A stretch of DNA of 64,000 bases. Origin: Tsuneonella dongtanensis (GTDB lineage: Bacteria > Pseudomonadota > Alphaproteobacteria > Sphingomonadales > Sphingomonadaceae). The stretch's first letter is position 1. Each line of letters starts with the position of its first letter. A program made the position numbers and the translations under genes. Below the pieces are notes generated by a model. It was given only the letters and a program-made list of their open reading frames with translations. It was not told the origin of the DNA and ran no database searches. Below are positions 1 through 64,000 of this stretch, one piece after another. The DNA is taken from positions 992,001 through 1,056,000 of the forward strand of contig NZ_CP016591.1 in the NCBI RefSeq assembly GCF_001698205.1. The letters run 5' to 3'.

Positions 1-1
1 G

Positions 2-3000
2 ACGAGCGCGAAGCTGCTGTCCGAGGACCCGGCGCACTATGCCGATGCGGCGATCGAGGCGATGCGCCGGCTGACCGGCGTGCGCGAAGGCGCGCTGCCG
101 CCCGCCGACATCCGCATCGGCACGACCATCGCGACCAACGCCCTGCTCGAGCGCAAGGGCGAGCCGGTATTGCTGGCGGTGACGAAGGGCTTCGGCGACC
201 TGCTGGCGATCGGAACGCAGGAGCGGCCCGACATCTTCGCGCTCGAGATCGAGAAGCCCGCGCCGCTCCCCGCAGAAGTGCTGGAGATCGACGAACGCGT
301 CACGCACGAGGGCGAGGTGCTCGTTCCGCTCGATCGCGAGGCTGCCCTCGCGGGTTTCCGGGCGGCGCGGGCGAGGGGGATCGGCGCGGTCGGAATCGCG
401 CTGATGCACGGATACCGCCATACGGCGCACGAAGCGGAGCTTGCCGAACTGGCGCGGGAGGCCGGGTTTGCCGAGATCGCGGTGAGCCACCGCGTCTCTC
501 CGCTCGCCAAGCTGGTCGGGCGGGCGGACACGACTTCGGCCGATGCCTACCTGTCGCCGGTCCTGCGGCGCTATGTCGACGGGCTGACGGAAGCGCTTGG
601 ACCGGGACACAACCCGCTGTTCATGCAGTCGAACGGCGGGCTTGCCGCGGGTAGCGTGCTGCGCGGCAAGGACGCGATCCTGTCCGGACCCGCGGGCGGG
701 ATCGTCGGCATGGCCGAGACCGCGAAGGCGGCGGGGTTCGAGCGGGTCATCGGGTTCGACATGGGCGGTACCTCGACCGACGTCTCGCTCTTTGCGGGCA
801 CGTACGAGCGGGACAGCGAGAACCGGGTCGCGGGCGTGCGCATCCGCGCGCCGATGCTGCGGATACACACCGTCGCGGCGGGGGGCGGCTCGATCTGCCG
901 GTTCGACGGGGCGCGGTTCCTCGCGGGGCCGGAGAGCGCGGGCGCGCAGCCGGGACCCGCGTGCTACCGCCAGGGCGGCCCGCTGACGGTGACGGACTGC
1001 AACCTCATCCTCGGCAAGCTCCAGCCGGACCATTTCCCGAGCGTGTTCGGGCCGGAAGGCAACGCGCCCCTCGACCTCGCGGCGGCGCGGGCGCGGATGG
1101 ATGCGGTCCTTGCCGAAGTCGTGGCCGCCACCGGGCGCCGCATGACCCGCGAGGAGGCCGCCGAGGGCTTCGTCGCCGTGGCGGTGGCGCAGATGGCGCA
1201 GGCGATCCGCGCGGTCTCGGTCGCGAAGGGGCACGACGTGGCCCGCTTCGCGCTCAATTGCTTCGGCGGCGCGGGCGGGCAGCACGCCTGCCTCGTCGCC
1301 GATGCACTGGGCATCGGGACGGTGCTGGTCCATCCGCTCGCGGGCGTGCTCAGCGCCTATGGCATGGGGCTCGCCGACCGGCGCGCGGTGCGCGAGGCGA
1401 CGCTCGGGATCGCGCTCGACGGGTGCGGGTCCGCGCTGCAGGCGGCGGACGAACGTCTGGCGGATGAAGCACGCGGCGAGCTCGTCGGGCAGGGCGTCGC
1501 TGCGAAGTCTGTCCGGATCGAGGGTGAAGCGCACATCCGCCTCGCTTCGGGCGACAGCACGATTCCCGTCCCGCTCGCCGACGAGCGGTCGATGCGCGCC
1601 GCCTTCGCTGCGGCGCACCGTGCGCGCTTCGGCTATGACACCGACGCGCCGCTGACGATCGACATGCTGCGGATCGAGGCGGTCGCCGATACGGGCGGGC
1701 GGCGCGAGAGCGACTTCGCCGTGGCGACGGAGCTGGCCACCAGGGCGAGCGAGGTCGACTGCCATCTCGGCGGTGAGGCGCGCCGTGCCGTCGTCATCGA
1801 GCGGGCCGCGCTCGTCGCGGGGCAGGTCGTCGGCGGACCTGCCCTGATCGTCGATCCGGTCTCGACCCTGGTCGTCGAGCCGGGCTGGAGCGCCGCGCAG
1901 CGCCCCGACGGCATGCTGGTGCTGACACGCGGCGAAGAGACCCGCGCGGACCTTGCCGGAACTGCGGTCGACCCGGTGCGGCTGGAAATCTTCGGCGGCC
2001 TGTTCATGGGGATCGCCGAGGAGATGGGCGCGGCACTCCAGCACTCGGCAAGCTCGGTCAACATCCGCGAGCGGCTCGATTTCTCCTGCGCGGTGTTCGA
2101 CGCGTCGGGCAACCTCATCGCCAACGCGCCGCACATCCCGGTGCACCTCGGCTCGATGGGCGACAGCGTGCGCACCATCCTGGCGAGCCGGTCGGGGGCG
2201 ATGCAGCCGGGCGACGCCTATGCGCTCAACGCGCCCTATGCGGGGGGCACGCACCTGCCCGATATCACCGTGATCGCCCCGGTGTTCGTCGAGGGCGGCG
2301 CGGAGCCCGCCTTTTTCGTCGCGGCGCGCGGCCACCACGCGGACATCGGCGGGATCGCGCCCGGATCGATGCCGTCGAATTCGCGCACGATCGCGGACGA
2401 GGGCGTGGTGCTCGACGACGTGCTCATCGCGCGCGGCGGGCGCTTCCTCGACAGCGAGCTCACGCAGTTGCTGACCGCGGGCGAGCATCCCGCACGCAAT
2501 CCTGCCGTCAACCTCGCCGACCTCGCCGCGCAGGTCGCCGCGTGCCGCCGGGGCGGCGAACGGCTGCTCGGCCTGGTCGCCGATCACGGGGCGGATACCG
2601 TCGCCGCCTACATGGGCCACCTGCTCGATTTCGCGGAAGGGGCCGTGCGCGACCTGCTGGGCACGCTCGGCAACGGCAGCCATGCGGTCGAGATGGACAA
2701 CGGCGCGCGTATCTCGGTCCGGGTCGAAGTCGATCGCGGTGAGCGCCGCGCCGCGATCGACTTTGCAGGCACTAGCCCGCAGCTCGGCGACAACTTCAAC
2801 GCCCCGCGCCCGGTCGTGCGCGCCGCGTGTCTCTACGCGATGCGCACGCTGCTGACCGCGAGCACGATACCGCTCAACGACGGCTTCCTGCGCCCGGTGG
2901 AGATCAGGGTGCCGCCGCGCTCGATGCTGTCGCCCGAATGGCCCGCGGCAGTGGTGGCGGGCAACGTCGAGACGAGCCAGGCGATCACCGACGCGCTGCT

Positions 3001-3502
3001 CGGCGCGCTGGGTGCGCAGGCGGGCAGCCAGGGGACGATGAACAACTTCACCTTCGGCGATGCCGCGCGGCAGTACTACGAAACGATCGCGGGCGGCGCC
3101 GGCGCGGGACCGGGCTTCGCCGGTGCCGATGCCGTTCAGACGCACATGACCAACAGCCGGCTGACCGATCCCGAAGTGCTCGAGGCGCGGTTTCCCGTGC
3201 TGGTCGAGGCATTCGCGATCCGGCGCGGCTCGGGCGGCGCGGGCGCGTGGCGCGGCGGCGACGGCGCGGTGCGGCGCGTGCGGTTCCGCGCGCCGATGCG
3301 CGCGAACGTGCTGTCCAACCGGCGGAAGGTCGCTCCGCGCGGCCTGTCCGGCGGATCGGACGGCGCGCCGGGCATCAATCGCATCGAGCGCGCCGACGGA
3401 ACGGTCGAAACACTCTGCGCGACCGCCTCGGCCGACATGGCGCCGGGCGACGTGTTCGTGATCGAGACGCCGGGTGGCGGCGGCTGGGGGAGTTCGGATT
3501 GA
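2..3502 (+). CDS. 5-oxoprolinase / hydantoinase, fused HyuA-HyuB (5' end outside window)
   Basis: ATP-dependent ring opening of 5-oxoproline (pyroglutamate) to glutamate, or of a related hydantoin, in the cytosol. The frame is open from base 2, and the residues before the first ATG ([16 protein letters not shown]) already look like HyuA, so the gene starts upstream and roughly 30-40 residues are missing. About 1166 residues are visible. The HyuA half carries the ATPase-type motif [12 protein letters not shown] (near base 750). The HyuB half begins near residue 656 ([19 protein letters not shown]) and ends in the glycine-rich ETPGGGGWG typical of HyuB. The fused layout and length match 5-oxoprolinases rather than two-subunit hydantoinases; the exact substrate is not settled by sequence. 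Its stop overlaps the next start (ATGA). Confidence 0.9.
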
Positions 3503-4179
3503 TGTGGGTCTTGCTGGGTATCGCGGTCATCGTCGCGGGCTTCGTGCTGCGCTTCAACCCGCTGCTGGTGGTGGCCGCTTCGGCGCTCGTGACGGGGCTC
3601 GCCGCGGGTCTCGACCCGCTCGAAGTGCTCGCCGCGTTCGGCAAGGCGTTTAACGACGCGCGCTACGTCAGCGTGGCCTTCATCGTGTTGCCGGTGATCG
3701 GCCTGCTCGAGCGGCACGGGCTACAGGAGCGCGCACGCACCGCGATCGCCGCGCTGAAGGGGGCCACGGTGGGCCGCCTGCTGATCGGATACCTCTTCCT
3801 GCGGCAGGCCACCTCGGCCCTCGGCCTTACCTCGATCGCCGGTGCCGCGCAGACCGTCCGGCCGCTGGTCGCGCCGATGGCCGAGGCGGCGGCCGAGAAG
3901 CAGGGCGCGCCGCCGGGCGAGGACAAGGTGCCCGCGCTCGCCGCGGCGACCGACAACGTCGGTCTGTTCTTCGGCGAGGACATCTTCGTCGCCATCGGCT
4001 CGATCCTACTGATGGTCGGCGTGCTGCAGGGCTTCGGGATCGAGGCCGAGCCGCTCCAGCTTGCGCTATGGGCGATCCCCACCGCGATCTGCGCCTTCGC
4101 GATCCACGCCGTCCGGCTGTGGCTGTTCGACCGGCGGCTGGCGAAGATGGCCCCGCCCGCGAAGGGAGACGGCGCATGA
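3502..4179 (+). CDS. DUF969 family membrane protein
   Basis: 225-residue integral membrane protein with about five to six hydrophobic segments, starting directly with one ([20 protein letters not shown]). It matches the DUF969 family by overall pattern (AFNDARYVSVAFIVLPVIGLLERHGLQERA). The start is fixed by an ATGA overlap with the oxoprolinase stop, so the two are translationally coupled. DUF969 and DUF979 nearly always occur as neighbours; from memory, in Gram-positive bacteria the pair often sits beside pyroglutamyl peptidase. Next to an oxoprolinase this suggests a two-part transporter for pyroglutamate or pyroglutamyl peptides. That role is inferred, not shown. Confidence 0.82.
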   Translation: MWVLLGIAVIVAGFVLRFNPLLVVAASALVTGLAAGLDPLEVLAAFGKAFNDARYVSVAFIVLPVIGLLERHGLQERARTAIAALKGATVGRLLIGYLFLRQATSALGLTSIAGAAQTVRPLVAPMAEAAAEKQGAPPGEDKVPALAAATDNVGLFFGEDIFVAIGSILLMVGVLQGFGIEAEPLQLALWAIPTAICAFAIHAVRLWLFDRRLAKMAPPAKGDGA

Positions 4180-5117
4180 TCGGCCTCCCCTTCGTCTACG
4201 CCGTCGGCGGCGCGATCTTCCTCGCCTACGCGGCGATGTCGGCGACCGATGCCACCAAACCCAAGCGCTGGGGCAACGCGGCGTTCTATGCGCTGCTGGC
4301 GACGAGCTTCTGGTTCGGCGACCTGCTGGGTGACAGCGGCAACGGACTGTTGGTCCTCGGCCTGGTCCTCGTCGCCGGGCTGAAGCAGATGGGCCGGGGC
4401 GCGCGCGCCACCACCTCCGCGGACGAGCGCCGGGAAGAGGCCGCGCGCCGTGGCAACCGGCTGTTCCTGCCCGCGCTGATCATTCCCGCGGTTGCGCTCG
4501 TCGGAACGCTCGCGTTCAAGCGGCTGCCCGAATGGTTCGACGTCAAGCAGGTGACGCTGGTGGCGCTGACGATGGGCGTCCTGCTGGCCCTCGCCGCGTG
4601 CCTTGCATGGCTGCGCGACCGGCCGCTCGTCCCCCTGGCCGAAGGCACGCGGCTGATGGACAGCGTCGGCTGGGCGGCGGTGCTGCCGCAGATGCTCGCC
4701 AGCCTCGGCGCGGTATTCGCGCTCGCGGGGGTGGGCGAGGTCGTCGGCGGGCTGGCCGAGGGGGTCATTCCCGATGGCAGCCGGTTCGGCGCGGTCGCCT
4801 TTTATGCGCTCGGCATGGCGGGCTTCACGATGATCATGGGCAATGCCTTTGCCGCCTTCCCGGTGATGTTCGCGGGCGTGGGAATGCCGGTGCTGGTGGG
4901 GATCTGGAGCGGCGATCCGGTCCGCGTGGCGGCGATCGGCATGCTCGCGGGGTTCTGCGGCACGCTGATGACCCCGATGGCAGCCAACTTCAACCTGGTT
5001 CCCGCGGCCCTCCTCGAACTGAAGGACCAGAATGCCGTCATCAAGGCGCAGGTGCCGACCGCGATACCGCTGCTGATCGCCAACGTCCTCCTGATCTATT
5101 TCCTGGCGTTCCCGTGA
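4176..5117 (+). CDS. DUF979 family membrane protein
   Basis: 313-residue polytopic inner-membrane protein, the usual partner of DUF969. The start MIGLPFVYAVGGAIFLAYAAM is taken from the ATGA overlap with the DUF969 gene; an in-frame upstream extension is arginine-rich antisense-like sequence and is rejected. About eight to nine hydrophobic stretches are visible. The conserved-looking segment MAGFTMIMGNAFAAFPVM followed by GMLAGFCGTLMTPMAANFN has the small-residue, permease-like character of ion-transporter-type families. Third gene of the oxoprolinase operon. Transport of pyroglutamate or a related ligand is an inference from context. Confidence 0.82.
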   Translation: MIGLPFVYAVGGAIFLAYAAMSATDATKPKRWGNAAFYALLATSFWFGDLLGDSGNGLLVLGLVLVAGLKQMGRGARATTSADERREEAARRGNRLFLPALIIPAVALVGTLAFKRLPEWFDVKQVTLVALTMGVLLALAACLAWLRDRPLVPLAEGTRLMDSVGWAAVLPQMLASLGAVFALAGVGEVVGGLAEGVIPDGSRFGAVAFYALGMAGFTMIMGNAFAAFPVMFAGVGMPVLVGIWSGDPVRVAAIGMLAGFCGTLMTPMAANFNLVPAALLELKDQNAVIKAQVPTAIPLLIANVLLIYFLAFP

Positions 5118-5382
5118 GGGGCGAAACGGTTTTCCTACAGCGCGCGCTCTTTGCTAGCCTTGCCGCATGACAGCGCCCTCGACACGCCAGGATACGCCGG
5201 GAATGCGACGGTATAGCCTCCGCCACCGCCAAGGCCCAAGGTCACGAATCCAACGGCTTTTCGCCCCGCTCTTTTGCCCCAAAAATCATTTTTATCAGTA
5301 ACTTGAGCAGCCTTATTGATCTTCGAGCGCGTTTTCCAAAACGGGTGCCTGATTGTGACACGATGCCGGAAGTGCTGACGCC
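5118..5382. promoter_or_regulatory. Intergenic region with two short inverted repeats before DUF2891
   Basis: 265 bp without a convincing gene. An AT-rich patch holds AAAAATCATTTTT (5281-5293), a perfect inverted repeat around C. CGTTTTCCAAAACG (5330-5343) is a 14-bp inverted repeat 40 bp before the next start. These could be operators or part of a promoter for the DUF2891-aldolase-Fe/S genes. A 43-codon frame starting near 5167 has no supporting features and is not called. Confidence 0.35.
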
Positions 5383-6372
5383 ATGCTGACCGAAACCCAC
5401 GCCCGCACCTTTGCGCAGATGACGCTGCCCAACCTGACGCGGCGCTGGCCCTACAAGCTCGACCAGGTGATCCAGGGGCCGGACGATGTGGTCGCTCCCG
5501 CGGAACTTCACCCAATATTCCATGGCAGTTTCGACTGGCATTCGTGCGTCCACGGTTACTGGCAGGTGCTGCGCCTCCTTCGCCTGTTTCCCGACATGCC
5601 CGAGGCGGCCGACATCCGCGTGCTCGCCGATGCCATGCTGGTGCCGGCGAAAGTGGCGGGCGAAGTCGCGCGGTTCGAACGGCCCGACGGCCCGGGCGCG
5701 TCGCGGCCCTATGGCTGGGCATGGCTTCTCGCGCTCCACGCCGAGGCGGAGCGGCATGACGGACCGTGGGGCGATGCGCTTGCCCCGCTCGCGGGCAGGC
5801 TCGCCGACCTGATGGACGGCTACCTCAACCGGATGACCTATCCGATCACCGTGGGCACGCATTTCAACTCGGCCTTCGCGATGGTGCTTGCACTCGACTG
5901 GGCGCAGGGCCGGGACGCGCGGCTCGAGGCGACGATCGCCGCGCGCGCGCGCCAGTGGTTTGCGGGCCGGACCGACTATCGCGGCTGGGAGCCGGGGGGC
6001 GACGAGTTCCTGTCGCCCGCGCTCACCGCCGCGCTGCTGATGAGCCGGTTGCTCGACCCCCCTGCCTTCGCCGCCTGGTTCGCCAATTTCCTGCCGCGTG
6101 CGGACAGCTGCGAGCCCGGGGCGCTGTTCGTGCCGGTCCACGTGTCGGACCGTACGGACGGCAAGATCGCGCACCTCGACGGCCTCAACCTCAGCCGCGC
6201 ATGGTGCTGGAGGGGGATCGGCGCGGCGCTCGGCGATCCCGGCCGGTTTGCGCCGGTGATCGACCAGCACGTGGCCGCAAGCCTGCCGCATATCGGAGAG
6301 GACTACATGGGCAGCCACTGGCTCGGCAGTTTCGCCCTGCTGGCACTTGAGCACGAGCCGTGCGATAGGTAG
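5383..6372 (+). CDS. DUF2891 family protein
   Basis: 329-residue soluble protein of the DUF2891 family; no signal peptide or membrane segment. Family-like segments are HPIFHGSFDWHSCVHGYW near the N-terminus, YGWAWLLALHAE, VGTHFNSAFAMVLALDWA, and the C-terminal LSRAWCWRGI then DYMGSHWLGSFALLAL. The many conserved His, Trp and Asp residues and the helical repeat look give an alpha/alpha-toroid enzyme impression, but no biochemical function is known to me. It starts a second run (DUF2891, aldolase, Fe/S subunit) behind the oxoprolinase-DUF969-DUF979 genes, on the same strand and 30 bp before the aldolase. Confidence 0.8.
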   Translation: MLTETHARTFAQMTLPNLTRRWPYKLDQVIQGPDDVVAPAELHPIFHGSFDWHSCVHGYWQVLRLLRLFPDMPEAADIRVLADAMLVPAKVAGEVARFERPDGPGASRPYGWAWLLALHAEAERHDGPWGDALAPLAGRLADLMDGYLNRMTYPITVGTHFNSAFAMVLALDWAQGRDARLEATIAARARQWFAGRTDYRGWEPGGDEFLSPALTAALLMSRLLDPPAFAAWFANFLPRADSCEPGALFVPVHVSDRTDGKIAHLDGLNLSRAWCWRGIGAALGDPGRFAPVIDQHVAASLPHIGEDYMGSHWLGSFALLALEHEPCDR

Positions 6373-6401
6373 CGGCAAGCAACGGTTACAGGAGAGTCGG
6401 C

Positions 6402-7160
6402 ATGGCCACCCAGCTCAAGCCCCGCATCGAATGCAGCGACGCAGAGTGGGAGGCGCGGCTCGACCTCGCCGCGTGCTACCGCATCTTCGACCTGCTCGGC
6501 TGGTCGGAATCGATCTACAACCACATCAGCCTGAAGGTGCCGGGGGAAGACGACGCCTTCCTCATCAACCCGTTCGGCCTGATGTACGACGAGGTGTGCG
6601 CCTCGAACCTCGTGAAGATCGACATCGACGGCAAGGTGCTGTCGGGCAACTACCCGGTCAACCAGGCCGGCTTCACCCAGCACGCCTATTTCCACCGCCA
6701 CCTCGAATGGGCGCACGCGATCTGCCATCACCACACGACCGAAGGCATGGCGGTGGCGAGCCACAAGGACGGACTGCTGCCGATCGGGTTCTACGCCTGC
6801 AACTTCCAAGGGCAGATCGGCTACCACGACTTCGAAGGCGTGACTGTGCGTCCCGAGGAAGGCGAGCGGCTGCTGCAGAGCCTCGGCAACAAGCGCATCC
6901 TCATGCTGCGCAACCACGGACCGGTGGTCATGGGCCGCACCATCCCCGAGATGTTCGTCCAGACCTGGGCGCTCCAGCGCGCTTGCGAAATCCAGATCGC
7001 GACGCTCAGCCAGGGCGAACCGGTCACCGTGCCGCAGGAAGTGATCGACGTGCATCAGCGCGATATCGGCATGGTCAACCTGCCGGGCGGACCGGGCAAG
7101 GCCGATTTCGAGGCGTGGAAGCGCAAGGTCGACCGGATCGACCGCTCGTGGCGCGACTGA
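6402..7160 (+). CDS. Class II aldolase/adducin family protein
   Basis: 252-residue cytosolic protein of the class II aldolase/adducin fold. The zinc-binding histidine cluster is visible in AICHHHTTEGMAV, with the third His expected in LMLRNHGPVVMG. Family features also include the N-terminal SESIYNHISLKVPG (the NIS/NHIS phosphate-loop-like segment) and INPFGLMYDEV. RBS GGAGAG precedes the ATG. Members include fuculose/rhamnulose phosphate aldolases, but this long form without a clear phosphate site is common in alphaproteobacteria with unassigned substrate. It lies between DUF2891 and an Fe/S subunit. Confidence 0.88.
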   Translation: MATQLKPRIECSDAEWEARLDLAACYRIFDLLGWSESIYNHISLKVPGEDDAFLINPFGLMYDEVCASNLVKIDIDGKVLSGNYPVNQAGFTQHAYFHRHLEWAHAICHHHTTEGMAVASHKDGLLPIGFYACNFQGQIGYHDFEGVTVRPEEGERLLQSLGNKRILMLRNHGPVVMGRTIPEMFVQTWALQRACEIQIATLSQGEPVTVPQEVIDVHQRDIGMVNLPGGPGKADFEAWKRKVDRIDRSWRD

Positions 7161-7177
7161 CGGACTGACGCTCCGGC

Positions 7178-7717
7178 ATGACCGCGCTCACCGTCAACGG
7201 CCGGCCCTTGCGCTTCGACATCGATCCCGAGACCCCGCTGCTCCACGCCTTGCGCGAAGCGGCGAACCTGACCGGCACGAAGTACGGCTGCGGCACGGGC
7301 GATTGCCACGCCTGCACGGTGATCGTCGACGGCGAGGCGCTGCGCAGCTGCCTCATCACGATCGCCGAGGCCGAGGGGCGCTACGTCACGACGATCGAGG
7401 GGCTCTCGCGCGACCGCAGCCACCCGGTGCAGCAGGCGTTCGTCGCCGAGCAGGCGATCCAGTGCGGGTTCTGCACGCCCGGGATCGTCCTCGCCGCGGC
7501 GGCGCTGTTGTCGGAGAATGCCAATCCGTCGGCGGCCGAGATCCGCGCGGCGCTGCCCAACCTGTGCCGCTGCGGCGTCTATCCGCGGCTGGTCCGTGCG
7601 GTCGAGCGCGCCGCCCGCGTCGCCCGGCGCGAGGAGACGATCAGCGCCGCCCCGGCGCCGGGCATCAGTGCCGAGGATGCCGCCCGCGCGGTCCCCGCGA
7701 TGGACCGCGGGGACTGA
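7178..7717 (+). CDS. (2Fe-2S)-binding small subunit of a molybdenum hydroxylase, without adjacent large subunit
   Basis: 179-residue electron-transfer subunit of xanthine dehydrogenase/isoquinoline oxidoreductase type. The plant-ferredoxin cluster uses C38, C43, C46 and C58 (CGTGDCHAC then C). The C-terminal cluster uses C96, C99 (QCGFCTPG), C130 and C132 (LCRCG). Both [2Fe-2S] sites are complete, so the protein should be functional. Normally the gene for the molybdopterin-binding large subunit follows at once; here the next gene is a TonB receptor on the opposite strand. The roughly 30-residue tail after RVARREET is low in similarity and may be family-specific. Its partner must be encoded elsewhere, or be an unconventional acceptor. 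Confidence 0.93.
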   Translation: MTALTVNGRPLRFDIDPETPLLHALREAANLTGTKYGCGTGDCHACTVIVDGEALRSCLITIAEAEGRYVTTIEGLSRDRSHPVQQAFVAEQAIQCGFCTPGIVLAAAALLSENANPSAAEIRAALPNLCRCGVYPRLVRAVERAARVARREETISAAPAPGISAEDAARAVPAMDRGD

Positions 7718-7720
7718 CCG

Positions 7721-9820
7721 TCAGAGCTTGACCTTCAGCCCCAGGCGCACGCTGAACGGCTCACCCGGCTGGATGTTGTTGTCGCCGTGCGCGCTCGAAT
7801 AATAGTCGCGGTCGAACAGGTTCTCGACGTTGAGCTGGAGCGCGAAGCGCTCGCTGAGATCGAGGAACGCCGCCGCGTCGACCCGCACCCAGTCGGGGAG
7901 GGTGACGGCGTTGCTCACCGACGCGAACTGTTTGCCCTGGTACACCGCGCCGAGGCCGAGGCCGAAGCGGTCGGACAGGTCGTAGCGGGTCCACGCGCTC
8001 GCCTGGTGACGGGGAAGCTGCTGCAGGCGGCGACCAGCGGGAGCGGACGTCGTCGCCGAGCGGATCTCGCCGTCGAGATAGGTGTAGCCGAGACTGACCT
8101 GCCACTCGGGCCGCAACCGCCCGACGAGGCTGGCTTCGAACCCTTCGACGCGGCTCTCGCCGGTCAGCACGGTCAGACCGGGGTTGGCCGGATCGACCGC
8201 GCGGGTGTTCGAGCGGTCGAGGCGGAACACCGCGGCGGTCGCGAACAGCGACGGGTTGACCGACCACTTCACGCCTGCCTCGAGGTTTTCGAACTTTTCC
8301 GGCGCAAGGCTGGCGGTCGTCGCGTCGAGCACCGAGAACTGGTCGCCAGATTGCGGCAGGAAGCTGGTGGCGTAGCCGGCATAGAGCGACAGCGACTCCT
8401 GCGGCTTCACCACCAGCCCGACACGCGGGCTCCACTTCCGGTCGGTGCGCCCCGCGGCAAAGCCGCTGACGAGGTTGACCGTGTCGAGGTCGAACTCGTC
8501 GTAGCGCAGGCCCGCGACAAGCTGCACGGGCCCGAAATCGAGCTGCTCCTGGATGTAACCGGAGATCGTGTCGAGCTGCGAGGAGGAGCCGCGCTGGATG
8601 GTCGTCTGCCGCGCGGCGGGGATCGAAAGCACGCGTGCGAGCGGGACCGTGACGCTCGCCGCGTTGTTGGCGAAGGCGATGTTGTAGCGGTCGGCGTCGG
8701 TCTCCTGCCCGCCGATCTCGAAGCCGGCGAGGAAAGTGCTCTCGATCGCGCCGAAGGCGGCCTGCCAGACCAGGTTGCCCTGCAGTATGCGGTTCTGCCG
8801 GTCGGTCCCGCTGGTGTAGCCGTTGAGCGTCGCGGTAGTCGCGGTCGCGCTCGCCGGAACGACGTTGGCGTAGAACTTGTCGTGGTCGGCGAACTGGCCC
8901 GTGAAATTGACGACAAGTCCGTCGGTGAATTCATGATCGAAGCGAAGGCGGGCGATATGCGCCACGCTCTCCGACTCGTTGAACGCGGCGTCCCCGAAGA
9001 ACGTGCGGTCGAAGCCCGTCAGCGGCGCGCCGTTCAGCGACGGCACCCCGCGATCGGTGACCCGGCGGTCGTCGTCGTAAGTGTAGAACGCAGAGACATG
9101 GGTGCGCTCGCCGAGGTTGACGGTCACCGTCGGCGACACGCCGATGAACCGCCCTTCGTAGAAATCGCGGGCGTTGTCGAATTCCTCGTAGGTCGCGTTC
9201 AGGCGCGCAGCCATGCTGGCGGACAGGGGCTGATTGAGGTCGGCGCCGAGTGAGAAGGCGCCGAAGCTGTCGACGTTTGCGTCGAAGGCCAACGCCGGCT
9301 GGGTGAAGTCCGCGACCTTGCTGACACGATTGATGACACCGCCGCCCCCGCCGCGTCCGAAGATCAGCGCGTTGGCGCCCTTGAGGACTTCGACGCGGGC
9401 GATGTTGTAGAGCGGACGATAGTATTCGGCATCGTCACGCAGGCCATCAAGGTAGAAATCGGCGGTGCTCGCCTGGCCGCGGATGAAGACCTGATCGCGA
9501 TGACCTTCGCCGGTGTCGAGGCTTACCCCGGGAACATAGCGCAATGCGTCGCCGAGCTGGGTGATCCCCTGGTCGTCGAGCTGGTTCTCGGTAATGACGG
9601 CGATGGTCTGGGGCACGTCGATGAGCGGCGTCGGCGTCTTGGTGCCGCTCGAGCCGTCATCGGTGGCATAGCCGTCCCGCTGGCCGACGACGAGAATGTC
9701 GGACGGCAGGTAATCCCCGGGCGCGTCGGCGCCGGCCTCTCCCTCCATCGCAGCCACCGGGGCGGAGATGGCGCAAACGGCGGCGCTCGCGAGAGCGGCG
9801 GTCAATCGGAGGGGCCTCAT
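7721..9820 (-). CDS. TonB-dependent siderophore receptor
   Basis: 699-residue outer-membrane receptor for a ferric siderophore, of the FhuA/Fiu-like type. Signal peptide at residues 1-24 (ending ISAPVAA). The plug domain shows LIDVPQTIAVITENQLDDQG, LRYVPGVSLDTGEGHRDQVFIRGQ, ADFYLDGLRDDAEYYR and VEVLKGANALIFGRGGGGG. The long beta-barrel ends with a C-terminal aromatic/hydrophobic strand (SVRLGLKVKL). Two Fur-box-like sites overlap its 5' region, so iron repression is likely. Its stop lies 4 bp from the convergent Fe/S subunit gene. No TonB-ExbBD or siderophore biosynthesis genes are in the window. Confidence 0.93.
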   Translation of the reverse strand: MRPLRLTAALASAAVCAISAPVAAMEGEAGADAPGDYLPSDILVVGQRDGYATDDGSSGTKTPTPLIDVPQTIAVITENQLDDQGITQLGDALRYVPGVSLDTGEGHRDQVFIRGQASTADFYLDGLRDDAEYYRPLYNIARVEVLKGANALIFGRGGGGGVINRVSKVADFTQPALAFDANVDSFGAFSLGADLNQPLSASMAARLNATYEEFDNARDFYEGRFIGVSPTVTVNLGERTHVSAFYTYDDDRRVTDRGVPSLNGAPLTGFDRTFFGDAAFNESESVAHIARLRFDHEFTDGLVVNFTGQFADHDKFYANVVPASATATTATLNGYTSGTDRQNRILQGNLVWQAAFGAIESTFLAGFEIGGQETDADRYNIAFANNAASVTVPLARVLSIPAARQTTIQRGSSSQLDTISGYIQEQLDFGPVQLVAGLRYDEFDLDTVNLVSGFAAGRTDRKWSPRVGLVVKPQESLSLYAGYATSFLPQSGDQFSVLDATTASLAPEKFENLEAGVKWSVNPSLFATAAVFRLDRSNTRAVDPANPGLTVLTGESRVEGFEASLVGRLRPEWQVSLGYTYLDGEIRSATTSAPAGRRLQQLPRHQASAWTRYDLSDRFGLGLGAVYQGKQFASVSNAVTLPDWVRVDAAAFLDLSERFALQLNVENLFDRDYYSSAHGDNNIQPGEPFSVRLGLKVKL

Positions 9821-9830
9821 GCAAATCCTT

Positions 9831-9880
9831 GTTGAGAATCGTTATCGCTTGCGACGCCTCTATTGCGAATAATTCTCAAT
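9831..9880 (-). promoter_or_regulatory. Two Fur-box-like operators upstream of the siderophore receptor
   Basis: ATTGCGAATAATTCTCAAT (9862-9880) is a 19-bp near-perfect palindrome, ATTG-x-GAAT around a central A. A second site, GTTGAGAATCGTTATCGCT (9831-9849), reads on the minus strand as GATAACGATTCTCA, close to the Fur consensus. Both lie 11-60 bp before the receptor start. The region is shared with the divergent arsC gene. Confidence 0.72.
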
Positions 9881-9957
9881 TACAACACCCGATCTGCGCT
9901 TGCTTCTCGCTTTTCGCGTATTAGCGGCTTGCGCCGGTCCGTTGAGGAGGTCCCACG

Positions 9958-10302
9958 ATGAAGGCTACGATTTGGCATAACCCCGAATGCGGCAAGTCGC
10001 GCGCGACGCTGGCGATCCTCGAGGCGCGCGCGGGTCTCGACCTGACGGTGGTCGAATACCTGAAGCATCCTCCGACGCGCGAAAAACTCGCTCAGCTTTA
10101 CCGCGACGCGGGGATGCGTGCCTCCGAAGGGGTGCGGACATTCAAGACCGACGCGGAAGAGCGCGGGCTCACGACGGCGGACGACGACACGGTGCTCGAT
10201 GCCATGATGGCCCAGCCCCGTTTGATCGAGCGGCCTTTGGTCGAGACCGAGAAAGGCGTACGCCTGTGTCGTCCGCCCGAGCGGGTCGAGGAAATCCTTT
10301 AG
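9958..10302 (+). CDS. arsC: Arsenate reductase, glutaredoxin-dependent ArsC family
   Basis: 114-residue thioredoxin-fold protein that reduces arsenate with glutathione/glutaredoxin. The catalytic Cys is C11 in WHNPECGKSRATL. Downstream features are VVEYLKHPPTR and RPLVETEKGVRLCRPPE, the region holding the arsenate-binding arginines and the conserved cis-Pro. Length is normal for ArsC. A strong RBS (GAGGAGG) lies just before the ATG. It stands alone, without arsR, arsB or acr3, so it could also be a Spx/ArsC-like reductase of unassigned substrate. Its stop codon overlaps the stop of the convergent MFS gene by 4 bp. Confidence 0.87.
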   Translation: MKATIWHNPECGKSRATLAILEARAGLDLTVVEYLKHPPTREKLAQLYRDAGMRASEGVRTFKTDAEERGLTTADDDTVLDAMMAQPRLIERPLVETEKGVRLCRPPERVEEIL

Positions 10303-11672
10303 GGTTGCTCACCCGTGTCGAGCGGCGCTTCCATCGCCGTATCGTTCGCGAGCGCGCGCCAGCCGTGGACGAACACGATCCCGCACAGCGCGCAGATGGT
10401 CACGAAGCCGATGACCTCGTGATGGCCGTAGAGCCAGACGCCGAGCGCAGGGGCGACGATATAGGCGGCCCCGTTGAGCGAGGCGACGATGCCGCCGACC
10501 TGGCCCTGCTCTGCGCGGCTCACGGCCAGTGATGCGCCCGCGGTGAAGCCGGGCCGGTAGAGCCCGAACCCCATCGAGGCGATCGCCATGCCGAGCGCCA
10601 TGGTGTTGAGCGTCGCCGAGACGGCGAAAATGGCGATGCCGGCCATCGCCATCGCCATGCCCCACAAAGTGGAAGACTTCGGCCCGAGTTTGAGCATGGG
10701 GATGAGACCCCACTGCGCGAGCAGCGTGGCGATCGCACCGCACATGAGGACCAGCCCGATCGGCCCGGTGCCCGCGCCCGGGTCGGCGCGCAGGCCCAGC
10801 CGGTCGAGGATGAAAAAGCCGACGATGCCTAGAAAGGCCGCCTGGGCGTGGCCACCGACGAGCCCTGCGACCAGCCAGGGGCGTAAGCGTTCGTCGCGCC
10901 ACGAGAGGTCGGGGATATCGCCACTGATCCCGTCGTCCTCCGCTTCCCGGTCCGCGCGCTGCGAATTCGATCCTGCGCTGAACGGCGCCGCGACCACATC
11001 GCCGCGAGCGGCGAACTGCGGATCGTCGTCCGGCAGGGTCGCTCGCAAGAGAACTAGGACGATGACCCCGGCGATCGCGAAGGCGAAAAAGGGACCGGTC
11101 AGGCCGGTCGCGGGGAATACCAGCAGCGGGGCGAGGGCGGGCCCGATCACCGTACCGAGACCGAAGCTCGAGGCGATGAGCGCCATCGCCTGCGTCCGCT
11201 CGGCCCGCGGCGTGCGGCTGGCAACATAGGCCTGCACCGCCGGCGGCGCGGCCGAACCGAATCCGCCGTAGAGGCTGCGCGAGGCGGCGAAGAGCAACAG
11301 GCACCACAGCGGCGCAAGCCAGCCGTTGAGGCCGAACCACAGCATCAGCCCGCACAGCGTGAAGCTGGAGATGAAGCCGAACAGGCCGACTGCCATCATC
11401 GCCTTGCGCCCGCGCCGGTCGCTTCGCCGCGCCCAGATCGGCGCGCAGATCACCCACAGGAGTGCCGACCAGGTGTAGGCCAGGCTGATCCATACGTCCG
11501 CCACGCCGAGCTCGGTGCCGATCGACGGCATGACCGATTGCATCGCGGTGTTGCCCGCCGCGGTCACCAGCATGACCATGAACAGGAGCGCCATCCGCTC
11601 GCGCGAGATCGGCTTGCGCGGCGCCTCGCCCGGAGGTGGGCCCGGCGATGGGATTGTCTCGTTACGGTTCAT
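10299..11672 (-). CDS. MFS transporter
   Basis: 457-residue major facilitator with about 12 membrane segments and a charged, Pro-rich N-terminus (MNRNETIPSPGPPPGEAPRK). The loop 2-3 signature is present as WARRSDRRGRKAMM. A central hydrophilic loop (DDDPQFAARGDVVAAP to DLSWRDERLRP) separates the two six-helix halves. The start is the internal ATG at 11672, since the in-frame extension upstream has no hydrophobic or family character. Substrate unknown; the tail-to-tail overlap with arsC is the only link to arsenic and does not prove a role in it. Confidence 0.88.
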   Translation of the reverse strand: MNRNETIPSPGPPPGEAPRKPISRERMALLFMVMLVTAAGNTAMQSVMPSIGTELGVADVWISLAYTWSALLWVICAPIWARRSDRRGRKAMMAVGLFGFISSFTLCGLMLWFGLNGWLAPLWCLLLFAASRSLYGGFGSAAPPAVQAYVASRTPRAERTQAMALIASSFGLGTVIGPALAPLLVFPATGLTGPFFAFAIAGVIVLVLLRATLPDDDPQFAARGDVVAAPFSAGSNSQRADREAEDDGISGDIPDLSWRDERLRPWLVAGLVGGHAQAAFLGIVGFFILDRLGLRADPGAGTGPIGLVLMCGAIATLLAQWGLIPMLKLGPKSSTLWGMAMAMAGIAIFAVSATLNTMALGMAIASMGFGLYRPGFTAGASLAVSRAEQGQVGGIVASLNGAAYIVAPALGVWLYGHHEVIGFVTICALCGIVFVHGWRALANDTAMEAPLDTGEQP

Positions 11673-11761
11673 CGCAGGCGGGCTAGCGGGGTGGGTGGGC
11701 GCTTGCAATCGGGTCGCGAAACTGTCAGTCCCTGCGACCGAATTTGGCCCCGCGTTCAGGG

Positions 11762-12409
11762 GTGACGGACGGGGCGCATTGCTTGAACAATACCAGTGAA
11801 TTCGCGATTCGCCGCGGCGAGACATTCTCCCGCCGCGCCGCGCGCTTCTTTGGCCAGTGGGGGGTATTCTTCCGCGGCTTCCTCGAACATCCCAAGATGG
11901 TCGGCTCGATCATCCCATCCTCGCGCTTCACCATCGACAAGATGCTGGCGCCGGTGAAGTGGGACGAATGCCTGCTGTTCGTGGAGTACGGGCCGGGCGT
12001 CGGCACGTTCTGCCGACCGGTGCTCGAGCGACTGCGCCGCGACGGCACTCTGATCGTGATCGATACCAACCCGCTCTATATCGATTATCTCAAGAAGACG
12101 ATTCCCGACGGCCGCTTCCACGCCGTACTCGGTTCGGCGGCCGACGTGGAGGAGATCGTCCGCGCGCATGGCTTCGACCATGCCGATTACGTGCTTTCGG
12201 GCCTGCCGTTCTCGACCCTTCCGGACGGGGTGGGGCCGGAAATCGCCGCGGCGACGCACCGCGTCCTGCGATCGGGCGGCGCGTTCCTCGTCTATCAGTT
12301 CAGCGCCGCCGCGCGCGACTTCATGGCCAAGCACTTCGCTCGCATCGACAGCGGGTTCGAAGCGCTGAACGTGCTGCCCTGCCGCCTGTTCTGGGGCTGG
12401 AAGGACTGA
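11762..12409 (+). CDS. SAM-dependent methyltransferase, phospholipid N-methyltransferase-like
   Basis: About 215 residues. Motif I is FVEYGPGVGTFCRPVLERL, followed by the acidic LIVIDTNPLYIDYL (motif II). The Pmt-like segment DYVLSGLPFSTLP and the N-terminal FFRGFLEHPKMVGSIIPSS are typical of the small phosphatidylethanolamine N-methyltransferase group of alphaproteobacteria. The start is uncertain: a GTG at 11762 is chosen, but TTG at 11744 or 11780 is possible; no start has a clear RBS. Probably membrane-associated through its amphipathic N-terminus. Divergent from the MFS gene. Substrate (PE or a related lipid) is inferred from the family. Confidence 0.72.
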   Translation: MTDGAHCLNNTSEFAIRRGETFSRRAARFFGQWGVFFRGFLEHPKMVGSIIPSSRFTIDKMLAPVKWDECLLFVEYGPGVGTFCRPVLERLRRDGTLIVIDTNPLYIDYLKKTIPDGRFHAVLGSAADVEEIVRAHGFDHADYVLSGLPFSTLPDGVGPEIAAATHRVLRSGGAFLVYQFSAAARDFMAKHFARIDSGFEALNVLPCRLFWGWKD

Positions 12410-12432
12410 TCGAGGTTGGGTTCAGTAGAGCC

Positions 12433-13260
12433 CTAGCTGAACGTCTCGCTGACCGCTTCGGGCGATCCGCCGGTCAGCTGGCGATGGATCGCTGCGAGCA
12501 CGGCGAGAAAGATCACGTAGAACACGCCGTTCACGAGGCCCGACACAATCGCGTTGCCGATGCGGGCTACCTCTTCGCCTGCCAGCGCCAAAATCAGGCC
12601 CAGGATCATGCTGATGACGCCGCCGACGACCACAAGCGCGACGAGCAGCAGCAGAATGAAGAAGAACAGCCGCAGCGAGTTGCCCTTGGTCAGCCGCCAG
12701 GACCGTCCGAGCGCTGCGAGAGGGTTGCCTACCCGCTCGATGGCGATGACAGGGGTCACCAACAAGAACTTGGTGAACAGATAAACCAGCAAGACGAACG
12801 CGACGATGCCAACGAGGACGCCCGTCGCCACCGATGTACCCGCACCCACCGCGATCGGCACGAGTAGCAAAAGGCCGTACAGAACGCTGACGAGTATCTG
12901 GGCGCCTAGGTAGGGCAACAGCATCTTGAGGCCGATCTTGAGGGCTTCGCCCACAGTGGGCCGGCTGCGATCGCTGAGCAGGGCCAGGAGGCCGAGCATT
13001 CCGATGCCCTGGACGATCGCCATCAGCAGGATCATCCACCAGATGCTTCCGTAGAAGCCCAGCATCGCCTGGCCCATCGCTTCAGGATCGGGATCGGCGC
13101 CCTGTGCCGCCTCGAGCGCGGCCATTTCGTTGGTGAACATGAGCATGAAACCGACATAGGGCAGGAAGAAGAATACCCCCGCGACGATCAGCAAAACGTC
13201 GCGATTGGCGGCCAGCAGCCGTACTGCCTCGTTCCACGCCGCGCTCATGTCGAACTTCAT
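12433..13260 (-). CDS. Polytopic membrane protein, YciC/GDPD-membrane-domain-like
   Basis: 275-residue inner-membrane protein with about six hydrophobic stretches. It starts with a short amphipathic lead ([35 protein letters not shown]). The segment [31 protein letters not shown] is the best diagnostic part, matching a family of YciC-like membrane proteins and the membrane domain found on some glycerophosphodiester phosphodiesterases. No catalytic motif is visible and the function is unknown. It is convergent with the methyltransferase and divergent from lipB. Confidence 0.72.
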
Positions 13261-13325
13261 CCGGTTGCTCCCTCACGTGCCTCTTGCCTCTTGATAACCG
13301 CCGCGCGGCGCTCCACGCAACGGGC

Positions 13326-14006
13326 GTGTCCACAACTGAGCATTCTGGCCTGCCGCCCGAGATCAAACTGCGCATCTCCACCGAACCGGTGCCCTATCGC
13401 GCCGCGCTCGAGGAGATGGAGGCGCGCAATCGCGCCATCGCGTCCGGCGAGGCGCGCGAGCTGGTCTGGCTGCTCGAACATCCGCCGGTCTATACCGCCG
13501 GGACCAGCGCGGCGGCGGACGAGATGCTCGACCCCCGCTTCGAGGTGGTCGAGGCGGGGCGCGGCGGACGGTACACCTATCACGGCCCCGGACAGCGCAT
13601 CGGATACGTGCTCGTGGACCTGTCCTCTCGCGGCAAGGACGTGCGCAACTTCGTCCATTCGATCGAGGGCTGGGTGATCGACACGCTCGCGGACCTGGGG
13701 GTCCAAAGCTGGCGGGCGCCTGGCCGCATCGGCATCTGGACCCGCGACATCGACGGGTCCGAGGCCAAGATCGGCGCGATCGGCGTGCGCGTGCGGCGCT
13801 GGGTCACCATGCACGGGTTCTCGGTAAACCTCGCGCCCGACCTGTCGCACTTCGGGGGGATCGTACCCTGCGGCATCGCCGAATTCGGTGTGACGAGCAT
13901 GGAGCGGCTCGGCAAGCCGCTTGCGCCCGAGGCATTCGATGCGGCATTGCTCGCCCGCGCGGGTGACTTCCTCGCCGCGCTCAAGCCATGCGAGACCCGT
14001 CGATGA
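13326..14006 (+). CDS. lipB: Octanoyl-[ACP]-protein N-octanoyltransferase
   Basis: 226-residue LipB that moves octanoyl groups from acyl carrier protein to lipoyl domains, the first step of lipoate synthesis. Visible signatures are [12 protein letters not shown] (residues 79-90), the catalytic Lys in [10 protein letters not shown] (K148) and the catalytic Cys in GGIVPCGI (C182). The start is placed at GTG 13326 ([18 protein letters not shown]); a TTG at 13284 is in frame but gives a non-family extension. Neither has a good RBS. The stop overlaps the following lipoprotein start by ATGA. lipA is not in the window. Confidence 0.92.
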
Positions 14007-14296
14007 GTAAAGCCCGCTTCCTTGCTCTGCCGCTGGCCCTGGCACTCGCCGCGTGCGGCGGTGGTGGCGGCGGCGCGGAGGCCGAGCGCAAGACCGCCGC
14101 CGGCGAAGTGCTGGGCGGTTCGATCAGTGACGACATGCTGCCGCTCGACACGGTAACCTCGCAGAGCCCGCCCCTGCGCGAGACGAGCGACGCGCCGACC
14201 GCTGCTTCGTCGCGCAGCACGGACGCGCCCACTCCAAAGGAAGACGAGCCCGCCGCAGAACCCGAACAGGCGCCCGAGCCGGCGGCGGAGAACTGA
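14003..14296 (+). CDS. Small predicted lipoprotein, unknown function
   Basis: 97 residues. N-terminal signal [21 protein letters not shown] has a lipobox (LAAC) predicting lipidation at Cys18. The mature part is short and low in complexity: a Gly run, a Ser/Thr-rich middle and a C-terminal tail of Pro, Glu and Ala ([18 protein letters not shown]), likely unstructured. The start is set by an ATGA overlap with lipB; an earlier ATG at 13988 lies inside lipB and would spoil the signal. No known family recognised. Confidence 0.7.
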
Positions 14297-14300
14297 TCCG

Positions 14301-15410
14301 CTATTCGGCGGCCGCCCGCTCCTCGTCCATCGTCGGATAATCGATGTATCCCTGCGGTCCGGGCAGGTACCAGCTGCGCGGCACATCGACGTTGGGGGCC
14401 CATTCGGCTCCGACCCGGATGCGCTCGGCAAGGTCGGGGTTCGAAATGTAAGGCCGGCCGAAGCTCACCGCATCGCAGCGCCCGCTCTCGATGTCGGCGA
14501 CGGCTTCTTCCGCAGAGTAATCGCTGTTGAGCACGAGCGGCCCGGTGTAGATCTGCCGGATGACCCCGTCCTGCTGCGGCACGTCGGTCTGGCCGAAGGT
14601 GCCGTCAGGGCCCGGCTGGCGCAGCTCGACGAAGCCGAGGTCGAGATCCTCGCACACCCGTGCCGCCGCCGCGAACGTGGTTGCCGGGTCGCTGTCGTCG
14701 CATCCCTGCGTTTCGCCGTTCGGGGACAGGCGGACCGAGACCCGGTCCGCGCCCCAGACCTCGACCAGGGCGGTCAGCACTTCGCGCAGGAACCGGGCGC
14801 GGTTCTCCGCCGGACCGCCGTACTCATCGGTGCGCAGGTTGGTGCTGTCGCGCAGGAACTGGTCGACGAGATAACCATTCGCGCCGTGCAACTGGACCCC
14901 GTCGAACCCGGCGGCCTTCGCGTTCTCGGCGGCCTTGCGATAGTCGCCCACCACCCGGGCGATCTCCTCGACCGAAAGTTCTCGCGCCTGGGCATGCTCC
15001 TGCCGTCCCTTGAAGGTGTGCGCATGGCCCGGAGCCTTGGTGGCGCTCGCCGAGACGGGCGGGTTGCCGCCGAGGAAATCGGGGTGGACCAGCCGGCCCA
15101 TGTGCCAGAGCTGGAGGACGATCGTGCCGCCGGCGTCGTGGACCGCCTGAGTCACCGGCTTCCATCCCTCGACCTGTTCGTCGCTCCAGATGCCGGGCGC
15201 GGCGGGCCAGCCGGCTCCTTCGACACTGATCCCGGTCGCCTCGGAAATGATGAGGCCGGCCCCGGCACGCTGGCGGTAGTATTCGACCATCATCTCGTTG
15301 GGGATCGATCCGGGCTGGGTCGAGCGCCCGCGGGTCAGCGGCGCCATGAGAATCCGGTTCTTTGCGTGGATCGCGCCGAGCTCGATCGGCTGGAAGAGCG
15401 TGTCGTGCAT
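14301..15410 (-). CDS. Old yellow enzyme family alkene reductase (NemA-like)
   Basis: 369-residue FMN-dependent NAD(P)H oxidoreductase reducing activated C=C bonds, N-ethylmaleimide or nitro compounds. The start at MHDTLFQPIELGAIHAKNRI matches the family N-terminus; an upstream in-frame start adds 11 basic residues. Signatures: MAPLTRGRS, LQLWHMGRLVHP, the substrate-binding pair H175/N178 with Y180 in LHGANGYLVDQF, TDEYGGPAENRARF, and the FMN phosphate segment SFGRPYISNPDL. Cytosolic and normal in length. Convergent with the small lipoprotein gene (4 bp between stops). Confidence 0.9.
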   Translation of the reverse strand: MHDTLFQPIELGAIHAKNRILMAPLTRGRSTQPGSIPNEMMVEYYRQRAGAGLIISEATGISVEGAGWPAAPGIWSDEQVEGWKPVTQAVHDAGGTIVLQLWHMGRLVHPDFLGGNPPVSASATKAPGHAHTFKGRQEHAQARELSVEEIARVVGDYRKAAENAKAAGFDGVQLHGANGYLVDQFLRDSTNLRTDEYGGPAENRARFLREVLTALVEVWGADRVSVRLSPNGETQGCDDSDPATTFAAAARVCEDLDLGFVELRQPGPDGTFGQTDVPQQDGVIRQIYTGPLVLNSDYSAEEAVADIESGRCDAVSFGRPYISNPDLAERIRVGAEWAPNVDVPRSWYLPGPQGYIDYPTMDEERAAAE

Positions 15411-15461
15411 GGCAGGCCTTTTCTTGCTGGTTTCGTTTCGCAACGGAGCTAGTGGCGGGAA

Positions 15462-16379
15462 ATGGCGAGTTCAACCGAGGCTGTCGACAAGATTAGCTAT
15501 ACCGGCGGCGCATGGCACTTGGCCGCGCTGCTGGCCGGCAACGTCGCGCTCGCGCTCGGTCCTTGGCTGGTGCGGCTGACCGACACCGGGCCGGTCGCTG
15601 CCGGGTTCTGGCGAATGCTCCTGCCCCTGCCGCTCTTCGCGCTGCTCGCATGGCGGGAGCGGGGCACCAGCAAGGCGACGCCGCGCACCGTCGTCGTGCT
15701 CCTCGCGGCAGGCGCGTTCTTCGCGGCGGACCTTGCCTGCTGGCACATCGGGATCGAGCAGACGCGGCTCGGCAATGCGACGCTGTTCGGCAACGCTGGC
15801 AGCATTCTGATGATGGTCTGGGGCCTGTTCGCTCTCCGCCGGGCACCGGCGCGCATGGAGTGGATCGCCTTCGCGGCGGCGATCGGCGGCGCGGCCATCC
15901 TCATGGGGCGCAGCCTCGAGATCTCGACCTCGACGCTGGTGGGCGATCTGTTCTGCCTCGCCGCGGGGGTGTTCTATGTCTTCTATCTCGTCCCAGCCCA
16001 GGCGGCGCGGGCGACGCTGGGGCAGTGGAGCGTCCTCACGCTGGTCAGCGCGGCGGCGGCGCCTGCGCTTCTCGGCATCGCGCTCGCGCTCGGCGAGCCG
16101 ATCTGGCCTGGTCCGGCGGGCTGGACCCCGGTTTTCGCGCTGGCGCTATCGAGCCAGATCGTCGGGCAGGGCCTGCTCGTCTACTCGATGAAGCATTTCC
16201 CCCCGCTCGTCGTCGGCATGGCGCTATTGACCCAGCCCGCAATCGCCGCTGCGGTCGGCTGGCTCGCGTTCGGCGAGGTGCTGGCCGGAGCGGACATTCT
16301 CGGCATGGCGCTGGTCAGCGCCGCACTCGTTCTTGCGCGGACCCGGGCGCCGGTCGGACCGCGGGTGCGCGCACCCTGA
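15462..16379 (+). CDS. EamA/DMT family transporter
   Basis: 305-residue drug/metabolite transporter with about 10 membrane segments in two EamA repeats. Typical features are the first-repeat GPWLVRLTDTGPVAAGFWRM, the segment LACWHIGIEQTRLGNATLFGN, and in the second repeat FALALSSQIVGQGLLVYSMKHFPPLVVGMALLTQPAIAA. Likely an inner-membrane metabolite exporter; substrate unknown. It is divergent from the old yellow enzyme gene (51 bp apart) and its stop is 3 bp from the convergent DUF2254 gene. Confidence 0.88.
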   Translation: MASSTEAVDKISYTGGAWHLAALLAGNVALALGPWLVRLTDTGPVAAGFWRMLLPLPLFALLAWRERGTSKATPRTVVVLLAAGAFFAADLACWHIGIEQTRLGNATLFGNAGSILMMVWGLFALRRAPARMEWIAFAAAIGGAAILMGRSLEISTSTLVGDLFCLAAGVFYVFYLVPAQAARATLGQWSVLTLVSAAAAPALLGIALALGEPIWPGPAGWTPVFALALSSQIVGQGLLVYSMKHFPPLVVGMALLTQPAIAAAVGWLAFGEVLAGADILGMALVSAALVLARTRAPVGPRVRAP

Positions 16380-16382
16380 CGC

Positions 16383-17705
16383 TCAGCGGGCCTCGAAGGC
16401 CCGCTCGAAACCGACGTAGCGCGCCTCGACGTCCTGCAAGTCGGGACCGACAAGGCGTTCGCGGGCCTGTTCGAGCAACCGCCGTCCTTCCGTCCTGAGC
16501 AGCGCAACCCGGCTCTCGTCGTCGATCGGCAGGCTCGCATGGTGAAGCGTGTCGAACATGACCTGCGCCGCGTTGGGGCTGGTCGCGACGGCGCTGCGCA
16601 CATTGCCGAAGCCGCGCTTGAGGTAATGGGCGAAATCGTCCGGCAGCGGATAGACATACTTCGCGTCGGCCTCGTTCCGCGCATTCTTGCGCAAGTCGCG
16701 CGTGCCCAGATCGGCGGTCGCCGCGCCGAGCCAATGGAGCGCAGTGATCGCGGTGAAAGGGTCGTTGATCCCCGGCGACAGGGCTCTCAGCGCGATTTCC
16801 ACCAGTTCGTCGATCAGGAACTGCGGGTCCTGCTTGGGCGTGCGGGTAGCGCCGAGGATGAAGGCGTCGGTCACGCTCCTTTCGACCGCGTCGATATCGA
16901 CTTCGCCCGACACTTCGGCGAGCGCCATGCCGGGATGCACGAAATCGCCCGTGCGGACTTTCAGAGCGAAGGAGCAGCCATGCTTCTCCGACAATTTGCC
17001 GAGGTCCTCGAAATCGACCAGCTGCACATAGCCCGTGCCGCGGGCCATGACCGGCCTGCCGGCGGGCTGGCTCTCGGGTTCCGCGGCGGTGTTGGGCTCG
17101 GGATATTCCTCGCGCACCTGATCGAGCAGGCGGCGGCCGATCCCCTCGAGCACGGTATTGATCCTGATCGAGCTGGGCACGTGGTTGAGGAAGTAGACCA
17201 GCACTGCGACCGACAGGGCCATCAGGCCGTAGGCGACGAGCAGCGACAATTGCGGCACGAAGCCGGGCAGCGCCGTCGACGCGGCATCCTGCGCGCTGGC
17301 GGCCACTTCGTCTTCGGCGCGGACCGTGCGCAGGACCGTGATCGCGTAGACGAAGGTGCCGATGAACGTCGCGAGGCTGAGCTGGTTGCCCTTGTCCTCC
17401 ATGAAGTTCGTGAGCAGGCGCGGGCCGTAGGTTCCGCTGGCATAGGCGACCGCCGCGATGGTGATCGAGAACACCGTCGAAGCGACACCGATCATCGACC
17501 CTGCGATGACGGTGAGCATGTTGGAGGCCCCGTCCGGCCGCGCGGGTACGATCTGCGGAACCTGGTTGAGCCACTCGGCGAAACCGTTGCGGTCGAGCCA
17601 GATCAGCGTGAACGCGAGCGCGGCCCCAACGAGCGAGAACAGCGCCGGATAGAACCAGTAGTTGGCGTTGAGCCGGGACCAGAGCCAGCGGATTTCGGCG
17701 GTCAC
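16383..17705 (-). CDS. DUF2254 family membrane protein
   Basis: 440 residues. The N-terminal half holds about four membrane segments (YPALFSLVGAALAFTLIWL; MLTVIAGSMIGVASTVFSITI; LATFIGTFVYAITVL; SLLVAYGLMALSVAVLVYFL). The long cytosolic C-terminal half contains ALSPGINDPFTAITALHWLGAA, a hallmark of DUF2254. The family is widespread and functionally uncharacterised. Only 4 bp follow the nadA stop on the same strand, so it is probably cotranscribed with nadA. A link to NAD synthesis is not otherwise supported. Confidence 0.87.
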   Translation of the reverse strand: MTAEIRWLWSRLNANYWFYPALFSLVGAALAFTLIWLDRNGFAEWLNQVPQIVPARPDGASNMLTVIAGSMIGVASTVFSITIAAVAYASGTYGPRLLTNFMEDKGNQLSLATFIGTFVYAITVLRTVRAEDEVAASAQDAASTALPGFVPQLSLLVAYGLMALSVAVLVYFLNHVPSSIRINTVLEGIGRRLLDQVREEYPEPNTAAEPESQPAGRPVMARGTGYVQLVDFEDLGKLSEKHGCSFALKVRTGDFVHPGMALAEVSGEVDIDAVERSVTDAFILGATRTPKQDPQFLIDELVEIALRALSPGINDPFTAITALHWLGAATADLGTRDLRKNARNEADAKYVYPLPDDFAHYLKRGFGNVRSAVATSPNAAQVMFDTLHHASLPIDDESRVALLRTEGRRLLEQARERLVGPDLQDVEARYVGFERAFEAR

Positions 17706-17709
17706 GGCG

Positions 17710-18696
17710 TCAAATCTTGCCGAGGTCGCCCTTGCCCACCGTGCCGCTCGCCATCTCGAGCATGCGGTCTAGGCTCTTCTTGGCGGCGAGGCGCAGGCCT
17801 TCCTCGATCTCGATCCGCGGCTCCAGGTCGCGGAGCGCGACATAGAGCTTTTCCATCGTGTTGAGCGCCATGTACGGACAGATATTGCAGCTGCAGTTCC
17901 CGTCCGCGCCGGGTGCACCGATGAAGGTCTTCTCGGGCAGGGCCAGTTCCATCTGGTGCATGATGTGCGGCTCGGTCGCGACGATCAGCGTGTCGCCTTC
18001 GAAGGTCTTGGCGAATTGCAGGATGCCGCTGGTCGAACCGACGTAATCGGCGTGGTCGATGATCGAGGGCGGACATTCGGGGTGAGCGGCGACCGGCACG
18101 CCGGGGTGCTGCGCCTTGAGCTTGAGCAGCTCGGTTTCCGAAAATGCCTCGTGCACGATGCACACGCCCGGCCACAGCAGCATCTCGCGATCGAACTTGC
18201 GGCTGAGGTAACCGCCGAGGTGGCGGTCCGGGCCGAAGATGATCTTCTGCTCCTTTGGAATCTGGCTGAGTATGGTCTCGGCGCTAGAACTGGTGACGAT
18301 CACGTCGGACAGCGCCTTCACCTCGGTCGAGCAGTTGATGTAGGTCAGCGCTATGTGATCGGGATGCGCCTCGCGGAAGGCCTTGAACTTTTCGGGCGGG
18401 CAGCTGTCCTCCAGGCTGCAACCCGCATCCATGTCGGGCAGCACCACGATCTTCTGGGGCGAAAGGATCTTGGCGGTATCGGCCATGAACTTGACCCCGC
18501 AGAACGCGATCACGTCGGCGTCGGTATCGGCGGCCTTGCGGGAAAGCTCGAGACTGTCGCCGACAAAGTCCGCGATGTCCTGGATAGCGGGCGTCTGGTA
18601 ATAATGGGCGAGGATCACCGCGTTGCGCTCCTTGCGCAGGCGGTCGATCTCGGCGAGCAGGTCCTGCCCGGTCGGCGGCTTGGTCTCGACGCTCAT
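17710..18696 (-). CDS. nadA: Quinolinate synthase A
   Basis: 328-residue [4Fe-4S] enzyme condensing iminoaspartate with dihydroxyacetone phosphate to quinolinate in NAD synthesis. Cluster ligands by position are C93 (AGCSLEDSCP), C179 (WPGVCIVHEAF) and C273 (CSCNICPYMALN). Other family segments: VILAHYYQTPAIQDIADFVGDS, PDRHLGGYL and the triplet-like HPECPPSI. The start MSVETKPPTG is preferred; a further ATG lies 27 bp upstream. nadB and nadC are not beside it. DUF2254 follows directly. Confidence 0.96.
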   Translation of the reverse strand: MSVETKPPTGQDLLAEIDRLRKERNAVILAHYYQTPAIQDIADFVGDSLELSRKAADTDADVIAFCGVKFMADTAKILSPQKIVVLPDMDAGCSLEDSCPPEKFKAFREAHPDHIALTYINCSTEVKALSDVIVTSSSAETILSQIPKEQKIIFGPDRHLGGYLSRKFDREMLLWPGVCIVHEAFSETELLKLKAQHPGVPVAAHPECPPSIIDHADYVGSTSGILQFAKTFEGDTLIVATEPHIMHQMELALPEKTFIGAPGADGNCSCNICPYMALNTMEKLYVALRDLEPRIEIEEGLRLAAKKSLDRMLEMASGTVGKGDLGKI

Positions 18697-18954
18697 CTCA
18701 ACTCCATCTTGATCCCTTGCCACCCGAACACCGGGCGGCGGCGGTTCGTTCCGCGCGGCTTCGTGTCACACCTGTCACACAGTCCAGGGATAGTTCTGAC
18801 GCCTCGTGCGCGAAAGCGTAATCCCGCAGTACGCGGTCGTCGCCTTGGCGGACCGCGAGTGGCAGGGCAAACGTTCAGGCAGCACCCACCCGACATGGCA
18901 CGGCGGTGTCGATGTAGGAAAGCCTTTCGCGCCGCCGGACGCCGCGGCGTCAGC
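18697..18954. promoter_or_regulatory. Spacer with a 9-bp tandem repeat upstream of nadA
   Basis: No gene seen. TGTCACAC is repeated at 18764-18771 and 18773-18780 with a 9-bp period; on the nadA strand it reads GTGTGACAG-GTGTGACA, about 68-85 bp before the nadA start. It may be an operator for a NAD-responsive or other regulator. The 9-bp phasing rules out a normal 11-bp Pho box. The rest of the gap, up to the end of the convergent-side membrane gene, shows nothing definite. Confidence 0.35.
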
Positions 18955-19740
18955 CTACATCGCGAAGCCGGGCGGCAGGAACGCTTCCATCGGCCGCTCG
19001 GCACCCGGAGTGCCGGCGACGAAATCGCGGGTGAAGGCCAGGCCCCATTCGCTGTAGGCGACGAGATCCGAGAGGATCTGCACGCCGACAACGAGACCGA
19101 CGCCCCAGAACCAGGCGGGATGAATCGTCCCGTATCGCCTCTTGTCGGCAATCATGCCCATCACTGGGAACAGCATCGGCACTACGATCGATCCGATCCA
19201 CCAGGCATATGGCATCAGGAGCGGCATCGGCAGGAGTCTCCCGAGGCCCGGGCCGAGCAGGATGGCGAAGCCGGTGAACATCAGGCGCCGGTGCCAGCCG
19301 GTGTTTGCGCGGACCACGATGGCCCAGATGGCCAGTGTCAGGAAGACGCCGAGCCCAGCGCTGTTGCTGATAAGGAACTGGTTCTGGTCGAAGAAGAATG
19401 GCCCGCCGGTTGTCTGGAGCGACGTGCGGGTGATGAGGATCGCCATGATCGCGACCAGCGGAATCAGCGGGAGCGAAAGCCACCCCAGCTTGCGGTGGAG
19501 TGCGCCGTTGCCCCTGAAAATCAGCGCGTTCTGGGCGAGGTAGAGCCCGATCCACGCGAGCATGACCCACGCGTGGAAGTGATAGAACCACGGAAGCGAA
19601 AAGCTCGATCGCCCCATCGCCAGATTGAAGCTGAAGCCCGCGATGATCAGCGCCGACATCACACAGGCCATGATGAAGAAGAATTTTCGTTCGGCGCGCT
19701 CGGTCGAAACCGGCGCGCTGCCCGAAGCCAAGGTCGCCAT
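18955..19740 (-). CDS. Seven-helix membrane protein, unknown function
   Basis: 261 residues with about seven hydrophobic segments after a 20-residue cytosolic lead. Histidines sit within or next to helices (FYHFHAWVMLAWIGLYL, GALHRKLGW, TGWHRRLMFTG), a pattern that could bind heme or metal, but no named family is recognised with confidence. The C-terminal tail TRDFVAGTPGAERPMEAFLPPG is hydrophilic. A good RBS (GGAGGG) precedes the ATG. It is a single gene flanked by spacers of 231 and 93 bp. Confidence 0.7.
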   Translation of the reverse strand: MATLASGSAPVSTERAERKFFFIMACVMSALIIAGFSFNLAMGRSSFSLPWFYHFHAWVMLAWIGLYLAQNALIFRGNGALHRKLGWLSLPLIPLVAIMAILITRTSLQTTGGPFFFDQNQFLISNSAGLGVFLTLAIWAIVVRANTGWHRRLMFTGFAILLGPGLGRLLPMPLLMPYAWWIGSIVVPMLFPVMGMIADKRRYGTIHPAWFWGVGLVVGVQILSDLVAYSEWGLAFTRDFVAGTPGAERPMEAFLPPGFAM

Positions 19741-19833
19741 CGGGATGCCCTCCGTCCTGAATCCCGGAGGGGTGTTTACCAGTTTCGTTGGAAACCTTCT
19801 TGTAACGATGCGACGGGTCGGCAGAACCGCCGG

Positions 19834-20526
19834 TTATTGCCCCGGCTTCTCGCCTTCGAAACGGACGTTCACCTTCACATCGCCGTACCCTGCGACCTGC
19901 AGCGGGATCGCGAGGTTCTGGCGGATCGCGTCCTTCGCCGCCTGGCGCGCGAGTGCGAGGACCTCGGGATTCTTGGCGAACACCGCAGCCTTGCGCTCGG
20001 CCTGGAGCGAGTTGTTCTTGCTGAGGTCGCGCTGGGCATTCGCGGTGACCCAGTTGCCCTCGGTGAACACGCGTGCCCGTGCCTCGTCGAGGTTGGGGCG
20101 CGAGATGCGCAGCGGCGGCAGGACGACGCTCAACGTCTCGCTTCCCGCATCCCAGTCGAAGGCGTCGCGGTCCATATTGGCAAGGTCGAGGCGATAGGTG
20201 ACGTCGGCCGGGATTATCGTTGCCTGCCGGCTCTTGAGCAGGTCGATGCCAAGCACGCCGCGGGTGTCCTCGCTTTCGGCGACGACCTCGAAACGGCTCG
20301 AGAAGACGTTGAGCGAATTCTGCTTCTCGAAAGCCAGCATGGCCGAGCCGACCGGATCGCCTTCCTCCTGATAGAAGAACGCACGCCAACCGAGCCAGGC
20401 TACGGCGGCGAGCAGGAGGATGACGAGGAGCCACGGCGTCGCCTGCACGCGGGTCAGCGGTCGCTCATCGACCACCGGCGTGCGCGGGTCTAGGTCGGTG
20501 CGGGTGGCGTCTACGGTCCGGTCCAT
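19834..20526 (-). CDS. DUF4230 domain protein, membrane-anchored
   Basis: 230 residues: a cytosolic N-terminus of about 30 residues, one membrane segment (TPWLLVILLLAAVAWLGWRAF, roughly 31-51), then an extracytoplasmic DUF4230 domain (NSLNVFSSRFEVVAESED, ATIIPADVTYRLDLANMDRDAF, VVLPPLRISRPNLDEARARVFTEGNW). Function of the family is unknown. The start ATG at 20526 overlaps the end of the MBL hydrolase gene by 16 bp, so the two form an operon. The much longer open frame upstream is arginine-rich shadow sequence. Confidence 0.8.
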   Translation of the reverse strand: MDRTVDATRTDLDPRTPVVDERPLTRVQATPWLLVILLLAAVAWLGWRAFFYQEEGDPVGSAMLAFEKQNSLNVFSSRFEVVAESEDTRGVLGIDLLKSRQATIIPADVTYRLDLANMDRDAFDWDAGSETLSVVLPPLRISRPNLDEARARVFTEGNWVTANAQRDLSKNNSLQAERKAAVFAKNPEVLALARQAAKDAIRQNLAIPLQVAGYGDVKVNVRFEGEKPGQ

Positions 20527-21383
20527 ACATCCCTCGAACGGCCGGCAAGGCCCCGGCGTTCCAGATCGAGGAGATGCGCCGTCACGCTCATCTCCGCTGC
20601 GCCCGCCAGGCGCGGGTCCAATCCCTTGTACATCCGCGGTACGAAGTCCGCTGCGGTGAGCGGCCCTTCGGACAGGATGCGCACGATCTGGTTCTCGCGC
20701 TGGCGGCGGTGGCCGATCATCCCGCGCACGAGCTGGCGAGGGTTGTCCACTTGCGCGCCGTGGGCAGGGTAATAGACCCGGTCCGGGCGGCCGTAGAGCT
20801 TGTCGAGGCTCGCCATGTAGGCGCCCATGTCCCCGTCGGGCGGGACGACGACGCTGGTCGACCAGCCCATCACGTGATCGCCGGTGAACAACGCGCCGCT
20901 TTCCTCGAGCGCGAAGCACAGGTGATTGGAGGTGTGCCCCGGCGTATGCACCGCGGTCAGCGTCCAGCCGGGGCCGGTCATGCCTTCGCCGTCGAGCAGC
21001 ACGCGATCGGGCTCGTAGGTCCGGTCGAAGCTGGCGTCGGCGCGGGGGCCGCTGTCGTCGAGAACGAGCGGTGCGCAGCCTACGATCGGCGCACCCGTCG
21101 CCTCGGCCAGCGGCTTTGCGGCAGGCGAGTGGTCGCGGTGGGTGTGGGTGCACATGATCGCCGCCACCGTCCGCCCGCCGATGGCGTCCACGAGCGCGGC
21201 CAGGTGGCGCGGATCGTCGGGCCCCGGATCGATCACCGCGATCCGGTCCTCAGCGCCGACGATATAGGTCTGCGTCCCGGTGTACGTGTAGGGCGAGGGG
21301 TTGGGCGCGAGCACGCGCGCGACCAGCGGTTCGAGCTGCTCGACAGTGCCGGTGGGCCAGGGTTTGGGAGGCGGTCCAGCCAT
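20511..21383 (-). CDS. MBL-fold metallo-hydrolase, LACTB2-like
   Basis: 290-residue metallo-beta-lactamase-fold hydrolase. The metal motif is THTHRDHS (H80, H82, D84, H85), followed by HTPGHTSNHLCF, FTGDHVMGWSTSVV and YYPAHGAQV. A C-terminal winged-helix-like extension (LTAADFVPRMYKGLDPRLAGAAEMSVTAHLLDLERRG) is typical of the LACTB2/hydroxyacylglutathione hydrolase-like group. Start MAGPPPKPWPTGTVEQLEP; its start codon region overlaps the upstream end of the divergent glpK gene. Possible nuclease or thioester hydrolase; substrate unknown. Confidence 0.86.
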   Translation of the reverse strand: MAGPPPKPWPTGTVEQLEPLVARVLAPNPSPYTYTGTQTYIVGAEDRIAVIDPGPDDPRHLAALVDAIGGRTVAAIMCTHTHRDHSPAAKPLAEATGAPIVGCAPLVLDDSGPRADASFDRTYEPDRVLLDGEGMTGPGWTLTAVHTPGHTSNHLCFALEESGALFTGDHVMGWSTSVVVPPDGDMGAYMASLDKLYGRPDRVYYPAHGAQVDNPRQLVRGMIGHRRQRENQIVRILSEGPLTAADFVPRMYKGLDPRLAGAAEMSVTAHLLDLERRGLAGRSRDVWTGP

Positions 21384-21438
21384 GCTCTTGCATATGGGGG
21401 CGGCTCTGCCGCATGTCACGCGTTCACGGGAGGATGCC

Positions 21439-22899
21439 TTGTCAGATCATGTTCTGGTGCTCGATTCGGGCACGACCTCGACCCGCGCGATCGCGTTCGA
21501 CCTGTCGGGCCGGATCGCCGCCGTGGCGCAACGCGCGCTGACCCAGCACTATCCGCGGCCGGGCTGGGTGGAGCACGATCCGCAAGAGATCTGGCAGCAT
21601 ACGCTCGCCTGCGCACAGGAAGTGGTCGGCACGGTCGGTCACGAGCGGATCGCCGGCATCGGCATTACCAACCAGCGCGAAACGGTCGTCGCCTGGGATC
21701 GCGACAGCGGCGAGCCGCTCGCCCGCGCGATCGTGTGGCAGGACCGCCGGACCGCGGACTTCTGCGCCACCCTGCGCGATGCGGGGCAAGAAGACGAGGT
21801 CCAGCGCCGGACCGGACTGCTGCTCGATCCCTATTTCTCGGGCACGAAAATGCGCTGGATGCTCGAGAACGAAGGGCCGGTCCGCGCCGCGGCCGAGGCC
21901 GGGCGGCTGGCGTTCGGGACGGTTGAGAGCTGGCTGGTATGGAAGCTGTCGGGCGGCGCGCACCTGTCGGATGCGTCAAACGCCAGCCGGACGATGCTCC
22001 TCGCCCTCGACGAAGCACAGTTCGACGAAGGCCTGTGCGATCTTCTCGGTGTGCCGCGCGTCGCGCTTCCCGAAGTTGTCGATACGCAAGGACCGCTCGC
22101 CGAAACCACGCTGCTCGGCGGCCGACTGCCGATTGCGGGCCTGGCCGGCGATCAGCAGGCGGCGACGATCGGGCAGGGCTGCTTTGCGCCGGGCGAAACG
22201 AAGTCGACCTACGGCACCGGTGCGTTCGTGCTCACCAACATGGGACAGGCTCTCCCGCGGTCGGAGCATCGCCTCCTGGGAACCGTGCTGATGCAGGCTG
22301 GCGGTGCGCGGACCTACGCGCTCGAGGGGTCGGTCTTCGTTGCCGGCAGCCTGATCCAGTGGTTGCGCGACTCGCTCGGCCTCATAGCGAGCGCGGCCGA
22401 AACCGACGCGCTCGCACGCTCGGTCGATGATAGCGGCGGGGTCACGATCGTGCCGGCGCTCTCCGGGCTCGGTGCGCCGCACTGGGATGCCGAGGCGCGC
22501 GGGGTCGTCACCGGGTTGAGCTTCGCGACCGGCAGGGCGCAACTCGCCCGCGCCGCGCTCGAGGCGATGGCCCACCAGACCCACGATCTCGCCTCGGCCT
22601 TTGCTGCCGACGGCGCGCGGTGGGGCAAGCTGAGGATTGACGGCGGGATGAGCGCTAACGACTGGATGGCGCAGGACCTTGCCGACGTGCTCGGGGTCGA
22701 GGTCGAGCGGCCCGACATGGTCGAGACGACAGCGCTCGGCGCGGGAATGCTCGCGGCGGTTGGGACGGGACTCTTCGCCTCGCTTGCCGATGCGGCGCAG
22801 TCGATGCGCGGCGCGGTGCGGCGCTTCGAACCGGCGATGGACCAGGCGGTTAAGGATGAGCGGCTCGCGCGCTGGCGCAAGGCGCTGGAGGCGGTCTAG
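21439..22899 (+). CDS. glpK: Glycerol kinase
   Basis: 486-residue FGGY kinase phosphorylating glycerol to sn-glycerol 3-phosphate. Signatures: DSGTTSTRAIAFD (phosphate loop), WVEHDPQEIW, GIGITNQRETVVAWD, IVWQDRRTADFC, STYGTGAFVLTNMG, and PALSGLGAPHWDAEARGVVTGL. The TTG start at 21439 is preferred, because it has an RBS (GGGAGGA) just upstream and places LVLDSGTTS at the usual distance. An in-frame ATG at 21382 overlaps the divergent MBL gene start and would add 19 atypical residues. No glpF, glpD or glpR next to it. Confidence 0.93.
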   Translation: MSDHVLVLDSGTTSTRAIAFDLSGRIAAVAQRALTQHYPRPGWVEHDPQEIWQHTLACAQEVVGTVGHERIAGIGITNQRETVVAWDRDSGEPLARAIVWQDRRTADFCATLRDAGQEDEVQRRTGLLLDPYFSGTKMRWMLENEGPVRAAAEAGRLAFGTVESWLVWKLSGGAHLSDASNASRTMLLALDEAQFDEGLCDLLGVPRVALPEVVDTQGPLAETTLLGGRLPIAGLAGDQQAATIGQGCFAPGETKSTYGTGAFVLTNMGQALPRSEHRLLGTVLMQAGGARTYALEGSVFVAGSLIQWLRDSLGLIASAAETDALARSVDDSGGVTIVPALSGLGAPHWDAEARGVVTGLSFATGRAQLARAALEAMAHQTHDLASAFAADGARWGKLRIDGGMSANDWMAQDLADVLGVEVERPDMVETTALGAGMLAAVGTGLFASLADAAQSMRGAVRRFEPAMDQAVKDERLARWRKALEAV

Positions 22900-22903
22900 A
22901 GCG

Positions 22904-23359
22904 CTAGGTGCCGCCGAACTCGCGGCCCAGCCGTTCGTGCAGCCGTTGCACCGGGTCGGATTTCACCGTGAAGCGGTCGCGCCAGGCGGCGTCGAGCCGG
23001 GCGATACGTCCATGGAACGCCTGGGTTTCGGCAATCAGCACGCAGGTTTCGGGCTCCAGCAGGGCAAGCTGCTCCGGGTCGGCCGGCCGGTCGGGGGGCA
23101 GCACGCCGTGGCGGCGAAGCTGGAATTCGCTCAACTCGCCGCTGAAATAGGCGCGGTGGTTCAGCAGCCAGGCCAGCACGTGCATCATCCGCGTGGTCGT
23201 GCGGAGGCCCTCCACCGACAGCGCGATCCGCACCAGGTCTTCGTCGCCCGCGCGCGCCGGCACGAGGTCGAACGCAGAGCGCACCTCGTCTGCGAGCACG
23301 AGCGCCTCGCAATACAGCGTTTCGATGATCGGCTGGTTGATGTCGGTGGGATGTCCCAT
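22904..23359 (-). CDS. DUF1465 family protein (RcdA-type)
   Basis: 151-residue all-helical cytosolic protein of the DUF1465 family, which includes Caulobacter RcdA, an adaptor for ClpXP-dependent turnover of CtrA. Family-like stretches are TDINQPIIETLYCEALVLADEVR, EGLRTTTRMMHVLAWLLNHRAYFSGELS and LPPDRPADPEQLALLEPE. The chosen start (MGHPTDINQ) drops 22 non-family residues of the longest frame. Its end is 4 bp from the convergent glpK stop. A role in CtrA control is by family and not tested here. Confidence 0.82.
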   Translation of the reverse strand: MGHPTDINQPIIETLYCEALVLADEVRSAFDLVPARAGDEDLVRIALSVEGLRTTTRMMHVLAWLLNHRAYFSGELSEFQLRRHGVLPPDRPADPEQLALLEPETCVLIAETQAFHGRIARLDAAWRDRFTVKSDPVQRLHERLGREFGGT

Positions 23360-23430
23360 ACGCGTAGATAGGTAGCCCCGGGCGAATCGGCTCGCCACCG
23401 CGGTAACCGAACTATCCTGCACCATTTTCG

Positions 23431-23455
23431 AACCGTCCCGCGGCGGGACGGTTTT
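23431..23455 (-). terminator. Strong hairpin after the minus-strand YdcH gene
   Basis: AACCGTCCCG (23431-23440) pairs perfectly with CGGGACGGTT (23444-23453) around a CGG loop. It lies just beyond the stop of the minus-strand YdcH gene and before DUF1465. A T-tract is present on the plus side only (TTTT), so termination of the minus transcript is less certain. Confidence 0.5.
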
Positions 23456-23461
23456 GCGGCT

Positions 23462-23659
23462 TCACGCGATGATGTCGGGCAACAGCTGATCCTCGACGAT
23501 CGCGATCTGGTCGCGCAGGCGCAGCTTGCGCTTCTTGAGGCGGGCGATCTGCAGCTGGTCGGTCGAACCGGCCGCGGACAGCGCGTCGATCGCCGCGTCG
23601 AGGTCGCGGTGCTCCGTGCGCAGCGATGCCAGCAGCTTCTTCAGTTCCTGCTCGGTCAC
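23462..23659 (-). CDS. YdcH family (DUF465) small protein
   Basis: 65-residue helical hairpin protein of the DUF465/YdcH family. Sequence shows a heptad-like N-terminal helix (TEQELKKLLASLRTEHRDLDAAIDAL) and the family core IARLKKRKLRLRDQIAIVEDQLLPD. The start is GTG at 23659 with RBS GGGGGA upstream; the long in-frame extension is a shadow. Such proteins are common in alphaproteobacteria and function is unknown. A second member is encoded divergently 184 bp away. Confidence 0.85.
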   Translation of the reverse strand: MTEQELKKLLASLRTEHRDLDAAIDALSAAGSTDQLQIARLKKRKLRLRDQIAIVEDQLLPDIIA

Positions 23660-23843
23660 GCCCGCTCGATCCCCCCAGCGAAGAGGACGAGAATCGCCTC
23701 GTCGCACGTTTTTTCGCAGCTCGTCGATTAGGCATTCGTCAGGGGTTCGCAAGCCAGGATTGTTGTGGTTGAATGACCAATGCGCGGCTCGAGTCCGCAA
23801 CCGGACGAGTCGCCTTGAGGTCGCCACCTGAAAGGAGACACAG

Positions 23844-24002
23844 ATGCTGTCATCGTCCCACGCCAATGCTCTCGAAACCAAGCACGCCAACCTCGAGGCG
23901 CGTCTGCACGAAGAGATGAGCCGGCCCTCGCCGGATGCGGGTACGATCCAGCAACTCAAGAAGGCCAAGCTCCGCATCAAGGAAGAGCTGAGCGAGATCT
24001 GA
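23844..24002 (+). CDS. YdcH family (DUF465) small protein
   Basis: 52-residue protein, MLSSSHANALETKHANLEAR at the start, ending LKKAKLRIKEELSEI. It fits the DUF465/YdcH family: a coiled-coil hairpin with LETKHANLEARLHEEMSRP, a short turn (SPDAG), then the basic helix QQLKKAKLRIKEEL. RBS AAAGGAGA lies 6 nt before the ATG. It is divergent to the first YdcH gene and followed by two hairpins. Confidence 0.85.
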   Translation: MLSSSHANALETKHANLEARLHEEMSRPSPDAGTIQQLKKAKLRIKEELSEI

Positions 24003-24096
24003 CCGGCCCGCGTGGCCGGTCGCACCCGTCGATAACGGGAGGGATGACGCGCCGCACCTTCGCTTCGGCGACGGTCGCGGCGCGTCATTGCGTTTT
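24001..24096 (+). terminator. Hairpin and long-stem terminator after YdcH
   Basis: GACCGGCC/GGCCGGTC (24001-24021) forms a hairpin directly at the YdcH stop. A second structure, ATGACGCGCCGC (24044-24055) with GCGGCGCGTCAT (24077-24088), is a perfect 12-bp stem around a 21-nt loop, followed by TTGCGTTTTT. The second is a good intrinsic terminator, 60 bp before ptsP. Confidence 0.7.
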
Positions 24097-24159
24097 TGAC
24101 CACGCACACCCTCGCCGCCCTTCCCTTCGCCGCCGCCGATGCGCTAGGCGGCATGGGAC

Positions 24160-26427
24160 ATGACCGCTGCCGCCGCCGCCCGATCGATCCTTACCCGCCT
24201 GCACGAGGTCATGGCCTCGCGCCTGCATCCGCAGGGCAAGCTCGACCAAGTCGTCCAGATCATCGGCGAGAGCCTCGATAGCGAGGTCTGCTCGATCTAC
24301 CTGCTGCGCGAAGGCATGCTCGAACTCTTTGCCACCCGCGGGCTCGAGCAGAGCGCGGTGCACGTCACCCGGCTGGCGATCGGCGAGGGCCTGAACGGCA
24401 TCATCGCCGAACACGTCGAGACGCTGAACCTGGCCGAGGCCGCGGCGCACCCCGACTTCGCCTATCGCCCGGAAACCGGGGAGGACAAGTTCCACTCTTT
24501 CGCCGGAGTGCCGATCGTCCACCGCGAGCGCGCGGTGGGTACGCTGTGCGTCCAGCATGCCGACCCCCGCCGCTACGAGGATGTCGAGATCGAGGCGCTG
24601 CAGACGGTGGCCATGGTGCTGAGCGAGCTCATCGCAAGCGCCGGGCTGGTCGACGAGGAATCGAGTGCGCTCGGCGAGGCTTTGTCGGGCCCGCAGGTCG
24701 TGCAAGGCCTGACCCTGGTCAAGGGCATCGCCGCGGGCTGCGCGGTGTTCCACCAGCCGCGGGTCCATATCGACCATGTCGTTGCCGAGGATACCGAGGC
24801 GGAGCGCCAGCGGGTCTATCGCGCGTTCGACAAGATGCGCGACCAGATCGAGGCGATGGCCAGCCAGGCCGAGTTCGGCGTTGGCGGCGAGCACGACGAG
24901 GTTCTGCAGACCTACAAGATGTTCGCCTACGACGAGGGCTGGGGCCGCCGCATCAACGAGGCGATCGACAGCGGCCTGACCGCCGAGGCGGCGATCGAGC
25001 GCGTCCAGCAGCGTACTCGGATGCGCATGCGCGAGATCGACGATCCGCTGCTCGCCGACCGGATGCACGACCTTGAGGACCTGTCGAACCGGCTCCTGCG
25101 GATCGTGTCGGGCCAGCTTGGCACCGCCGCTACGCAGGGACTGAAGCGCGACACGATCCTCGTCGCGAGGAACCTCGGGCCTGCCGAACTGCTCGAATAC
25201 GATCGGCGCCGGCTGAAAGGCGTCGTGCTCGAAGAGGGATCGCTCACCGCGCATGTCGTCATCGTCGCGCGGGCGATGGGCATTCCGGTGCTCGGCCGCG
25301 CACGGGCGCTGCGCGGGCTCGTGCGCGAAGGCGACGAGATCCTGCTCGATGCCGACAAGGGACTGGTGCACATCCGCCCGACGCAGCAGACGCAGGACCT
25401 GTTCGCCGAACGCTTCGCGCAGACCCGCCAGAAGCAGGCGGCCTATGCCGAGCTGCGCGATGTCGAGCCTTTCACCCGGTGCGGCACGCGCATCCAGGTC
25501 ATGATCAACGCCGGCCTTCGCGACGACATGGCGGCGCTGAGCCTTGTCGGCGCCGACGGGATCGGGCTGTTCCGCACCGAGTTCCAGTTTCTCGTCTCGG
25601 CGACCCTGCCGCAGCGCGAGCGGCAGACACGGCTTTATCGCGACGTGCTGGAGGCGGCAGGCGACAAGCCGGTGATCTTCCGCACGGTCGACATCGGTGG
25701 CGACAAGGCGGTGCCGTACCTCGACAACGAGAACGCCGACGCCGACGAGAACCCGGCGATGGGCTGGCGCGCGCTGCGCCTCGCACTCGAACGCGAGGGC
25801 CTGATGAAAGCGCAGGCGCGCGCGCTGCTCGAAGCTGCGGCAGGCAAGGCGCTCTATGTCATGTTCCCGATGGTTTCCGAGCCGTGGGAATTCGATGCTG
25901 CGAAGGCGGTGTTCGACCAGCAGCTCGCATGGCTCCGGTCGCAGAAGAAGATGCTGCCCGACGAGATCCGCTTCGGGGCGATGCTCGAAGTTCCGGCGCT
26001 GGCCGAGACGCTCGACTTGCTGCTGCCGAAGGTCAGCTTCATTTCGATCGGGACGAACGACCTCACCCAATTCCTCTTCGCTGCCGACCGGGCCAATCCC
26101 AAGCTGGCCGAACGGTACGACTGGCTGAGCCCGGCGATCCTGCGATTCCTCAAGCGCATCGTGCTCGGCACCGCCGGCTCGGGGGTAGACCTTGCGGTGT
26201 GCGGAGAGATGGGCGGGCGCCGGCTCGAGGCACTCGCGCTGCTCGGCATCGGGTTCCGACGCCTGTCGATCACCCCGGTAGCGGTCGGTCCGATCAAGGA
26301 GCTGGTGCGCAAGGTGGACCTTGCCGAGATCACCGCCGCGATGGCCGGCTGGCTGTCTTCGCCGCCCGCTTCGCTCCGTACGGAGCTGCAGGCCTGGGCC
26401 GAAGCGCGGGGTATCGAAACGGACTGA
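24160..26427 (+). CDS. ptsP: PEP-protein phosphotransferase PtsP (Enzyme I-Ntr)
   Basis: 755-residue first enzyme of the nitrogen-related PTS, which passes phosphate from PEP to NPr and on to EIIA-Ntr. An N-terminal GAF domain (about residues 15-165; VCSIYLLREGMLELFATRGL, FAGVPIVHRERAVGTLCVQH) senses small ligands such as glutamine in relatives. It is followed by the EI domain. The phosphorylated His is H365 in EEGSLTAHVVIVARAMGIPVLG. The PEP-binding barrel shows GADGIGLFRTEFQFL, FRTVDIGGDKAVPYL, RALRLALER, FGAMLEVPAL, SIGTNDLTQFLFAADR and the Cys-containing VCGEMGGR. Full length; no ptsO or ptsN nearby. Confidence 0.95.
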   Translation: MTAAAAARSILTRLHEVMASRLHPQGKLDQVVQIIGESLDSEVCSIYLLREGMLELFATRGLEQSAVHVTRLAIGEGLNGIIAEHVETLNLAEAAAHPDFAYRPETGEDKFHSFAGVPIVHRERAVGTLCVQHADPRRYEDVEIEALQTVAMVLSELIASAGLVDEESSALGEALSGPQVVQGLTLVKGIAAGCAVFHQPRVHIDHVVAEDTEAERQRVYRAFDKMRDQIEAMASQAEFGVGGEHDEVLQTYKMFAYDEGWGRRINEAIDSGLTAEAAIERVQQRTRMRMREIDDPLLADRMHDLEDLSNRLLRIVSGQLGTAATQGLKRDTILVARNLGPAELLEYDRRRLKGVVLEEGSLTAHVVIVARAMGIPVLGRARALRGLVREGDEILLDADKGLVHIRPTQQTQDLFAERFAQTRQKQAAYAELRDVEPFTRCGTRIQVMINAGLRDDMAALSLVGADGIGLFRTEFQFLVSATLPQRERQTRLYRDVLEAAGDKPVIFRTVDIGGDKAVPYLDNENADADENPAMGWRALRLALEREGLMKAQARALLEAAAGKALYVMFPMVSEPWEFDAAKAVFDQQLAWLRSQKKMLPDEIRFGAMLEVPALAETLDLLLPKVSFISIGTNDLTQFLFAADRANPKLAERYDWLSPAILRFLKRIVLGTAGSGVDLAVCGEMGGRRLEALALLGIGFRRLSITPVAVGPIKELVRKVDLAEITAAMAGWLSSPPASLRTELQAWAEARGIETD

Positions 26428-26487
26428 TTTCGTCGTGCACCCGGCGCACTTCGTCGCTGGCCTGTTCGGCGCATGTTGTCGGAAAGC

Positions 26488-26516
26488 TTGACAGTTCGCC
26501 GGCGCTTCCCTTGAGT
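26488..26516 (+). promoter_or_regulatory. Possible promoter before the RodZ-like gene
   Basis: A perfect -35 hexamer TTGACA at 26488-26493 is followed after 17 bp by TTGAGT, a poor -10. It lies 39 bp before the ATG in a 127-bp gap after ptsP. Weak evidence. Confidence 0.3.
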
Positions 26517-26554
26517 CGCGAATGGGGGCGGTTGAGACAACTTCGGGACGCCGC

Positions 26555-27412
26555 ATGAATATGGAAACGGGTTCGCTGGACGGACAGCTGCCGCTGCACG
26601 GCGTCGGTGACAAGCTGCGCATGGCGCGCGAGAAGGCCGGAATGACGCTGGGGCAGTTGGCTGCCGAGACGCGGATTCCGCAGCGCCATCTCGAACTGAT
26701 CGAGGCCGGCGATTGGCACGACCTGCCTGCGCGGACCTATGCCACCGGCTTCGCCCGCACCTATGCCAAGGCGGTCGGGCTCGACCCACGCGCGACGGTG
26801 GACGAGGTGCGCGCCGAATTGTCGATGAGTGAGCCCGGCGATCGCTCGCGCGCATCGAGCTTCGAGCCAGGCGACCCGGCGCGGGTGCCGTCGCGCGGGC
26901 TCGCCCTGTTCAGCCTTTTCGCGGTGGTCATGCTGATCGTCGGCGGGTTCTTCTTTTACAGCCGGGTACTGGCACCCGGTGCCGGCCCCGGGTCCTTGCT
27001 CGAGGAGCAGCGTCTTGCCGAGCAGGCGGCCGCCGCGCAGGCGCAGGCGACGGCCCGCCCGGCCGCGCAAGCCGCTGCGCCGACGGGAGGGGCGGTGGTC
27101 TTCACTGCGCTCGAGGAAGGGGTCTGGGTCAAGTTCTACGATGGGCAGGGCGCCCAGCTGATGCAGAAGCAGATGGCCAAGGGCGAAAGCTACACCGTAC
27201 CCGCCGACGCCACCGGTCCGCAGGTGTGGACGGGTCGTCCCGATGCGCTGGCCATCACGATCGGGGGCAAGTCCGTGCCCAAGCTCGCCGACAGCGAAAC
27301 CGTCATGAAGGACGTGCCGGTAACTGCCGAAGCGCTGCTGGCGCGCAATACTGCTCCGGCGCCGACGGCAAGCCCGCCCGCAACCGCCAATCAGGGACCG
27401 GCCGGCACCTGA
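26555..27412 (+). CDS. RodZ-like HTH membrane protein (DUF4115)
   Basis: 285 residues. A cytosolic Xre-type helix-turn-helix domain (about 18-80; LRMAREKAGMTLGQLAAETR, IPQRHLELIEAGDWHDLPARTY) is followed by a linker, one membrane segment (LALFSLFAVVMLIVGGFFFY, about 116-135), an Ala/Gln-rich stretch and a periplasmic DUF4115 domain (VVFTALEEGVWVKFYD, DALAITIGGKSVPKL). This matches RodZ, which ties MreB to the envelope and sets rod shape. The ATG at 26555 is chosen; another ATG is two codons on. Its position between ptsP and cpoB-tilS suggests an envelope role. Confidence 0.85.
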   Translation: MNMETGSLDGQLPLHGVGDKLRMAREKAGMTLGQLAAETRIPQRHLELIEAGDWHDLPARTYATGFARTYAKAVGLDPRATVDEVRAELSMSEPGDRSRASSFEPGDPARVPSRGLALFSLFAVVMLIVGGFFFYSRVLAPGAGPGSLLEEQRLAEQAAAAQAQATARPAAQAAAPTGGAVVFTALEEGVWVKFYDGQGAQLMQKQMAKGESYTVPADATGPQVWTGRPDALAITIGGKSVPKLADSETVMKDVPVTAEALLARNTAPAPTASPPATANQGPAGT

Positions 27413-27554
27413 TCGCTGTCCCCAAATTTGCCCTGCGGCCCGCTCGACAAGGCGCGGCGAGGGGCGTTAACCACCTGCGGCTTCCGTTCATCCGCTGTTC
27501 GCGGACGGCGGGCGAGAGGGCCGCAACGATAGATTGCTGACGGGAAGTGTTTCG

Positions 27555-28508
27555 ATGGGGATCATGACGTTTCGCGCGCTGGCCGCTCCGCTGGTGCTCC
27601 TCTCGGTGGCCGGTACCGCCACGCCCGCGATGGCGCAGGATGCAGCCACGGCCGAGCGGCTGAAGAAGGTCGAGGCCGAAGTCCGCGCGCTGCAGCGCAA
27701 GGTCTTTCCCGGCGGCGACGGCCGATACTTCGAACCGCAGATCACCGCGGCGCAGCCGACCGGTGGGACCACCGCTGGCACGCCTTCCACGACTGCGGTG
27801 ACCGACATCCTGGCGCGGCTCGACGCGATGGAATCGCAGATCGCCCGGCTGACCGCGCAGACCGAAGAGAACACCAATGCGATCCGCCAACTCGGCACGC
27901 GGCTTGGCGCCCTCGAGGTCACCAGCGGGGCCGCGGCGAGCGCCGCCACGCCTTCGCCCGCGGCGACGATCGTACCTGTCGCCGTGACGCCGACGCCGAC
28001 TGCCACGCGTCCGGCGACCGCAACGCCGCCGCCGCCACCTCCCGCTGCGGCCAGGCCGGCCGGGCCGACCGCGCAGCGCCTGGCGGCGGTGCAGGCGATC
28101 GCAAAGCCGCAGACCGACGATCCGGGGGACGACGAATACAGCTATGGCTTCCGCCTGTGGGACGCCAAGTTCTATCCCGAAGCACAGCAGCAGCTCTCGC
28201 TCTTCGTCGAGAAATACCCGAACCACCGCCAGATCAGCTATGGGCGCAACCTGCTGGGCCGCGCCTATCTCGACGACGGCAAAGCCAAGGAGGCGGCGCC
28301 GTGGTTCCTCAAGAACTACCAGAGCGACAAGCAGGGTGCCCGCGCGCCCGACAGCCTGCTCTATCTCGCCGAGACGATGATCGCGATGAGGGACACCAAG
28401 CGCGCGTGCATCGCGCTGGCGGAGTTCAGCGAGACCTATCCCGCGGTGGCCTCGGGCCGGCTCAAGGGCCAGTACGACGCCAACCGGACCAAGGTGAAGT
28501 GCAATTGA
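27555..28508 (+). CDS. YbgF/CpoB-like periplasmic TPR protein
   Basis: 317 residues. A signal peptide (MGIMTFRALAAPLVLLSVAG to AMAQ) is followed by a coiled-coil (AERLKKVEAEVRALQRKVFPGG; ILARLDAMESQIARLTAQTEENTNAIRQL), a Pro/Thr/Ala-rich linker, and C-terminal TPR repeats (YGFRLWDAKFYPEAQQQLSLFVEKYPNH; NLLGRAYLDDGKAKEAAPWFLKNYQ). This is the CpoB/YbgF layout that coordinates peptidoglycan synthesis with the Tol-Pal machine. In many alphaproteobacteria the order is pal-ybgF-tilS-ftsH; here only ybgF-tilS is kept, with pal and ftsH absent. The start follows a GGGAAG RBS. Confidence 0.85.
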   Translation: MGIMTFRALAAPLVLLSVAGTATPAMAQDAATAERLKKVEAEVRALQRKVFPGGDGRYFEPQITAAQPTGGTTAGTPSTTAVTDILARLDAMESQIARLTAQTEENTNAIRQLGTRLGALEVTSGAAASAATPSPAATIVPVAVTPTPTATRPATATPPPPPPAAARPAGPTAQRLAAVQAIAKPQTDDPGDDEYSYGFRLWDAKFYPEAQQQLSLFVEKYPNHRQISYGRNLLGRAYLDDGKAKEAAPWFLKNYQSDKQGARAPDSLLYLAETMIAMRDTKRACIALAEFSETYPAVASGRLKGQYDANRTKVKCN

Positions 28509-28551
28509 TACGGGTCTGCCGCCTGAACTGATTGCGCGCTTCCGCGCCGAT

Positions 28552-29475
28552 TTGCGGGAGGTCTGGACCGCCGCAGTCGACGCACATGTGCGCTTCGGCG
28601 TGGCGGTTTCCGGGGGCCCCGACAGCCTCGCGCTGCTGCTCCTCGCCCATGGATTCAACCGCGACCAGTTCGAGGCGGTGACCGTCGATCATCGCCTGCG
28701 CCCCGAAAGCGGCGAGGAAGCCGCAAGGGTCGGCGCAATCTGCGCGCGGCTCGGCGTGCGGCATACGATACTCCCCGTCGAAGTCGCGTCCGGCAACATG
28801 CACGATGCGGCTCGCGAGGCCCGGTACCGGGCAATGGGGGAGTGGGCGCTCGGACGCGGAATGTACGGCATTTTGACCGCGCACCACGCCGACGACCAGG
28901 CCGAAACCGTCCTGATGCGGCTCAATCGTGGGAGCGGCCCGGGCGGGCTGTGCGGCATCCGCGCGATGCAGCCGTTCCCGAGCGGTGTCAGCGCGATCCG
29001 CCCGCTGCTGCAATGGCGTAAGGCGGAACTGGAGGCGATCGTCGCGGAATCGGGCCTGGATCCCGTGCGCGATCCGTCGAACGAGGACCCGCGTTTCGAC
29101 CGTGCGCGCATCCGGGCCGCGATCGGCGAAGCTGGTTGGCTCGACGCCGTGGCCATCGCCCGGTCGGCGCAGTACCTGCAGCAAGCCGATCTCGCATTGT
29201 GGACTTACGCCACCCGCGATTACGAGCGGACGGTCGAATACGAAGGCGACGCGGTCGTCTGGCGACCCGACGACATTCCCCGCGCGGCCCGGTTGATCTG
29301 CGTCATGCGCGCGCTGGCCGAAGCGGGCGGCGACGATTTCTCGATGGCCGATGCCGCGCGCCTGCACGACGCGGTGATGGCCGGGGGCAAGGGCGGGACG
29401 CTGGGCGGCGTGGAGCTTCGCTTCCGCAAGGGCGAGTGGCGGTTTGCGCCGGAACCCCCGCGCAGGAACGGCTGA
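28552..29475 (+). CDS. tilS: tRNA(Ile)-lysidine synthase
   Basis: 307-residue N-type ATP pyrophosphatase that converts C34 of the CAU-anticodon tRNA-Ile to lysidine. The PP-loop is SGGPDS (residues 20-25), then VDHRLRPESGEEA, LTAHHADDQAETVLMRLNRGSGPGGLCGI and RPLLQWRKAELEAIV. It is the short alphaproteobacterial form without the C-terminal substrate domains. The TTG start at 28552 is the first standard start, but the frame is open and family-like further up (LPPELIARFRADL), beginning near an ATT at 28504 that overlaps the cpoB stop. The true start may therefore be non-standard. Confidence 0.92.
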   Translation: MREVWTAAVDAHVRFGVAVSGGPDSLALLLLAHGFNRDQFEAVTVDHRLRPESGEEAARVGAICARLGVRHTILPVEVASGNMHDAAREARYRAMGEWALGRGMYGILTAHHADDQAETVLMRLNRGSGPGGLCGIRAMQPFPSGVSAIRPLLQWRKAELEAIVAESGLDPVRDPSNEDPRFDRARIRAAIGEAGWLDAVAIARSAQYLQQADLALWTYATRDYERTVEYEGDAVVWRPDDIPRAARLICVMRALAEAGGDDFSMADAARLHDAVMAGGKGGTLGGVELRFRKGEWRFAPEPPRRNG

Positions 29476-30126
29476 TCAGACGATCTTGTCGCCCATCCCG
29501 ATGGTCTCGCCGCGGGTGATGACGACCTTGTCGCCCGGCTTGGCTATGGCAAAGATCTTCGACACGAAATCGTCGGGTCCCGCGATGCAGCCGTGGCTGG
29601 CATAGCCGTTTTCGACCTGGCTCCCGCCATGGATCGCGACGCCGTCACGGGTCAGGAACATCGACCACGGCATCGGCGCGTTGCCGTACTTCTCCGACAC
29701 GTTGTGGCGCTGCTTGGACAGGATCGGGAAGGTGCCGAGCGGGGTCGGGTAGTCGTCGGTCCCCAGGAGGACCGCCGCGGCGCCAATCTCGTAGCCACCC
29801 TTGAACACCGAGAGGACGCGGGCGTCTAGGTCGACGGTCATCACGATCGGACCATCGGGCACGTTCTTGTCGTCCCAGTGCCATTCGCCGTACTTGATGG
29901 GGCCGTCGATCGGCAGGATGCGCTTCACCGTGAACTGCTCGTCCGCCTTGGGCTTCGGTGCAGGCGCCGGCCCGGCCACGGCTGCCGGATCGACCGGGAT
30001 CGCGTCCTCGAGGGCTTGCCGCTCTCGGCCATCGTCTCCGCCAGCACCCGTCACGACCGCGGCGCCCGCAAGGCCGAGGAGCACTGCCGCAGTCCCGCCG
30101 CCTATCCACTTGAGCATCGCGTTCAT
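29476..30126 (-). CDS. L,D-transpeptidase (YkuD) family protein
   Basis: 216-residue envelope protein with an N-terminal signal or anchor (MLKWIGGGTAAVLLGLAGAAVV), a Pro/Ala-rich linker (AAVAGPAPAPKPK) and a YkuD catalytic domain. The active-site pattern is HGGSQVENGYASHGC, giving H166, H178 and the nucleophile C180. The Arg that normally follows two residues later (SHGCxR) is Ala here (SHGCIAG), which is unusual. It would make 3-3 peptidoglycan crosslinks or attach proteins to the wall. Its stop abuts the convergent tilS stop. An alternative ATG lies three codons in. Confidence 0.83.
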   Translation of the reverse strand: MNAMLKWIGGGTAAVLLGLAGAAVVTGAGGDDGRERQALEDAIPVDPAAVAGPAPAPKPKADEQFTVKRILPIDGPIKYGEWHWDDKNVPDGPIVMTVDLDARVLSVFKGGYEIGAAAVLLGTDDYPTPLGTFPILSKQRHNVSEKYGNAPMPWSMFLTRDGVAIHGGSQVENGYASHGCIAGPDDFVSKIFAIAKPGDKVVITRGETIGMGDKIV

Positions 30127-30208
30127 GGGGTTCTTATGCTTCGGCGAGCGAACCGGTTCCAGCCCCCGACGCGCCGCGTCCCCGCACGGGACGGCGGCGG
30201 CGCAAAGG

Positions 30209-31009
30209 TTAATCCTCGCGGGTGACTGTCACCGTCTTGTCGCCGAATTGCGAGGAGCCGAAGCTGGTGAGGAAGCTGACATCGGCGGCATCGCGGCCGA
30301 CGCCGATCTTCACCGTCTCGTGCGGTTCGGCCATGCCGGTCGCGTCGAGGATGTACCATGCCCCTCCGCCGGGCGTCGTCTCGTCGGCAAGGAATACCTC
30401 GGCAACCGCATGGAAATCGGGCGGCGTGACCCCCGGCGCAAAGCAGGAGACGTAGCGCGCGGGAATCGTCGAGGCGCGCGCGAGCGTGATCAGGACGTGG
30501 GCGTAATCGCGGCAGATGCCGCGCCGCTCGACGAACGTATCGAGCGCGGTCGTCGTCGCGGTGCTGCTGCCAGGCTCGTAAGTGAAGTGTTTCGCGATCC
30601 AGTCGCGGATCGCCAGCGCCCGGTCACCTCCGCTTGTGCCGCCGAATTCATCCTCGGCGAACGATTGCAGCCGGTCGGCCGGGCAGTAGCGCGAATCGAG
30701 CAGGTATTCGAGCGGGTCCCCCGGCAGATCGTGCGGCGCGAGCTGCGACAGACCGGCAAGATCGGGAGTGAGCCGCTTGACGTCGACACGCGCGTCGTAT
30801 GCCACCTCGAACCGGCCCTGTGTGCTGACGAGTACCCGTTCCCCGATCGCCTCGTGCGCGGGCACGCGGGCACACGCATCCCCGCAGGTCAGGACGGTCC
30901 TGGCCGACAGGATCTCCTGCTCGGGAATCGCCGCAGCCTCGAACTGGAGGATAACGTCGGTCGGGCTGTCGAGGGTGAAGTCGAAGCGGGTAGAGATGGC
31001 GATGGTCAT
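30209..31009 (-). CDS. Transglutaminase-like cysteine protease family protein
   Basis: 266-residue cytosolic protein of the bacterial transglutaminase-like family. An N-terminal beta-rich domain (RFDFTLDSPTDVILQFEA) precedes the catalytic core, where the triad is C166 (RRGICRDYAHV), H200 (PPDFHAVAEVF) and D222 (WYILDATG). The C-terminal stretch ADVSFLTSFGSSQF is common to the group. No signal peptide. Substrates of this family are unknown, with roles in proteolysis or peptide ligation suggested. It is followed on the same strand by the L,D-transpeptidase, 82 bp away. Confidence 0.86.
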   Translation of the reverse strand: MTIAISTRFDFTLDSPTDVILQFEAAAIPEQEILSARTVLTCGDACARVPAHEAIGERVLVSTQGRFEVAYDARVDVKRLTPDLAGLSQLAPHDLPGDPLEYLLDSRYCPADRLQSFAEDEFGGTSGGDRALAIRDWIAKHFTYEPGSSTATTTALDTFVERRGICRDYAHVLITLARASTIPARYVSCFAPGVTPPDFHAVAEVFLADETTPGGGAWYILDATGMAEPHETVKIGVGRDAADVSFLTSFGSSQFGDKTVTVTRED

Positions 31010-31105
31010 GCGGGGTCGGAACGCTCGGTGGGCTGGGTTGGTTTCGCGCTGCCCCCTGTCATTTGTGCGGACCCGGCGCTAGTCCGTCATGCAAAGGAGA
31101 TGCGC

Positions 31106-31558
31106 ATGCCGGGCCTGTGGTTCGACGAATTATCCGTGGGGCAAACCTTCGATCACCCGATCCGCCGAACGGTGACCGAAACCGACAACCTGCTGTTCAC
31201 GACGCTGAGCCATAACCCGGCCGCACTGCACCTCGATGCCGAGGCGATGAAGGACAGCGAGTACGGCCGCGTGCTCGTGAATTCGTGCTTCACGCTCTCG
31301 CTGATGGTCGGGGTGTCGGTGGGGGATACCACGCTCGGGACCGCGATCGCCAACCTGGGGTGGGATGAAGTGCGATTTCCTGCGCCCGTCTTCGTGGGCG
31401 ACACCTTGCGGATCGAGACCGAAGTCGTCGAACTGCGCGACAGCAAGTCGCGCCCCGAAGCCGGCATCGTCACTTTCGTCCATCGCGCATACAACCAGGC
31501 CGGTACCCTCGTCGCGACTTGCAAGCGAAGCGGACTTCAGCGGAGGAAACCGGCATGA
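31106..31558 (+). CDS. MaoC-family dehydratase
   Basis: 150-residue hot-dog-fold protein acting on an enoyl-CoA type substrate. Core segments are RRTVTETDNLLFTTLSHNPAALHLD, GRVLVNSCFTLSLMVGVSVGDTTLG and VFVGDTLRIETEVVELRDSKSRPEAGIVTFVHRAYNQAG. The hydratase signature normally has Asp before Asn-Pro; here it is SHNP, as in mesaconyl-CoA-like members. RBS AAAGGAGA lies before the second of two ATGs (31106 chosen). The stop overlaps the CoA-ester lyase start by ATGA; the pair resembles mesaconyl/malyl-CoA modules, though the substrate is not proven. Confidence 0.88.
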   Translation: MPGLWFDELSVGQTFDHPIRRTVTETDNLLFTTLSHNPAALHLDAEAMKDSEYGRVLVNSCFTLSLMVGVSVGDTTLGTAIANLGWDEVRFPAPVFVGDTLRIETEVVELRDSKSRPEAGIVTFVHRAYNQAGTLVATCKRSGLQRRKPA

Positions 31559-32445
31559 CGAAGCCGCTGCGATCGTTGCTGTTCATTCCCGGCGACAGCG
31601 ACAAGAAACTCGCCAAAGTCGCCAAGTGCGGCGCCGATGCGGTCATCCTCGACCTCGAGGACGCCGTCGGGATGGCCAACAAGCCCGAGGCCCGTAACAA
31701 GGTGGCCGATTTCCTCTTCGGTTTCCCCCGCGAGGCGGAAGGCGCTCCGCAGTTATGGGTTCGGATCAACCCCTTCGACAGCGGGCTGGCCGAAAGCGAC
31801 CTTGCCGCCGTGGTCCCGTCGCGGCCCGACGGGATCATGCTGCCCAAGCCCGATGGGCCGGAGGACTGCGTCAGGCTGTCGAACCTGCTCGATCACATGG
31901 AACTGGCGCACGGGGTGGCACCGGGGTCGATCGGGATCATCCCGGTCGCGACCGAGACGGCCGCTTCACCCTTTCGCCTCGGGGACTATGCCACCGCCGG
32001 CCTCAAGCGTCTGCGCGGGCTGACATGGGGGGCCGAGGATCTCGCCGCAGCACTCGGAGCCACCGGCAACCGGGGCGAAGACGGCGAATGGCTGTTTACC
32101 TTCCGTCTTGTACGATCGCTGACCTTGATGGCCGCGCACGCGGCCGGCGTGCCTGCGATCGAGACGCTGCAAGCCGATTTCCGCGACGAGGCAGGCCTGC
32201 TCGCCAGCAGCCGCCAGGCAAGGGCCGAAGGGTTCTCGGGACGCCTCGCGATCCACCCGGCGCAGGTCGGGCCGATCAACGAGGGGTTCACGCCAAGCGC
32301 CGACGAAATCGAGCACGCGCGGCGCGTGATCGCGGCGTTCGATGCCGAGCCGGGCGCGGGGGTGGTCGGTCTCGACGGCAAGATGCTCGACATGCCTCAT
32401 CTCAAGGCAGCACGCCGGACACTGGGCCTGGCGGGCGAAGGGTGA
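31555..32445 (+). CDS. HpcH/HpaI aldolase / CoA-ester lyase (CitE-like)
   Basis: 296-residue Mg-dependent lyase of the citrate lyase beta / malyl-CoA lyase family. Visible elements are RSLLFIPGDSDKKLAKVAKCGADAVILDLEDAV (binding helix and acid residue), the VRINPFDSG strand with catalytic Arg, GIMLPKPDGPED, IPVATETAASPFR, GLTWGAEDLAAALGA and GRLAIHPAQVGPINEGF. Length is typical. The start is fixed by an ATGA overlap with MaoC. It probably cleaves a (methyl)malyl-CoA-type ester, working with the preceding dehydratase. Its stop overlaps the next start by GTGA. Confidence 0.9.
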   Translation: MTKPLRSLLFIPGDSDKKLAKVAKCGADAVILDLEDAVGMANKPEARNKVADFLFGFPREAEGAPQLWVRINPFDSGLAESDLAAVVPSRPDGIMLPKPDGPEDCVRLSNLLDHMELAHGVAPGSIGIIPVATETAASPFRLGDYATAGLKRLRGLTWGAEDLAAALGATGNRGEDGEWLFTFRLVRSLTLMAAHAAGVPAIETLQADFRDEAGLLASSRQARAEGFSGRLAIHPAQVGPINEGFTPSADEIEHARRVIAAFDAEPGAGVVGLDGKMLDMPHLKAARRTLGLAGEG

Positions 32446-32858
32446 GGGTCGAACAGGGCATCCTGCGCATCGACACGTCCGGAAAGGGCTTGGTCGACAT
32501 CACCTCGAAAGTCGCGGTCTGGCTTGCCGGGGCACGGCTGGTGAACGGTACGCTGACGGTCTTCTGCCGCCACACCAGTGCCGGGCTGCTGATCAGCGAG
32601 AATGCCAGCCCCGCGGTCCAGCGCGACCTCCTGCGCTGGCTCGACCGGCTCGCGCCCGAAGGTCCGCATTACGAGCATGACGAGGAGGGCGCCGACGACA
32701 TGCCCGCGCACATACAATCGATGCTCACCGGCAGCGCGCTAACGGTGCCGTTCTCCGGCGGGCGTATGCTCCTGGGAACCTGGCAGGCGGTCTATCTCGC
32801 CGAGCATCGCGCGAGGGGGCACAGACGCGAAGTCGTCGTTTCCGCGACCGGCGAGTGA
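32442..32858 (+). CDS. YjbQ/UPF0047 family protein
   Basis: 138-residue protein of the YjbQ (UPF0047) family, which is annotated as a secondary thiamine-phosphate synthase. Key residues are in FCRHTSAGLLISENASP and the acid-His stretch HDEEGADDMPAHIQSML, followed by GRMLLGTWQAVYLAEHRARGHRREV. Start GTG at 32442 overlaps the upstream stop. Its physiological role is not established; in this place it looks cotranscribed with the MaoC-lyase pair. Confidence 0.87.
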   Translation: MRVEQGILRIDTSGKGLVDITSKVAVWLAGARLVNGTLTVFCRHTSAGLLISENASPAVQRDLLRWLDRLAPEGPHYEHDEEGADDMPAHIQSMLTGSALTVPFSGGRMLLGTWQAVYLAEHRARGHRREVVVSATGE

Positions 32859-32883
32859 CCGCGTCCGGCGCATGAATAAGTAT

Positions 32884-32904
32884 GCCCGCGCTTTGCCCGC
32901 GGGC
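32884..32904 (+). other. Stem-loop between YjbQ and zwf
   Basis: GCCCGCG (32884-32890) pairs with CGCGGGC (32898-32904) around CTTTGCC. No T-tract follows. It could be a weak terminator or a leader hairpin of the zwf transcript, 57 bp before the zwf start. Confidence 0.3.
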
Positions 32905-32960
32905 CAGCGGTTGCTAGGCCACGAGACGTGGACGATTACTGTCGTTCGACCAGGAGCACC

Positions 32961-34421
32961 ATGACCGGTTATCAGTCCAGCCACGCATTCACCGCCGACC
33001 GGCTGCTGCTGTTCGGCGCCACAGGCGACCTTGCCCAGCGGATGCTCCTGCCGTCGCTTTGCGCGCTGGCGCACGACGGGCTGCTGTCGCCCGACCTCCG
33101 GATCGTCGGCACCGCCCGTTCGGAGATGAGCGACGCCGAGTATCGCGACTTCGCCCGCGAGGCGCTGGAGAAGTACCTGCCCGACAGCCGCCGCGGCGGG
33201 ATGGACGATTTCCTCGGTCGCCTGACATACCAGGCGCTCGATGCCTCGACGACCGCAGGGTTCGACATGCTCGCCGCGAAAGTCGGCACGCCGGACCAGG
33301 GCCTTGCGATCTTCCTCTCGACCGCGCCCAGCCTGTTCGAACCGACGATCGCCGGCCTGCAATCCGCCGGTCTGACGGGGCCGAAGGTGCGGATCGGGCT
33401 CGAGAAACCGCTTGGGACGGATCTCGATTCGAGCTGCGAGATCAATGACGCGGTGGCCGCCGCGTTCAGCGAGGACCGGATATTCCGGATCGATCACTAC
33501 CTCGGCAAGGAAACGGTCCAGAACCTCCTGGCGCTGCGGTTCGCCAACGTGATGTTCGAGCCGATCTGGAACGCGAACTACATCGATCACGTGCAGATCA
33601 CCGTCGCCGAGACCGTCGGGCTCGAGAGCCGCGTCGCCTATTACGACGACAGCGGCGCGCTGCGCGACATGGTGCAGAACCACATGCTCCAGCTCCTCGC
33701 GCTCGTGTGCATGGAACCGCCGACCAGCTTCGACGCGACTGCGGTGCGCGACGAGAAGGTCAAGGTGCTGCGCAGCCTGCGTGCCGTGGGCGAGGGGGAG
33801 ACCGTTACCGGCCAGTACCGCGCGGGCGCGATCTCGGGCACGGCGGTGCCGGGTTACGACGAGGAACTGGGCAAGGAATCGGACACCGAGACCTTCGTCG
33901 CCATCAAGGCCCATGTCGACAACTGGCGCTGGAAGGGCGTGCCGTTCTACCTGCGCACCGGCAAGCGCCTGCCCGAGCGTGTGACCGAGATCGTCGTCCA
34001 GTTCCGCTGCATCCCGTTCTCGATCTTCGAGGACCGCGGCGCGAAGACGGTGCCCAACCGCCTCGTCATCGGTATCCAGCCCGAAGAGAACATCTCGCTG
34101 CGGCTGATGGCCAAGGTGCCGGGGCTCGACCGCGAAGGCATCCGCCTGCGCCCGGTGCCGCTCGACATCTCGATGCCCGATGCCTTCGCCGGCGCGGTCA
34201 AGCGCATCGCTTACGAGCGGCTGCTGCTCGACCTCGTCGAAGGCGACCAGACGCTGTTCGTCCGCCGCGACGAAGTCGAAGCGCAGTGGGAGTGGATCGA
34301 CGCGATCCGCGCGGGCTGGGTTGAGACTGGCCTGACGCCGAAGACCTACACCGCGGGGGCCTGGGGCCCGAGCGCAGCAATCGCGCTCGCCGAGCGCGAC
34401 GGAGTGAGCTGGCATGAGTAA
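32961..34421 (+). CDS. zwf: Glucose-6-phosphate 1-dehydrogenase
   Basis: 486-residue NAD(P)-dependent enzyme oxidising glucose 6-phosphate to 6-phosphogluconolactone, first step of the Entner-Doudoroff and pentose phosphate routes. Nucleotide-binding [15 protein letters not shown] (from residue 19), substrate/catalytic [10 protein letters not shown] (R176-D178-H179, K183) and EKPLGTDL are all present. The ATG at 32961 follows an AGGAG RBS. It heads the run zwf-edd-glk-eda-ppc; the stop overlaps edd by 8 bp. No pgl gene is included; the lactone may open spontaneously or through a gene elsewhere. Confidence 0.97.
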
Positions 34422-36219
34422 TCTTCACGACACCGTCCATCGCGTGACCGAGCGGATCGTCGCCAACAGTCGCGATAGCCGCAAGCGCTACCTCGACCTT
34501 ATGGAGCGCGAGCGCGAGCGCGGGCCCGATCGCAATTCGCTCGGCTGCTCGAACCTGGCCCACGGCTTCGCTGCCGCGCTGGAGGACAAGCCCGCGATCA
34601 AGGCGGGCCATGCGCCGAACCTGGCGATCGTGACGAGCTACAACGACATGCTCTCCGCGCACCAGCCCTATGGCGCCTACCCGCCGCAGATGAAGGTCTG
34701 GGCGCGCGAGGTTGGCGCCACTGCGCAGGTCGCGGGCGCCACCCCGGCGATGTGCGACGGGGTGACCCAGGGCCAGGACGGCATGGAGCTGTCGCTGTTC
34801 AGCCGCGACGCGATCGCCCTTTCGACCGCGATCGCGATGAGCCACGCGATGTACGACGGCATGGCGCTGCTCGGCATATGCGACAAGATCGTGCCCGGCC
34901 TCGTCATGGGCGCACTGCGCTTTGGCCACATCCCGGGCATCTTCATCCCTTCGGGCCCGATGCCGAGCGGCATCGCCAACAAGGAGAAGCAGAAGGTTCG
35001 CCAGCTCTATGCCGAGGGTAAGGTCGGGCGCGACGAACTGCTGGAGAGCGAAAGCGCGAGCTATCATTCGCCCGGCACCTGCACGTTCTACGGCACCGCC
35101 AATTCCAACCAGATGATGATGGAGATGATGGGTCTCCACGTTCCCGGTGCCGCGTTCGTGCCGCCGAACACCCCGCTTCGGCAGGCGCTGACCCGCGCGG
35201 CGGTGCACCGGCTGGTGGAAATCGCCGACAAGCCCGAGTTCGCCATGGCGCGCACCTGCGACGAAAAGGCCTTCGTCAACGCGGTCGTCGGCCTCCTCGC
35301 GACGGGCGGGTCGACCAACCATGCGATCCACCTGCCGGCAATGGCGCGCTCTGCCGGAATCGCGCTCGACTGGAACGATGTGTCCGAGCTCTCGAGCGCG
35401 GTGCCGCTGATCGCGCGGGTCTATCCCAACGGATCGGGCGACGTGAACCATTTCCACGCTGCAGGCGGGATGGGCTATGTGGTCGGCGAACTGCTCGAGG
35501 CGGGCCTCGCCCATCGCGACATTGTGACGGTGTGGGGCGGCGACCTTTCGGACTATGCGAAGGAGCCGTGGCTCGACGGCGAGACGCTCGCCTGGCGCGA
35601 GGTCGGTGCAAGCGGCGACGACACCATGCTCCGCCCGGCGAGTGACCCGTTCCAGGCGGACGGCGGAATGCGGCTCGTCGAAGGCAACCTCGGCCGGGCC
35701 TGCTTCAAGACCAGCGCCGTCGATCCCGAGCGGTATACGATCGAAGCGCCGTGCCGGGTGTTCGACAGCCAGGTCGCGGTGGTCGAATCTTTCAAGGCGG
35801 GCGAACTCGACCGCGACGTCGTTGTGGTCGTCCGGTTCCAGGGTCCGCGCGCGAACGGAATGCCCGAACTTCACAAACTGACCCCGCCGCTGGGCGTGCT
35901 GCAGGACCGCGGATACAAGGTGGCGCTCGTCACCGACGGGCGTATGAGCGGTGCAAGCGGCAAGGTGCCCGCAGCGATCCACTGCGTGCCCGAGGCGCTG
36001 GGCGGCGGCCCGCTGGCCCGACTGCGCGACGGCGACGTGGTGCGGCTCTGCGCGACCACCGGCTCGCTGTCGACCGATGCCGATCTTTCGGGTCGCGAGC
36101 CTGCCGTCCAGAGCGAGGAACACGAAGGCGTGGGCCGCGAACTCTACGCGATGTTCCGGCTCGGCGCGGACTCGGCCGAACGCGGAGCGAGCGCGATGCT
36201 CGCGGCGGGAGGGCTGTGA
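34414..36219 (+). CDS. edd: Phosphogluconate dehydratase
   Basis: 601-residue Fe-S dehydratase turning 6-phosphogluconate into KDPG, the defining Entner-Doudoroff step. Cluster Cys candidates are in [25 protein letters not shown] and [13 protein letters not shown]. Other family stretches: [47 protein letters not shown] and [17 protein letters not shown]. Length is standard. It overlaps zwf by 8 bp and its TGA overlaps the glk start by one base (TGATG), implying coupled translation. Confidence 0.97.
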
Positions 36220-37190
36220 TGGACATCGTCACGGTCGACATCGGCGGCACGCACGCGCGCTTTGCTATCGCTACCATCGGCGATGACGGATCGATCACGC
36301 TTGGTGAGCCCGAAACGCTCCACACCGAGGACCACGCAAGTTTCCAGACCGCGTGGGAGGACGCGCGCGCGCGACACGGAGGCAAGCTGCCCGATGCCAT
36401 CGCGATGGCGATCGCCGGGCCGGTCGGCGGCGAGGTCATCCGCTTCACGAACAACCCCTGGATCATCCGACCCGCGCTGATCAAGGAGAAGCTTGGGGTC
36501 GAGAGGTACACCCTCGTCAACGATTTCGAGGCCGTGGCGCATGCGGTCGCGCGCGCTCCCGACGACCAGTTCATCCACCTTGCGGGACCCGACAAGCCGC
36601 TTGCCGACAAGGGCACGATCAGCGTGATCGGCCCTGGCACCGGGCTCGGCGTCGCGCACCTGTGGCGCGACGGAAAGGGCGGCTATCACGTCCAGGCCAC
36701 CGAAGGCGGACACATCGATTTCGCCCCGCTCGACTCCATCGAAGACGCGATCCTCGCGCGCCTTCGCAAACACCACAATCGCGTCTCGGTCGAGCGCGTG
36801 GTTGCCGGACCGGCGATCTCGGACATTTATCAAACGCTCGCCGCGCTCGAGGGGCGGGCGATCCATGAAGAAGACGACATCGCGATCTGGACCCGCGGGA
36901 CCAGCGGCGAAGACAGCCTCGCCGCAGCGGCAGTGGACCGGTTCTGCCTCTCGCTCGGTTCGGTCGCCGGGGACATCGCGTTGGCGCAGGGCGGTTTCGG
37001 CGGGGTCGTGATAGCCGGTGGGCTGGGCTACCGCATCCGCGACACCCTGCTCACCTCCGGCTTTTCCGAGCGGTTCCGCGCGAAAGGCCGCTTCGCCGAG
37101 CTGATGGCCGGCATTCCCGTGAAGCTCATCGTCCATCCGCAGCCCGGCCTTTTCGGCGCCGCCGCCGCCTTCGCCTCGGAGCACCTGTGA
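36219..37190 (+). CDS. glk: Glucokinase
   Basis: 323-residue ROK-independent Glk-type glucokinase, making glucose 6-phosphate for zwf. N-terminal phosphate motif DIGGTHARFAIA (residues 7-18), then AIAGPVGGEVIRFTNNPWI, LVNDFEAVAHAVA, VIGPGTGLGVAHLW and EGGHIDFAP. The start follows from TGATG overlap with edd; a much longer in-frame extension lies within edd and is rejected. The stop overlaps the GTG of eda. Its place in the operon suggests free glucose is a main substrate in the cytosol. Confidence 0.95.
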   Translation: MDIVTVDIGGTHARFAIATIGDDGSITLGEPETLHTEDHASFQTAWEDARARHGGKLPDAIAMAIAGPVGGEVIRFTNNPWIIRPALIKEKLGVERYTLVNDFEAVAHAVARAPDDQFIHLAGPDKPLADKGTISVIGPGTGLGVAHLWRDGKGGYHVQATEGGHIDFAPLDSIEDAILARLRKHHNRVSVERVVAGPAISDIYQTLAALEGRAIHEEDDIAIWTRGTSGEDSLAAAAVDRFCLSLGSVAGDIALAQGGFGGVVIAGGLGYRIRDTLLTSGFSERFRAKGRFAELMAGIPVKLIVHPQPGLFGAAAAFASEHL

Positions 37191-37801
37191 CCGACATTTC
37201 CGCCATCATGCGCACTGCGCCGGTGATCCCGGTGATCGTGATCGACGACCTCGCCCACGCCGTCCCGCTTGCCGATGCACTGGTCGCGGGCGGCCTGCCG
37301 GTGCTCGAAGTGACCATGCGGACCCCAGCGGCACTCGATGCGATCCGGGAGATGAAGCAGGTCGAAGGGGCGATAGTCGGCGCCGGCACGGTGACCAACC
37401 CCCGCCAGCTCGACGAGGCGATCAACGCGGGAAGCGAATTCATCGTGTCGCCGGGCCTGACCGAGCCGCTCGGCTGCGCGGCGATCGCAGCCGAGATCCC
37501 CTTCTTGCCCGGCATCGCCAATGCGGGCGACATCATGCGCGGGCTCGATCTGGGCCTCACCCACTTCAAGTTCTTCCCGGCCATGGCCGCGGGCGGACTC
37601 CCAGCATTGAAGGCGCTCGCCGCCCCCTTCGGTCAGTGTCGCTTCTGTCCGACGGGAGGCATCGGTCTCGATACGGCGCCCGAATGGCTCGCGTTCGAGC
37701 CGGTTCTGTGCGTCGGGGGTAGCTGGGTGTCGCCGAAGGGCGCGCCGGATCGGGCGATTGTCGAAGCCCTTGCTCGCGAGGCGGCATCGCTCGGCCGATG
37801 A
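37187..37801 (+). CDS. eda: 2-dehydro-3-deoxyphosphogluconate (KDPG) aldolase
   Basis: 204-residue class I aldolase splitting KDPG into pyruvate and glyceraldehyde 3-phosphate. Schiff-base Lys K128 in LTHFKFFPA, catalytic Glu E41 in LEVTMRTP, plus GAIVGAGTVTNP and FIVSPGLTEPL. GTG start overlaps the glk stop; the stop overlaps the ppc ATG (ATGA). Cytosolic trimer in relatives. With zwf and edd it completes the pathway. Confidence 0.96.
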   Translation: MTDISAIMRTAPVIPVIVIDDLAHAVPLADALVAGGLPVLEVTMRTPAALDAIREMKQVEGAIVGAGTVTNPRQLDEAINAGSEFIVSPGLTEPLGCAAIAAEIPFLPGIANAGDIMRGLDLGLTHFKFFPAMAAGGLPALKALAAPFGQCRFCPTGGIGLDTAPEWLAFEPVLCVGGSWVSPKGAPDRAIVEALAREAASLGR

Positions 37802-40560
37802 AAACCGTCACCGATCTCGTCGAGCGCCTTCAGGCCCACCATCGGCAGACCGCCGACACGCCGTTGTTCAACCCGGTCTTCCAGCTGTCGCTCGACCTGT
37901 CGCGCGAGCTGGAGGGCGGTGTGCTCACGCTGGGCGGCCTCGGGTCTATCCTGGCGGAACTGGAATGCTCCGGCCTCAAAAGCCGGGCCGCGCGGCTGCA
38001 ATGCCTCGTCGAACCCGGCAAGGCCCGGGAAACGCTCGCGAGCCTGGTCGGCGAGAACGCCGATTTCGACGCCTTCGCCGCCCGCTGGTCGCATCCGCAG
38101 CTCCACGCGGTGTTCACTGCGCACCCGACGTTCCTGCTTGCGCCGGCGCAGTCCGATGCGGTGGCGCAGGCCGCAAGCGGTCCCGGCGGCGTCGATGAGA
38201 CGGTTTGCGCGGTCCCCGCCGAGCGGCCTGCGATAACCCTCGACTACGAACACGAACGGGCATTGCGTGCGATCGCCCATGCCCAGGACGCCCGTGACGC
38301 GATCGTCGGCGACCTGCTTTCGCGGGCGAGAGCGAAATGGCCCGATCGCTGGACCGAGTTCGCCCCCCTGCCGTTCCGCTTTGCGACGTGGGTCGGCTAC
38401 GACATGGACGGGCGCACCGACATCAAGTGGTACACCTCGATCGCCTATCGCCTCGCCGAAAAGGCCCGGCGGCTTGATCGGTATGCGGACAGACTGGCGC
38501 AGATCGTAACCGATCACGAGCTCGTCGGAACGCTGCGCAGTGCCGCCGCCCATGCGGCCCGGCATGCCGCGGCCTTCACCCAGGATCTTTCGGACCCGCA
38601 GGCGCTCGTCGCCGCGGCCAACGAGCTGACGGCTGACGATCCGGACAAGCTCCTCTCGCTGACCCCCATCGTCGAGAGGCTCGAAGCCGAAGCGACCGGA
38701 GACATCGCGGTCGGCTTGCGTACCCTTGCCGCGGCAATGCGCGCCGACGGGCTGGGGATGGGCTGGATCCACTTCCGCGTGAACGCCAGCCAGCTCCACA
38801 ACGCCTTCCGCCGCCGGCTGCCCGAGGGGCAGGAGATCGACATCGGCAGCCGCGGTGCCCTTGCGACGCTGCGCGCGATGCTGGCGGAAGTGAAACCGCT
38901 GCGCGCGAATTTCGCTGCGCTCGCGGTCGAGAGCTCGACCGCCATCCGCCAGTTCCTGGCGATGGCGCAGATACTCCATCACGTGGACGCCGATGCGCCG
39001 ATCCGCATGCTGATTGCCGAATGCGAGCAGCCTGCGACGGTGCTGGCGGCGCTCTATTTCGCCCGGCTTTTCGGGATCGAGGACAAGGTCGACGTCTCGC
39101 CGCTGTTCGAGACCGAGAGCGCGCTGGAACACGGTGGCCGCCTGCTCGACGCCTTGCTCGCCGAGCCGGCCTATCAGGCCTACGCCCGCGGGCGCGGACG
39201 GGTCGCGGTGCAGACCGGCTTCTCCGACGCCGGACGGTTCGTCGGACAGATCCCCGCGAGCCTCGCGATCGAGCGATTGCAGGGCCGCCTGGCGGGCGCG
39301 ATGGAGGCCAACGGCCTGACCGATGTCGCCGCGCTGATCTTCGACACCCACGGCGAAAGCATGGGTCGCGGCGCGCATCCCTCGAGCCTCTCTGACCGTC
39401 TTGAATGGCCGCTGTCGCCCTGGGCCCGGCGTCGCTTCGTGCGCGCCGGAATCGTGCTCGAGCCTGAGGTCAGCTTCCAGGGAGGCGATGGGTACCTGTT
39501 CTTCGCGACTCCCGAGCTCGCATTGGCCACGCTCACCCGGATCGCAGCGTTGCGACCCGCCGAAACCGACGCGCAAGCGCCGACCGACGAGTTCTATCGC
39601 CGCACCGACCTCAGCCTCGATTTCTACCGCGCGATCAAGGAGCACCAGCGCGAACATCTCGAGAGTCGCACCTACAGCCGCGCGATCACCGCGTTCGGGC
39701 TGGGGATGCTGGTCGAGACCGGGAGCCGCAAGTCACGCCGCCAGTCGGACCTCGCCGCCGACCGCGACATGAGCTTGCGGCAGATCCGGGCGATCCCGCA
39801 CAACGCGATCCTGCAGCAGCTCGGTTATCCGGTGAACGTGATCGCCGGGGTCGGCAGCGCGGCTGACGGCAACCTCGACGAAATGGCGGGCTTGCTGCGC
39901 GAAAGTCCCCGCGGGCGGCAGATCGTACGGCTGCTGCGGGCAGCGAACTCGCTCGCCAGCATCAAGACCGTGGCTGCGTATGGCGAGCTCTTTAACTCGG
40001 CCTATTGGGCCAGCCGCACCTATCGCGGTACCGAAGAGCACCTCGCGCCGGCCTGCGCGGCGCTTGCCGAATACCTGACCAAGGACGATCGTAACGGCGT
40101 CTTCCGGCGCCTCGCGTCGCGCCTCAGGGTCGATGCGCTCAAGCTGCACCGATTGCTCGACCTCGTGCCCGACGACAGCCCCCTCGCGACGCGGGAGCAG
40201 GTGCGGCGCGAGATCGGCGTGCTCCAGGCGCTCCGCCTCGCATTGCTCCAGCACATGTTCCTGAAGGCGGTGAGCATCCCCGCGTTCAGCCGCGCCAACG
40301 ACATCAGCCGCGACGATGTGCTGGAAATGGTGTTCACGCTGCGCATCGACGATGCATTGGCGCAGTTGCGCCGCGCCTATCCCGTGCAGGTGGCGCGGGC
40401 GAGCGACTTCGCGGTCGACGAGCCGGGCGACTACCCGGACGGCGAAGGCGAAGGATACGCCGCAATACACCGCGACTACATCGAACCGATCGAGGCCGCC
40501 CATGCGCTCTCGCTGCGGGTTTCGGTGGCGATCGCCAACCTGTTCGGCGCGCACGGCTGA
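37798..40560 (+). CDS. ppc: Phosphoenolpyruvate carboxylase family protein, divergent
   Basis: 920-residue PEP carboxylase-like protein, which would convert PEP to oxaloacetate. Kept features: HAVFTAHPTF (H109, cf. TAHPTE), HTHG-type FDTHGESMGRG (H518), GSRKSRR and IRAIP near 39700-39790. Altered features: GYDMDGRTD (from G200) in place of GGDRDGNP; SDAGRF (476-481) in place of SDSAKDAG, so the canonical Lys is not there; HGESMGRG for HGRGGxxGRGG; and no terminal NTG (the chain ends NLFGAHG). It is a distinct subfamily, possibly still active. The ATGA overlap with eda makes it the last gene of the zwf-edd-glk-eda run. Convergent with a Crp/Fnr gene. Confidence 0.8.
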   Translation: MKTVTDLVERLQAHHRQTADTPLFNPVFQLSLDLSRELEGGVLTLGGLGSILAELECSGLKSRAARLQCLVEPGKARETLASLVGENADFDAFAARWSHPQLHAVFTAHPTFLLAPAQSDAVAQAASGPGGVDETVCAVPAERPAITLDYEHERALRAIAHAQDARDAIVGDLLSRARAKWPDRWTEFAPLPFRFATWVGYDMDGRTDIKWYTSIAYRLAEKARRLDRYADRLAQIVTDHELVGTLRSAAAHAARHAAAFTQDLSDPQALVAAANELTADDPDKLLSLTPIVERLEAEATGDIAVGLRTLAAAMRADGLGMGWIHFRVNASQLHNAFRRRLPEGQEIDIGSRGALATLRAMLAEVKPLRANFAALAVESSTAIRQFLAMAQILHHVDADAPIRMLIAECEQPATVLAALYFARLFGIEDKVDVSPLFETESALEHGGRLLDALLAEPAYQAYARGRGRVAVQTGFSDAGRFVGQIPASLAIERLQGRLAGAMEANGLTDVAALIFDTHGESMGRGAHPSSLSDRLEWPLSPWARRRFVRAGIVLEPEVSFQGGDGYLFFATPELALATLTRIAALRPAETDAQAPTDEFYRRTDLSLDFYRAIKEHQREHLESRTYSRAITAFGLGMLVETGSRKSRRQSDLAADRDMSLRQIRAIPHNAILQQLGYPVNVIAGVGSAADGNLDEMAGLLRESPRGRQIVRLLRAANSLASIKTVAAYGELFNSAYWASRTYRGTEEHLAPACAALAEYLTKDDRNGVFRRLASRLRVDALKLHRLLDLVPDDSPLATREQVRREIGVLQALRLALLQHMFLKAVSIPAFSRANDISRDDVLEMVFTLRIDDALAQLRRAYPVQVARASDFAVDEPGDYPDGEGEGYAAIHRDYIEPIEAAHALSLRVSVAIANLFGAHG

Positions 40561-40566
40561 CGCGGG

Positions 40567-41334
40567 TCAGACGACGTCGTCGAGCTCGTGTTCGACGTGA
40601 AGCGGGCCATCGCCATAGAGATAGGCAGGGTCGAAATCCCCGTATCGCTCCAGCTTGGCCCGATCGCGCACGACCACGAGGCCGCGGCGGAATTCCATCA
40701 CCTCCTCGCGGCGCATTTCGGCGAGGGCGCGGTTCATGTGGATCGGCGTCGTCCCGCACATGTCGGCGAGGTCTGTCTGGGTCAGCGGGGAGCGAAATCC
40801 GGACGGCCGGCCCAGCCCGACCATCTCGAGCCGCGTCCAGATCTCCGCGATCCGGTGCGCGACGCGGCGACTGGCCTTGAGCTGCTCGAGCTTCAAGGTC
40901 CACTGGCGGTGGATGGCCGCGTCGAGCAAGGTGGAAAACCAGAACAGCCGGGAGAGGTGCGGCACCGTCTGGTGGATGTGCCCGATCCGGTCATGTGAGA
41001 CGTGACCCACTTTCGCCGGACCGATGGTGACGACGTCGTGGTCGAGGCGCTTCAGTGCGTAGGCGTGGAGGTCGACGAAGTCCCCCGGTACCTGGATGCC
41101 GACGACGTAGCGCCGGTTGTTCTCCTCGATCGTGCGCAGGATGAAGCCTTCGATGAGCATGGTCGATCGGTCGGCTAGCGCGCCGCGTGCGAGGATACGG
41201 GTCGGTCGATCGTAGGCAATCACCTGCTCGATCGACAATTCAAGCAGCTCTTTCTCCCGCTCGCCCAACGCATGGCGCGAACGGCCCATGAGGAACCGGC
41301 CCGTGAGCGGATACTTTGCGACATCGTCCACCAT
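40567..41334 (-). CDS. Crp/Fnr family transcriptional regulator
   Basis: 255 residues: an N-terminal cyclic-nucleotide-binding-like beta-roll (GALADRSTMLIEGFILRTIEENNRRYVVGIQVPGDFVDLHAY), a long helix and a C-terminal winged helix-turn-helix (PLTQTDLADMCGTTPIHMNRALAEMRREEVMEFRRG). No Cys cluster for an Fe-S centre as in Fnr. The tail after RGLVVVRDR is family-specific. It converges on ppc (6 bp between stops), so it may regulate the sugar operon, but this is only proximity. The DUF2339 gene is divergent. Confidence 0.87.
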   Translation of the reverse strand: MVDDVAKYPLTGRFLMGRSRHALGEREKELLELSIEQVIAYDRPTRILARGALADRSTMLIEGFILRTIEENNRRYVVGIQVPGDFVDLHAYALKRLDHDVVTIGPAKVGHVSHDRIGHIHQTVPHLSRLFWFSTLLDAAIHRQWTLKLEQLKASRRVAHRIAEIWTRLEMVGLGRPSGFRSPLTQTDLADMCGTTPIHMNRALAEMRREEVMEFRRGLVVVRDRAKLERYGDFDPAYLYGDGPLHVEHELDDVV

Positions 41335-41417
41335 GTCCCGTTCCTATCGTTTGGAATGTGCATTCGGTTCCGGCGCAGCTTGAAAAAACGCGCTCGACGG
41401 TCGAGGCTGGCGCTGTG

Positions 41418-43910
41418 ATGGAATTCGTCGTCATTGCGCTGATCGTGGCGACGGTCGTCCTCTGGCGGCGCGTAAGCAGCCTCGAACGGCGCCTTGCCGA
41501 ACAGTCCGTCCTTCCGTTCGACATCGCCCCTGCGGCCCCCATCGCAGCGAGTGCGCGACCGGCCAGCAAGGTCTGGGAGCCAGAGCAATCGCAGGTCGCC
41601 GATCCGGTTGCCGCAGTGGAAGCCAAGCCTCCGGAATCTCGACTTGCGCTGCCGAGCTTCGATTTCGAAGACCTCTTCGGTCGGATGCTGCCGATTTGGG
41701 CGGGCGGTGTCACGCTGGCGGTGGCCGGGTTCTTCCTCGTGCGGTGGTCGATCGATGCCGGGCTGCTGACTCCGGCGGTGCGGGTTCTGCTCGCGGGCCT
41801 GTTCGGGGTCGCGCTTGTCGCGGGGGCGGAAGTGGCGTTCCGATGGCGTGAACGGGTCGCCGATCCGCGGGTCGCGCAGGCGCTCGCCGGTGCCGGGCTC
41901 GCGACACTCTACGCGGCTTTCTACCTTGCCGGGAGCACTTACGGGCTGATCGGATCGACCTTCGCGTTTCTCGGGCTGGCCGCGGTGACCGCCGCGGCGA
42001 TCGGGCTGTCGTTCCGGTTCGGCTTGCCGAGCGCGGTTCTCGCGCTGGTCGGCGGATTTGCCGCACCCGTGCTGGTCGGCAGCGAAGATGCGAACCTGCC
42101 GCTGCTTACGCTTTACCTCGCGCTGGTGACCGCGGGCCTCGCGTTTACCGGGCGGCGCCAAGACCGCGCGTGGCTCGGCGTGGCGGCGCTGGCGGGCGGG
42201 CTCGGCTGGGGTGCGCTCCTGCTCGCCGGAGGTGCTGCGAGCGAGACGGCAGATGCCGCGATCCTGGGCGCCTATCTCGTAATGCTCGGGGCAATCCTGC
42301 CCGCGCTCGCCGGAGGCGGCGGGCGTCCGCACTGGCTCGTACGGGTGGGCACGGCCGGACTCGCGGCATTCCAGATCGCGGTGCTGGTCGAACAGGGCGG
42401 CTTCGGCGGCCTTGAATGGGGGCTCTACCTGCTGCTCGGTGGCGCCCTCGCATGGTTCGGTTGGCGCGAACCGGCGATGCGGGAGGCGAATGCCGTCGCG
42501 GCGGCAGTCGGGATTGTCCTGCTGGCGGTCTGGCCGACGCCCCCGGCGGGCGAGTTCGCGCTTGTGGCGACCGGGCTGGCGGCGATCTTCGCGCTGGTCC
42601 CGCTGGCGCAGCTATGGCGCGGACATGGGCGCGAGATCGACGTGGCACAGGCTGCCGGTGTCGCGCTCGGACTGGCGGGTGTCATCCACGGCCGCTTCGC
42701 CTTGGGGCTTGGCGATGCGGTGGAGCCATTGTTGGCCCTGGCATTGCTGGCCGTGGCCGCCATCGCTGCTCTGGGGGCATCGCTCGCACGGCGCGCCGAG
42801 GGAGCCGACCATCGTTGGGCCTGGCTTGCGCAAGGCGTCGCTGCGCTTGTCGCCTACGACGCCGTCGCCCAGTTGGCACCGGATGCCGCCCTGGCCTGGA
42901 TCGCCGCACTGGCCGTAATCGTGCTGGCCTGGCGAGGGAGGGGGCTTGCCGGAGCGCTCGCCACCCTGGCGGCGCTGGCAGGTGCATGGGCGCTAATTCC
43001 GCTCAACGACTGGCTGGAGGAAGGCCTCTATGGCCTTGCGGGGAGCGCCGTGATGGCGATCGACCTGCCAACCCTGCGCGCGATGGCGCAATCGCTATTG
43101 CCTGTCGTCGCGGCGGCGAGCGCATGGCGACTGCTTGCCGGACCGACCGATACAACCCGCCGCGTGCTGGAAGCAGTCGCGGTCGCGGGGCTGCTCGTCT
43201 CCGTCCACATCGCGTACCGCCATGTGTTCGCCGGGATTGCGGGGACCGACTTCGCGGCGACCGGGGTCATCGAGCGTGCCGGGTGGGAGGGTTTGCTGCT
43301 CGCAGCGGCATGTCTGACCATGGCGCGCGGGCTGAACCGGGTGGCGCTCGCTCTCGCGCTGGCGGCCCTCGCGCATTTCGGCTGGTTCGCCGTGATCCTC
43401 CACAACCCGCTGTGGGCGAATCAAGCGGTCGGCCCGTTGCCGATCGCCAATGCCCTCGTGCCGATGTACGGCGCCGGGCTTGCGGGGCTGGTCCTGCTGC
43501 GACGCCGGTTGCCGGACGATCCGCCGTGGCTGCGCTGGACAGCCGATGGTGCGACGATGGCGCTGCTTGCCCTCTTCGCGCTGTCGCAGCTGCGACAGGC
43601 GTTCGCAGGTTCGATCCTCACCGCCACGGCCGTCGGGCCCACGGAGGACCTGCTTCGCTCGCTCGCCGGTATCGTGCTCGCGATCGGGTTCCTCCTGTGG
43701 GGTTCGCGCGGCGGCGGGCGGACCTGGCGCATCGGTTCGCTCGCGGCGATGGTGATCGCGGTGCTCAAGGTGTTCCTGGTCGACGCCGCCGGGCTCGAGG
43801 GGCTGGCGCGGGTCGGCTCGTTCATGGCGCTGGGCTTCAGCCTTATCGGCATCGGCTGGTTCTACAACCGCCAGCTTCGCGAACCCGCCAGGGAAATCGC
43901 CGCGCCGTAA
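41418..43910 (+). CDS. DUF2339 large polytopic membrane protein
   Basis: 830 residues with an N-terminal hydrophobic segment and short coiled stretch (EFVVIALIVATVVLWRRVSSLERRLAEQ), a Pro/Ala linker, then more than 20 membrane segments. The family signature region is LFGRMLPIWAGGVTLAVAGFFLVRWSIDAGLL, followed by many short conserved loops with Gly/Arg. DUF2339 has no assigned function; envelope or polymer transport is often guessed. The ATG at 41418 is preferred (a GTG directly before is possible); the longer frame from 41316 overlaps the divergent Crp/Fnr start and is rejected. Confidence 0.85.
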   Translation: MEFVVIALIVATVVLWRRVSSLERRLAEQSVLPFDIAPAAPIAASARPASKVWEPEQSQVADPVAAVEAKPPESRLALPSFDFEDLFGRMLPIWAGGVTLAVAGFFLVRWSIDAGLLTPAVRVLLAGLFGVALVAGAEVAFRWRERVADPRVAQALAGAGLATLYAAFYLAGSTYGLIGSTFAFLGLAAVTAAAIGLSFRFGLPSAVLALVGGFAAPVLVGSEDANLPLLTLYLALVTAGLAFTGRRQDRAWLGVAALAGGLGWGALLLAGGAASETADAAILGAYLVMLGAILPALAGGGGRPHWLVRVGTAGLAAFQIAVLVEQGGFGGLEWGLYLLLGGALAWFGWREPAMREANAVAAAVGIVLLAVWPTPPAGEFALVATGLAAIFALVPLAQLWRGHGREIDVAQAAGVALGLAGVIHGRFALGLGDAVEPLLALALLAVAAIAALGASLARRAEGADHRWAWLAQGVAALVAYDAVAQLAPDAALAWIAALAVIVLAWRGRGLAGALATLAALAGAWALIPLNDWLEEGLYGLAGSAVMAIDLPTLRAMAQSLLPVVAAASAWRLLAGPTDTTRRVLEAVAVAGLLVSVHIAYRHVFAGIAGTDFAATGVIERAGWEGLLLAAACLTMARGLNRVALALALAALAHFGWFAVILHNPLWANQAVGPLPIANALVPMYGAGLAGLVLLRRRLPDDPPWLRWTADGATMALLALFALSQLRQAFAGSILTATAVGPTEDLLRSLAGIVLAIGFLLWGSRGGGRTWRIGSLAAMVIAVLKVFLVDAAGLEGLARVGSFMALGFSLIGIGWFYNRQLREPAREIAAP

Positions 43911-43913
43911 CAT

Positions 43914-43931
43914 TAGTCACGCGCGCGTCAC
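43914..43931 (+). promoter_or_regulatory. Weak phased repeat (Pho-like) before the response regulator
   Basis: GTCAC at 43916-43920 and 43927-43931 are exactly 11 bp apart (TTAGTCAC-GCGC-GTCAC frame), 40 bp before the ATG. The cores match the Pho half-site only in GTCAC, so confidence is low. Confidence 0.25.
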
Positions 43932-43970
43932 ATCAGCCCGCCATTCCATCCCGACAGGCCGGGGGCATGG

Positions 43971-44645
43971 ATGGACGTGGTCAATATTTTCCTCACCGAC
44001 AGCAGCGCCGAGACGATGGACGATTTCGTCCACGCCGGGCGCCGCTACACTTTTGCCCGCATCGGCGGCGAAGGACCGCAACGGCTGGTAGAGGGTCCGG
44101 TCTGGGCGTTCGTCGACTGGGTGCTGCCCGAGCTTGCGGGGCTCGAGATGTGCCGCCGCCTACGCTCCGATCCGCGCACGAGCGAAGCCCACATCACCAT
44201 GGTCCTGGAGGAAGACGACCCCGAGGATCGTAGGCGTGCGTTGAAGGCTGGCGCCGACGATTACATGCTGGGCCCCGTCGACCGGACGGCGGTGCTCGAC
44301 CGGGTCATAGCGGTCGATCCACTGCAACAGCAGCGCAGCATCGGCCAGCGTTTCGAGGTCGGCGATCTGACCATCGACATGGCGGCGCTCCAGGCGCGCT
44401 GGAGTGGTACCCCTCTCGTGCTTCCGCCCAACGAGTTTCGCCTGCTGCTCTATTTCGCGGAGAACCCCAACCGGGTCATGACGCGCGAACAGCTCATCGC
44501 CGGGCTCGGCAAGCAGGAGCCGGCGATCGATGCGCGCACGGTCGACGTGTGGATCGGCCGCCTGCGCCGCGCACTCAAGGCTGCGGGCGCGGGCAATCCG
44601 CTGCGCACCGTGCGCTCGCTCGGCTACGTGCTGGATCTTCCCTGA
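43971..44645 (+). CDS. PhoB-like winged-helix response regulator with a degenerate receiver
   Basis: 224 residues. The receiver (1-115) keeps the phosphoacceptor Asp D49 in FVDWVLPELAG, but the switch Thr is Leu (L79 in ITMVLEEDD), the conserved Lys is Gly (G101 in DYMLGPVD), and the acidic pair is reduced to one Asp (FLTDSS). The OmpR-type DNA-binding domain (about 125-224) is close to PhoB: LPPNEFRLLLYFAENPNRVMTREQL, RTVDVWIGRLRRAL and RTVRSLGYVL. No sensor kinase is adjacent. It may work without, or with unusual, phosphorylation. It sits next to the TonB-lipoprotein and virB genes. Confidence 0.85.
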   Translation: MDVVNIFLTDSSAETMDDFVHAGRRYTFARIGGEGPQRLVEGPVWAFVDWVLPELAGLEMCRRLRSDPRTSEAHITMVLEEDDPEDRRRALKAGADDYMLGPVDRTAVLDRVIAVDPLQQQRSIGQRFEVGDLTIDMAALQARWSGTPLVLPPNEFRLLLYFAENPNRVMTREQLIAGLGKQEPAIDARTVDVWIGRLRRALKAAGAGNPLRTVRSLGYVLDLP

Positions 44646-44657
44646 CGCCAAGTCGAA

Positions 44658-44690
44658 AAGCGGGCCGCTCCGTGATGGAGCGACCCGCTT
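44658..44690. terminator. Bidirectional hairpin between response regulator and TonB receptor
   Basis: AAGCGGG (44658-44664) pairs with CCCGCTT (44684-44690) and CGCTCC (44666-44671) with GGAGCG (44677-44682), one internal mismatch, loop GTGAT. It lies between two convergent genes and could end both transcripts; the plus-side tail (GTCGATGCTCTTCT) is only moderately T-rich. Confidence 0.6.
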
Positions 44691-44715
44691 GTCGATGCTC
44701 TTCTGAGCCGGTGGG

Positions 44716-47442
44716 CTAGAATTTCGCGCTGAGCGAGGCGGCGAACGTCGTGCCGATGTCGTAGTTGTTGATCGCTGCGCGACCGGTCCCGTAGTCCTGG
44801 AACTCGATGTGCCCGCGTCCCAGGACGTTGCGCGCCTCGAACTTCAACTCCATCTCGCCGAAGCCCGGCCATTCGAAGCCCTGACGGGCGACGATGTCGA
44901 GGTTGAACCCGGGCCGTTCGATAATGTCCGGATCGAGCACCCCGCCGGTGTTCGCACCGCGCGAAGTGACCCGCTCGCTCGCGTAGGTGAGCAGGAACGT
45001 GAGCTGTTCGAGGCGGTCGGTGTTCTCGATGCCGAACTGGAAGTTCGCGAGGTGCTCCGACTGGCCCGTCAACGGGCTGCCGTCGGTGAATACCTGCGTC
45101 GCAGGAGCGATCAGCGGGCTGTCGATGTTTCCGGGAAACAGCACGGTCGTGTCGCCCGCCCCGACCTTCAGCTTCGACTTGCTCCAGGTATAGTTGGCCG
45201 ACAGCGCAATGCGATAGGGTGCCAGTGCATCGCCCAGACCTTCGAGCCCGATGTACTTCACGACTTCGGCCTCGACGCCGTAGAGCGTGGCCTTGGGCGC
45301 GTTCGCATTGGTTACCTGGAGCGTCCCCGCGGCGTCGATTGTGGCGATCGTTTCGATCGGCGCGTCGAGCGACTTGAAGAACCCCGCAAGCGACACCCGT
45401 TCGCCCCGCGCGGGATACCATTCGACGCGGGTCTCCGCATTCCACAGCACGCTGTCGGTCAGGAACGGATTGCCGGCGAGGACGCGGTCAGACTCGACGT
45501 CGAGGACGGGGATGGTGCCCAGCTCGCGAAACTGCGGGCGGGCGATCGTCTTCGATCCGTGGAGTCGGAACTGGAAGTCCTCGGCGAAATTCCACGTCGC
45601 GGTGGCTGCGGGGAGCCAGTAATCATTGGCCTTGGTTATGACCGCAGCGTTGCCCGCTCCCGCGGGATTGTTCCCATAGAGGTCCGGCAGGGTGAGCAAC
45701 TGCTCGGCGTCCTCGTAGCGAACGCCCGCTTCCAGCCGCAGGCCGGTCGCCACCTCGACGTCGGCGCGGACGTACGCACCGTGGACGGTGAGGTCGCCCC
45801 CATACTGCGCCTGGCCGTACGCCCGGTTCACCTGGCGTAGCGTGATGTCCTCGAAGTCGATGAGCTCCGGGCTGAGCAGGAGGTAGATCGGCAGGTACGA
45901 CTGGCCCGTGCCGGCGATCGGCGCGCCGCCGTCGTCATAGACGAAGTTCAGGCTCTGGAACGTTCGCGCCGTGTCGCTGTAGGCGTATCCGGCCGACAGC
46001 TTGCCATTGACGATGCCGGTGAGATCGTACCCGATATCGGCGCCGCCGGCCCAGACGGTCTCGTCGAGCGCGCTGAAAATGACCCCCGTGGGCACCCCAA
46101 GCCTTACCGCGTAACCGCCGGTGCTGCCGACGTAGCGATACTGTGTGGTGCGCTCGTATGGGGAATCGCGGTCCGATTTCGAATAGCTGCCACGCAGGTC
46201 CAGTTCGATCGCGCCGAACTCGAACTCGCCGACCGCCTGCGAAGTGAACAGCTGGCGCTGGACGTAACTGCTTTCGTAATTGAGCGAATCGTAGGGGCCG
46301 GAAAGCCGGTCGTCCTCGAGATCCTCGAACGGCGTCTGGATGTTCTCGAAAGCGCCGCGCACCCGGGCCACCTTGGACGTGTCGCGGATGAACACGTTCG
46401 TCAGGCGCACCTTGTGGCCCTGCGGCAGGTCGAGGCCGAGAGCGAGAAGGCCGCTCGCCTGGATCTTGTTCTCGGTCCGCACGCCGTAGCTGCTGTTGAC
46501 CAGCGATCCGGCGGTGGCGGTCTGCTGCGTCGCGCCGCGTGTCTTCCAGCCATTCGAGAAGCTGGCGCTGGCAATCGCGCCGAACCGGGTGTCGCCGAAG
46601 TCGGTGCCGTAGCCCGCGGCGAGCGAAGCGCTGAAATTGGCCGGGATTTGCCGGTTGCGCTGGAGGATGAGCGTATCCTCGTTCTCGAGGACTCCGGCAT
46701 CGACCAGGGCGCCGTCATTATCGCGCAGCGCGCCCGGCAAGTCGCGGGTGCCGTCGTCGAAGCCGAAGACGTCGCGCTTGCTGCCATAATAGGTGTAGCC
46801 GAGCTGGGCGGTTGTTTCGCTGTCGCCGCTGATACCGACGCCGAGGGTCAGGTAGTTATCGTCGGGGAGCGAAGCGGTGGTGAGGTTGATAGCACCACCG
46901 CCGTATTCGCCCGGATAATTGACCGAGTAGCTTTTCTGGACGACCGCACTTGAGACGATGCTGGTGGGGAAGATATCCAGCGGGACGACGCGGCGCAGCG
47001 GCTCGGGCGAGGGCAGGGCCAGTCCATTCAACAGCGCGAGGCTGTAGCGATCGCCCAGACCACGGACATAGACGAAGCCGTTGGTGTTGACCGAAAGTCC
47101 GGTCACCCGCACCAGTGCGCCCGCGATGTCTCCGTCGCCGGTACGGGCGATTTCGCCCGCCGACAGGACGCTCACCACTTGCGCGGTGTTGCGCACCGGT
47201 TCGGGGATGAAGCGTCCGGTGACGACGATCTCGGCGCCTTCGGAGCCGGGAGCGGAGATCTCGACTTCCTCCTCGACCTGCTCGTCGGCCTCTATCGGTT
47301 CTGGGGCCGGCTCGGGGGCAGGCTCGGCGACTTGCTCGCCGGCGGTCGGAAGCGGCTGGGGCTGGGCCTGCGCAAGGGCAGGCGCGGCGACAAGGCCGGT
47401 CCCCGCGAGGAGAGCGGCGGCGTAGGGTCGCAGGCGGCGCAT
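44716..47442 (-). CDS. TonB-dependent outer-membrane receptor
   Basis: 908 residues. Signal peptide (MRRLRPYAAALLAGTGLVAAPALAQA), then an acidic Pro/Glu-rich spacer (EPAPEPAPEPIEADEQVEEEVEISAPG), TonB box-like EIVVTGRF, a plug domain (VRVTGLSVNTNGFVYVRGLGDRYS; DIFPTSIVSSAVVQKSYSVNYPGEYGGGAINLTTASLP) and a long barrel ending in a Phe strand (AASLSAKF). The plug says ligand import across the outer membrane; ligand unknown. The lipoprotein gene lies directly upstream on the same strand (74 bp), so the two are likely one transcript starting near 49.1 kb. Confidence 0.92.
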   Translation of the reverse strand: MRRLRPYAAALLAGTGLVAAPALAQAQPQPLPTAGEQVAEPAPEPAPEPIEADEQVEEEVEISAPGSEGAEIVVTGRFIPEPVRNTAQVVSVLSAGEIARTGDGDIAGALVRVTGLSVNTNGFVYVRGLGDRYSLALLNGLALPSPEPLRRVVPLDIFPTSIVSSAVVQKSYSVNYPGEYGGGAINLTTASLPDDNYLTLGVGISGDSETTAQLGYTYYGSKRDVFGFDDGTRDLPGALRDNDGALVDAGVLENEDTLILQRNRQIPANFSASLAAGYGTDFGDTRFGAIASASFSNGWKTRGATQQTATAGSLVNSSYGVRTENKIQASGLLALGLDLPQGHKVRLTNVFIRDTSKVARVRGAFENIQTPFEDLEDDRLSGPYDSLNYESSYVQRQLFTSQAVGEFEFGAIELDLRGSYSKSDRDSPYERTTQYRYVGSTGGYAVRLGVPTGVIFSALDETVWAGGADIGYDLTGIVNGKLSAGYAYSDTARTFQSLNFVYDDGGAPIAGTGQSYLPIYLLLSPELIDFEDITLRQVNRAYGQAQYGGDLTVHGAYVRADVEVATGLRLEAGVRYEDAEQLLTLPDLYGNNPAGAGNAAVITKANDYWLPAATATWNFAEDFQFRLHGSKTIARPQFRELGTIPVLDVESDRVLAGNPFLTDSVLWNAETRVEWYPARGERVSLAGFFKSLDAPIETIATIDAAGTLQVTNANAPKATLYGVEAEVVKYIGLEGLGDALAPYRIALSANYTWSKSKLKVGAGDTTVLFPGNIDSPLIAPATQVFTDGSPLTGQSEHLANFQFGIENTDRLEQLTFLLTYASERVTSRGANTGGVLDPDIIERPGFNLDIVARQGFEWPGFGEMELKFEARNVLGRGHIEFQDYGTGRAAINNYDIGTTFAASLSAKF

Positions 47443-47516
47443 TGTGGGTTCCCCCGGGTATGGATGGACGGGGAGGAAGCGCCCGTCGCGCCGCCTCCCC
47501 GTCCGACAGGTGTCGA

Positions 47517-49109
47517 TCAGAAAACGCGAATGTCGGTGCAGGCGAGCGCGCCGCGCAGGTCGGCTACGTCGCTGTTGCAGGTCCAGTCGCGCGTCCAGGT
47601 GTCGCTCGGACCGCTGAAGGCGCCGATGTAGTTAACCTGCTGGAAGAAGCTGCTGATCGAGCCGAGGCCCGTCGCAGCGACCACCGCCGATTCGTTGCTG
47701 CCGTTGGCAATCCGACCGACGCTCGATCCGGTCAGGAACTGGAGCGTGTTCGTGAACGCGCGGGTCACATTGGAGTTGGCCGCGTTGCTCAGCGCGGTTT
47801 CCTCGAACGTGTCGCTGTCGGCATCGATCAGAACCTGACAGTCGAACACGACCGAGAGGAACCGCGGCGGGCCGCGGTCAGCGGTGCCGTTGTAGGTGCC
47901 TGCAGCCTGCACGGTCTCGGCGTTGTCGACGTCGAGACAGCCCTGCGTGCCGCCGACCCGGGCGACTACGATGCCGTTGACGAAGTCGATGTCTGCACCG
48001 CCACGCAGCCGGATCGCGGGCTCGTTCGGAGTGGTCTGGAGCAGGGTGAAGTTGGCGAGCTTGAGGTACTGGCGCGGGCTGGCGTCGTTCGCCGCCGAGC
48101 TGTCGATCTCGAGCATGTTCTGGCCGCCGATGCTGTCGCCGACCGTGCCGTTGGCGCGCCGGGCAGCGAACAGGAACTGCACGGAGCCGATGTAGCCGTT
48201 GTCGGTATCAAGTGAATCGTCGGCTATGCCGGTCATCACCAGGTGATCCATGTTCTGCGTGCCGCCGAACGATTCGATACCATCGTCGAGGCTGTTATGG
48301 ATTTGCAGGTAGCTCATGACAGTGCCCGAGCCGACGCCGCCCGTGGTGATGCCCTGGATCTCGCTGCCGCCCGAGCCGACCCCGGTGAAGTTCACCTGGA
48401 CGTAGCGGAGCGTGCCCGAGCTGTCGTTGGCGACATTGCCGCCGAACAGGGTGTCCTGGGCCACGCCTTCGGCCTTGCGCCAGCAGCCTGCGGCGCCGCC
48501 GGTGGTCGAGGTCGAAACGGTCGGATCGCAGTCCGATACCGGTGCCCGGCCGTTGATGATCAGTCCGCCCCACAGGTTGTCGGTCGCTTCGGTCAGCCCC
48601 GCGCCTGTCAGGTTGGCGAGCGCGGTGAAGATGATCGGCTGGGCCTGGGTGCCGTCGGCGTTCAGGCGCGATCCGCGGTTGACGACCAGGGTGGTCTCGC
48701 GCGTGGCGGCGAAAACCGTCACGCCGGGCAGGACGTTGAGCGTCGCTGCCGCACCGCCCGTCAGGTCGACGTCACGGCCCACGTCGGTGCGGCCGCTCAT
48801 CGAGTACATGATGCCGTCGGCGCGGCGCCCGCTGAGGGTGAGCGTGCCCGAAATCAGGCTGGGCACGACGCAATTGCGAACGGTGCCGCGGCTGTTCTGC
48901 AGCGCGACTGTGCCGCCGTCGGTCGTGCCCGGGGTGCATGAGGCTGCCGCGGTGACCGACCCGCCCGGAACGCTCGTCGGCGTCGGGGTCGGTGCGGGTG
49001 CCGGATTGACGATGATCGGCCCGCCGGGCGCGACGACGTCGTCGGCACCACAAGCAGTCAACGCGAGCGCACTGCATCCTGCAAGGACGAGGCCCTGAAA
49101 CTTCTGCAC
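47517..49109 (-). CDS. Predicted lipoprotein, probable beta-helix, partner of the TonB receptor
   Basis: 530 residues. N-terminus MQKFQGLVLAGCSALALTAC has two possible lipoboxes (LAGC, LTAC), predicting an outer-membrane lipoprotein. A Pro/Thr linker (NPAPAPTPTPTSVPG) leads to an extracellular domain with beta-helix-like repeats (TLRYVQVNFTGVGSGG, GTVMSYLQIHNSLDDGIESFGG, MDHLVMTGIADDSLDTDNG). Six or so Cys residues could form disulfides. Related proteins accompany TonB receptors in other bacteria; function unknown. Start is GTG at 49109 with RBS GAGGGG; the longer open frame reaches into a regulatory spacer. Possibly binds the receptor ligand at the cell surface. Confidence 0.78.
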   Translation of the reverse strand: MQKFQGLVLAGCSALALTACGADDVVAPGGPIIVNPAPAPTPTPTSVPGGSVTAAASCTPGTTDGGTVALQNSRGTVRNCVVPSLISGTLTLSGRRADGIMYSMSGRTDVGRDVDLTGGAAATLNVLPGVTVFAATRETTLVVNRGSRLNADGTQAQPIIFTALANLTGAGLTEATDNLWGGLIINGRAPVSDCDPTVSTSTTGGAAGCWRKAEGVAQDTLFGGNVANDSSGTLRYVQVNFTGVGSGGSEIQGITTGGVGSGTVMSYLQIHNSLDDGIESFGGTQNMDHLVMTGIADDSLDTDNGYIGSVQFLFAARRANGTVGDSIGGQNMLEIDSSAANDASPRQYLKLANFTLLQTTPNEPAIRLRGGADIDFVNGIVVARVGGTQGCLDVDNAETVQAAGTYNGTADRGPPRFLSVVFDCQVLIDADSDTFEETALSNAANSNVTRAFTNTLQFLTGSSVGRIANGSNESAVVAATGLGSISSFFQQVNYIGAFSGPSDTWTRDWTCNSDVADLRGALACTDIRVF

Positions 49110-49419
49110 GATTGAATTCCCCTCATGTCGCGGAAACGGGCGATACTCGATCGCCTCGACTCGCGGACTAGTCGGGGGAGGTGACAGTTTCTTTGCAAAC
49201 TCGTCAGGTTTGCGACATGACTGATATTTGACGAGAATATTACATTTACGACGAAGCAACAATATTACGCAGTTGCACCGTGGGTGTTCTCCGGCGCGAG
49301 GTGGACCTCGTTGAGCGGAGGGAAATATTACAAGTCAGTGACAATGTTTCAGATATGTTGCAATTGCCCGCGACGGCGATGATTATGATCCCCGTGGCCA
49401 TTGAGAGCCGGGAGAGAGA
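49110..49419. promoter_or_regulatory. Divergent regulatory spacer: phased Pho-like repeats and three AATATTAC copies
   Basis: 310 bp with no gene and much more A+T than around it. On the minus strand (toward the lipoprotein) three 11-bp-phased half-sites are seen: ATGTAAT (49239-49245), TCGTCAA (49228-49234), CAGTCAT (49217-49223), compared with the Pho half-site CTGTCAT. A second candidate pair, TTGTCAC-TGAC-TTGTAAT, lies at 49327-49344. The octamer AATATTAC occurs at 49236, 49261 and 49324. Likely an operator/promoter region for the lipoprotein-TonB operon and the small TPR gene. Confidence 0.5.
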
Positions 49420-49794
49420 ATGATGTCGTTGATGCTTGCAACCTCGATCCTCGTGATCGCGCCGGTCCCGCAGGTGGAGCAGGTCGACGTGGCCTTTGAC
49501 CAGCTGTCCGCCGGGCGCAACGGAGAGGCGATCGCTCGGCTCGAAACCACCGGCGCGGAGGCAGAGGGCCATCCCGCAGGTCTGATCAATCTTGGTGTGG
49601 CGCATGCCCGGCGCGGGGACGAAGCCGAAGCCCGGCGCCTGTTTCAGCGCGCTGCCGCGATGACCCAGCGTTACGAGCTCGAAACCGCGAGCGGCACCTG
49701 GGTCGACAGTCGTTCGCTCGCGCTGAAGGCGCTGGCCGCGCTCGATCGTGGCGCATTGGGCTCGGCGAGCGCGACCCGCACCGCCCGCCGCTGA
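49420..49794 (+). CDS. Small TPR-like protein
   Basis: 124 residues with an N-terminal hydrophobic stretch (MMSLMLATSILVIAPVPQ) that may be a signal or anchor. A tetratricopeptide-like pair follows: DVAFDQLSAGRNGEAIARLETTGAEAEGHP and LINLGVAHARRGDEAEARRLFQRAAAM. The basic tail (ASATRTARR) is unstructured. Two adjacent ATGs are possible (49420, 49423), both behind GGAGAGA. It is divergent to the lipoprotein gene, next to the TonB pair and before virB1. Function unknown; a periplasmic helper is a guess. Confidence 0.65.
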   Translation: MMSLMLATSILVIAPVPQVEQVDVAFDQLSAGRNGEAIARLETTGAEAEGHPAGLINLGVAHARRGDEAEARRLFQRAAAMTQRYELETASGTWVDSRSLALKALAALDRGALGSASATRTARR

Positions 49795-49822
49795 TTTTCC
49801 CTTTCCCCAATGGGGCTTGTCG

Positions 49823-49855
49823 GCCCGCCGGTTCGCGCCGGCGGGCTGATTTTTT
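49823..49855 (+). terminator. Intrinsic terminator after the TPR gene
   Basis: GCCCGCCGG (49823-49831) pairs perfectly with CCGGCGGGC (49838-49846), loop TTCGCG, followed by TGATTTTTT. It separates the TPR gene from the virB operon, so virB must use its own promoter. Confidence 0.88.
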
Positions 49856-49886
49856 GCTGATGGTTTAACGATCCCGGTTCAGGAAT

Positions 49887-49904
49887 CTGTCACCCGCCTG
49901 TCAT
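49887..49904 (+). promoter_or_regulatory. Pho-box-like direct repeat upstream of virB1
   Basis: CTGTCAC-CCGC-CTGTCAT: two seven-base half-sites exactly 11 bp apart, one base from the CTGTCAT-N4-CTGTCAT consensus for PhoB binding. It lies 39 bp before the virB1 ATG and after a strong terminator, the position expected for an activator site over the -35 region. No convincing -10 hexamer is seen beyond TAGTGT/TAGGCA. Confidence 0.7.
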
Positions 49905-49942
49905 TTAGTGTAGGCACGGGGACCCGGACGGAGGGTTGTGCG

Positions 49943-50572
49943 ATGATTCTTGCCCGCGCGGGCATTGGGACGGCGATTGCGCTCTTGTGCGCCGCGGCTC
50001 CCGCGCATGCCGACGTGATGGAGATCGGGCCGACGGGTCCGCGCTGGATTTCCGGCGCTCTCGCGGTCGCGCCGGCGCCAGTCGAGGCCGCCGAGGACCC
50101 GGGACTTGTCGAACTGTCCGCCGATTTCGCCGTGCCGCCGTCCGCTGTCGCCGACGCTGCGGCGCAGTCGGGAATCGTGCCGGCGCTCTATGCCGCCAAG
50201 GTCGCCGAACTCGCACGCCGCTTCGATCTCAGTCCGACCCTGATCGAGGCGGTGGTCTGGCAGGAAAGCCGCTGGAATGCCGCGGCCCGCTCGCCGGTGG
50301 GCGCCCGCGGGCTCGCACAACTGATGCCCGGCACCGCGCGGTACCTCGGCGTCAATCCGGACGATCCGTTCGCCAATCTCGAAGGCGGGGCGCGTTACCT
50401 GCGCGAGCAGATGGACCGCTTCGACGGCGACATCGAAAAGGCGCTCGCCGCCTACAACGCGGGTCCGGGGCGGGTCATCGCCGCCGGCGGCATCCCGCGC
50501 ATCCGCGAAACTCAAGGGTATGTGGCCGCCATAATGGGCCGCCTGTCCGACCACTCACGAAAGCCCAACTGA
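49943..50572 (+). CDS. virB1: VirB1-like lytic transglycosylase
   Basis: 209-residue periplasmic murein hydrolase that opens the wall for secretion assembly. Signal peptide MILARAGIGTAIALLCAAAPAHA (about 1-23), a non-conserved stretch, then an SLT domain: catalytic E108 in VVWQESRWNAAARSPVGARGLAQLMPGTA, ANLEGGARYLREQM and ALAAYNAGPGRV. First gene of the type IV secretion run; virB2 begins 3 bp after its stop. Preceded by the Pho-box-like site and GGAGGG. Confidence 0.92.
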   Translation: MILARAGIGTAIALLCAAAPAHADVMEIGPTGPRWISGALAVAPAPVEAAEDPGLVELSADFAVPPSAVADAAAQSGIVPALYAAKVAELARRFDLSPTLIEAVVWQESRWNAAARSPVGARGLAQLMPGTARYLGVNPDDPFANLEGGARYLREQMDRFDGDIEKALAAYNAGPGRVIAAGGIPRIRETQGYVAAIMGRLSDHSRKPN

Positions 50573-50575
50573 TCC

Positions 50576-50872
50576 ATGCTTCGTTTCGTACGTTTTCTTC
50601 CCGTTTCACTGCTCGCCGTTTCGAGCGCCGCCTTCGCGCAGGACCCGCAAGGGTCGGGCCCCATCGTCGCGGCGCTGTCGTGGTTGCAAGGCACGCTGCT
50701 TGGCAACGTCGCCACGGCCGTCGCTGTGATGGCGGTCGCCGCGGTAGGGTTCATGATGCTGACGGGTAGGCTCAACTGGCGTTTCGGCGCGACCGTGATC
50801 ATCGGCGTGTTCATCCTGTTCGGATCGGCGAGCATCGTCGCCGGCATCCAGGGCGCGGCGGCCGGGACCTGA
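50576..50872 (+). CDS. virB2: VirB2/TrbC-like pilin
   Basis: 98 residues: a signal peptide (MLRFVRFLPVSLLAVSSAAFAQ) and two hydrophobic helices (GTLLGNVATAVAVMAVAAVGFMML; ATVIIGVFILFGSASIVAGI) joined by the basic loop GRLNWRF. This is the VirB2/TrbC layout of the T4SS pilus subunit. Immediately follows virB1 and is 3 bp before virB3. The pilin type would support a real extracellular filament or surface fibre. Confidence 0.9.
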   Translation: MLRFVRFLPVSLLAVSSAAFAQDPQGSGPIVAALSWLQGTLLGNVATAVAVMAVAAVGFMMLTGRLNWRFGATVIIGVFILFGSASIVAGIQGAAAGT

Positions 50873-50875
50873 GCG

Positions 50876-51157
50876 ATGGAACTCGTGCGCCATCCCGTCC
50901 ATCGCGCGCTCACCCGCCCGCAGATGTTCGCGGGGGTGACCTACAACTATTTCATCATCAACTTCGCGCTGACGACGGAACTGTTCCTGATCACCGGCAG
51001 CTGGTGGGCGCTGCCCGCCGCGCTGGTGTTCCACGGCATCGGCTACTTCGCCTGCCTGCGCGAACCGCGTATCTTCGACCTGTGGCTGACCAAGGTCAGC
51101 AAATGTCCCCGCGTTCCGAACTGGAAGCGCTGGGGCTGCAACAGTTACGCCGCCTGA
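50876..51157 (+). CDS. virB3: VirB3-like inner-membrane protein
   Basis: 93-residue membrane protein with the VirB3 pattern: HPVHRALTRPQMFAGVTYNYFIINFALTTELFLI at the N-terminus, one or two hydrophobic helices (SWWALPAALVFHGIGYFACL), then a basic C-terminus. VirB3 associates with VirB4 and is needed for pilus assembly. It sits in the canonical place between virB2 and virB4. Confidence 0.9.
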   Translation: MELVRHPVHRALTRPQMFAGVTYNYFIINFALTTELFLITGSWWALPAALVFHGIGYFACLREPRIFDLWLTKVSKCPRVPNWKRWGCNSYAA

Positions 51158-51173
51158 CGAGAAGGAGACGGCG

Positions 51174-53618
51174 ATGAGCAAATGGATCGGCGCCGCCGCC
51201 TGGAGCGCGAAGGAAGCGCGCGCGGGCGATCGGCTGCCTTATGCGAAGCTGATCGACGGGAACACCGTCCTGCTGCGCGACGGCAGCGTGATGACCGCGC
51301 TGCAGGTGCCCGGCCTGCTGTTCGAAACCGAGGATTCGGACGCACTCAATCACCATGCCGCCACCCGTGAGGTGATGCTGCGTTCGACGCTCGATGCGCG
51401 CTTCGTGCTCTACCATCACGTCATCCGCCGCCGGGTGCAGATCGAGCTCGAGGCCGAGTTCCCCGATCCGCTGACCGCGCACATCGACCGGCGCTGGAAG
51501 GAGCGGCTGGCCGGCGGCTCGCTGTTCGTGAATGACCAGTTCGTCACGCTCATCCGCCGGCCGGCACGCGGCAAGGCCGGCCTGGCCGAAAAGGCATCCA
51601 GGATGTGGAGCCGGAAAGGCCAGCGCGAGGTCGAGGCCGATCCCAGGGACGTGCGTGCCCTCAAAGCCGCCGCGACCGGACTCGTCGCTTCGCTGCAAGC
51701 CTACGGCGCGGCGCTGCTCGACGATTACGAAGGGCCGAGTGGGGCGACCAACAACGAGATCCTCGAGCTTCTGTCGGCGCTCTACAACGGCGAAATGCGC
51801 CCGGTCCGCCGCCCCGCGGACGAAACCGACATCGGGCAGATGCTGCCGTATCGCCGCGCGAGCTTCGGGCTCGACGCGATGGAGCTGCGCGGTTCGGGCG
51901 AACCCGATTTCGCCGCGCTTCTCAGCCTCAAGGATTATCCCGAAGCGACCAGCCCGGGTCTGCTCGATGCGCTGCTGCGTCAGCCGTTCGAGATGGTCGT
52001 CAGCGAAAGCTACGCTCCGTCCGAACGCACGACGGCGCGCGAGCGGATGGACCTCGCGATCCGACGCCTCAAGTCGGCCGACGAGGAAGCGATGGCCGAG
52101 CGGCACGACATGCTCGCCGCTCGCGATGCCCTCGGGAACGGCGCGGTCGGCTTTGGCGACCATCACCTGACCGTGCTGGTGCGCGAGCGCAGCTTGCCCT
52201 CGCTCGACGAAGCGACCGCGGCCTGTGCCGCGGCGCTCGCCGATACCGGCGCGATCGTCGTGCGCGAGGATACCAATCTCGAACCCGCGTTCTGGGCACA
52301 GTTCCCCGGCAACGAGGCCTATATCGCCCGCCGCGCGATGATCTCGAGCGCCAACATGGCCAGCTTCGGCTCGTTCCATGGCATGGCCTTGGGTCAGGCC
52401 GACGGGAACCACTGGGGCGAAGCGGTCACGCTGCTGCAGACCACCAGCCAGACGCCGTTCTTCTTCAACTTCCACACCGGCGATCTCGGCAACTTCACCG
52501 TCATCGGCCCATCGGGCAGCGGCAAGACCGTGGTGATGAATTTCCTCGCCGCGCAGGCGCAGAAATTCAGCCCCAGGACGATCCTTTTCGACAAGGACCG
52601 GGGTGCTGAACTCTTCATCCGCGGAATCGGCGGACGGTACGACCGGATCGCCAGCGGAGAGCCGACCGGGTTCAACCCGCTCGCCCTGCCCGATACGCCG
52701 GGCAACCGCGCGTTCCTGCGCGAATGGCTCGCCGTGCTGCTCAAGGCCGAAGGGCCGGAGGAATTGGCGACCATCGCGGGCGCGGTCGACGCGGCCTATG
52801 CCAACGACGCGTCGCTGCGCCGCCTCAGGCATTTCCGCGAGCTTTTGTCGGGGGCGAAGCGGCCGCAGCCGGGCGACCTTGCCGACCGGCTCTCGGCGTG
52901 GATTTCGGGCGGCGAGCACAGCTGGCTGTTCGACAACGACCACGACCGGCTAGACCTGTCGCAGCGCGTGCTCGGCTTCGACATGACCGCGCTGCTCGAA
53001 AGCCCGCGTCTGCGCACGCCGACGATGATGTACCTGTTCCACCGGATCGAGGAGCGGCTCGACGGAAAGCCGACGATGCTCCTGATCGACGAGGGCTGGA
53101 AAGCGCTCGACGACGAGGTCTTCGCCGCGCGCATCCGCGACTGGCTGAAAACGCTGCGCAAGCGCAATGCGCTCGTCGGCTTCGCGACGCAGTCGGCGCG
53201 TGACGCGCTCGAAAGCCGCATCGCGACTGCGCTCGTCGAGCAGACCGCGACGATGATCTTCATGCCCAATGCCCGCGCCCGGGCCGAAGACTACTGCGAC
53301 GGGTTCGGCCTGACCCAGCACGAACTCGCGCTGATTCGCTCCCTCCCGGCGCATAGCCGGGCGTTCCTGATCCGCCAGCCGGACGCCAGCGTCGTCGTGC
53401 GGCTCGACCTGTCGGGCGCGCCCGAGGTGCTCGCGGTGCTTTCGGGCAGGGAAAGCACGGTCCGGAGGCTCGACCTGCTGCGCGAGGCGGTGGGCGACAA
53501 CCCTGCAGACTGGTTCCCGCCGCTCACCGGCCATGCCTGGCCCGGCGGTTCGACCATCGACGAGGCGCCGATCGGGGGAGGCGGGGGCGAAGTGCCCTTC
53601 CGCCTCGCCGCCGAATGA
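51174..53618 (+). CDS. virB4: VirB4-like T4SS ATPase
   Basis: 814-residue CagE/TrbE/VirB4 ATPase that energises pilus assembly and substrate transfer at the inner membrane. N-terminal VirB4 domain with LPYAKLIDGNTVLLRDGSVM. Walker A is GPSGSGKT (445-452); Walker B is MLLIDEGWKAL (635-645), followed by QSARDALES. RBS GAAGGAGA before the ATG. The stop overlaps virB6 by ATGA. Complete and apparently intact. Confidence 0.96.
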   Translation: MSKWIGAAAWSAKEARAGDRLPYAKLIDGNTVLLRDGSVMTALQVPGLLFETEDSDALNHHAATREVMLRSTLDARFVLYHHVIRRRVQIELEAEFPDPLTAHIDRRWKERLAGGSLFVNDQFVTLIRRPARGKAGLAEKASRMWSRKGQREVEADPRDVRALKAAATGLVASLQAYGAALLDDYEGPSGATNNEILELLSALYNGEMRPVRRPADETDIGQMLPYRRASFGLDAMELRGSGEPDFAALLSLKDYPEATSPGLLDALLRQPFEMVVSESYAPSERTTARERMDLAIRRLKSADEEAMAERHDMLAARDALGNGAVGFGDHHLTVLVRERSLPSLDEATAACAAALADTGAIVVREDTNLEPAFWAQFPGNEAYIARRAMISSANMASFGSFHGMALGQADGNHWGEAVTLLQTTSQTPFFFNFHTGDLGNFTVIGPSGSGKTVVMNFLAAQAQKFSPRTILFDKDRGAELFIRGIGGRYDRIASGEPTGFNPLALPDTPGNRAFLREWLAVLLKAEGPEELATIAGAVDAAYANDASLRRLRHFRELLSGAKRPQPGDLADRLSAWISGGEHSWLFDNDHDRLDLSQRVLGFDMTALLESPRLRTPTMMYLFHRIEERLDGKPTMLLIDEGWKALDDEVFAARIRDWLKTLRKRNALVGFATQSARDALESRIATALVEQTATMIFMPNARARAEDYCDGFGLTQHELALIRSLPAHSRAFLIRQPDASVVVRLDLSGAPEVLAVLSGRESTVRRLDLLREAVGDNPADWFPPLTGHAWPGGSTIDEAPIGGGGGEVPFRLAAE

Positions 53619-54784
53619 GCGCGGCCTGCGATCAGGCCGCAAAGGGCGTCGGCAACGGCGTCGCCGCGGCGCTGCAGGCGGTCGATTGCGTCGCCGCCGA
53701 AACCACCGCGGCCGCGTTCGGCCGCCTCTTCGCACCGGGCGGTGCGCTCGTCACGGTGCTGACGATCCTCCTGACGCTGTTCGTGGCGTGGTTCGGCATC
53801 AACCTGCTGCTCGGCCGGGCGAACCTTTCGGTCCGCTCGCTCACCCCGCGGATGATGACGATCGGCGTGGTGCTGACGCTGGTGACGAGCTGGGTCGCCT
53901 ACAGCACGCTCTTATGGAACCTCGCGGTCGGCGGGCCCGACTGGATCGCGGGCGTCATCACCGGTGCCCGGGAAAGTGCAACGCAGGTCTTCGCGCAGAA
54001 GATCGACGTCGTCTTCCAGGCGCTCCAGCAGGCAAGCCCGCAGACCGAGGGCAAGGACATCGGGGCGTTCTCGCCAGAGGGCATGATGTGGCTCGGTGCG
54101 ATGCTTTTCCTGCTCGGCACCGTGGGCGTGCTCGTGACGGCGCGCATCGGGCTTGCGGTGCTGGTGGCAATCGGGCCGGTTTTCGTGGTCATGGCGCTGT
54201 TTCCGGGCACGCGCGGGCTGTTCACCGGCTGGCTCAAAGGCCTCGTGATGCTGGCGCTCGTTCCGTTGTTCGCGGTTCTCGGGGGCAGCGTGATGCTGGA
54301 ACTCGCAGTCCCGATCCTGGCCGCGCTCGTCGCCACGCCGGGGCAGGTCGATCCGCAGGCGGCGATGGCCTTCTTCGTCGTCGGCGCGGTCCATGCCGCG
54401 CTGATGATCATGGTGCTCAAGGTCGCGGGGACCATGGTCGCCGGCTGGCGCGTGTTCGGCCTGGTGCCCGACAAGGGCGACCGCGGCGAAAGCGGGGCGA
54501 GTGCCGCGCCGACCGTGGTGTCGGCGGCGGCCGCCGCGAGCCCTTCCGCTCAATCGTCCGCGGCAAGCGATCGCCGGATCCCGGTCGCCGCATTCGCCAC
54601 CGCACCCGCCGCCAACGACGTCGTCGCGGCAAGCGGAGGCAGCCGCGATACCCGCGTCATCACCAACACCGTCGCTTCAGGTTCCGGTCAGGCGGCATCC
54701 GCCATGCCGGGGACCACGCGCGCCAAGGGGGTCGGCAGTCGGTTCCGGGCCCCGCCGCCGCGTCTCTCGGAGAAAATGAAATGA
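53615..54784 (+). CDS. virB6: VirB6/TrbL-like polytopic membrane protein
   Basis: 389 residues with about six membrane segments (VTVLTILLTLFVAWFGINLLLG; MTIGVVLTLVTSWVAYSTLLWN; MLFLLGTVGVLVTARIGLAVLVAIGPVFVVMALFPGT; LVMLALVPLFAVLGGSVMLELAVPIL; AALMIMVLKVAG). N-terminal ACDQAAKGVGNGVAAAL is typical of TrbL/VirB6 channel proteins. The C-terminus after DKGDRGES is long, Ala/Ser-rich and low in complexity. The start overlaps virB4 (ATGA), and the stop overlaps virB9. No gene for virB5 lies before it, nor virB7 or virB8 after it. Confidence 0.9.
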   Translation: MSAACDQAAKGVGNGVAAALQAVDCVAAETTAAAFGRLFAPGGALVTVLTILLTLFVAWFGINLLLGRANLSVRSLTPRMMTIGVVLTLVTSWVAYSTLLWNLAVGGPDWIAGVITGARESATQVFAQKIDVVFQALQQASPQTEGKDIGAFSPEGMMWLGAMLFLLGTVGVLVTARIGLAVLVAIGPVFVVMALFPGTRGLFTGWLKGLVMLALVPLFAVLGGSVMLELAVPILAALVATPGQVDPQAAMAFFVVGAVHAALMIMVLKVAGTMVAGWRVFGLVPDKGDRGESGASAAPTVVSAAAAASPSAQSSAASDRRIPVAAFATAPAANDVVAASGGSRDTRVITNTVASGSGQAASAMPGTTRAKGVGSRFRAPPPRLSEKMK

Positions 54785-55569
54785 TCCGCGCCAGCCTCGT
54801 GCTTGCACTCGCTGCCACTTCCGTTGCCGCTTCTGCGCAGGATGCGCGGATCGTCGAGCGTTTCTACGATGCCGGCAAGATCGTCCGCATCGAAGGCCGC
54901 ACCAAGGTCCAGGCGACGATCCAGTTCGGCGAGGACGAGCATATCGAGAACGTGGCGATCGGCGACAGCGAGGCGTGGCAGGTCACGCCGAACAAGCGGG
55001 CCAACCTGCTGTTCGTGAAGCCGCTCGCGCCCAACGCGTCGACCAACATGACCGTCGTCACCGACCGGCATACCTACCTGTTCGATCTCGTCGCGAGCGC
55101 CGGCGCCAAGCCGCTCTACGTCCTGCGGTTCACCTATCCTGAAGAGCCCAAGCCGGCCGTTCGCATGGCCGAGAGCGGGGCTCCGACCGAGGACGAGATC
55201 GCCGCGATCACCCAGCCGCAGGCGGTGACCGACCCAGCCGAGCTCAACTTCGCCTGGGAGGGCAAGGGCGATCGCAAGCTGCTTCCCGCGCGCACCTACG
55301 ACGATGGCAGCGCGACCTTCCTCGCCTGGCCCGCGGGCAGTCCGGTTCCGGCGATCCTGATCAAAGATGCCGCGGGTACCGAAGGGCCGGTCAACTTCAC
55401 CGTGCGCGGCGACGTGATCGTCGTCGACGGGGTCCCGCGCGAGATCGTGCTGCGTTCGGGCAAGGACGCCGCGACGTTGATCAACAGCGGCCCAGCCAAG
55501 GCTGCTCCGCCGAGCCCGCAGGCTGCACTGGCCCGTTCCGACATGCCGATTTCAGGGGAGAACCGATAA
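54781..55569 (+). CDS. virB9: VirB9/TrbG-like outer-membrane core component
   Basis: 262 residues. Signal peptide MIRASLVLALAATSVAASAQ. An N-terminal domain binding the periplasmic core (VERFYDAGKIVRIEGRTKVQATIQFGEDEHIENVAIGDSEAWQV; RANLLFVKPLAPNASTNMTVVTDRHTYLFDL) is followed by the C-terminal beta-sandwich (NFAWEGKGDRKLLPARTYDDGSATFLAW; VNFTVRGDVIVVDGVPREIVLRSGKDAATL). VirB9 normally pairs with the lipoprotein VirB7; none is seen. ATGA overlap with virB6 and TAATG-type overlap with virB10. Confidence 0.93.
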   Translation: MIRASLVLALAATSVAASAQDARIVERFYDAGKIVRIEGRTKVQATIQFGEDEHIENVAIGDSEAWQVTPNKRANLLFVKPLAPNASTNMTVVTDRHTYLFDLVASAGAKPLYVLRFTYPEEPKPAVRMAESGAPTEDEIAAITQPQAVTDPAELNFAWEGKGDRKLLPARTYDDGSATFLAWPAGSPVPAILIKDAAGTEGPVNFTVRGDVIVVDGVPREIVLRSGKDAATLINSGPAKAAPPSPQAALARSDMPISGENR

Positions 55570-56663
55570 TGCGTCTCGCCATGCGACTGCCCGCGAAGAA
55601 GCCGGGCGACACCGCTACCGACAGCGACCCGCGCGAGGGGGAAAGCGCCGAGATCATCGATCTCGCCAGCCGCAACGCCTTTCCCGCGGTTACCCAGCGC
55701 AAGGGCAAGTCGGACGGATTCGGGCTTGCGGCCGGCGTAGCGGTCATCGGCCTGATCGGCGCGATCACCCTGTGGAGCATGAACGCGGCGCGGACCGACC
55801 AGCAACAAGTCGCCGCTGCTCCGCAACCGGTGCAACCGGCCCCGGTCGTCCCGCCGCAGGCAGTGACCACAGTCGCGCCGCCGCAGCAGGCGGTCGCGCC
55901 GCGCCCCGATCCGGCACCGCAGCCGGTCTATGCCCAGCCGGTGCAGCAGGTCCCGGGCGTGCGTGCCAATCCCTATTCCAACCCAACGGTGGTGTTCGAC
56001 GCGAGCAACCTTGGCGGCGGTCTTGGCGAAGCGGTCACCGGCGCGCCCGGCCAGGCAACGCCGGGCGGCGGCAGTGCGAACGACTTCGCCAGCCGGGTCG
56101 GCGGGGTAGGCGGCGCACCCGCTCAGGCAAGCGCCATGGTCAATCCGCAAACCACGGTGACCCAAGGCACGCTGATCCCGGCAGTGCTCGAGACCGCGAT
56201 CAACACCGACGTCCCCGGCTATGTCCGCGCGGTGGTGAGCCAGGACGTGCGGAGCTTCGATGGCACGCGCATCCTCGTGCCCCGCTCGAGCCGGCTGATC
56301 GGCCAATACCAGTCGGGACTGCAAGGCGGGCAGAAGCGCGCCTACGTTATCTGGACCCGGCTGATCCGGCCCGATGGTGCTTCGGTGAACCTGGCCTCTC
56401 CAGCGGTCGGTTTCGACGGGACGACGGGGCTCGAAGGCAAGGTGAACAGCCACTTCTTCAAGCGCTTCGGCTCGTCGATGTTGCTCTCGGTGATTGGCGG
56501 TCTCGCCACCGGCGGAGCCTCGGTCGTTCTCGGCGGCGGGACCAGCGCGGCTTCGACAGCGCTCCAGCAGGACGGGCAGATCGCCCCGACGGTGCGGGTC
56601 CGCGCCGGTGAGCCGATCCGCGTCTTCACGGCGCGCGATCTCGACTTCTCCGCGGTGAAGTGA
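55569..56663 (+). CDS. virB10: VirB10/TrbI-like energy-transducing core protein
   Basis: 364 residues: a cytosolic N-terminus, a membrane segment (FGLAAGVAVIGLIGAITLWSM, about 50-71), a Pro/Gln-rich periplasmic linker (about 80-130) and a C-terminal TrbI/VirB10 domain (QGTLIPAVLETAINTDVPGYVRAVVSQDV; TRILVPRSSRLIGQYQSG; RAYVIWTRLIRPDGASVNLASPAVG; GLEGKVNSHFFKRFGSSMLLSVIGG). This forms the outer channel ring with VirB9. Start overlaps the virB9 stop by one base. Confidence 0.95.
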   Translation: MRLAMRLPAKKPGDTATDSDPREGESAEIIDLASRNAFPAVTQRKGKSDGFGLAAGVAVIGLIGAITLWSMNAARTDQQQVAAAPQPVQPAPVVPPQAVTTVAPPQQAVAPRPDPAPQPVYAQPVQQVPGVRANPYSNPTVVFDASNLGGGLGEAVTGAPGQATPGGGSANDFASRVGGVGGAPAQASAMVNPQTTVTQGTLIPAVLETAINTDVPGYVRAVVSQDVRSFDGTRILVPRSSRLIGQYQSGLQGGQKRAYVIWTRLIRPDGASVNLASPAVGFDGTTGLEGKVNSHFFKRFGSSMLLSVIGGLATGGASVVLGGGTSAASTALQQDGQIAPTVRVRAGEPIRVFTARDLDFSAVK

Positions 56664-56667
56664 GTTG

Positions 56668-57660
56668 ATGACGGCAGACGTGCATCCGCTTCAGCCGGGG
56701 TCGTCTGCCGAGCGCAGCGTGTATCTCGACGCCTATCTCGCGCCCTTCCAGCGCTGGCTCGACGTCGACACGATCACCGAGATCCTCGTCAACCGGCCGG
56801 GCGAGGTGTGGATCGAGGATGCCGCCCATCCCGGCATGCAGCGGATCGAAGCCCCCGAGATCGACGACCGCCTTGTCCAGCGCCTTGCCGAACAGGTCGC
56901 GCGGGTCAGCCACCAGGGCATCAACCGCGAGCACCCGCTGCTCGGTGCGACGCTGCCGGACGGCGCGCGCGTGCAGTTCTGCGGCCCGCCGGCTGCGCGC
57001 AGGCACTGGGCGATGGCGATCCGGCGCCACCGCCGGCTCGACCTGCCGCTCGACGCCTACGACGCGGGCCCGCTCGGCGGGGACGTTCGTGCGCCGATGC
57101 CCGACGCGCAGGCCGAACCGATCGCCTTCCTGCGCGAGGCGATACGCCAGCGGCGCACGATCCTCATCTCGGGCGGGACCAGCACGGGCAAGACCACATT
57201 TCTCAACGCCATGCTCGGCGAAATACCGCACGGTGAGCGGGTTATCCTCGTCGAGGACACGCCCGAACTGCGCCTACCCGGCGAGAACGGTGTCGGCCTT
57301 GTCGCGGTCAAGGGCGAGCTGGGCGAGGCCAAAGTCACCGCGAACGAGTTGCTGCAAGCCGCGCTTCGCCTACGTCCAGACCGGATCGTGCTGGGCGAGT
57401 TGCGCGGGGCCGAAAGCGTCAGCTTCCTGCGTGCGATCAACACCGGGCATCCCGGCAGCTTCTCGACCATCCACGCGAACTCGCTGCGCGGCGCGCTCGA
57501 GCAGCTGGCGCTGATGGTCATGCAGACCGGCATCGGCCTCATGCGCAGCGACACCATCGCCTATGCCGCGGGCGTGATCGACGTGATCGTCCAGCTTGGC
57601 CGCGATGGAGAGGGCAAGCGCGGCATTACCGCGATCGCCGAGAGCGCCTCGATAGCCTGA
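56668..57660 (+). CDS. virB11: VirB11-like T4SS ATPase
   Basis: 330-residue hexameric traffic ATPase. N-terminal domain (YLDAYLAPFQRWLDVDTITEILVNRPGEVWIE), Walker A GGTSTGKT (169-176), Asp box VEDTPEL, Walker B region IVLGELRGAESVSFLRA and His box FSTIHANS. Start ATG at 56668, 4 bp after virB10. This ends the run; no virD4 coupling ATPase, relaxase or effector follows. The next gene is a TonB receptor with its own spacer. Confidence 0.95.
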   Translation: MTADVHPLQPGSSAERSVYLDAYLAPFQRWLDVDTITEILVNRPGEVWIEDAAHPGMQRIEAPEIDDRLVQRLAEQVARVSHQGINREHPLLGATLPDGARVQFCGPPAARRHWAMAIRRHRRLDLPLDAYDAGPLGGDVRAPMPDAQAEPIAFLREAIRQRRTILISGGTSTGKTTFLNAMLGEIPHGERVILVEDTPELRLPGENGVGLVAVKGELGEAKVTANELLQAALRLRPDRIVLGELRGAESVSFLRAINTGHPGSFSTIHANSLRGALEQLALMVMQTGIGLMRSDTIAYAAGVIDVIVQLGRDGEGKRGITAIAESASIA

Positions 57661-57886
57661 CCCGCGATATTGCCGAATGATGTTGCCAAAGTGCAACGCG
57701 CGCGCGGCCACCCATTCCGTAGCGTAAAACCGCTTCTCGCACGCTGGCGGCCAACAGCACGATTGTTGCGCTGGGGCCCAGCCGTCCGACCATGGCGCAT
57801 AGCCATTGCAAGCCCATGAGAAATTGCATTACCTTGCCCATGATATGAGCCGCGCTTCAGACGGCCCAATCGATAGGAGAGGACAC
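57661..57886. promoter_or_regulatory. Spacer upstream of the TonB receptor
   Basis: 226 bp without a gene. GTTGCCAAAGTGCAAC (57682-57697) is an inverted repeat (GTTGC/GCAAC) that might be a repressor operator. RBS AGGAGAGG is at 57875-57882. No clear terminator for the virB operon was found here. Confidence 0.35.
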
Positions 57887-60490
57887 ATGAGAGCCAAGGC
57901 TGCTCTGCTCGCAGGAATCTGCTTTTCCGCTTTTCCGGTCGCCGCATTCGCACAGGACACCGCCGATCAGGACGACGATGCCGACGTCATCATCGTTACG
58001 GCGACGCTTCGTCAGGCCGACGTCCAGGACATCCCGCTTGCGGTGACGGCGGTAGCGCCCGAAACCCTCGAGCGCCAAGGCGTAGTCGATATTAAGACCC
58101 TGTCGTCAATCTCGCCGAGCTTTAACATCCAGTCGTCGCAGACCGAAACGCAGGGCACCTCGATCAAAATCCGCGGTGTCGGCACTACCGGCAACAACAC
58201 CGGCCTCGAAAGCTCGGTCGGCGTATTTATCGACGGGGTCTACCAGTCGCGGCCCGGCGTGGCGCTGGGCGACCTGCTGGACCTCGAGCGGCTGGAAATC
58301 CTCCGCGGACCGCAAGGCACGCTCTTCGGGCGCAACACTTCGGCCGGTGCCCTCAACATCACCACCCGGCGCCCCAACCTGAACCGGATCGAAGGCTTCG
58401 CGAACGCGACCTACGGCAATTTCGACTTCTTTAATGTCCAGGGCGGCGTGTCGCTTCCGCTCGCCGAGGGCGTAGCCGGGGTCCGCCTGTCGGGTGCCTA
58501 TCGCAAGCGCGATGGGCTGCTGACCAGCTCGACGGGAGCAGAAAGCCTCAATCGCGACCGTTATATCCTGCGCGGCCAGCTCGTTTACGAGCCGACCGCC
58601 GATCTCTCGGTCCGCATCATCGGAGACTACTCGAAGGCGAGCGAGAACTGCTGCGATGCGGTGATCGTCCGCGAAACCGAGCTGGCGCCGTTCTTTGCGC
58701 TGCACGGACTGCCGCGCGATGGCGTGGAGGACTTCGGGCCCGGTGCAGTGCAGCGTCGCAATTCGAATGGGTCTTCGTTCAACAACTCGCAGAGGCAGTG
58801 GGGCATCTCGGGAGAGGTGACCTACGATATCGCAAGCTCCACCAAGCTGACCTACATCGGCGGCTATCGCAATTTCCGCGCCCGGTCAGATCAGGACTCC
58901 GAGTTCGTCAATCTCAATGTCTATTTCTCGGGTAACGGCGCCGACACCGGTGCGTTGACGGGCACACCCAACTTCCCGAGCAACGGCGGCCCGATCAAGA
59001 CCATGACGCACGAGCTGCGGCTCCAGGGCTCGGCTTTCTCGGACAAGCTCGACTGGCTTATCGGCGCCTACTACTCGGACGAGAAGATCCGTGAGACGCA
59101 GGCCATGACGCTCGGATCGGCCTATCAGGCCTATGTCAGCGCGTTCAACTTCGGCGGCGCCCTCGGGGCCAATCCGCTCCTTCAGGTCACCAGGCTGGGT
59201 ACCGGCGGTACGCTCGCGGGCATCCCGGGTGCGGCTGGCATTCCCATCACCGGCGGCACCGCGGTCAACGCTGCCGGCGATTACGCGATCAACCAGTTCG
59301 GGGCGGATTCGGAGAGCTTCTCGGTATTCACGCACAACGTCTTCGATCTGACCGACAATATCTCGGTCACGCTCGGTGCGCGGTACGTTGACGAGACCAA
59401 GGACGGCTTCTTCGACCAGATCGCCGCGCGATCGAACGCGTGCCAGGCGGTGGTCAACGCGATCGCATCCGGGCGTTCGGCTGCATTCGGGGCGACCCAG
59501 GCAAACTTCCTCGCCGCCACGTGCTTCCCGTTTGCGACTTCGACCGCGCTGACCCTGCCGGGCAGCACTACCCTTGCCAGTTCGGTCGCCACCCCGCCGC
59601 TCTCGTTCCTGCCGCGCGAATACAACACGAGGTTCAAGGACAACGAACTGACCTATACTGCGCAGGTCGCTTACAACACCAACCAGGGAACCCTGCTGTA
59701 TGCAGGCCTCAGCCACGGCTTTAAGTCGGGCGGCTTCAACCTCGATCCAGCGGCGGCGACGACGTTCGCGGGGGGCGATCCGCGGTTCAAGTCGGAAAAG
59801 GTCGATGCCTACGAAGCGGGTATCAAGACCGAATTCGCCAACGGCCGCATCAAGGCGAACCTTGCGGTGTTCCATATGGACCTCACCGACTTCCAGGTGC
59901 TCGAATTCACTGGAATCCAGTTCATCACGTTCAACGTCGACAAGGCCAAGTCGACCGGTGCGGAACTCGAACTGTTCGGGCGGCTCGATCCGTACATCAA
60001 CCTGAACCTCGCGCTGACGTATGCCGATTCGCGGTATCCGAGCGATTGCGCGGACAGCATCACGAACCCTGCGGTTCGTCCCTCGGCCGTTCGCCTTTGC
60101 GGCGCATCGCTGACCAACGCGCCCAAGTTCTCTGGCGTGTTCGGCGTGACGTATGACGGCCCCATCAACGATTCGGGGCTGGGCCTGCTCGCGGCGTTCA
60201 ACGCCAACTACTCGAGCAGCCGCCGCACCTCTACCATCCCGCTCGATACCAACGGCCTGCCGATCCCGTTCGACATTCAGGAAGCGGCGATCAAGATGAA
60301 CGCCCGTCTCGGCCTGTCGCTGCCGAACGAGCGGTTCGCGATCGAAGCGTGGGTCAACAACATCTCGAATGAAGTGACTCGCGGCATCACTGCAAACACG
60401 CCGCTCCGTGGTCCAGCCGGCGCGCGTTCGCGGATCGGCTTCATCGAGGAGCCGCGGACTTACGGCCTGACCGTCCGCACCAAGTTCTGA
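57887..60490 (+). CDS. TonB-dependent receptor
   Basis: 867-residue outer-membrane receptor. Signal peptide MRAKAALLAGICFSAFPVAAFA, TonB-box-like DVIIVTATLRQADVQDIPLAV, plug (VVDIKTLSSISPSFNIQSSQ; SSVGVFIDGVYQSRPGVALGDLLDLERLEILRGPQGTLFGRN; SAGALNITTRRP) and a C-terminal barrel ending YGLTVRTKF. It is one of the large TonB receptor family expanded in sphingomonads, often for plant or aromatic compounds. Ligand unknown. Start follows AGGAGAGG; single gene. Confidence 0.93.
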   Translation: MRAKAALLAGICFSAFPVAAFAQDTADQDDDADVIIVTATLRQADVQDIPLAVTAVAPETLERQGVVDIKTLSSISPSFNIQSSQTETQGTSIKIRGVGTTGNNTGLESSVGVFIDGVYQSRPGVALGDLLDLERLEILRGPQGTLFGRNTSAGALNITTRRPNLNRIEGFANATYGNFDFFNVQGGVSLPLAEGVAGVRLSGAYRKRDGLLTSSTGAESLNRDRYILRGQLVYEPTADLSVRIIGDYSKASENCCDAVIVRETELAPFFALHGLPRDGVEDFGPGAVQRRNSNGSSFNNSQRQWGISGEVTYDIASSTKLTYIGGYRNFRARSDQDSEFVNLNVYFSGNGADTGALTGTPNFPSNGGPIKTMTHELRLQGSAFSDKLDWLIGAYYSDEKIRETQAMTLGSAYQAYVSAFNFGGALGANPLLQVTRLGTGGTLAGIPGAAGIPITGGTAVNAAGDYAINQFGADSESFSVFTHNVFDLTDNISVTLGARYVDETKDGFFDQIAARSNACQAVVNAIASGRSAAFGATQANFLAATCFPFATSTALTLPGSTTLASSVATPPLSFLPREYNTRFKDNELTYTAQVAYNTNQGTLLYAGLSHGFKSGGFNLDPAAATTFAGGDPRFKSEKVDAYEAGIKTEFANGRIKANLAVFHMDLTDFQVLEFTGIQFITFNVDKAKSTGAELELFGRLDPYINLNLALTYADSRYPSDCADSITNPAVRPSAVRLCGASLTNAPKFSGVFGVTYDGPINDSGLGLLAAFNANYSSSRRTSTIPLDTNGLPIPFDIQEAAIKMNARLGLSLPNERFAIEAWVNNISNEVTRGITANTPLRGPAGARSRIGFIEEPRTYGLTVRTKF

Positions 60491-60515
60491 GCGGTCGCCG
60501 CCATAGCGAGAAACG

Positions 60516-60544
60516 GGGCCGGGGGGAAACTCCCGGCCCTTTTT
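60516..60544 (+). terminator. Intrinsic terminator after the TonB receptor
   Basis: GGGCCGGG (60516-60523) pairs with CCCGGCCC (60532-60539), loop GGGAAACT, then TTTTT. It lies between convergent genes. Confidence 0.88.
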
Positions 60545-61282
60545 CTATGCGGCCTTGCCGAAGGGCGAGAAGTTCGTGTCGCGGTCAAACACCTCGACCC
60601 CTTCGGCACGCTTGAGGCGGCCGACGACAACGTACGTGACCGGGGTGAGCAGCGCTTCCCAGGCGGTCTTGATCGCCCATTGCGAAACCACCACCATCAT
60701 CAGCTGCTCGGGCGGCCAGCCGGCGAGGCCGTAGAACGCCAGCGGGTAGAAGATCAGGCTGTCGAGGCCCTGGCCGACGAAAGTCGATCCGATCGTCCGC
60801 AGCCACAGGTGGCGGCCTTCGGTCCAGACCTTGAGTTTCGCGAGCACGAAACTGTTGGCGAACTCGCCAACCCAGAACGCCGTCATCGACGCGAGCACGA
60901 TGCGCCACGAATTGCCGAATACGAACTCGTAGGCCTCCTGGCCGGGCCAGCCTGCGGCCGGCGGCAGCTTGACCACCACCCACGCCATGAACGCCATGAA
61001 GGCAAGCGCTGCGAACCCGGTCCAGATCACTCGGCGCGCGCGGGCGTAGCCGTATACCTCGGTCAGGATGTCGCCAATGATGTAGCTGATGGGAAAGAAC
61101 AGCACGCCCGCGCCGAACGACCATTCGCCGACCACGGGCAGCGTCACGTAGCTTGGCTTCGAAGCGCCGATGATGTTCGACAGCAGCAGGATGGCGACGA
61201 ATGCCGCCATGATGATGTCGTAATAGCGGAAGTGCCGCGGCGCGGCGGCTTCCCCCTCGATCGCTGCCACCTTTTCGCTCAT
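60545..61282 (-). CDS. yhhQ: Queuosine precursor transporter (YhhQ/VUT family)
   Basis: 245-residue inner-membrane protein with about six hydrophobic segments, of the VUT/YhhQ family that imports queuosine precursors (preQ0/preQ1). Family segments: FFPISYIIGDILTEVYGYARARRVIW, SMTAFWVGEFANSFVLAKLKVWTEGRHLWLRTIGSTFVGQGLDSLIFYPLAF and QWAIKTAWEALLTPVTYVVV. The ATG at 61282 is chosen; a GTG two codons up is possible. Divergent from the tRNA gene. Confidence 0.9.
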   Translation of the reverse strand: MSEKVAAIEGEAAAPRHFRYYDIIMAAFVAILLLSNIIGASKPSYVTLPVVGEWSFGAGVLFFPISYIIGDILTEVYGYARARRVIWTGFAALAFMAFMAWVVVKLPPAAGWPGQEAYEFVFGNSWRIVLASMTAFWVGEFANSFVLAKLKVWTEGRHLWLRTIGSTFVGQGLDSLIFYPLAFYGLAGWPPEQLMMVVVSQWAIKTAWEALLTPVTYVVVGRLKRAEGVEVFDRDTNFSPFGKAA

Positions 61283-61340
61283 CGGCACGGGTTATCGCGA
61301 TTTGTGCCCCGCGAAAAGCACGCTATGCGCGTGCCCGAGC

Positions 61341-61417
61341 GCGCCCGTAGTTCAACTGGATAGAGCACGAGCCTTCTAAGCTTGGAGTTGCAGGTTCGAG
61401 TCCTGCCGGGCGCGCCA
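61341..61417 (+). tRNA. tRNA-Arg (anticodon TCT)
   Basis: 77 nt with encoded CCA (61415-61417). Acceptor stem GCGCCCG (61341-61347) pairs with CGGGCGC (61407-61413), discriminator G61414. Anticodon stem CGAGC/GCTTG with loop CTTCTAA, anticodon TCT at 61375-61377. T-loop region GCAGG-TTCGAGT-CCTGC. Reads AGA/AGG codons. No duplicated flanking repeat suggests an insertion here. Confidence 0.96.
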
Positions 61418-61419
61418 AA

Positions 61420-61448
61420 CCCTCCCGCCGCCCATTGCGGCGAGAGGG
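61420..61448. terminator. Hairpin after tRNA-Arg
   Basis: CCCTCCCGCCGC (61420-61431) pairs with GCGGCGAGAGGG (61437-61448) with one mismatch, loop CCATT, 3 nt after the tRNA end. No T-tract; it could serve the tRNA or the convergent M16 gene. Confidence 0.45.
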
Positions 61449-61466
61449 CCTGGCATTCGCGGCTGC

Positions 61467-64000
61467 TTACTGGCCCGCTGCCGGCTGGGGCAGCGCCCGC
61501 ACTTCGAGCGCCTTTGCCGGATCGAGGTACCGCTGCGCGGCTGCCTGCAGGTCCTTCGCAGTAATCGCGTTCATGACGTCAGCCCGCTGGCGGCGCCGGT
61601 CGAGCAGCTCGGGCCGGCTCTGCGCCTCGGTGACGAGGCTCGACCACCCGCTGTTCTCGCGCAACTGGCGGTCCCAGCGCTGGACGATAGGCTGCCGCGC
61701 CCGCAGGATTTCATCCTCGCTCGGAGGAGCGGCGATGAGGCCTGCCGCAATACGCTTCACCGCAGCGGCCACGGTGTCCATCGATGCCGGCTCGGCGGGC
61801 GCGAAGGCCACGAGGAACCCGTAGTCGTCGAACGTGAGCGATGCACTGGACAGCGCCTGCGGGGTGTAGCTCGCACCCAGTTCCTCGCGCAGCACGTCGG
61901 TCAAACGGAGCTGCATCACCGCGGCGAGAAGTTCGCGCTCGAGCGTGTCCTTGTGATCCTTTCCGTCTTCGGTCGACCACGCAACCCCGATCAGGCCCTG
62001 GTCTGCGGCGCCGTTGTGCGGGATCGTCCGCACCGCCCTGTCGGCGGGGAAGACCAGCGGGCTGACCGGCGCTGATGCCGCCCCCGGTTCGCCTCGTGCC
62101 GACAGTGCGCCCAGCGTCGATGCGACCGCGGCGATCATGGCCGCCTCGTCGATGTCGCCCACGAGGCCGATCTCGATTCCGCCCTTGGAGAGCTGCGGTG
62201 TCAGCGCTGCACGCACATCGTCCATCGTGATGGCAGGGAGCGCGGCCGGGTCGCCCAGGCCGACACGATCGTCACCGCTCGCGAGCACGGTCGAAAGCGC
62301 CGAGCCGAACCGCTGAGTCGGGTTGCCGAGGATGTTCTTGGCGAGAACCGGCGCAACGCCGGCCCACTGCGCGCCGGTCGTCGCGCGCCATGCGGGATCG
62401 GTGATCTGCGCGGCGATGAGCTTCAACTGCAGGCCGATGTCCTCGCGGGTCGAAGACCCGGCCGAAACGATGGCGTCGCCTTCGACCGAAAGTCCGGTCG
62501 ATGCCTTGCGGCCGGCAAGGATGCGGCGAAGTTCTTCGGGGTCGTGCTGGCCCAGACCGTCGCTTTGGGTCATGATGCCCGCGGCGATGTCGAGCCCCGG
62601 CTTGCCTTGCGGGAACACGCGAGCGCCCGACCCGATTTCGGCCCGCCACAGGACCTGACCCGGCACGAAGTCGGTCTTCTTCATGTTGAGCTGGACGCCG
62701 TTGGCGAACCGCACGGTGCGGATGCCGAGGTCGGCGATCGTGGTATCGGCCACGACCTTGCCTGCGGGACCGAACGTTTCATAGGCGAACGCCTTCGTCA
62801 CTTCCTCGACCGGAGCAGTGACCGCGACCTTCGCGCTTTCCGTCAGCGCGGCTGCGATGGCGGGGTTTCCGCCTTCGACGACGGTCTTGGTGGACACGTG
62901 GACCAAGGTCGGTCCGCCGTCCCACAAGCCGGCGAAAGCGGCGCTGACCGCAGCGGCATCGATCGAATCCGAGATCGCCTGGTATGCGGCAAGTGCGGTC
63001 TCAGGGGCCAGGGGTACCTGGTCGGAGAGCGAAGCGCGGGTGAGTGCGTCTGCGATCGCGCTGCTCTTGCGCCCGTCGGCCTGTTCGGCCGCGTTCTTGA
63101 GATTGGCGAGGATGTTGGCCTTGATTTCGGTGATCTCGCTGGCCGTGAAACCGTACTGCCGCGCCCTGCGAAGCTGCTGCTCGCCTATAGTGGTCGCGGC
63201 CTTCCATTCACCGTCCTTGGCGATCACGAGCAAGGTGGCGACCTGCGCGCTGCGCCCGAGGTCCTGCGCCATGGCCTGGCCGCCGATGATCGGGCTGCCG
63301 TCCTGCCGGGCGAGGGCATTGAAGCGGTTGGCGAGCGCCTGGTTGGCGATCGCCTCGAGATAGTCGCGGCGGACATCGGCGACGGTGTTTGTCGCGGTAC
63401 GCGCCGGGGTGACCCGGTCGAACTGGATCAGTTCGGCGATCGACGGATCGGAAAAGGTCGCGACGACCGGCTGAGCCGGTACGGCAATCGTGGGAAGATA
63501 GTTCTCGCGGGCTTCGCCGGTCCCCTTCCGGCCCGAGAAGCGCTTCTTGATCTCGGCCTCCATCGCATCGACGTCGACGTCGCCGACCACGACCAGCGTC
63601 GCCCGTTCGGGGCGATAATAGCCGTTGTAATAGGCCCGCAGGCCCTCGGCGCTGATCGCGCGGATGGAGTCGGGATCGCCGACGAGTTGCGGACCGAACC
63701 GCGAACCGGGGATACCCTTCTGCAGCAGGTCAAGCAGGCGGCGCAGCGGCGGCGTATTCCGCTGGTTGTATTCGGACACCAGGATGCCGCGCTCGCGGTC
63801 GACCGCGGCCTGCGCGATCGTCAGCTCCGAGGCGATCTCGCGCATGACAGTGAAGCCCGCGTCGACGGTCTCGGGATTGAGGTTCGGCAGGTCGAGCTTG
63901 TAGGTCGTGTGCTCGATATCGGTTTCGGCGTTGGAGTCGGCGCCAAAGGCCAACCCGAGCCGTTCGAGCCGCTTGATGAGTTCGCCTTCGGGAATGTTGG
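61467..64000 (-). CDS. M16 family metallopeptidase (5' end outside window)
   Basis: At least 844 residues of an insulinase-like peptidase with two M16 halves. The frame is open to the right edge, and the last bases encode NIPEGELIKRLERLGLAFGADSNA, matching the part just after the HxxEH metal motif, so the start and motif lie outside. Visible: IAQAAVDRERGILVSEYNQR (downstream acidic residue), RPERATLVVVGDVDVDAMEAEIKKRFSG (first domain), and in the second half GLDIAAGIMTQSDGLG and EIGLVGDIDEAAMIAAVASTLGAL. Likely an envelope protease. Its stop is near the tRNA hairpin. Confidence 0.88.
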   Translation of the reverse strand, partial: NIPEGELIKRLERLGLAFGADSNAETDIEHTTYKLDLPNLNPETVDAGFTVMREIASELTIAQAAVDRERGILVSEYNQRNTPPLRRLLDLLQKGIPGSRFGPQLVGDPDSIRAISAEGLRAYYNGYYRPERATLVVVGDVDVDAMEAEIKKRFSGRKGTGEARENYLPTIAVPAQPVVATFSDPSIAELIQFDRVTPARTATNTVADVRRDYLEAIANQALANRFNALARQDGSPIIGGQAMAQDLGRSAQVATLLVIAKDGEWKAATTIGEQQLRRARQYGFTASEITEIKANILANLKNAAEQADGRKSSAIADALTRASLSDQVPLAPETALAAYQAISDSIDAAAVSAAFAGLWDGGPTLVHVSTKTVVEGGNPAIAAALTESAKVAVTAPVEEVTKAFAYETFGPAGKVVADTTIADLGIRTVRFANGVQLNMKKTDFVPGQVLWRAEIGSGARVFPQGKPGLDIAAGIMTQSDGLGQHDPEELRRILAGRKASTGLSVEGDAIVSAGSSTREDIGLQLKLIAAQITDPAWRATTGAQWAGVAPVLAKNILGNPTQRFGSALSTVLASGDDRVGLGDPAALPAITMDDVRAALTPQLSKGGIEIGLVGDIDEAAMIAAVASTLGALSARGEPGAASAPVSPLVFPADRAVRTIPHNGAADQGLIGVAWSTEDGKDHKDTLERELLAAVMQLRLTDVLREELGASYTPQALSSASLTFDDYGFLVAFAPAEPASMDTVAAAVKRIAAGLIAAPPSEDEILRARQPIVQRWDRQLRENSGWSSLVTEAQSRPELLDRRRQRADVMNAITAKDLQAAAQRYLDPAKALEVRALPQPAAGQ

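Follow-up and report, generated by a model that had tools for sequence, protein, structure and literature searches.

The described regulator closest to the one analysed here is PhoB (TIGR02154). The two share their domain order, DNA-contact residues, nearest clade and Pho-box context; unlike PhoB, however, our regulator has a shorter receiver without the Thr, the Lys and the acidic pair, shows no helix 2 in its structural model, replaces His198 by Trp and Arg200 by Gly or Lys, and has lost the Trp-Gly loop. CmrT of Clostridioides difficile likewise has a pseudo-receiver, and according to excerpts of a review an ordinary two-component system may govern how much of it is made (PMC12632262). The same excerpts place CmrT in one operon with a kinase and a regulator, whereas the present gene encodes a PhoB paralogue and lies mostly apart from phoB. 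ChxR, HP1043 and CosR resemble our protein in joining a degenerate receiver to a working winged-helix effector, and phosphorylation-independent action is reported for ChxR and HP1043; these proteins are, however, orphans of other lineages, and in the literature consulted none of them is reported to be encoded behind a Pho box in a cell that also has a canonical PhoB. In the WhiI-BldM case of Streptomyces, again as excerpted from the review (PMC12632262), an atypical regulator and a related one coexist in the same cell, as our regulator does with PhoB, but the dimer face of the family studied here has diverged from that of PhoB. Finally, the system of ElpS and Cc0171 in Caulobacter resembles our locus in its lipoprotein encoded beside a TonB receptor (PMC2996285, in part). 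How pseudo-receivers of bacteria are activated and inactivated is called a mystery in the excerpted review (PMC12632262).

The window, by which we mean the whole stretch of 64,000 nucleotides analysed, comes from a genome of 3.0 Mb in one contig and contains an open reading frame at 43971-44645 (+ strand) coding for a regulator of 224 residues. Its receiver matches PF00072 weakly (35.2 bits, cut-off 30.2) and its winged-helix effector matches PF00486 clearly (72.1 bits, cut-off 26.2), which marks an OmpR/PhoB-type protein; the PhoB equivalog TIGR02154 is the top NCBIfam model, at 143.3 bits and thus below its cut-off of 296.2. Among the best 80 of 212 matches there are 35 relatives at 46-93% identity, and the closest named one, 93% identical, is a Tsuneonella troitsensis protein. 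No published account of this regulator family, or of a Pho-box-controlled PhoB-like pseudo-receiver in sphingomonads, was found among the matches listed. By sequence, the regulator is a PhoB paralogue whose receiver has turned into a pseudo-receiver: Asp49 is kept, Thr has become Leu79, Lys has become Gly101, and Gly180-Lys181 stands in place of the Trp-Gly loop.

The kinship with PhoB is evident within the genome itself, where PhoB is the nearest paralogue (E 1.5e-38; the next reaches 1.3e-15). A phylogeny of 43 rows gathers the regulator family into a single clade (100/100) adjoining PhoB and separates it from five further OmpR-type regulators of the genome; the clade has a long stem (1.89 changes per column), and its exact attachment to PhoB is unsure. 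Matches at E 1.7e-62 or better occur in at least 63 of 246 genomes of the order, and five more genomes have matches near 1e-51, the level of PhoB; since up to 12 candidates were scored per genome in this survey, some regulators may be missed. Where all candidates were scored, in 42 genomes, the regulator is present in 21 and a PhoB-level match in all 42, and those PhoB-level matches that were read as sequence carry the canonical residues in 15 of 15 genomes. The proposal of the preliminary description that the regulator might replace PhoB is rejected, because every one of the 42 genomes keeps a PhoB-level match, 21 of them alongside the regulator. Two genomes, G149 (L143, L146) and G230 (L144, L145), hold two pseudo-receiver regulator copies each, one with a TonB neighbour and the other without.

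Alignment with PhoB rows, including the PhoB of the same genome, places Asp49 at the phospho-acceptor position (F-V-D-W), Leu79 at the Thr position and Gly101 at the Lys position. We compared 103 distinct rows of the regulator family with 17 PhoB rows. The acceptor position holds Asp in 101 family rows, Glu in one and a gap in one; the Thr position holds Leu in 98, Phe in three, Ile in one and a gap in one; and the Lys position holds Gly in 96, Ala in five and Glu in two, as opposed to D, T and K in all 17 PhoB rows. Both acids of the acidic pair survive in 12 family rows, one in 50 and none in 41, and the regulator of the window has one (D10). Of the canonical receiver residues (acidic pair, Asp, Thr/Ser, Lys), the Asp alone is kept. 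The alignment agrees with the preliminary description, which had seen Asp49, Leu for Thr, Gly for Lys and a single acid. Displacement of Thr and Lys that would leave them present elsewhere is excluded: both are substituted in 103/103 distinct rows, none of which has either residue at its position. Because Thr and Lys are lost family-wide, phosphorylation-independent control, suggested from the outset, would be the natural reading of the family; for ligand control, suggested with it, the residue table of the family rows gives no evidence. At K+2, 99/103 family rows have L, V, I or A where PhoB has Phe, and excerpts of the review state that these four residues bias CheY towards active conformations (PMC12632262). 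Cys61, found in 95/103 family rows, was considered as a redox sensor and discarded, since the same Cys is carried by 17/17 PhoB rows.

The receiver is also more compact: from strand 1 to the Asp it spans 40 residues rather than 45, a spacing reduced by five that holds in 98/104 rows, in which the window's own protein is counted twice. In an AlphaFold2 model (mean pLDDT 86.2, pTM 0.53) helix 1 is reduced to a five-residue stub and helix 2 is absent, and the helices and strands from beta3 to alpha5 are in place; the pTM leaves the mutual placing of the two domains unsure. The top fold matches of this model are OmpR/PhoB-type regulators, including the atypical CosR; another fold match is 2hqr, which we take to be HP1043. 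Its effector fits the PhoB effector 1gxq at 1.6 Å, and the base contacts are largely those of PhoB. The equivalent of Arg201 (PhoB numbering) is Arg in 103/103 distinct rows, and Thr194, Val197 and Arg219 are kept in 102, 97 and 87 of 104 rows, the window's own protein again being counted twice; these four residues of PhoB touch bases, according to excerpts of PMC3973317. The DNA-binding domain is PhoB-like, as had been recognised at first sight. Two positions have changed: His198 of PhoB is Trp in 102/103 family rows, and Arg200 is Gly in 77, Lys in 17, Ser in seven and Ala in two.

A Pho box, GTCACGCGCGCGTCACA, lies at 43916-43932 (+) in the regulator's own promoter. The pattern GTCAY-N6-GTCACA scores at least 9 of 11 letters upstream of the gene in 33/33 loci (27 at 11/11, four at 10/11 and two at 9/11), 55 to 93 bp before the start. 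Control tiles from the same loci (n=5232) reach 11/11 in 0, 10/11 in 11 and 9/11 in 120 cases, and 3300 shuffles do so in 1, 17 and 157. Fifty further regulator loci, which partly overlap the first set (some are of the same species and one is the window itself), gave 34, 12 and four boxes at these scores. In its own genome the pattern occurs five times and its reversed control not at all: before the regulator gene, before pstC, before a gene that is PstS-like but stays under the NCBIfam cut-off, before a phosphate porin gene (PF07396), and near trcR. The looser GTCAY-N6-GTCAY has 12 copies there (reversed-pattern control, 1), five of them before the regulator, virB1, PstS-like, pstC and porin genes; the open reading frames around the other seven reveal no phosphate link, a family test having been made for the trcR neighbour only. 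All six promoters compared in this genome (regulator, pstC, PstS-like, porin, virB and lipoprotein) have (C/T)GTCAY-N10-(C/T)A in common, the layout of a promoter with a Pho box in place of the -35 element; no site emerged when 43850-49950 was scanned for the sigma-70 consensus. With its box, its promoter spacing and a pattern shared with the genome's Pho genes, the regulator gene looks like a Pho gene.

The exact Pho-box pattern is present in 37/42 other genomes, mostly in few copies, with the control present occasionally. G123 and G446 contain many GTCACACnnnGGTCACA-like sites (21 and 9; control 1 each), apparently a repeat family and not Pho boxes. The copy near trcR mentioned above lies about 340 bp 5' of this TrcR-family gene (PF06242; L089, G000:C1:466505-466521). 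The stretch around the regulator includes metallophosphoesterase and glycosyltransferase genes in 5/85 loci (L136, L138, L153, L030, L017), joined in two of the 85 (L136, L138) by phoU and phoB; the metallophosphoesterase and glycosyltransferase pair is reminiscent of plcP and agt, phosphate-stress lipid genes, an identity on which the NCBIfam matches do not decide.

Convergent with the regulator gene is that of a TonB-dependent receptor with plug and barrel domains (44716-47442, -), which ends 70 bp past the regulator stop and not 5 kb away, as initially described. Beyond it lie genes for a lipoprotein with a predicted beta-helix (47517-49097, -; the start is our choice) and a small TPR-like protein (49420-49794, +) whose TPR matches stay below the Pfam cut-offs. 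The order is conserved: in 35 regulator loci TonB follows in 28, the lipoprotein in 24 and TPR in 23, counts in which several contigs end first and some of the seven loci without an adjoining TonB gene are cut short; in 20 longer stretches of divergent relatives TonB follows the regulator in 11. The lipoprotein matches no Pfam family, and the hits of a fold search with its model were all weak; most of them were beta-helix enzymes and tailspikes, and none reached E 0.001. A distant relative of the receptor-lipoprotein pair (L165) adjoins gspC, as described for elpS in excerpts of PMC2996285; the likeness is one of gene order. In two genomes, lipoprotein matches occur twice in one frame, of 965 and 934 codons (G393:C3:51301-54075 and G462:C2:260938-263685), as if two copies had fused.

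The lipoprotein gene has a Pho-type promoter element of its own (49168-49197, -; TGTCAC-N10-TAG with an upstream half-site), found in 22/24 loci against 0.24 expected from shuffles, for a pattern framed after the sequences had been seen. An exact Pho box lies about 120-160 bp 5' of the lipoprotein match in two genomes lacking the regulator (G497:C1:253560, G479:C30:220699), and the lipoprotein gene may therefore belong to the Pho genes independently of the regulator. On the TonB tree the label for regulator presence switches at least nine times, non-carriers being scattered over several positions amid the carriers, although TonB itself has been exchanged in some lineages. The receptors of the window (44716-47442), L001 and G030 form a starred group among those of regulator-less genomes, a position that an exchange of the receptor in situ, with regulator, array and TPR left untouched, would produce.

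The array in question is a 36-bp run of four PhoB-like TGnnAY half-sites between the lipoprotein and TPR genes (49327-49362, -) and constitutes a candidate binding site for the regulator. Across 20 loci, between 18 and all 23 of its letters match, where shuffles average 13 to 14 and the top shuffle reaches 18, and it is unique in its own genome at up to 3 mismatches. A further site, the Pho box at 49887-49904 (+), stands upstream of a chromosomal virB cluster (window 49887-57660) encoding a VirB1-like SLT, VirB2, B3, B4, B6, B9, B10 and B11. As the preliminary description held, it is a real Pho-type repeat, with both half-sites intact in 21/21 loci. It is perfect in 17/19 scored carriers of the regulator and also in 3/5 scored non-carriers; it is therefore more likely PhoB's site, and its assignment to the regulator is disfavoured. 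The array would be the better candidate for a regulator target. Some overlap between the sites of the two proteins is nevertheless plausible, because the regulator keeps the base-contact residues of PhoB and the virB site is real. A search of the genome for a VirD4-type coupling protein (PF02534) gave 0 matches, with 5/14 controls positive, and a VirB8 search gave no match in the genome and none in its control. The cluster is possibly a phosphate-controlled secretion or DNA-uptake system.

We lean slightly towards a model in which the regulator is set by its amount, induced by PhoB, and acts at the array, rather as a brake than as an activator. In phosphate starvation, PhoB~P would turn on the regulator gene, so that the amount of the protein, not its phosphorylation, would carry the signal. 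The regulator would dimerise without phosphate and bind 11-bp tandem half-sites, chiefly those of the lipoprotein/TPR array. By occupying these sites without PhoB-type activation, it would act on the array, and perhaps on other Pho boxes too, as a brake or roadblock that starvation induces. Granting the rest of the model, we place such a braking or roadblocking action just short of an even chance.

The argument for a brake comes from the sigma-contact loop, in which Trp184-Gly185 is replaced by Gly-Lys. Trp184 has become Gly in 100/103 family rows and Gly185 has become Lys in 100/103, as against 17/17 and 16/17 PhoB rows that keep them; in E. coli PhoB, W184R and G185R abolish activation, as stated in excerpts of PMC3973317. 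Acidic residues are left in this loop (Asp187 in 90/103 rows and Glu188 in 76/103) and could still meet sigma. Since other OmpR-type regulators, moreover, activate through other contacts, the loss of Trp-Gly proves no brake. The same acidic residues would serve a feed-forward activator, in which a starvation-induced, phosphate-independent dimer, sitting on the array, turns on the promoter of the TPR or lipoprotein gene by some contact that does not involve PhoB's Trp-Gly loop. The array runs in the same direction as the lipoprotein gene, which suits such a role, whereas its pointing away from the TPR gene weighs against the preferred model. A raised level of a constitutively active pseudo-receiver has been proposed for CmrT (PMC12632262, in excerpts). 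This alternative is possible but doubtful, given that the two residues needed by E. coli PhoB are each replaced nearly throughout the family.

The proposed target calls for a similar weighing. The array reaches at least 18/23 in 18/21 carriers of the regulator and 1/21 non-carriers; among loci with TPR the split is 18/18 against 1/6 (p 1.4e-4, a value that treats related genomes as independent, with a consensus drawn, and hence biased, from carriers and a cut of 18 fixed after the scores were seen). Three carriers (G435, G438, G459) have neither TPR nor array. The array might instead serve PhoB or some different OmpR-type regulator and accompany the regulator gene because neighbours tend to be lost together, the regulator itself acting elsewhere. 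Array and gene are neighbours, TPR is also missing in 15/21 non-carriers, the TGTCAY half-sites are PhoB-like, and the non-carrier G482 keeps an array at 19/23, all of which this account would explain. It is rather unlikely, however, in view of the sharper division of TPR loci by the array than by the virB box and of the several places that non-carriers occupy in the TonB tree. On these comparisons the array is best ascribed to the regulator, and the virB box to PhoB.

The regulator keeps part of the alpha4-beta5-alpha5 dimer face. Asp96, Asp97 and Arg111 are as in PhoB in 102, 100 and 99 of 103 family rows, which could permit pairing with PhoB and a change in its affinity or targets, in the manner of WhiI with BldM (PMC12632262, in excerpts). 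Such a heterodimer is improbable: other positions of the face differ from PhoB yet are conserved within the family, namely Val/Ile to Arg88 (96/103), Glu/Asp to Lys/Arg92 (81) and Ala to Asp110 (90), and at position 107 the Glu of PhoB has given way to a mixture. A face diverged from PhoB and conserved in the family suggests a homodimer with a face of its own. Direct ligand control of the pseudo-receiver, or residual phosphorylation of Asp49, would fit the near-constancy of this Asp (101/103 rows) and a receiver that is still a conserved folded domain, but is very unlikely, as an unphosphorylated Asp can support dimerisation, which excerpts of PMC12632262 report for GlnR and RamR, the position following the Thr holds an acid in 98/103 rows and Ala in PhoB, and Cys61 is no special sensor.

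The preferred amount-controlled brake lends itself to experiment. PhoB as the likely master regulator, the array as a predicted target, genomes that lack the gene and a sharp change of Trp-Gly to Gly-Lys are available side by side, and amount control and the choice between brake and activator are therefore directly testable. In its most specific form, which we consider somewhat doubtful, the regulator would be an activation-dead PhoB duplicate that works free of phosphate, binds Pho repeats, is itself under Pho control and, as it accumulates, holds back part of the response; if this is true, the two-component system produces an antagonist of itself. The regulator, conserved in a group of Sphingomonadales, may fine-tune or damp the phosphate response, and if the Pho boxes described here work, that response would also extend to the lipoprotein with its TonB receptor and to the chromosomal virB cluster.
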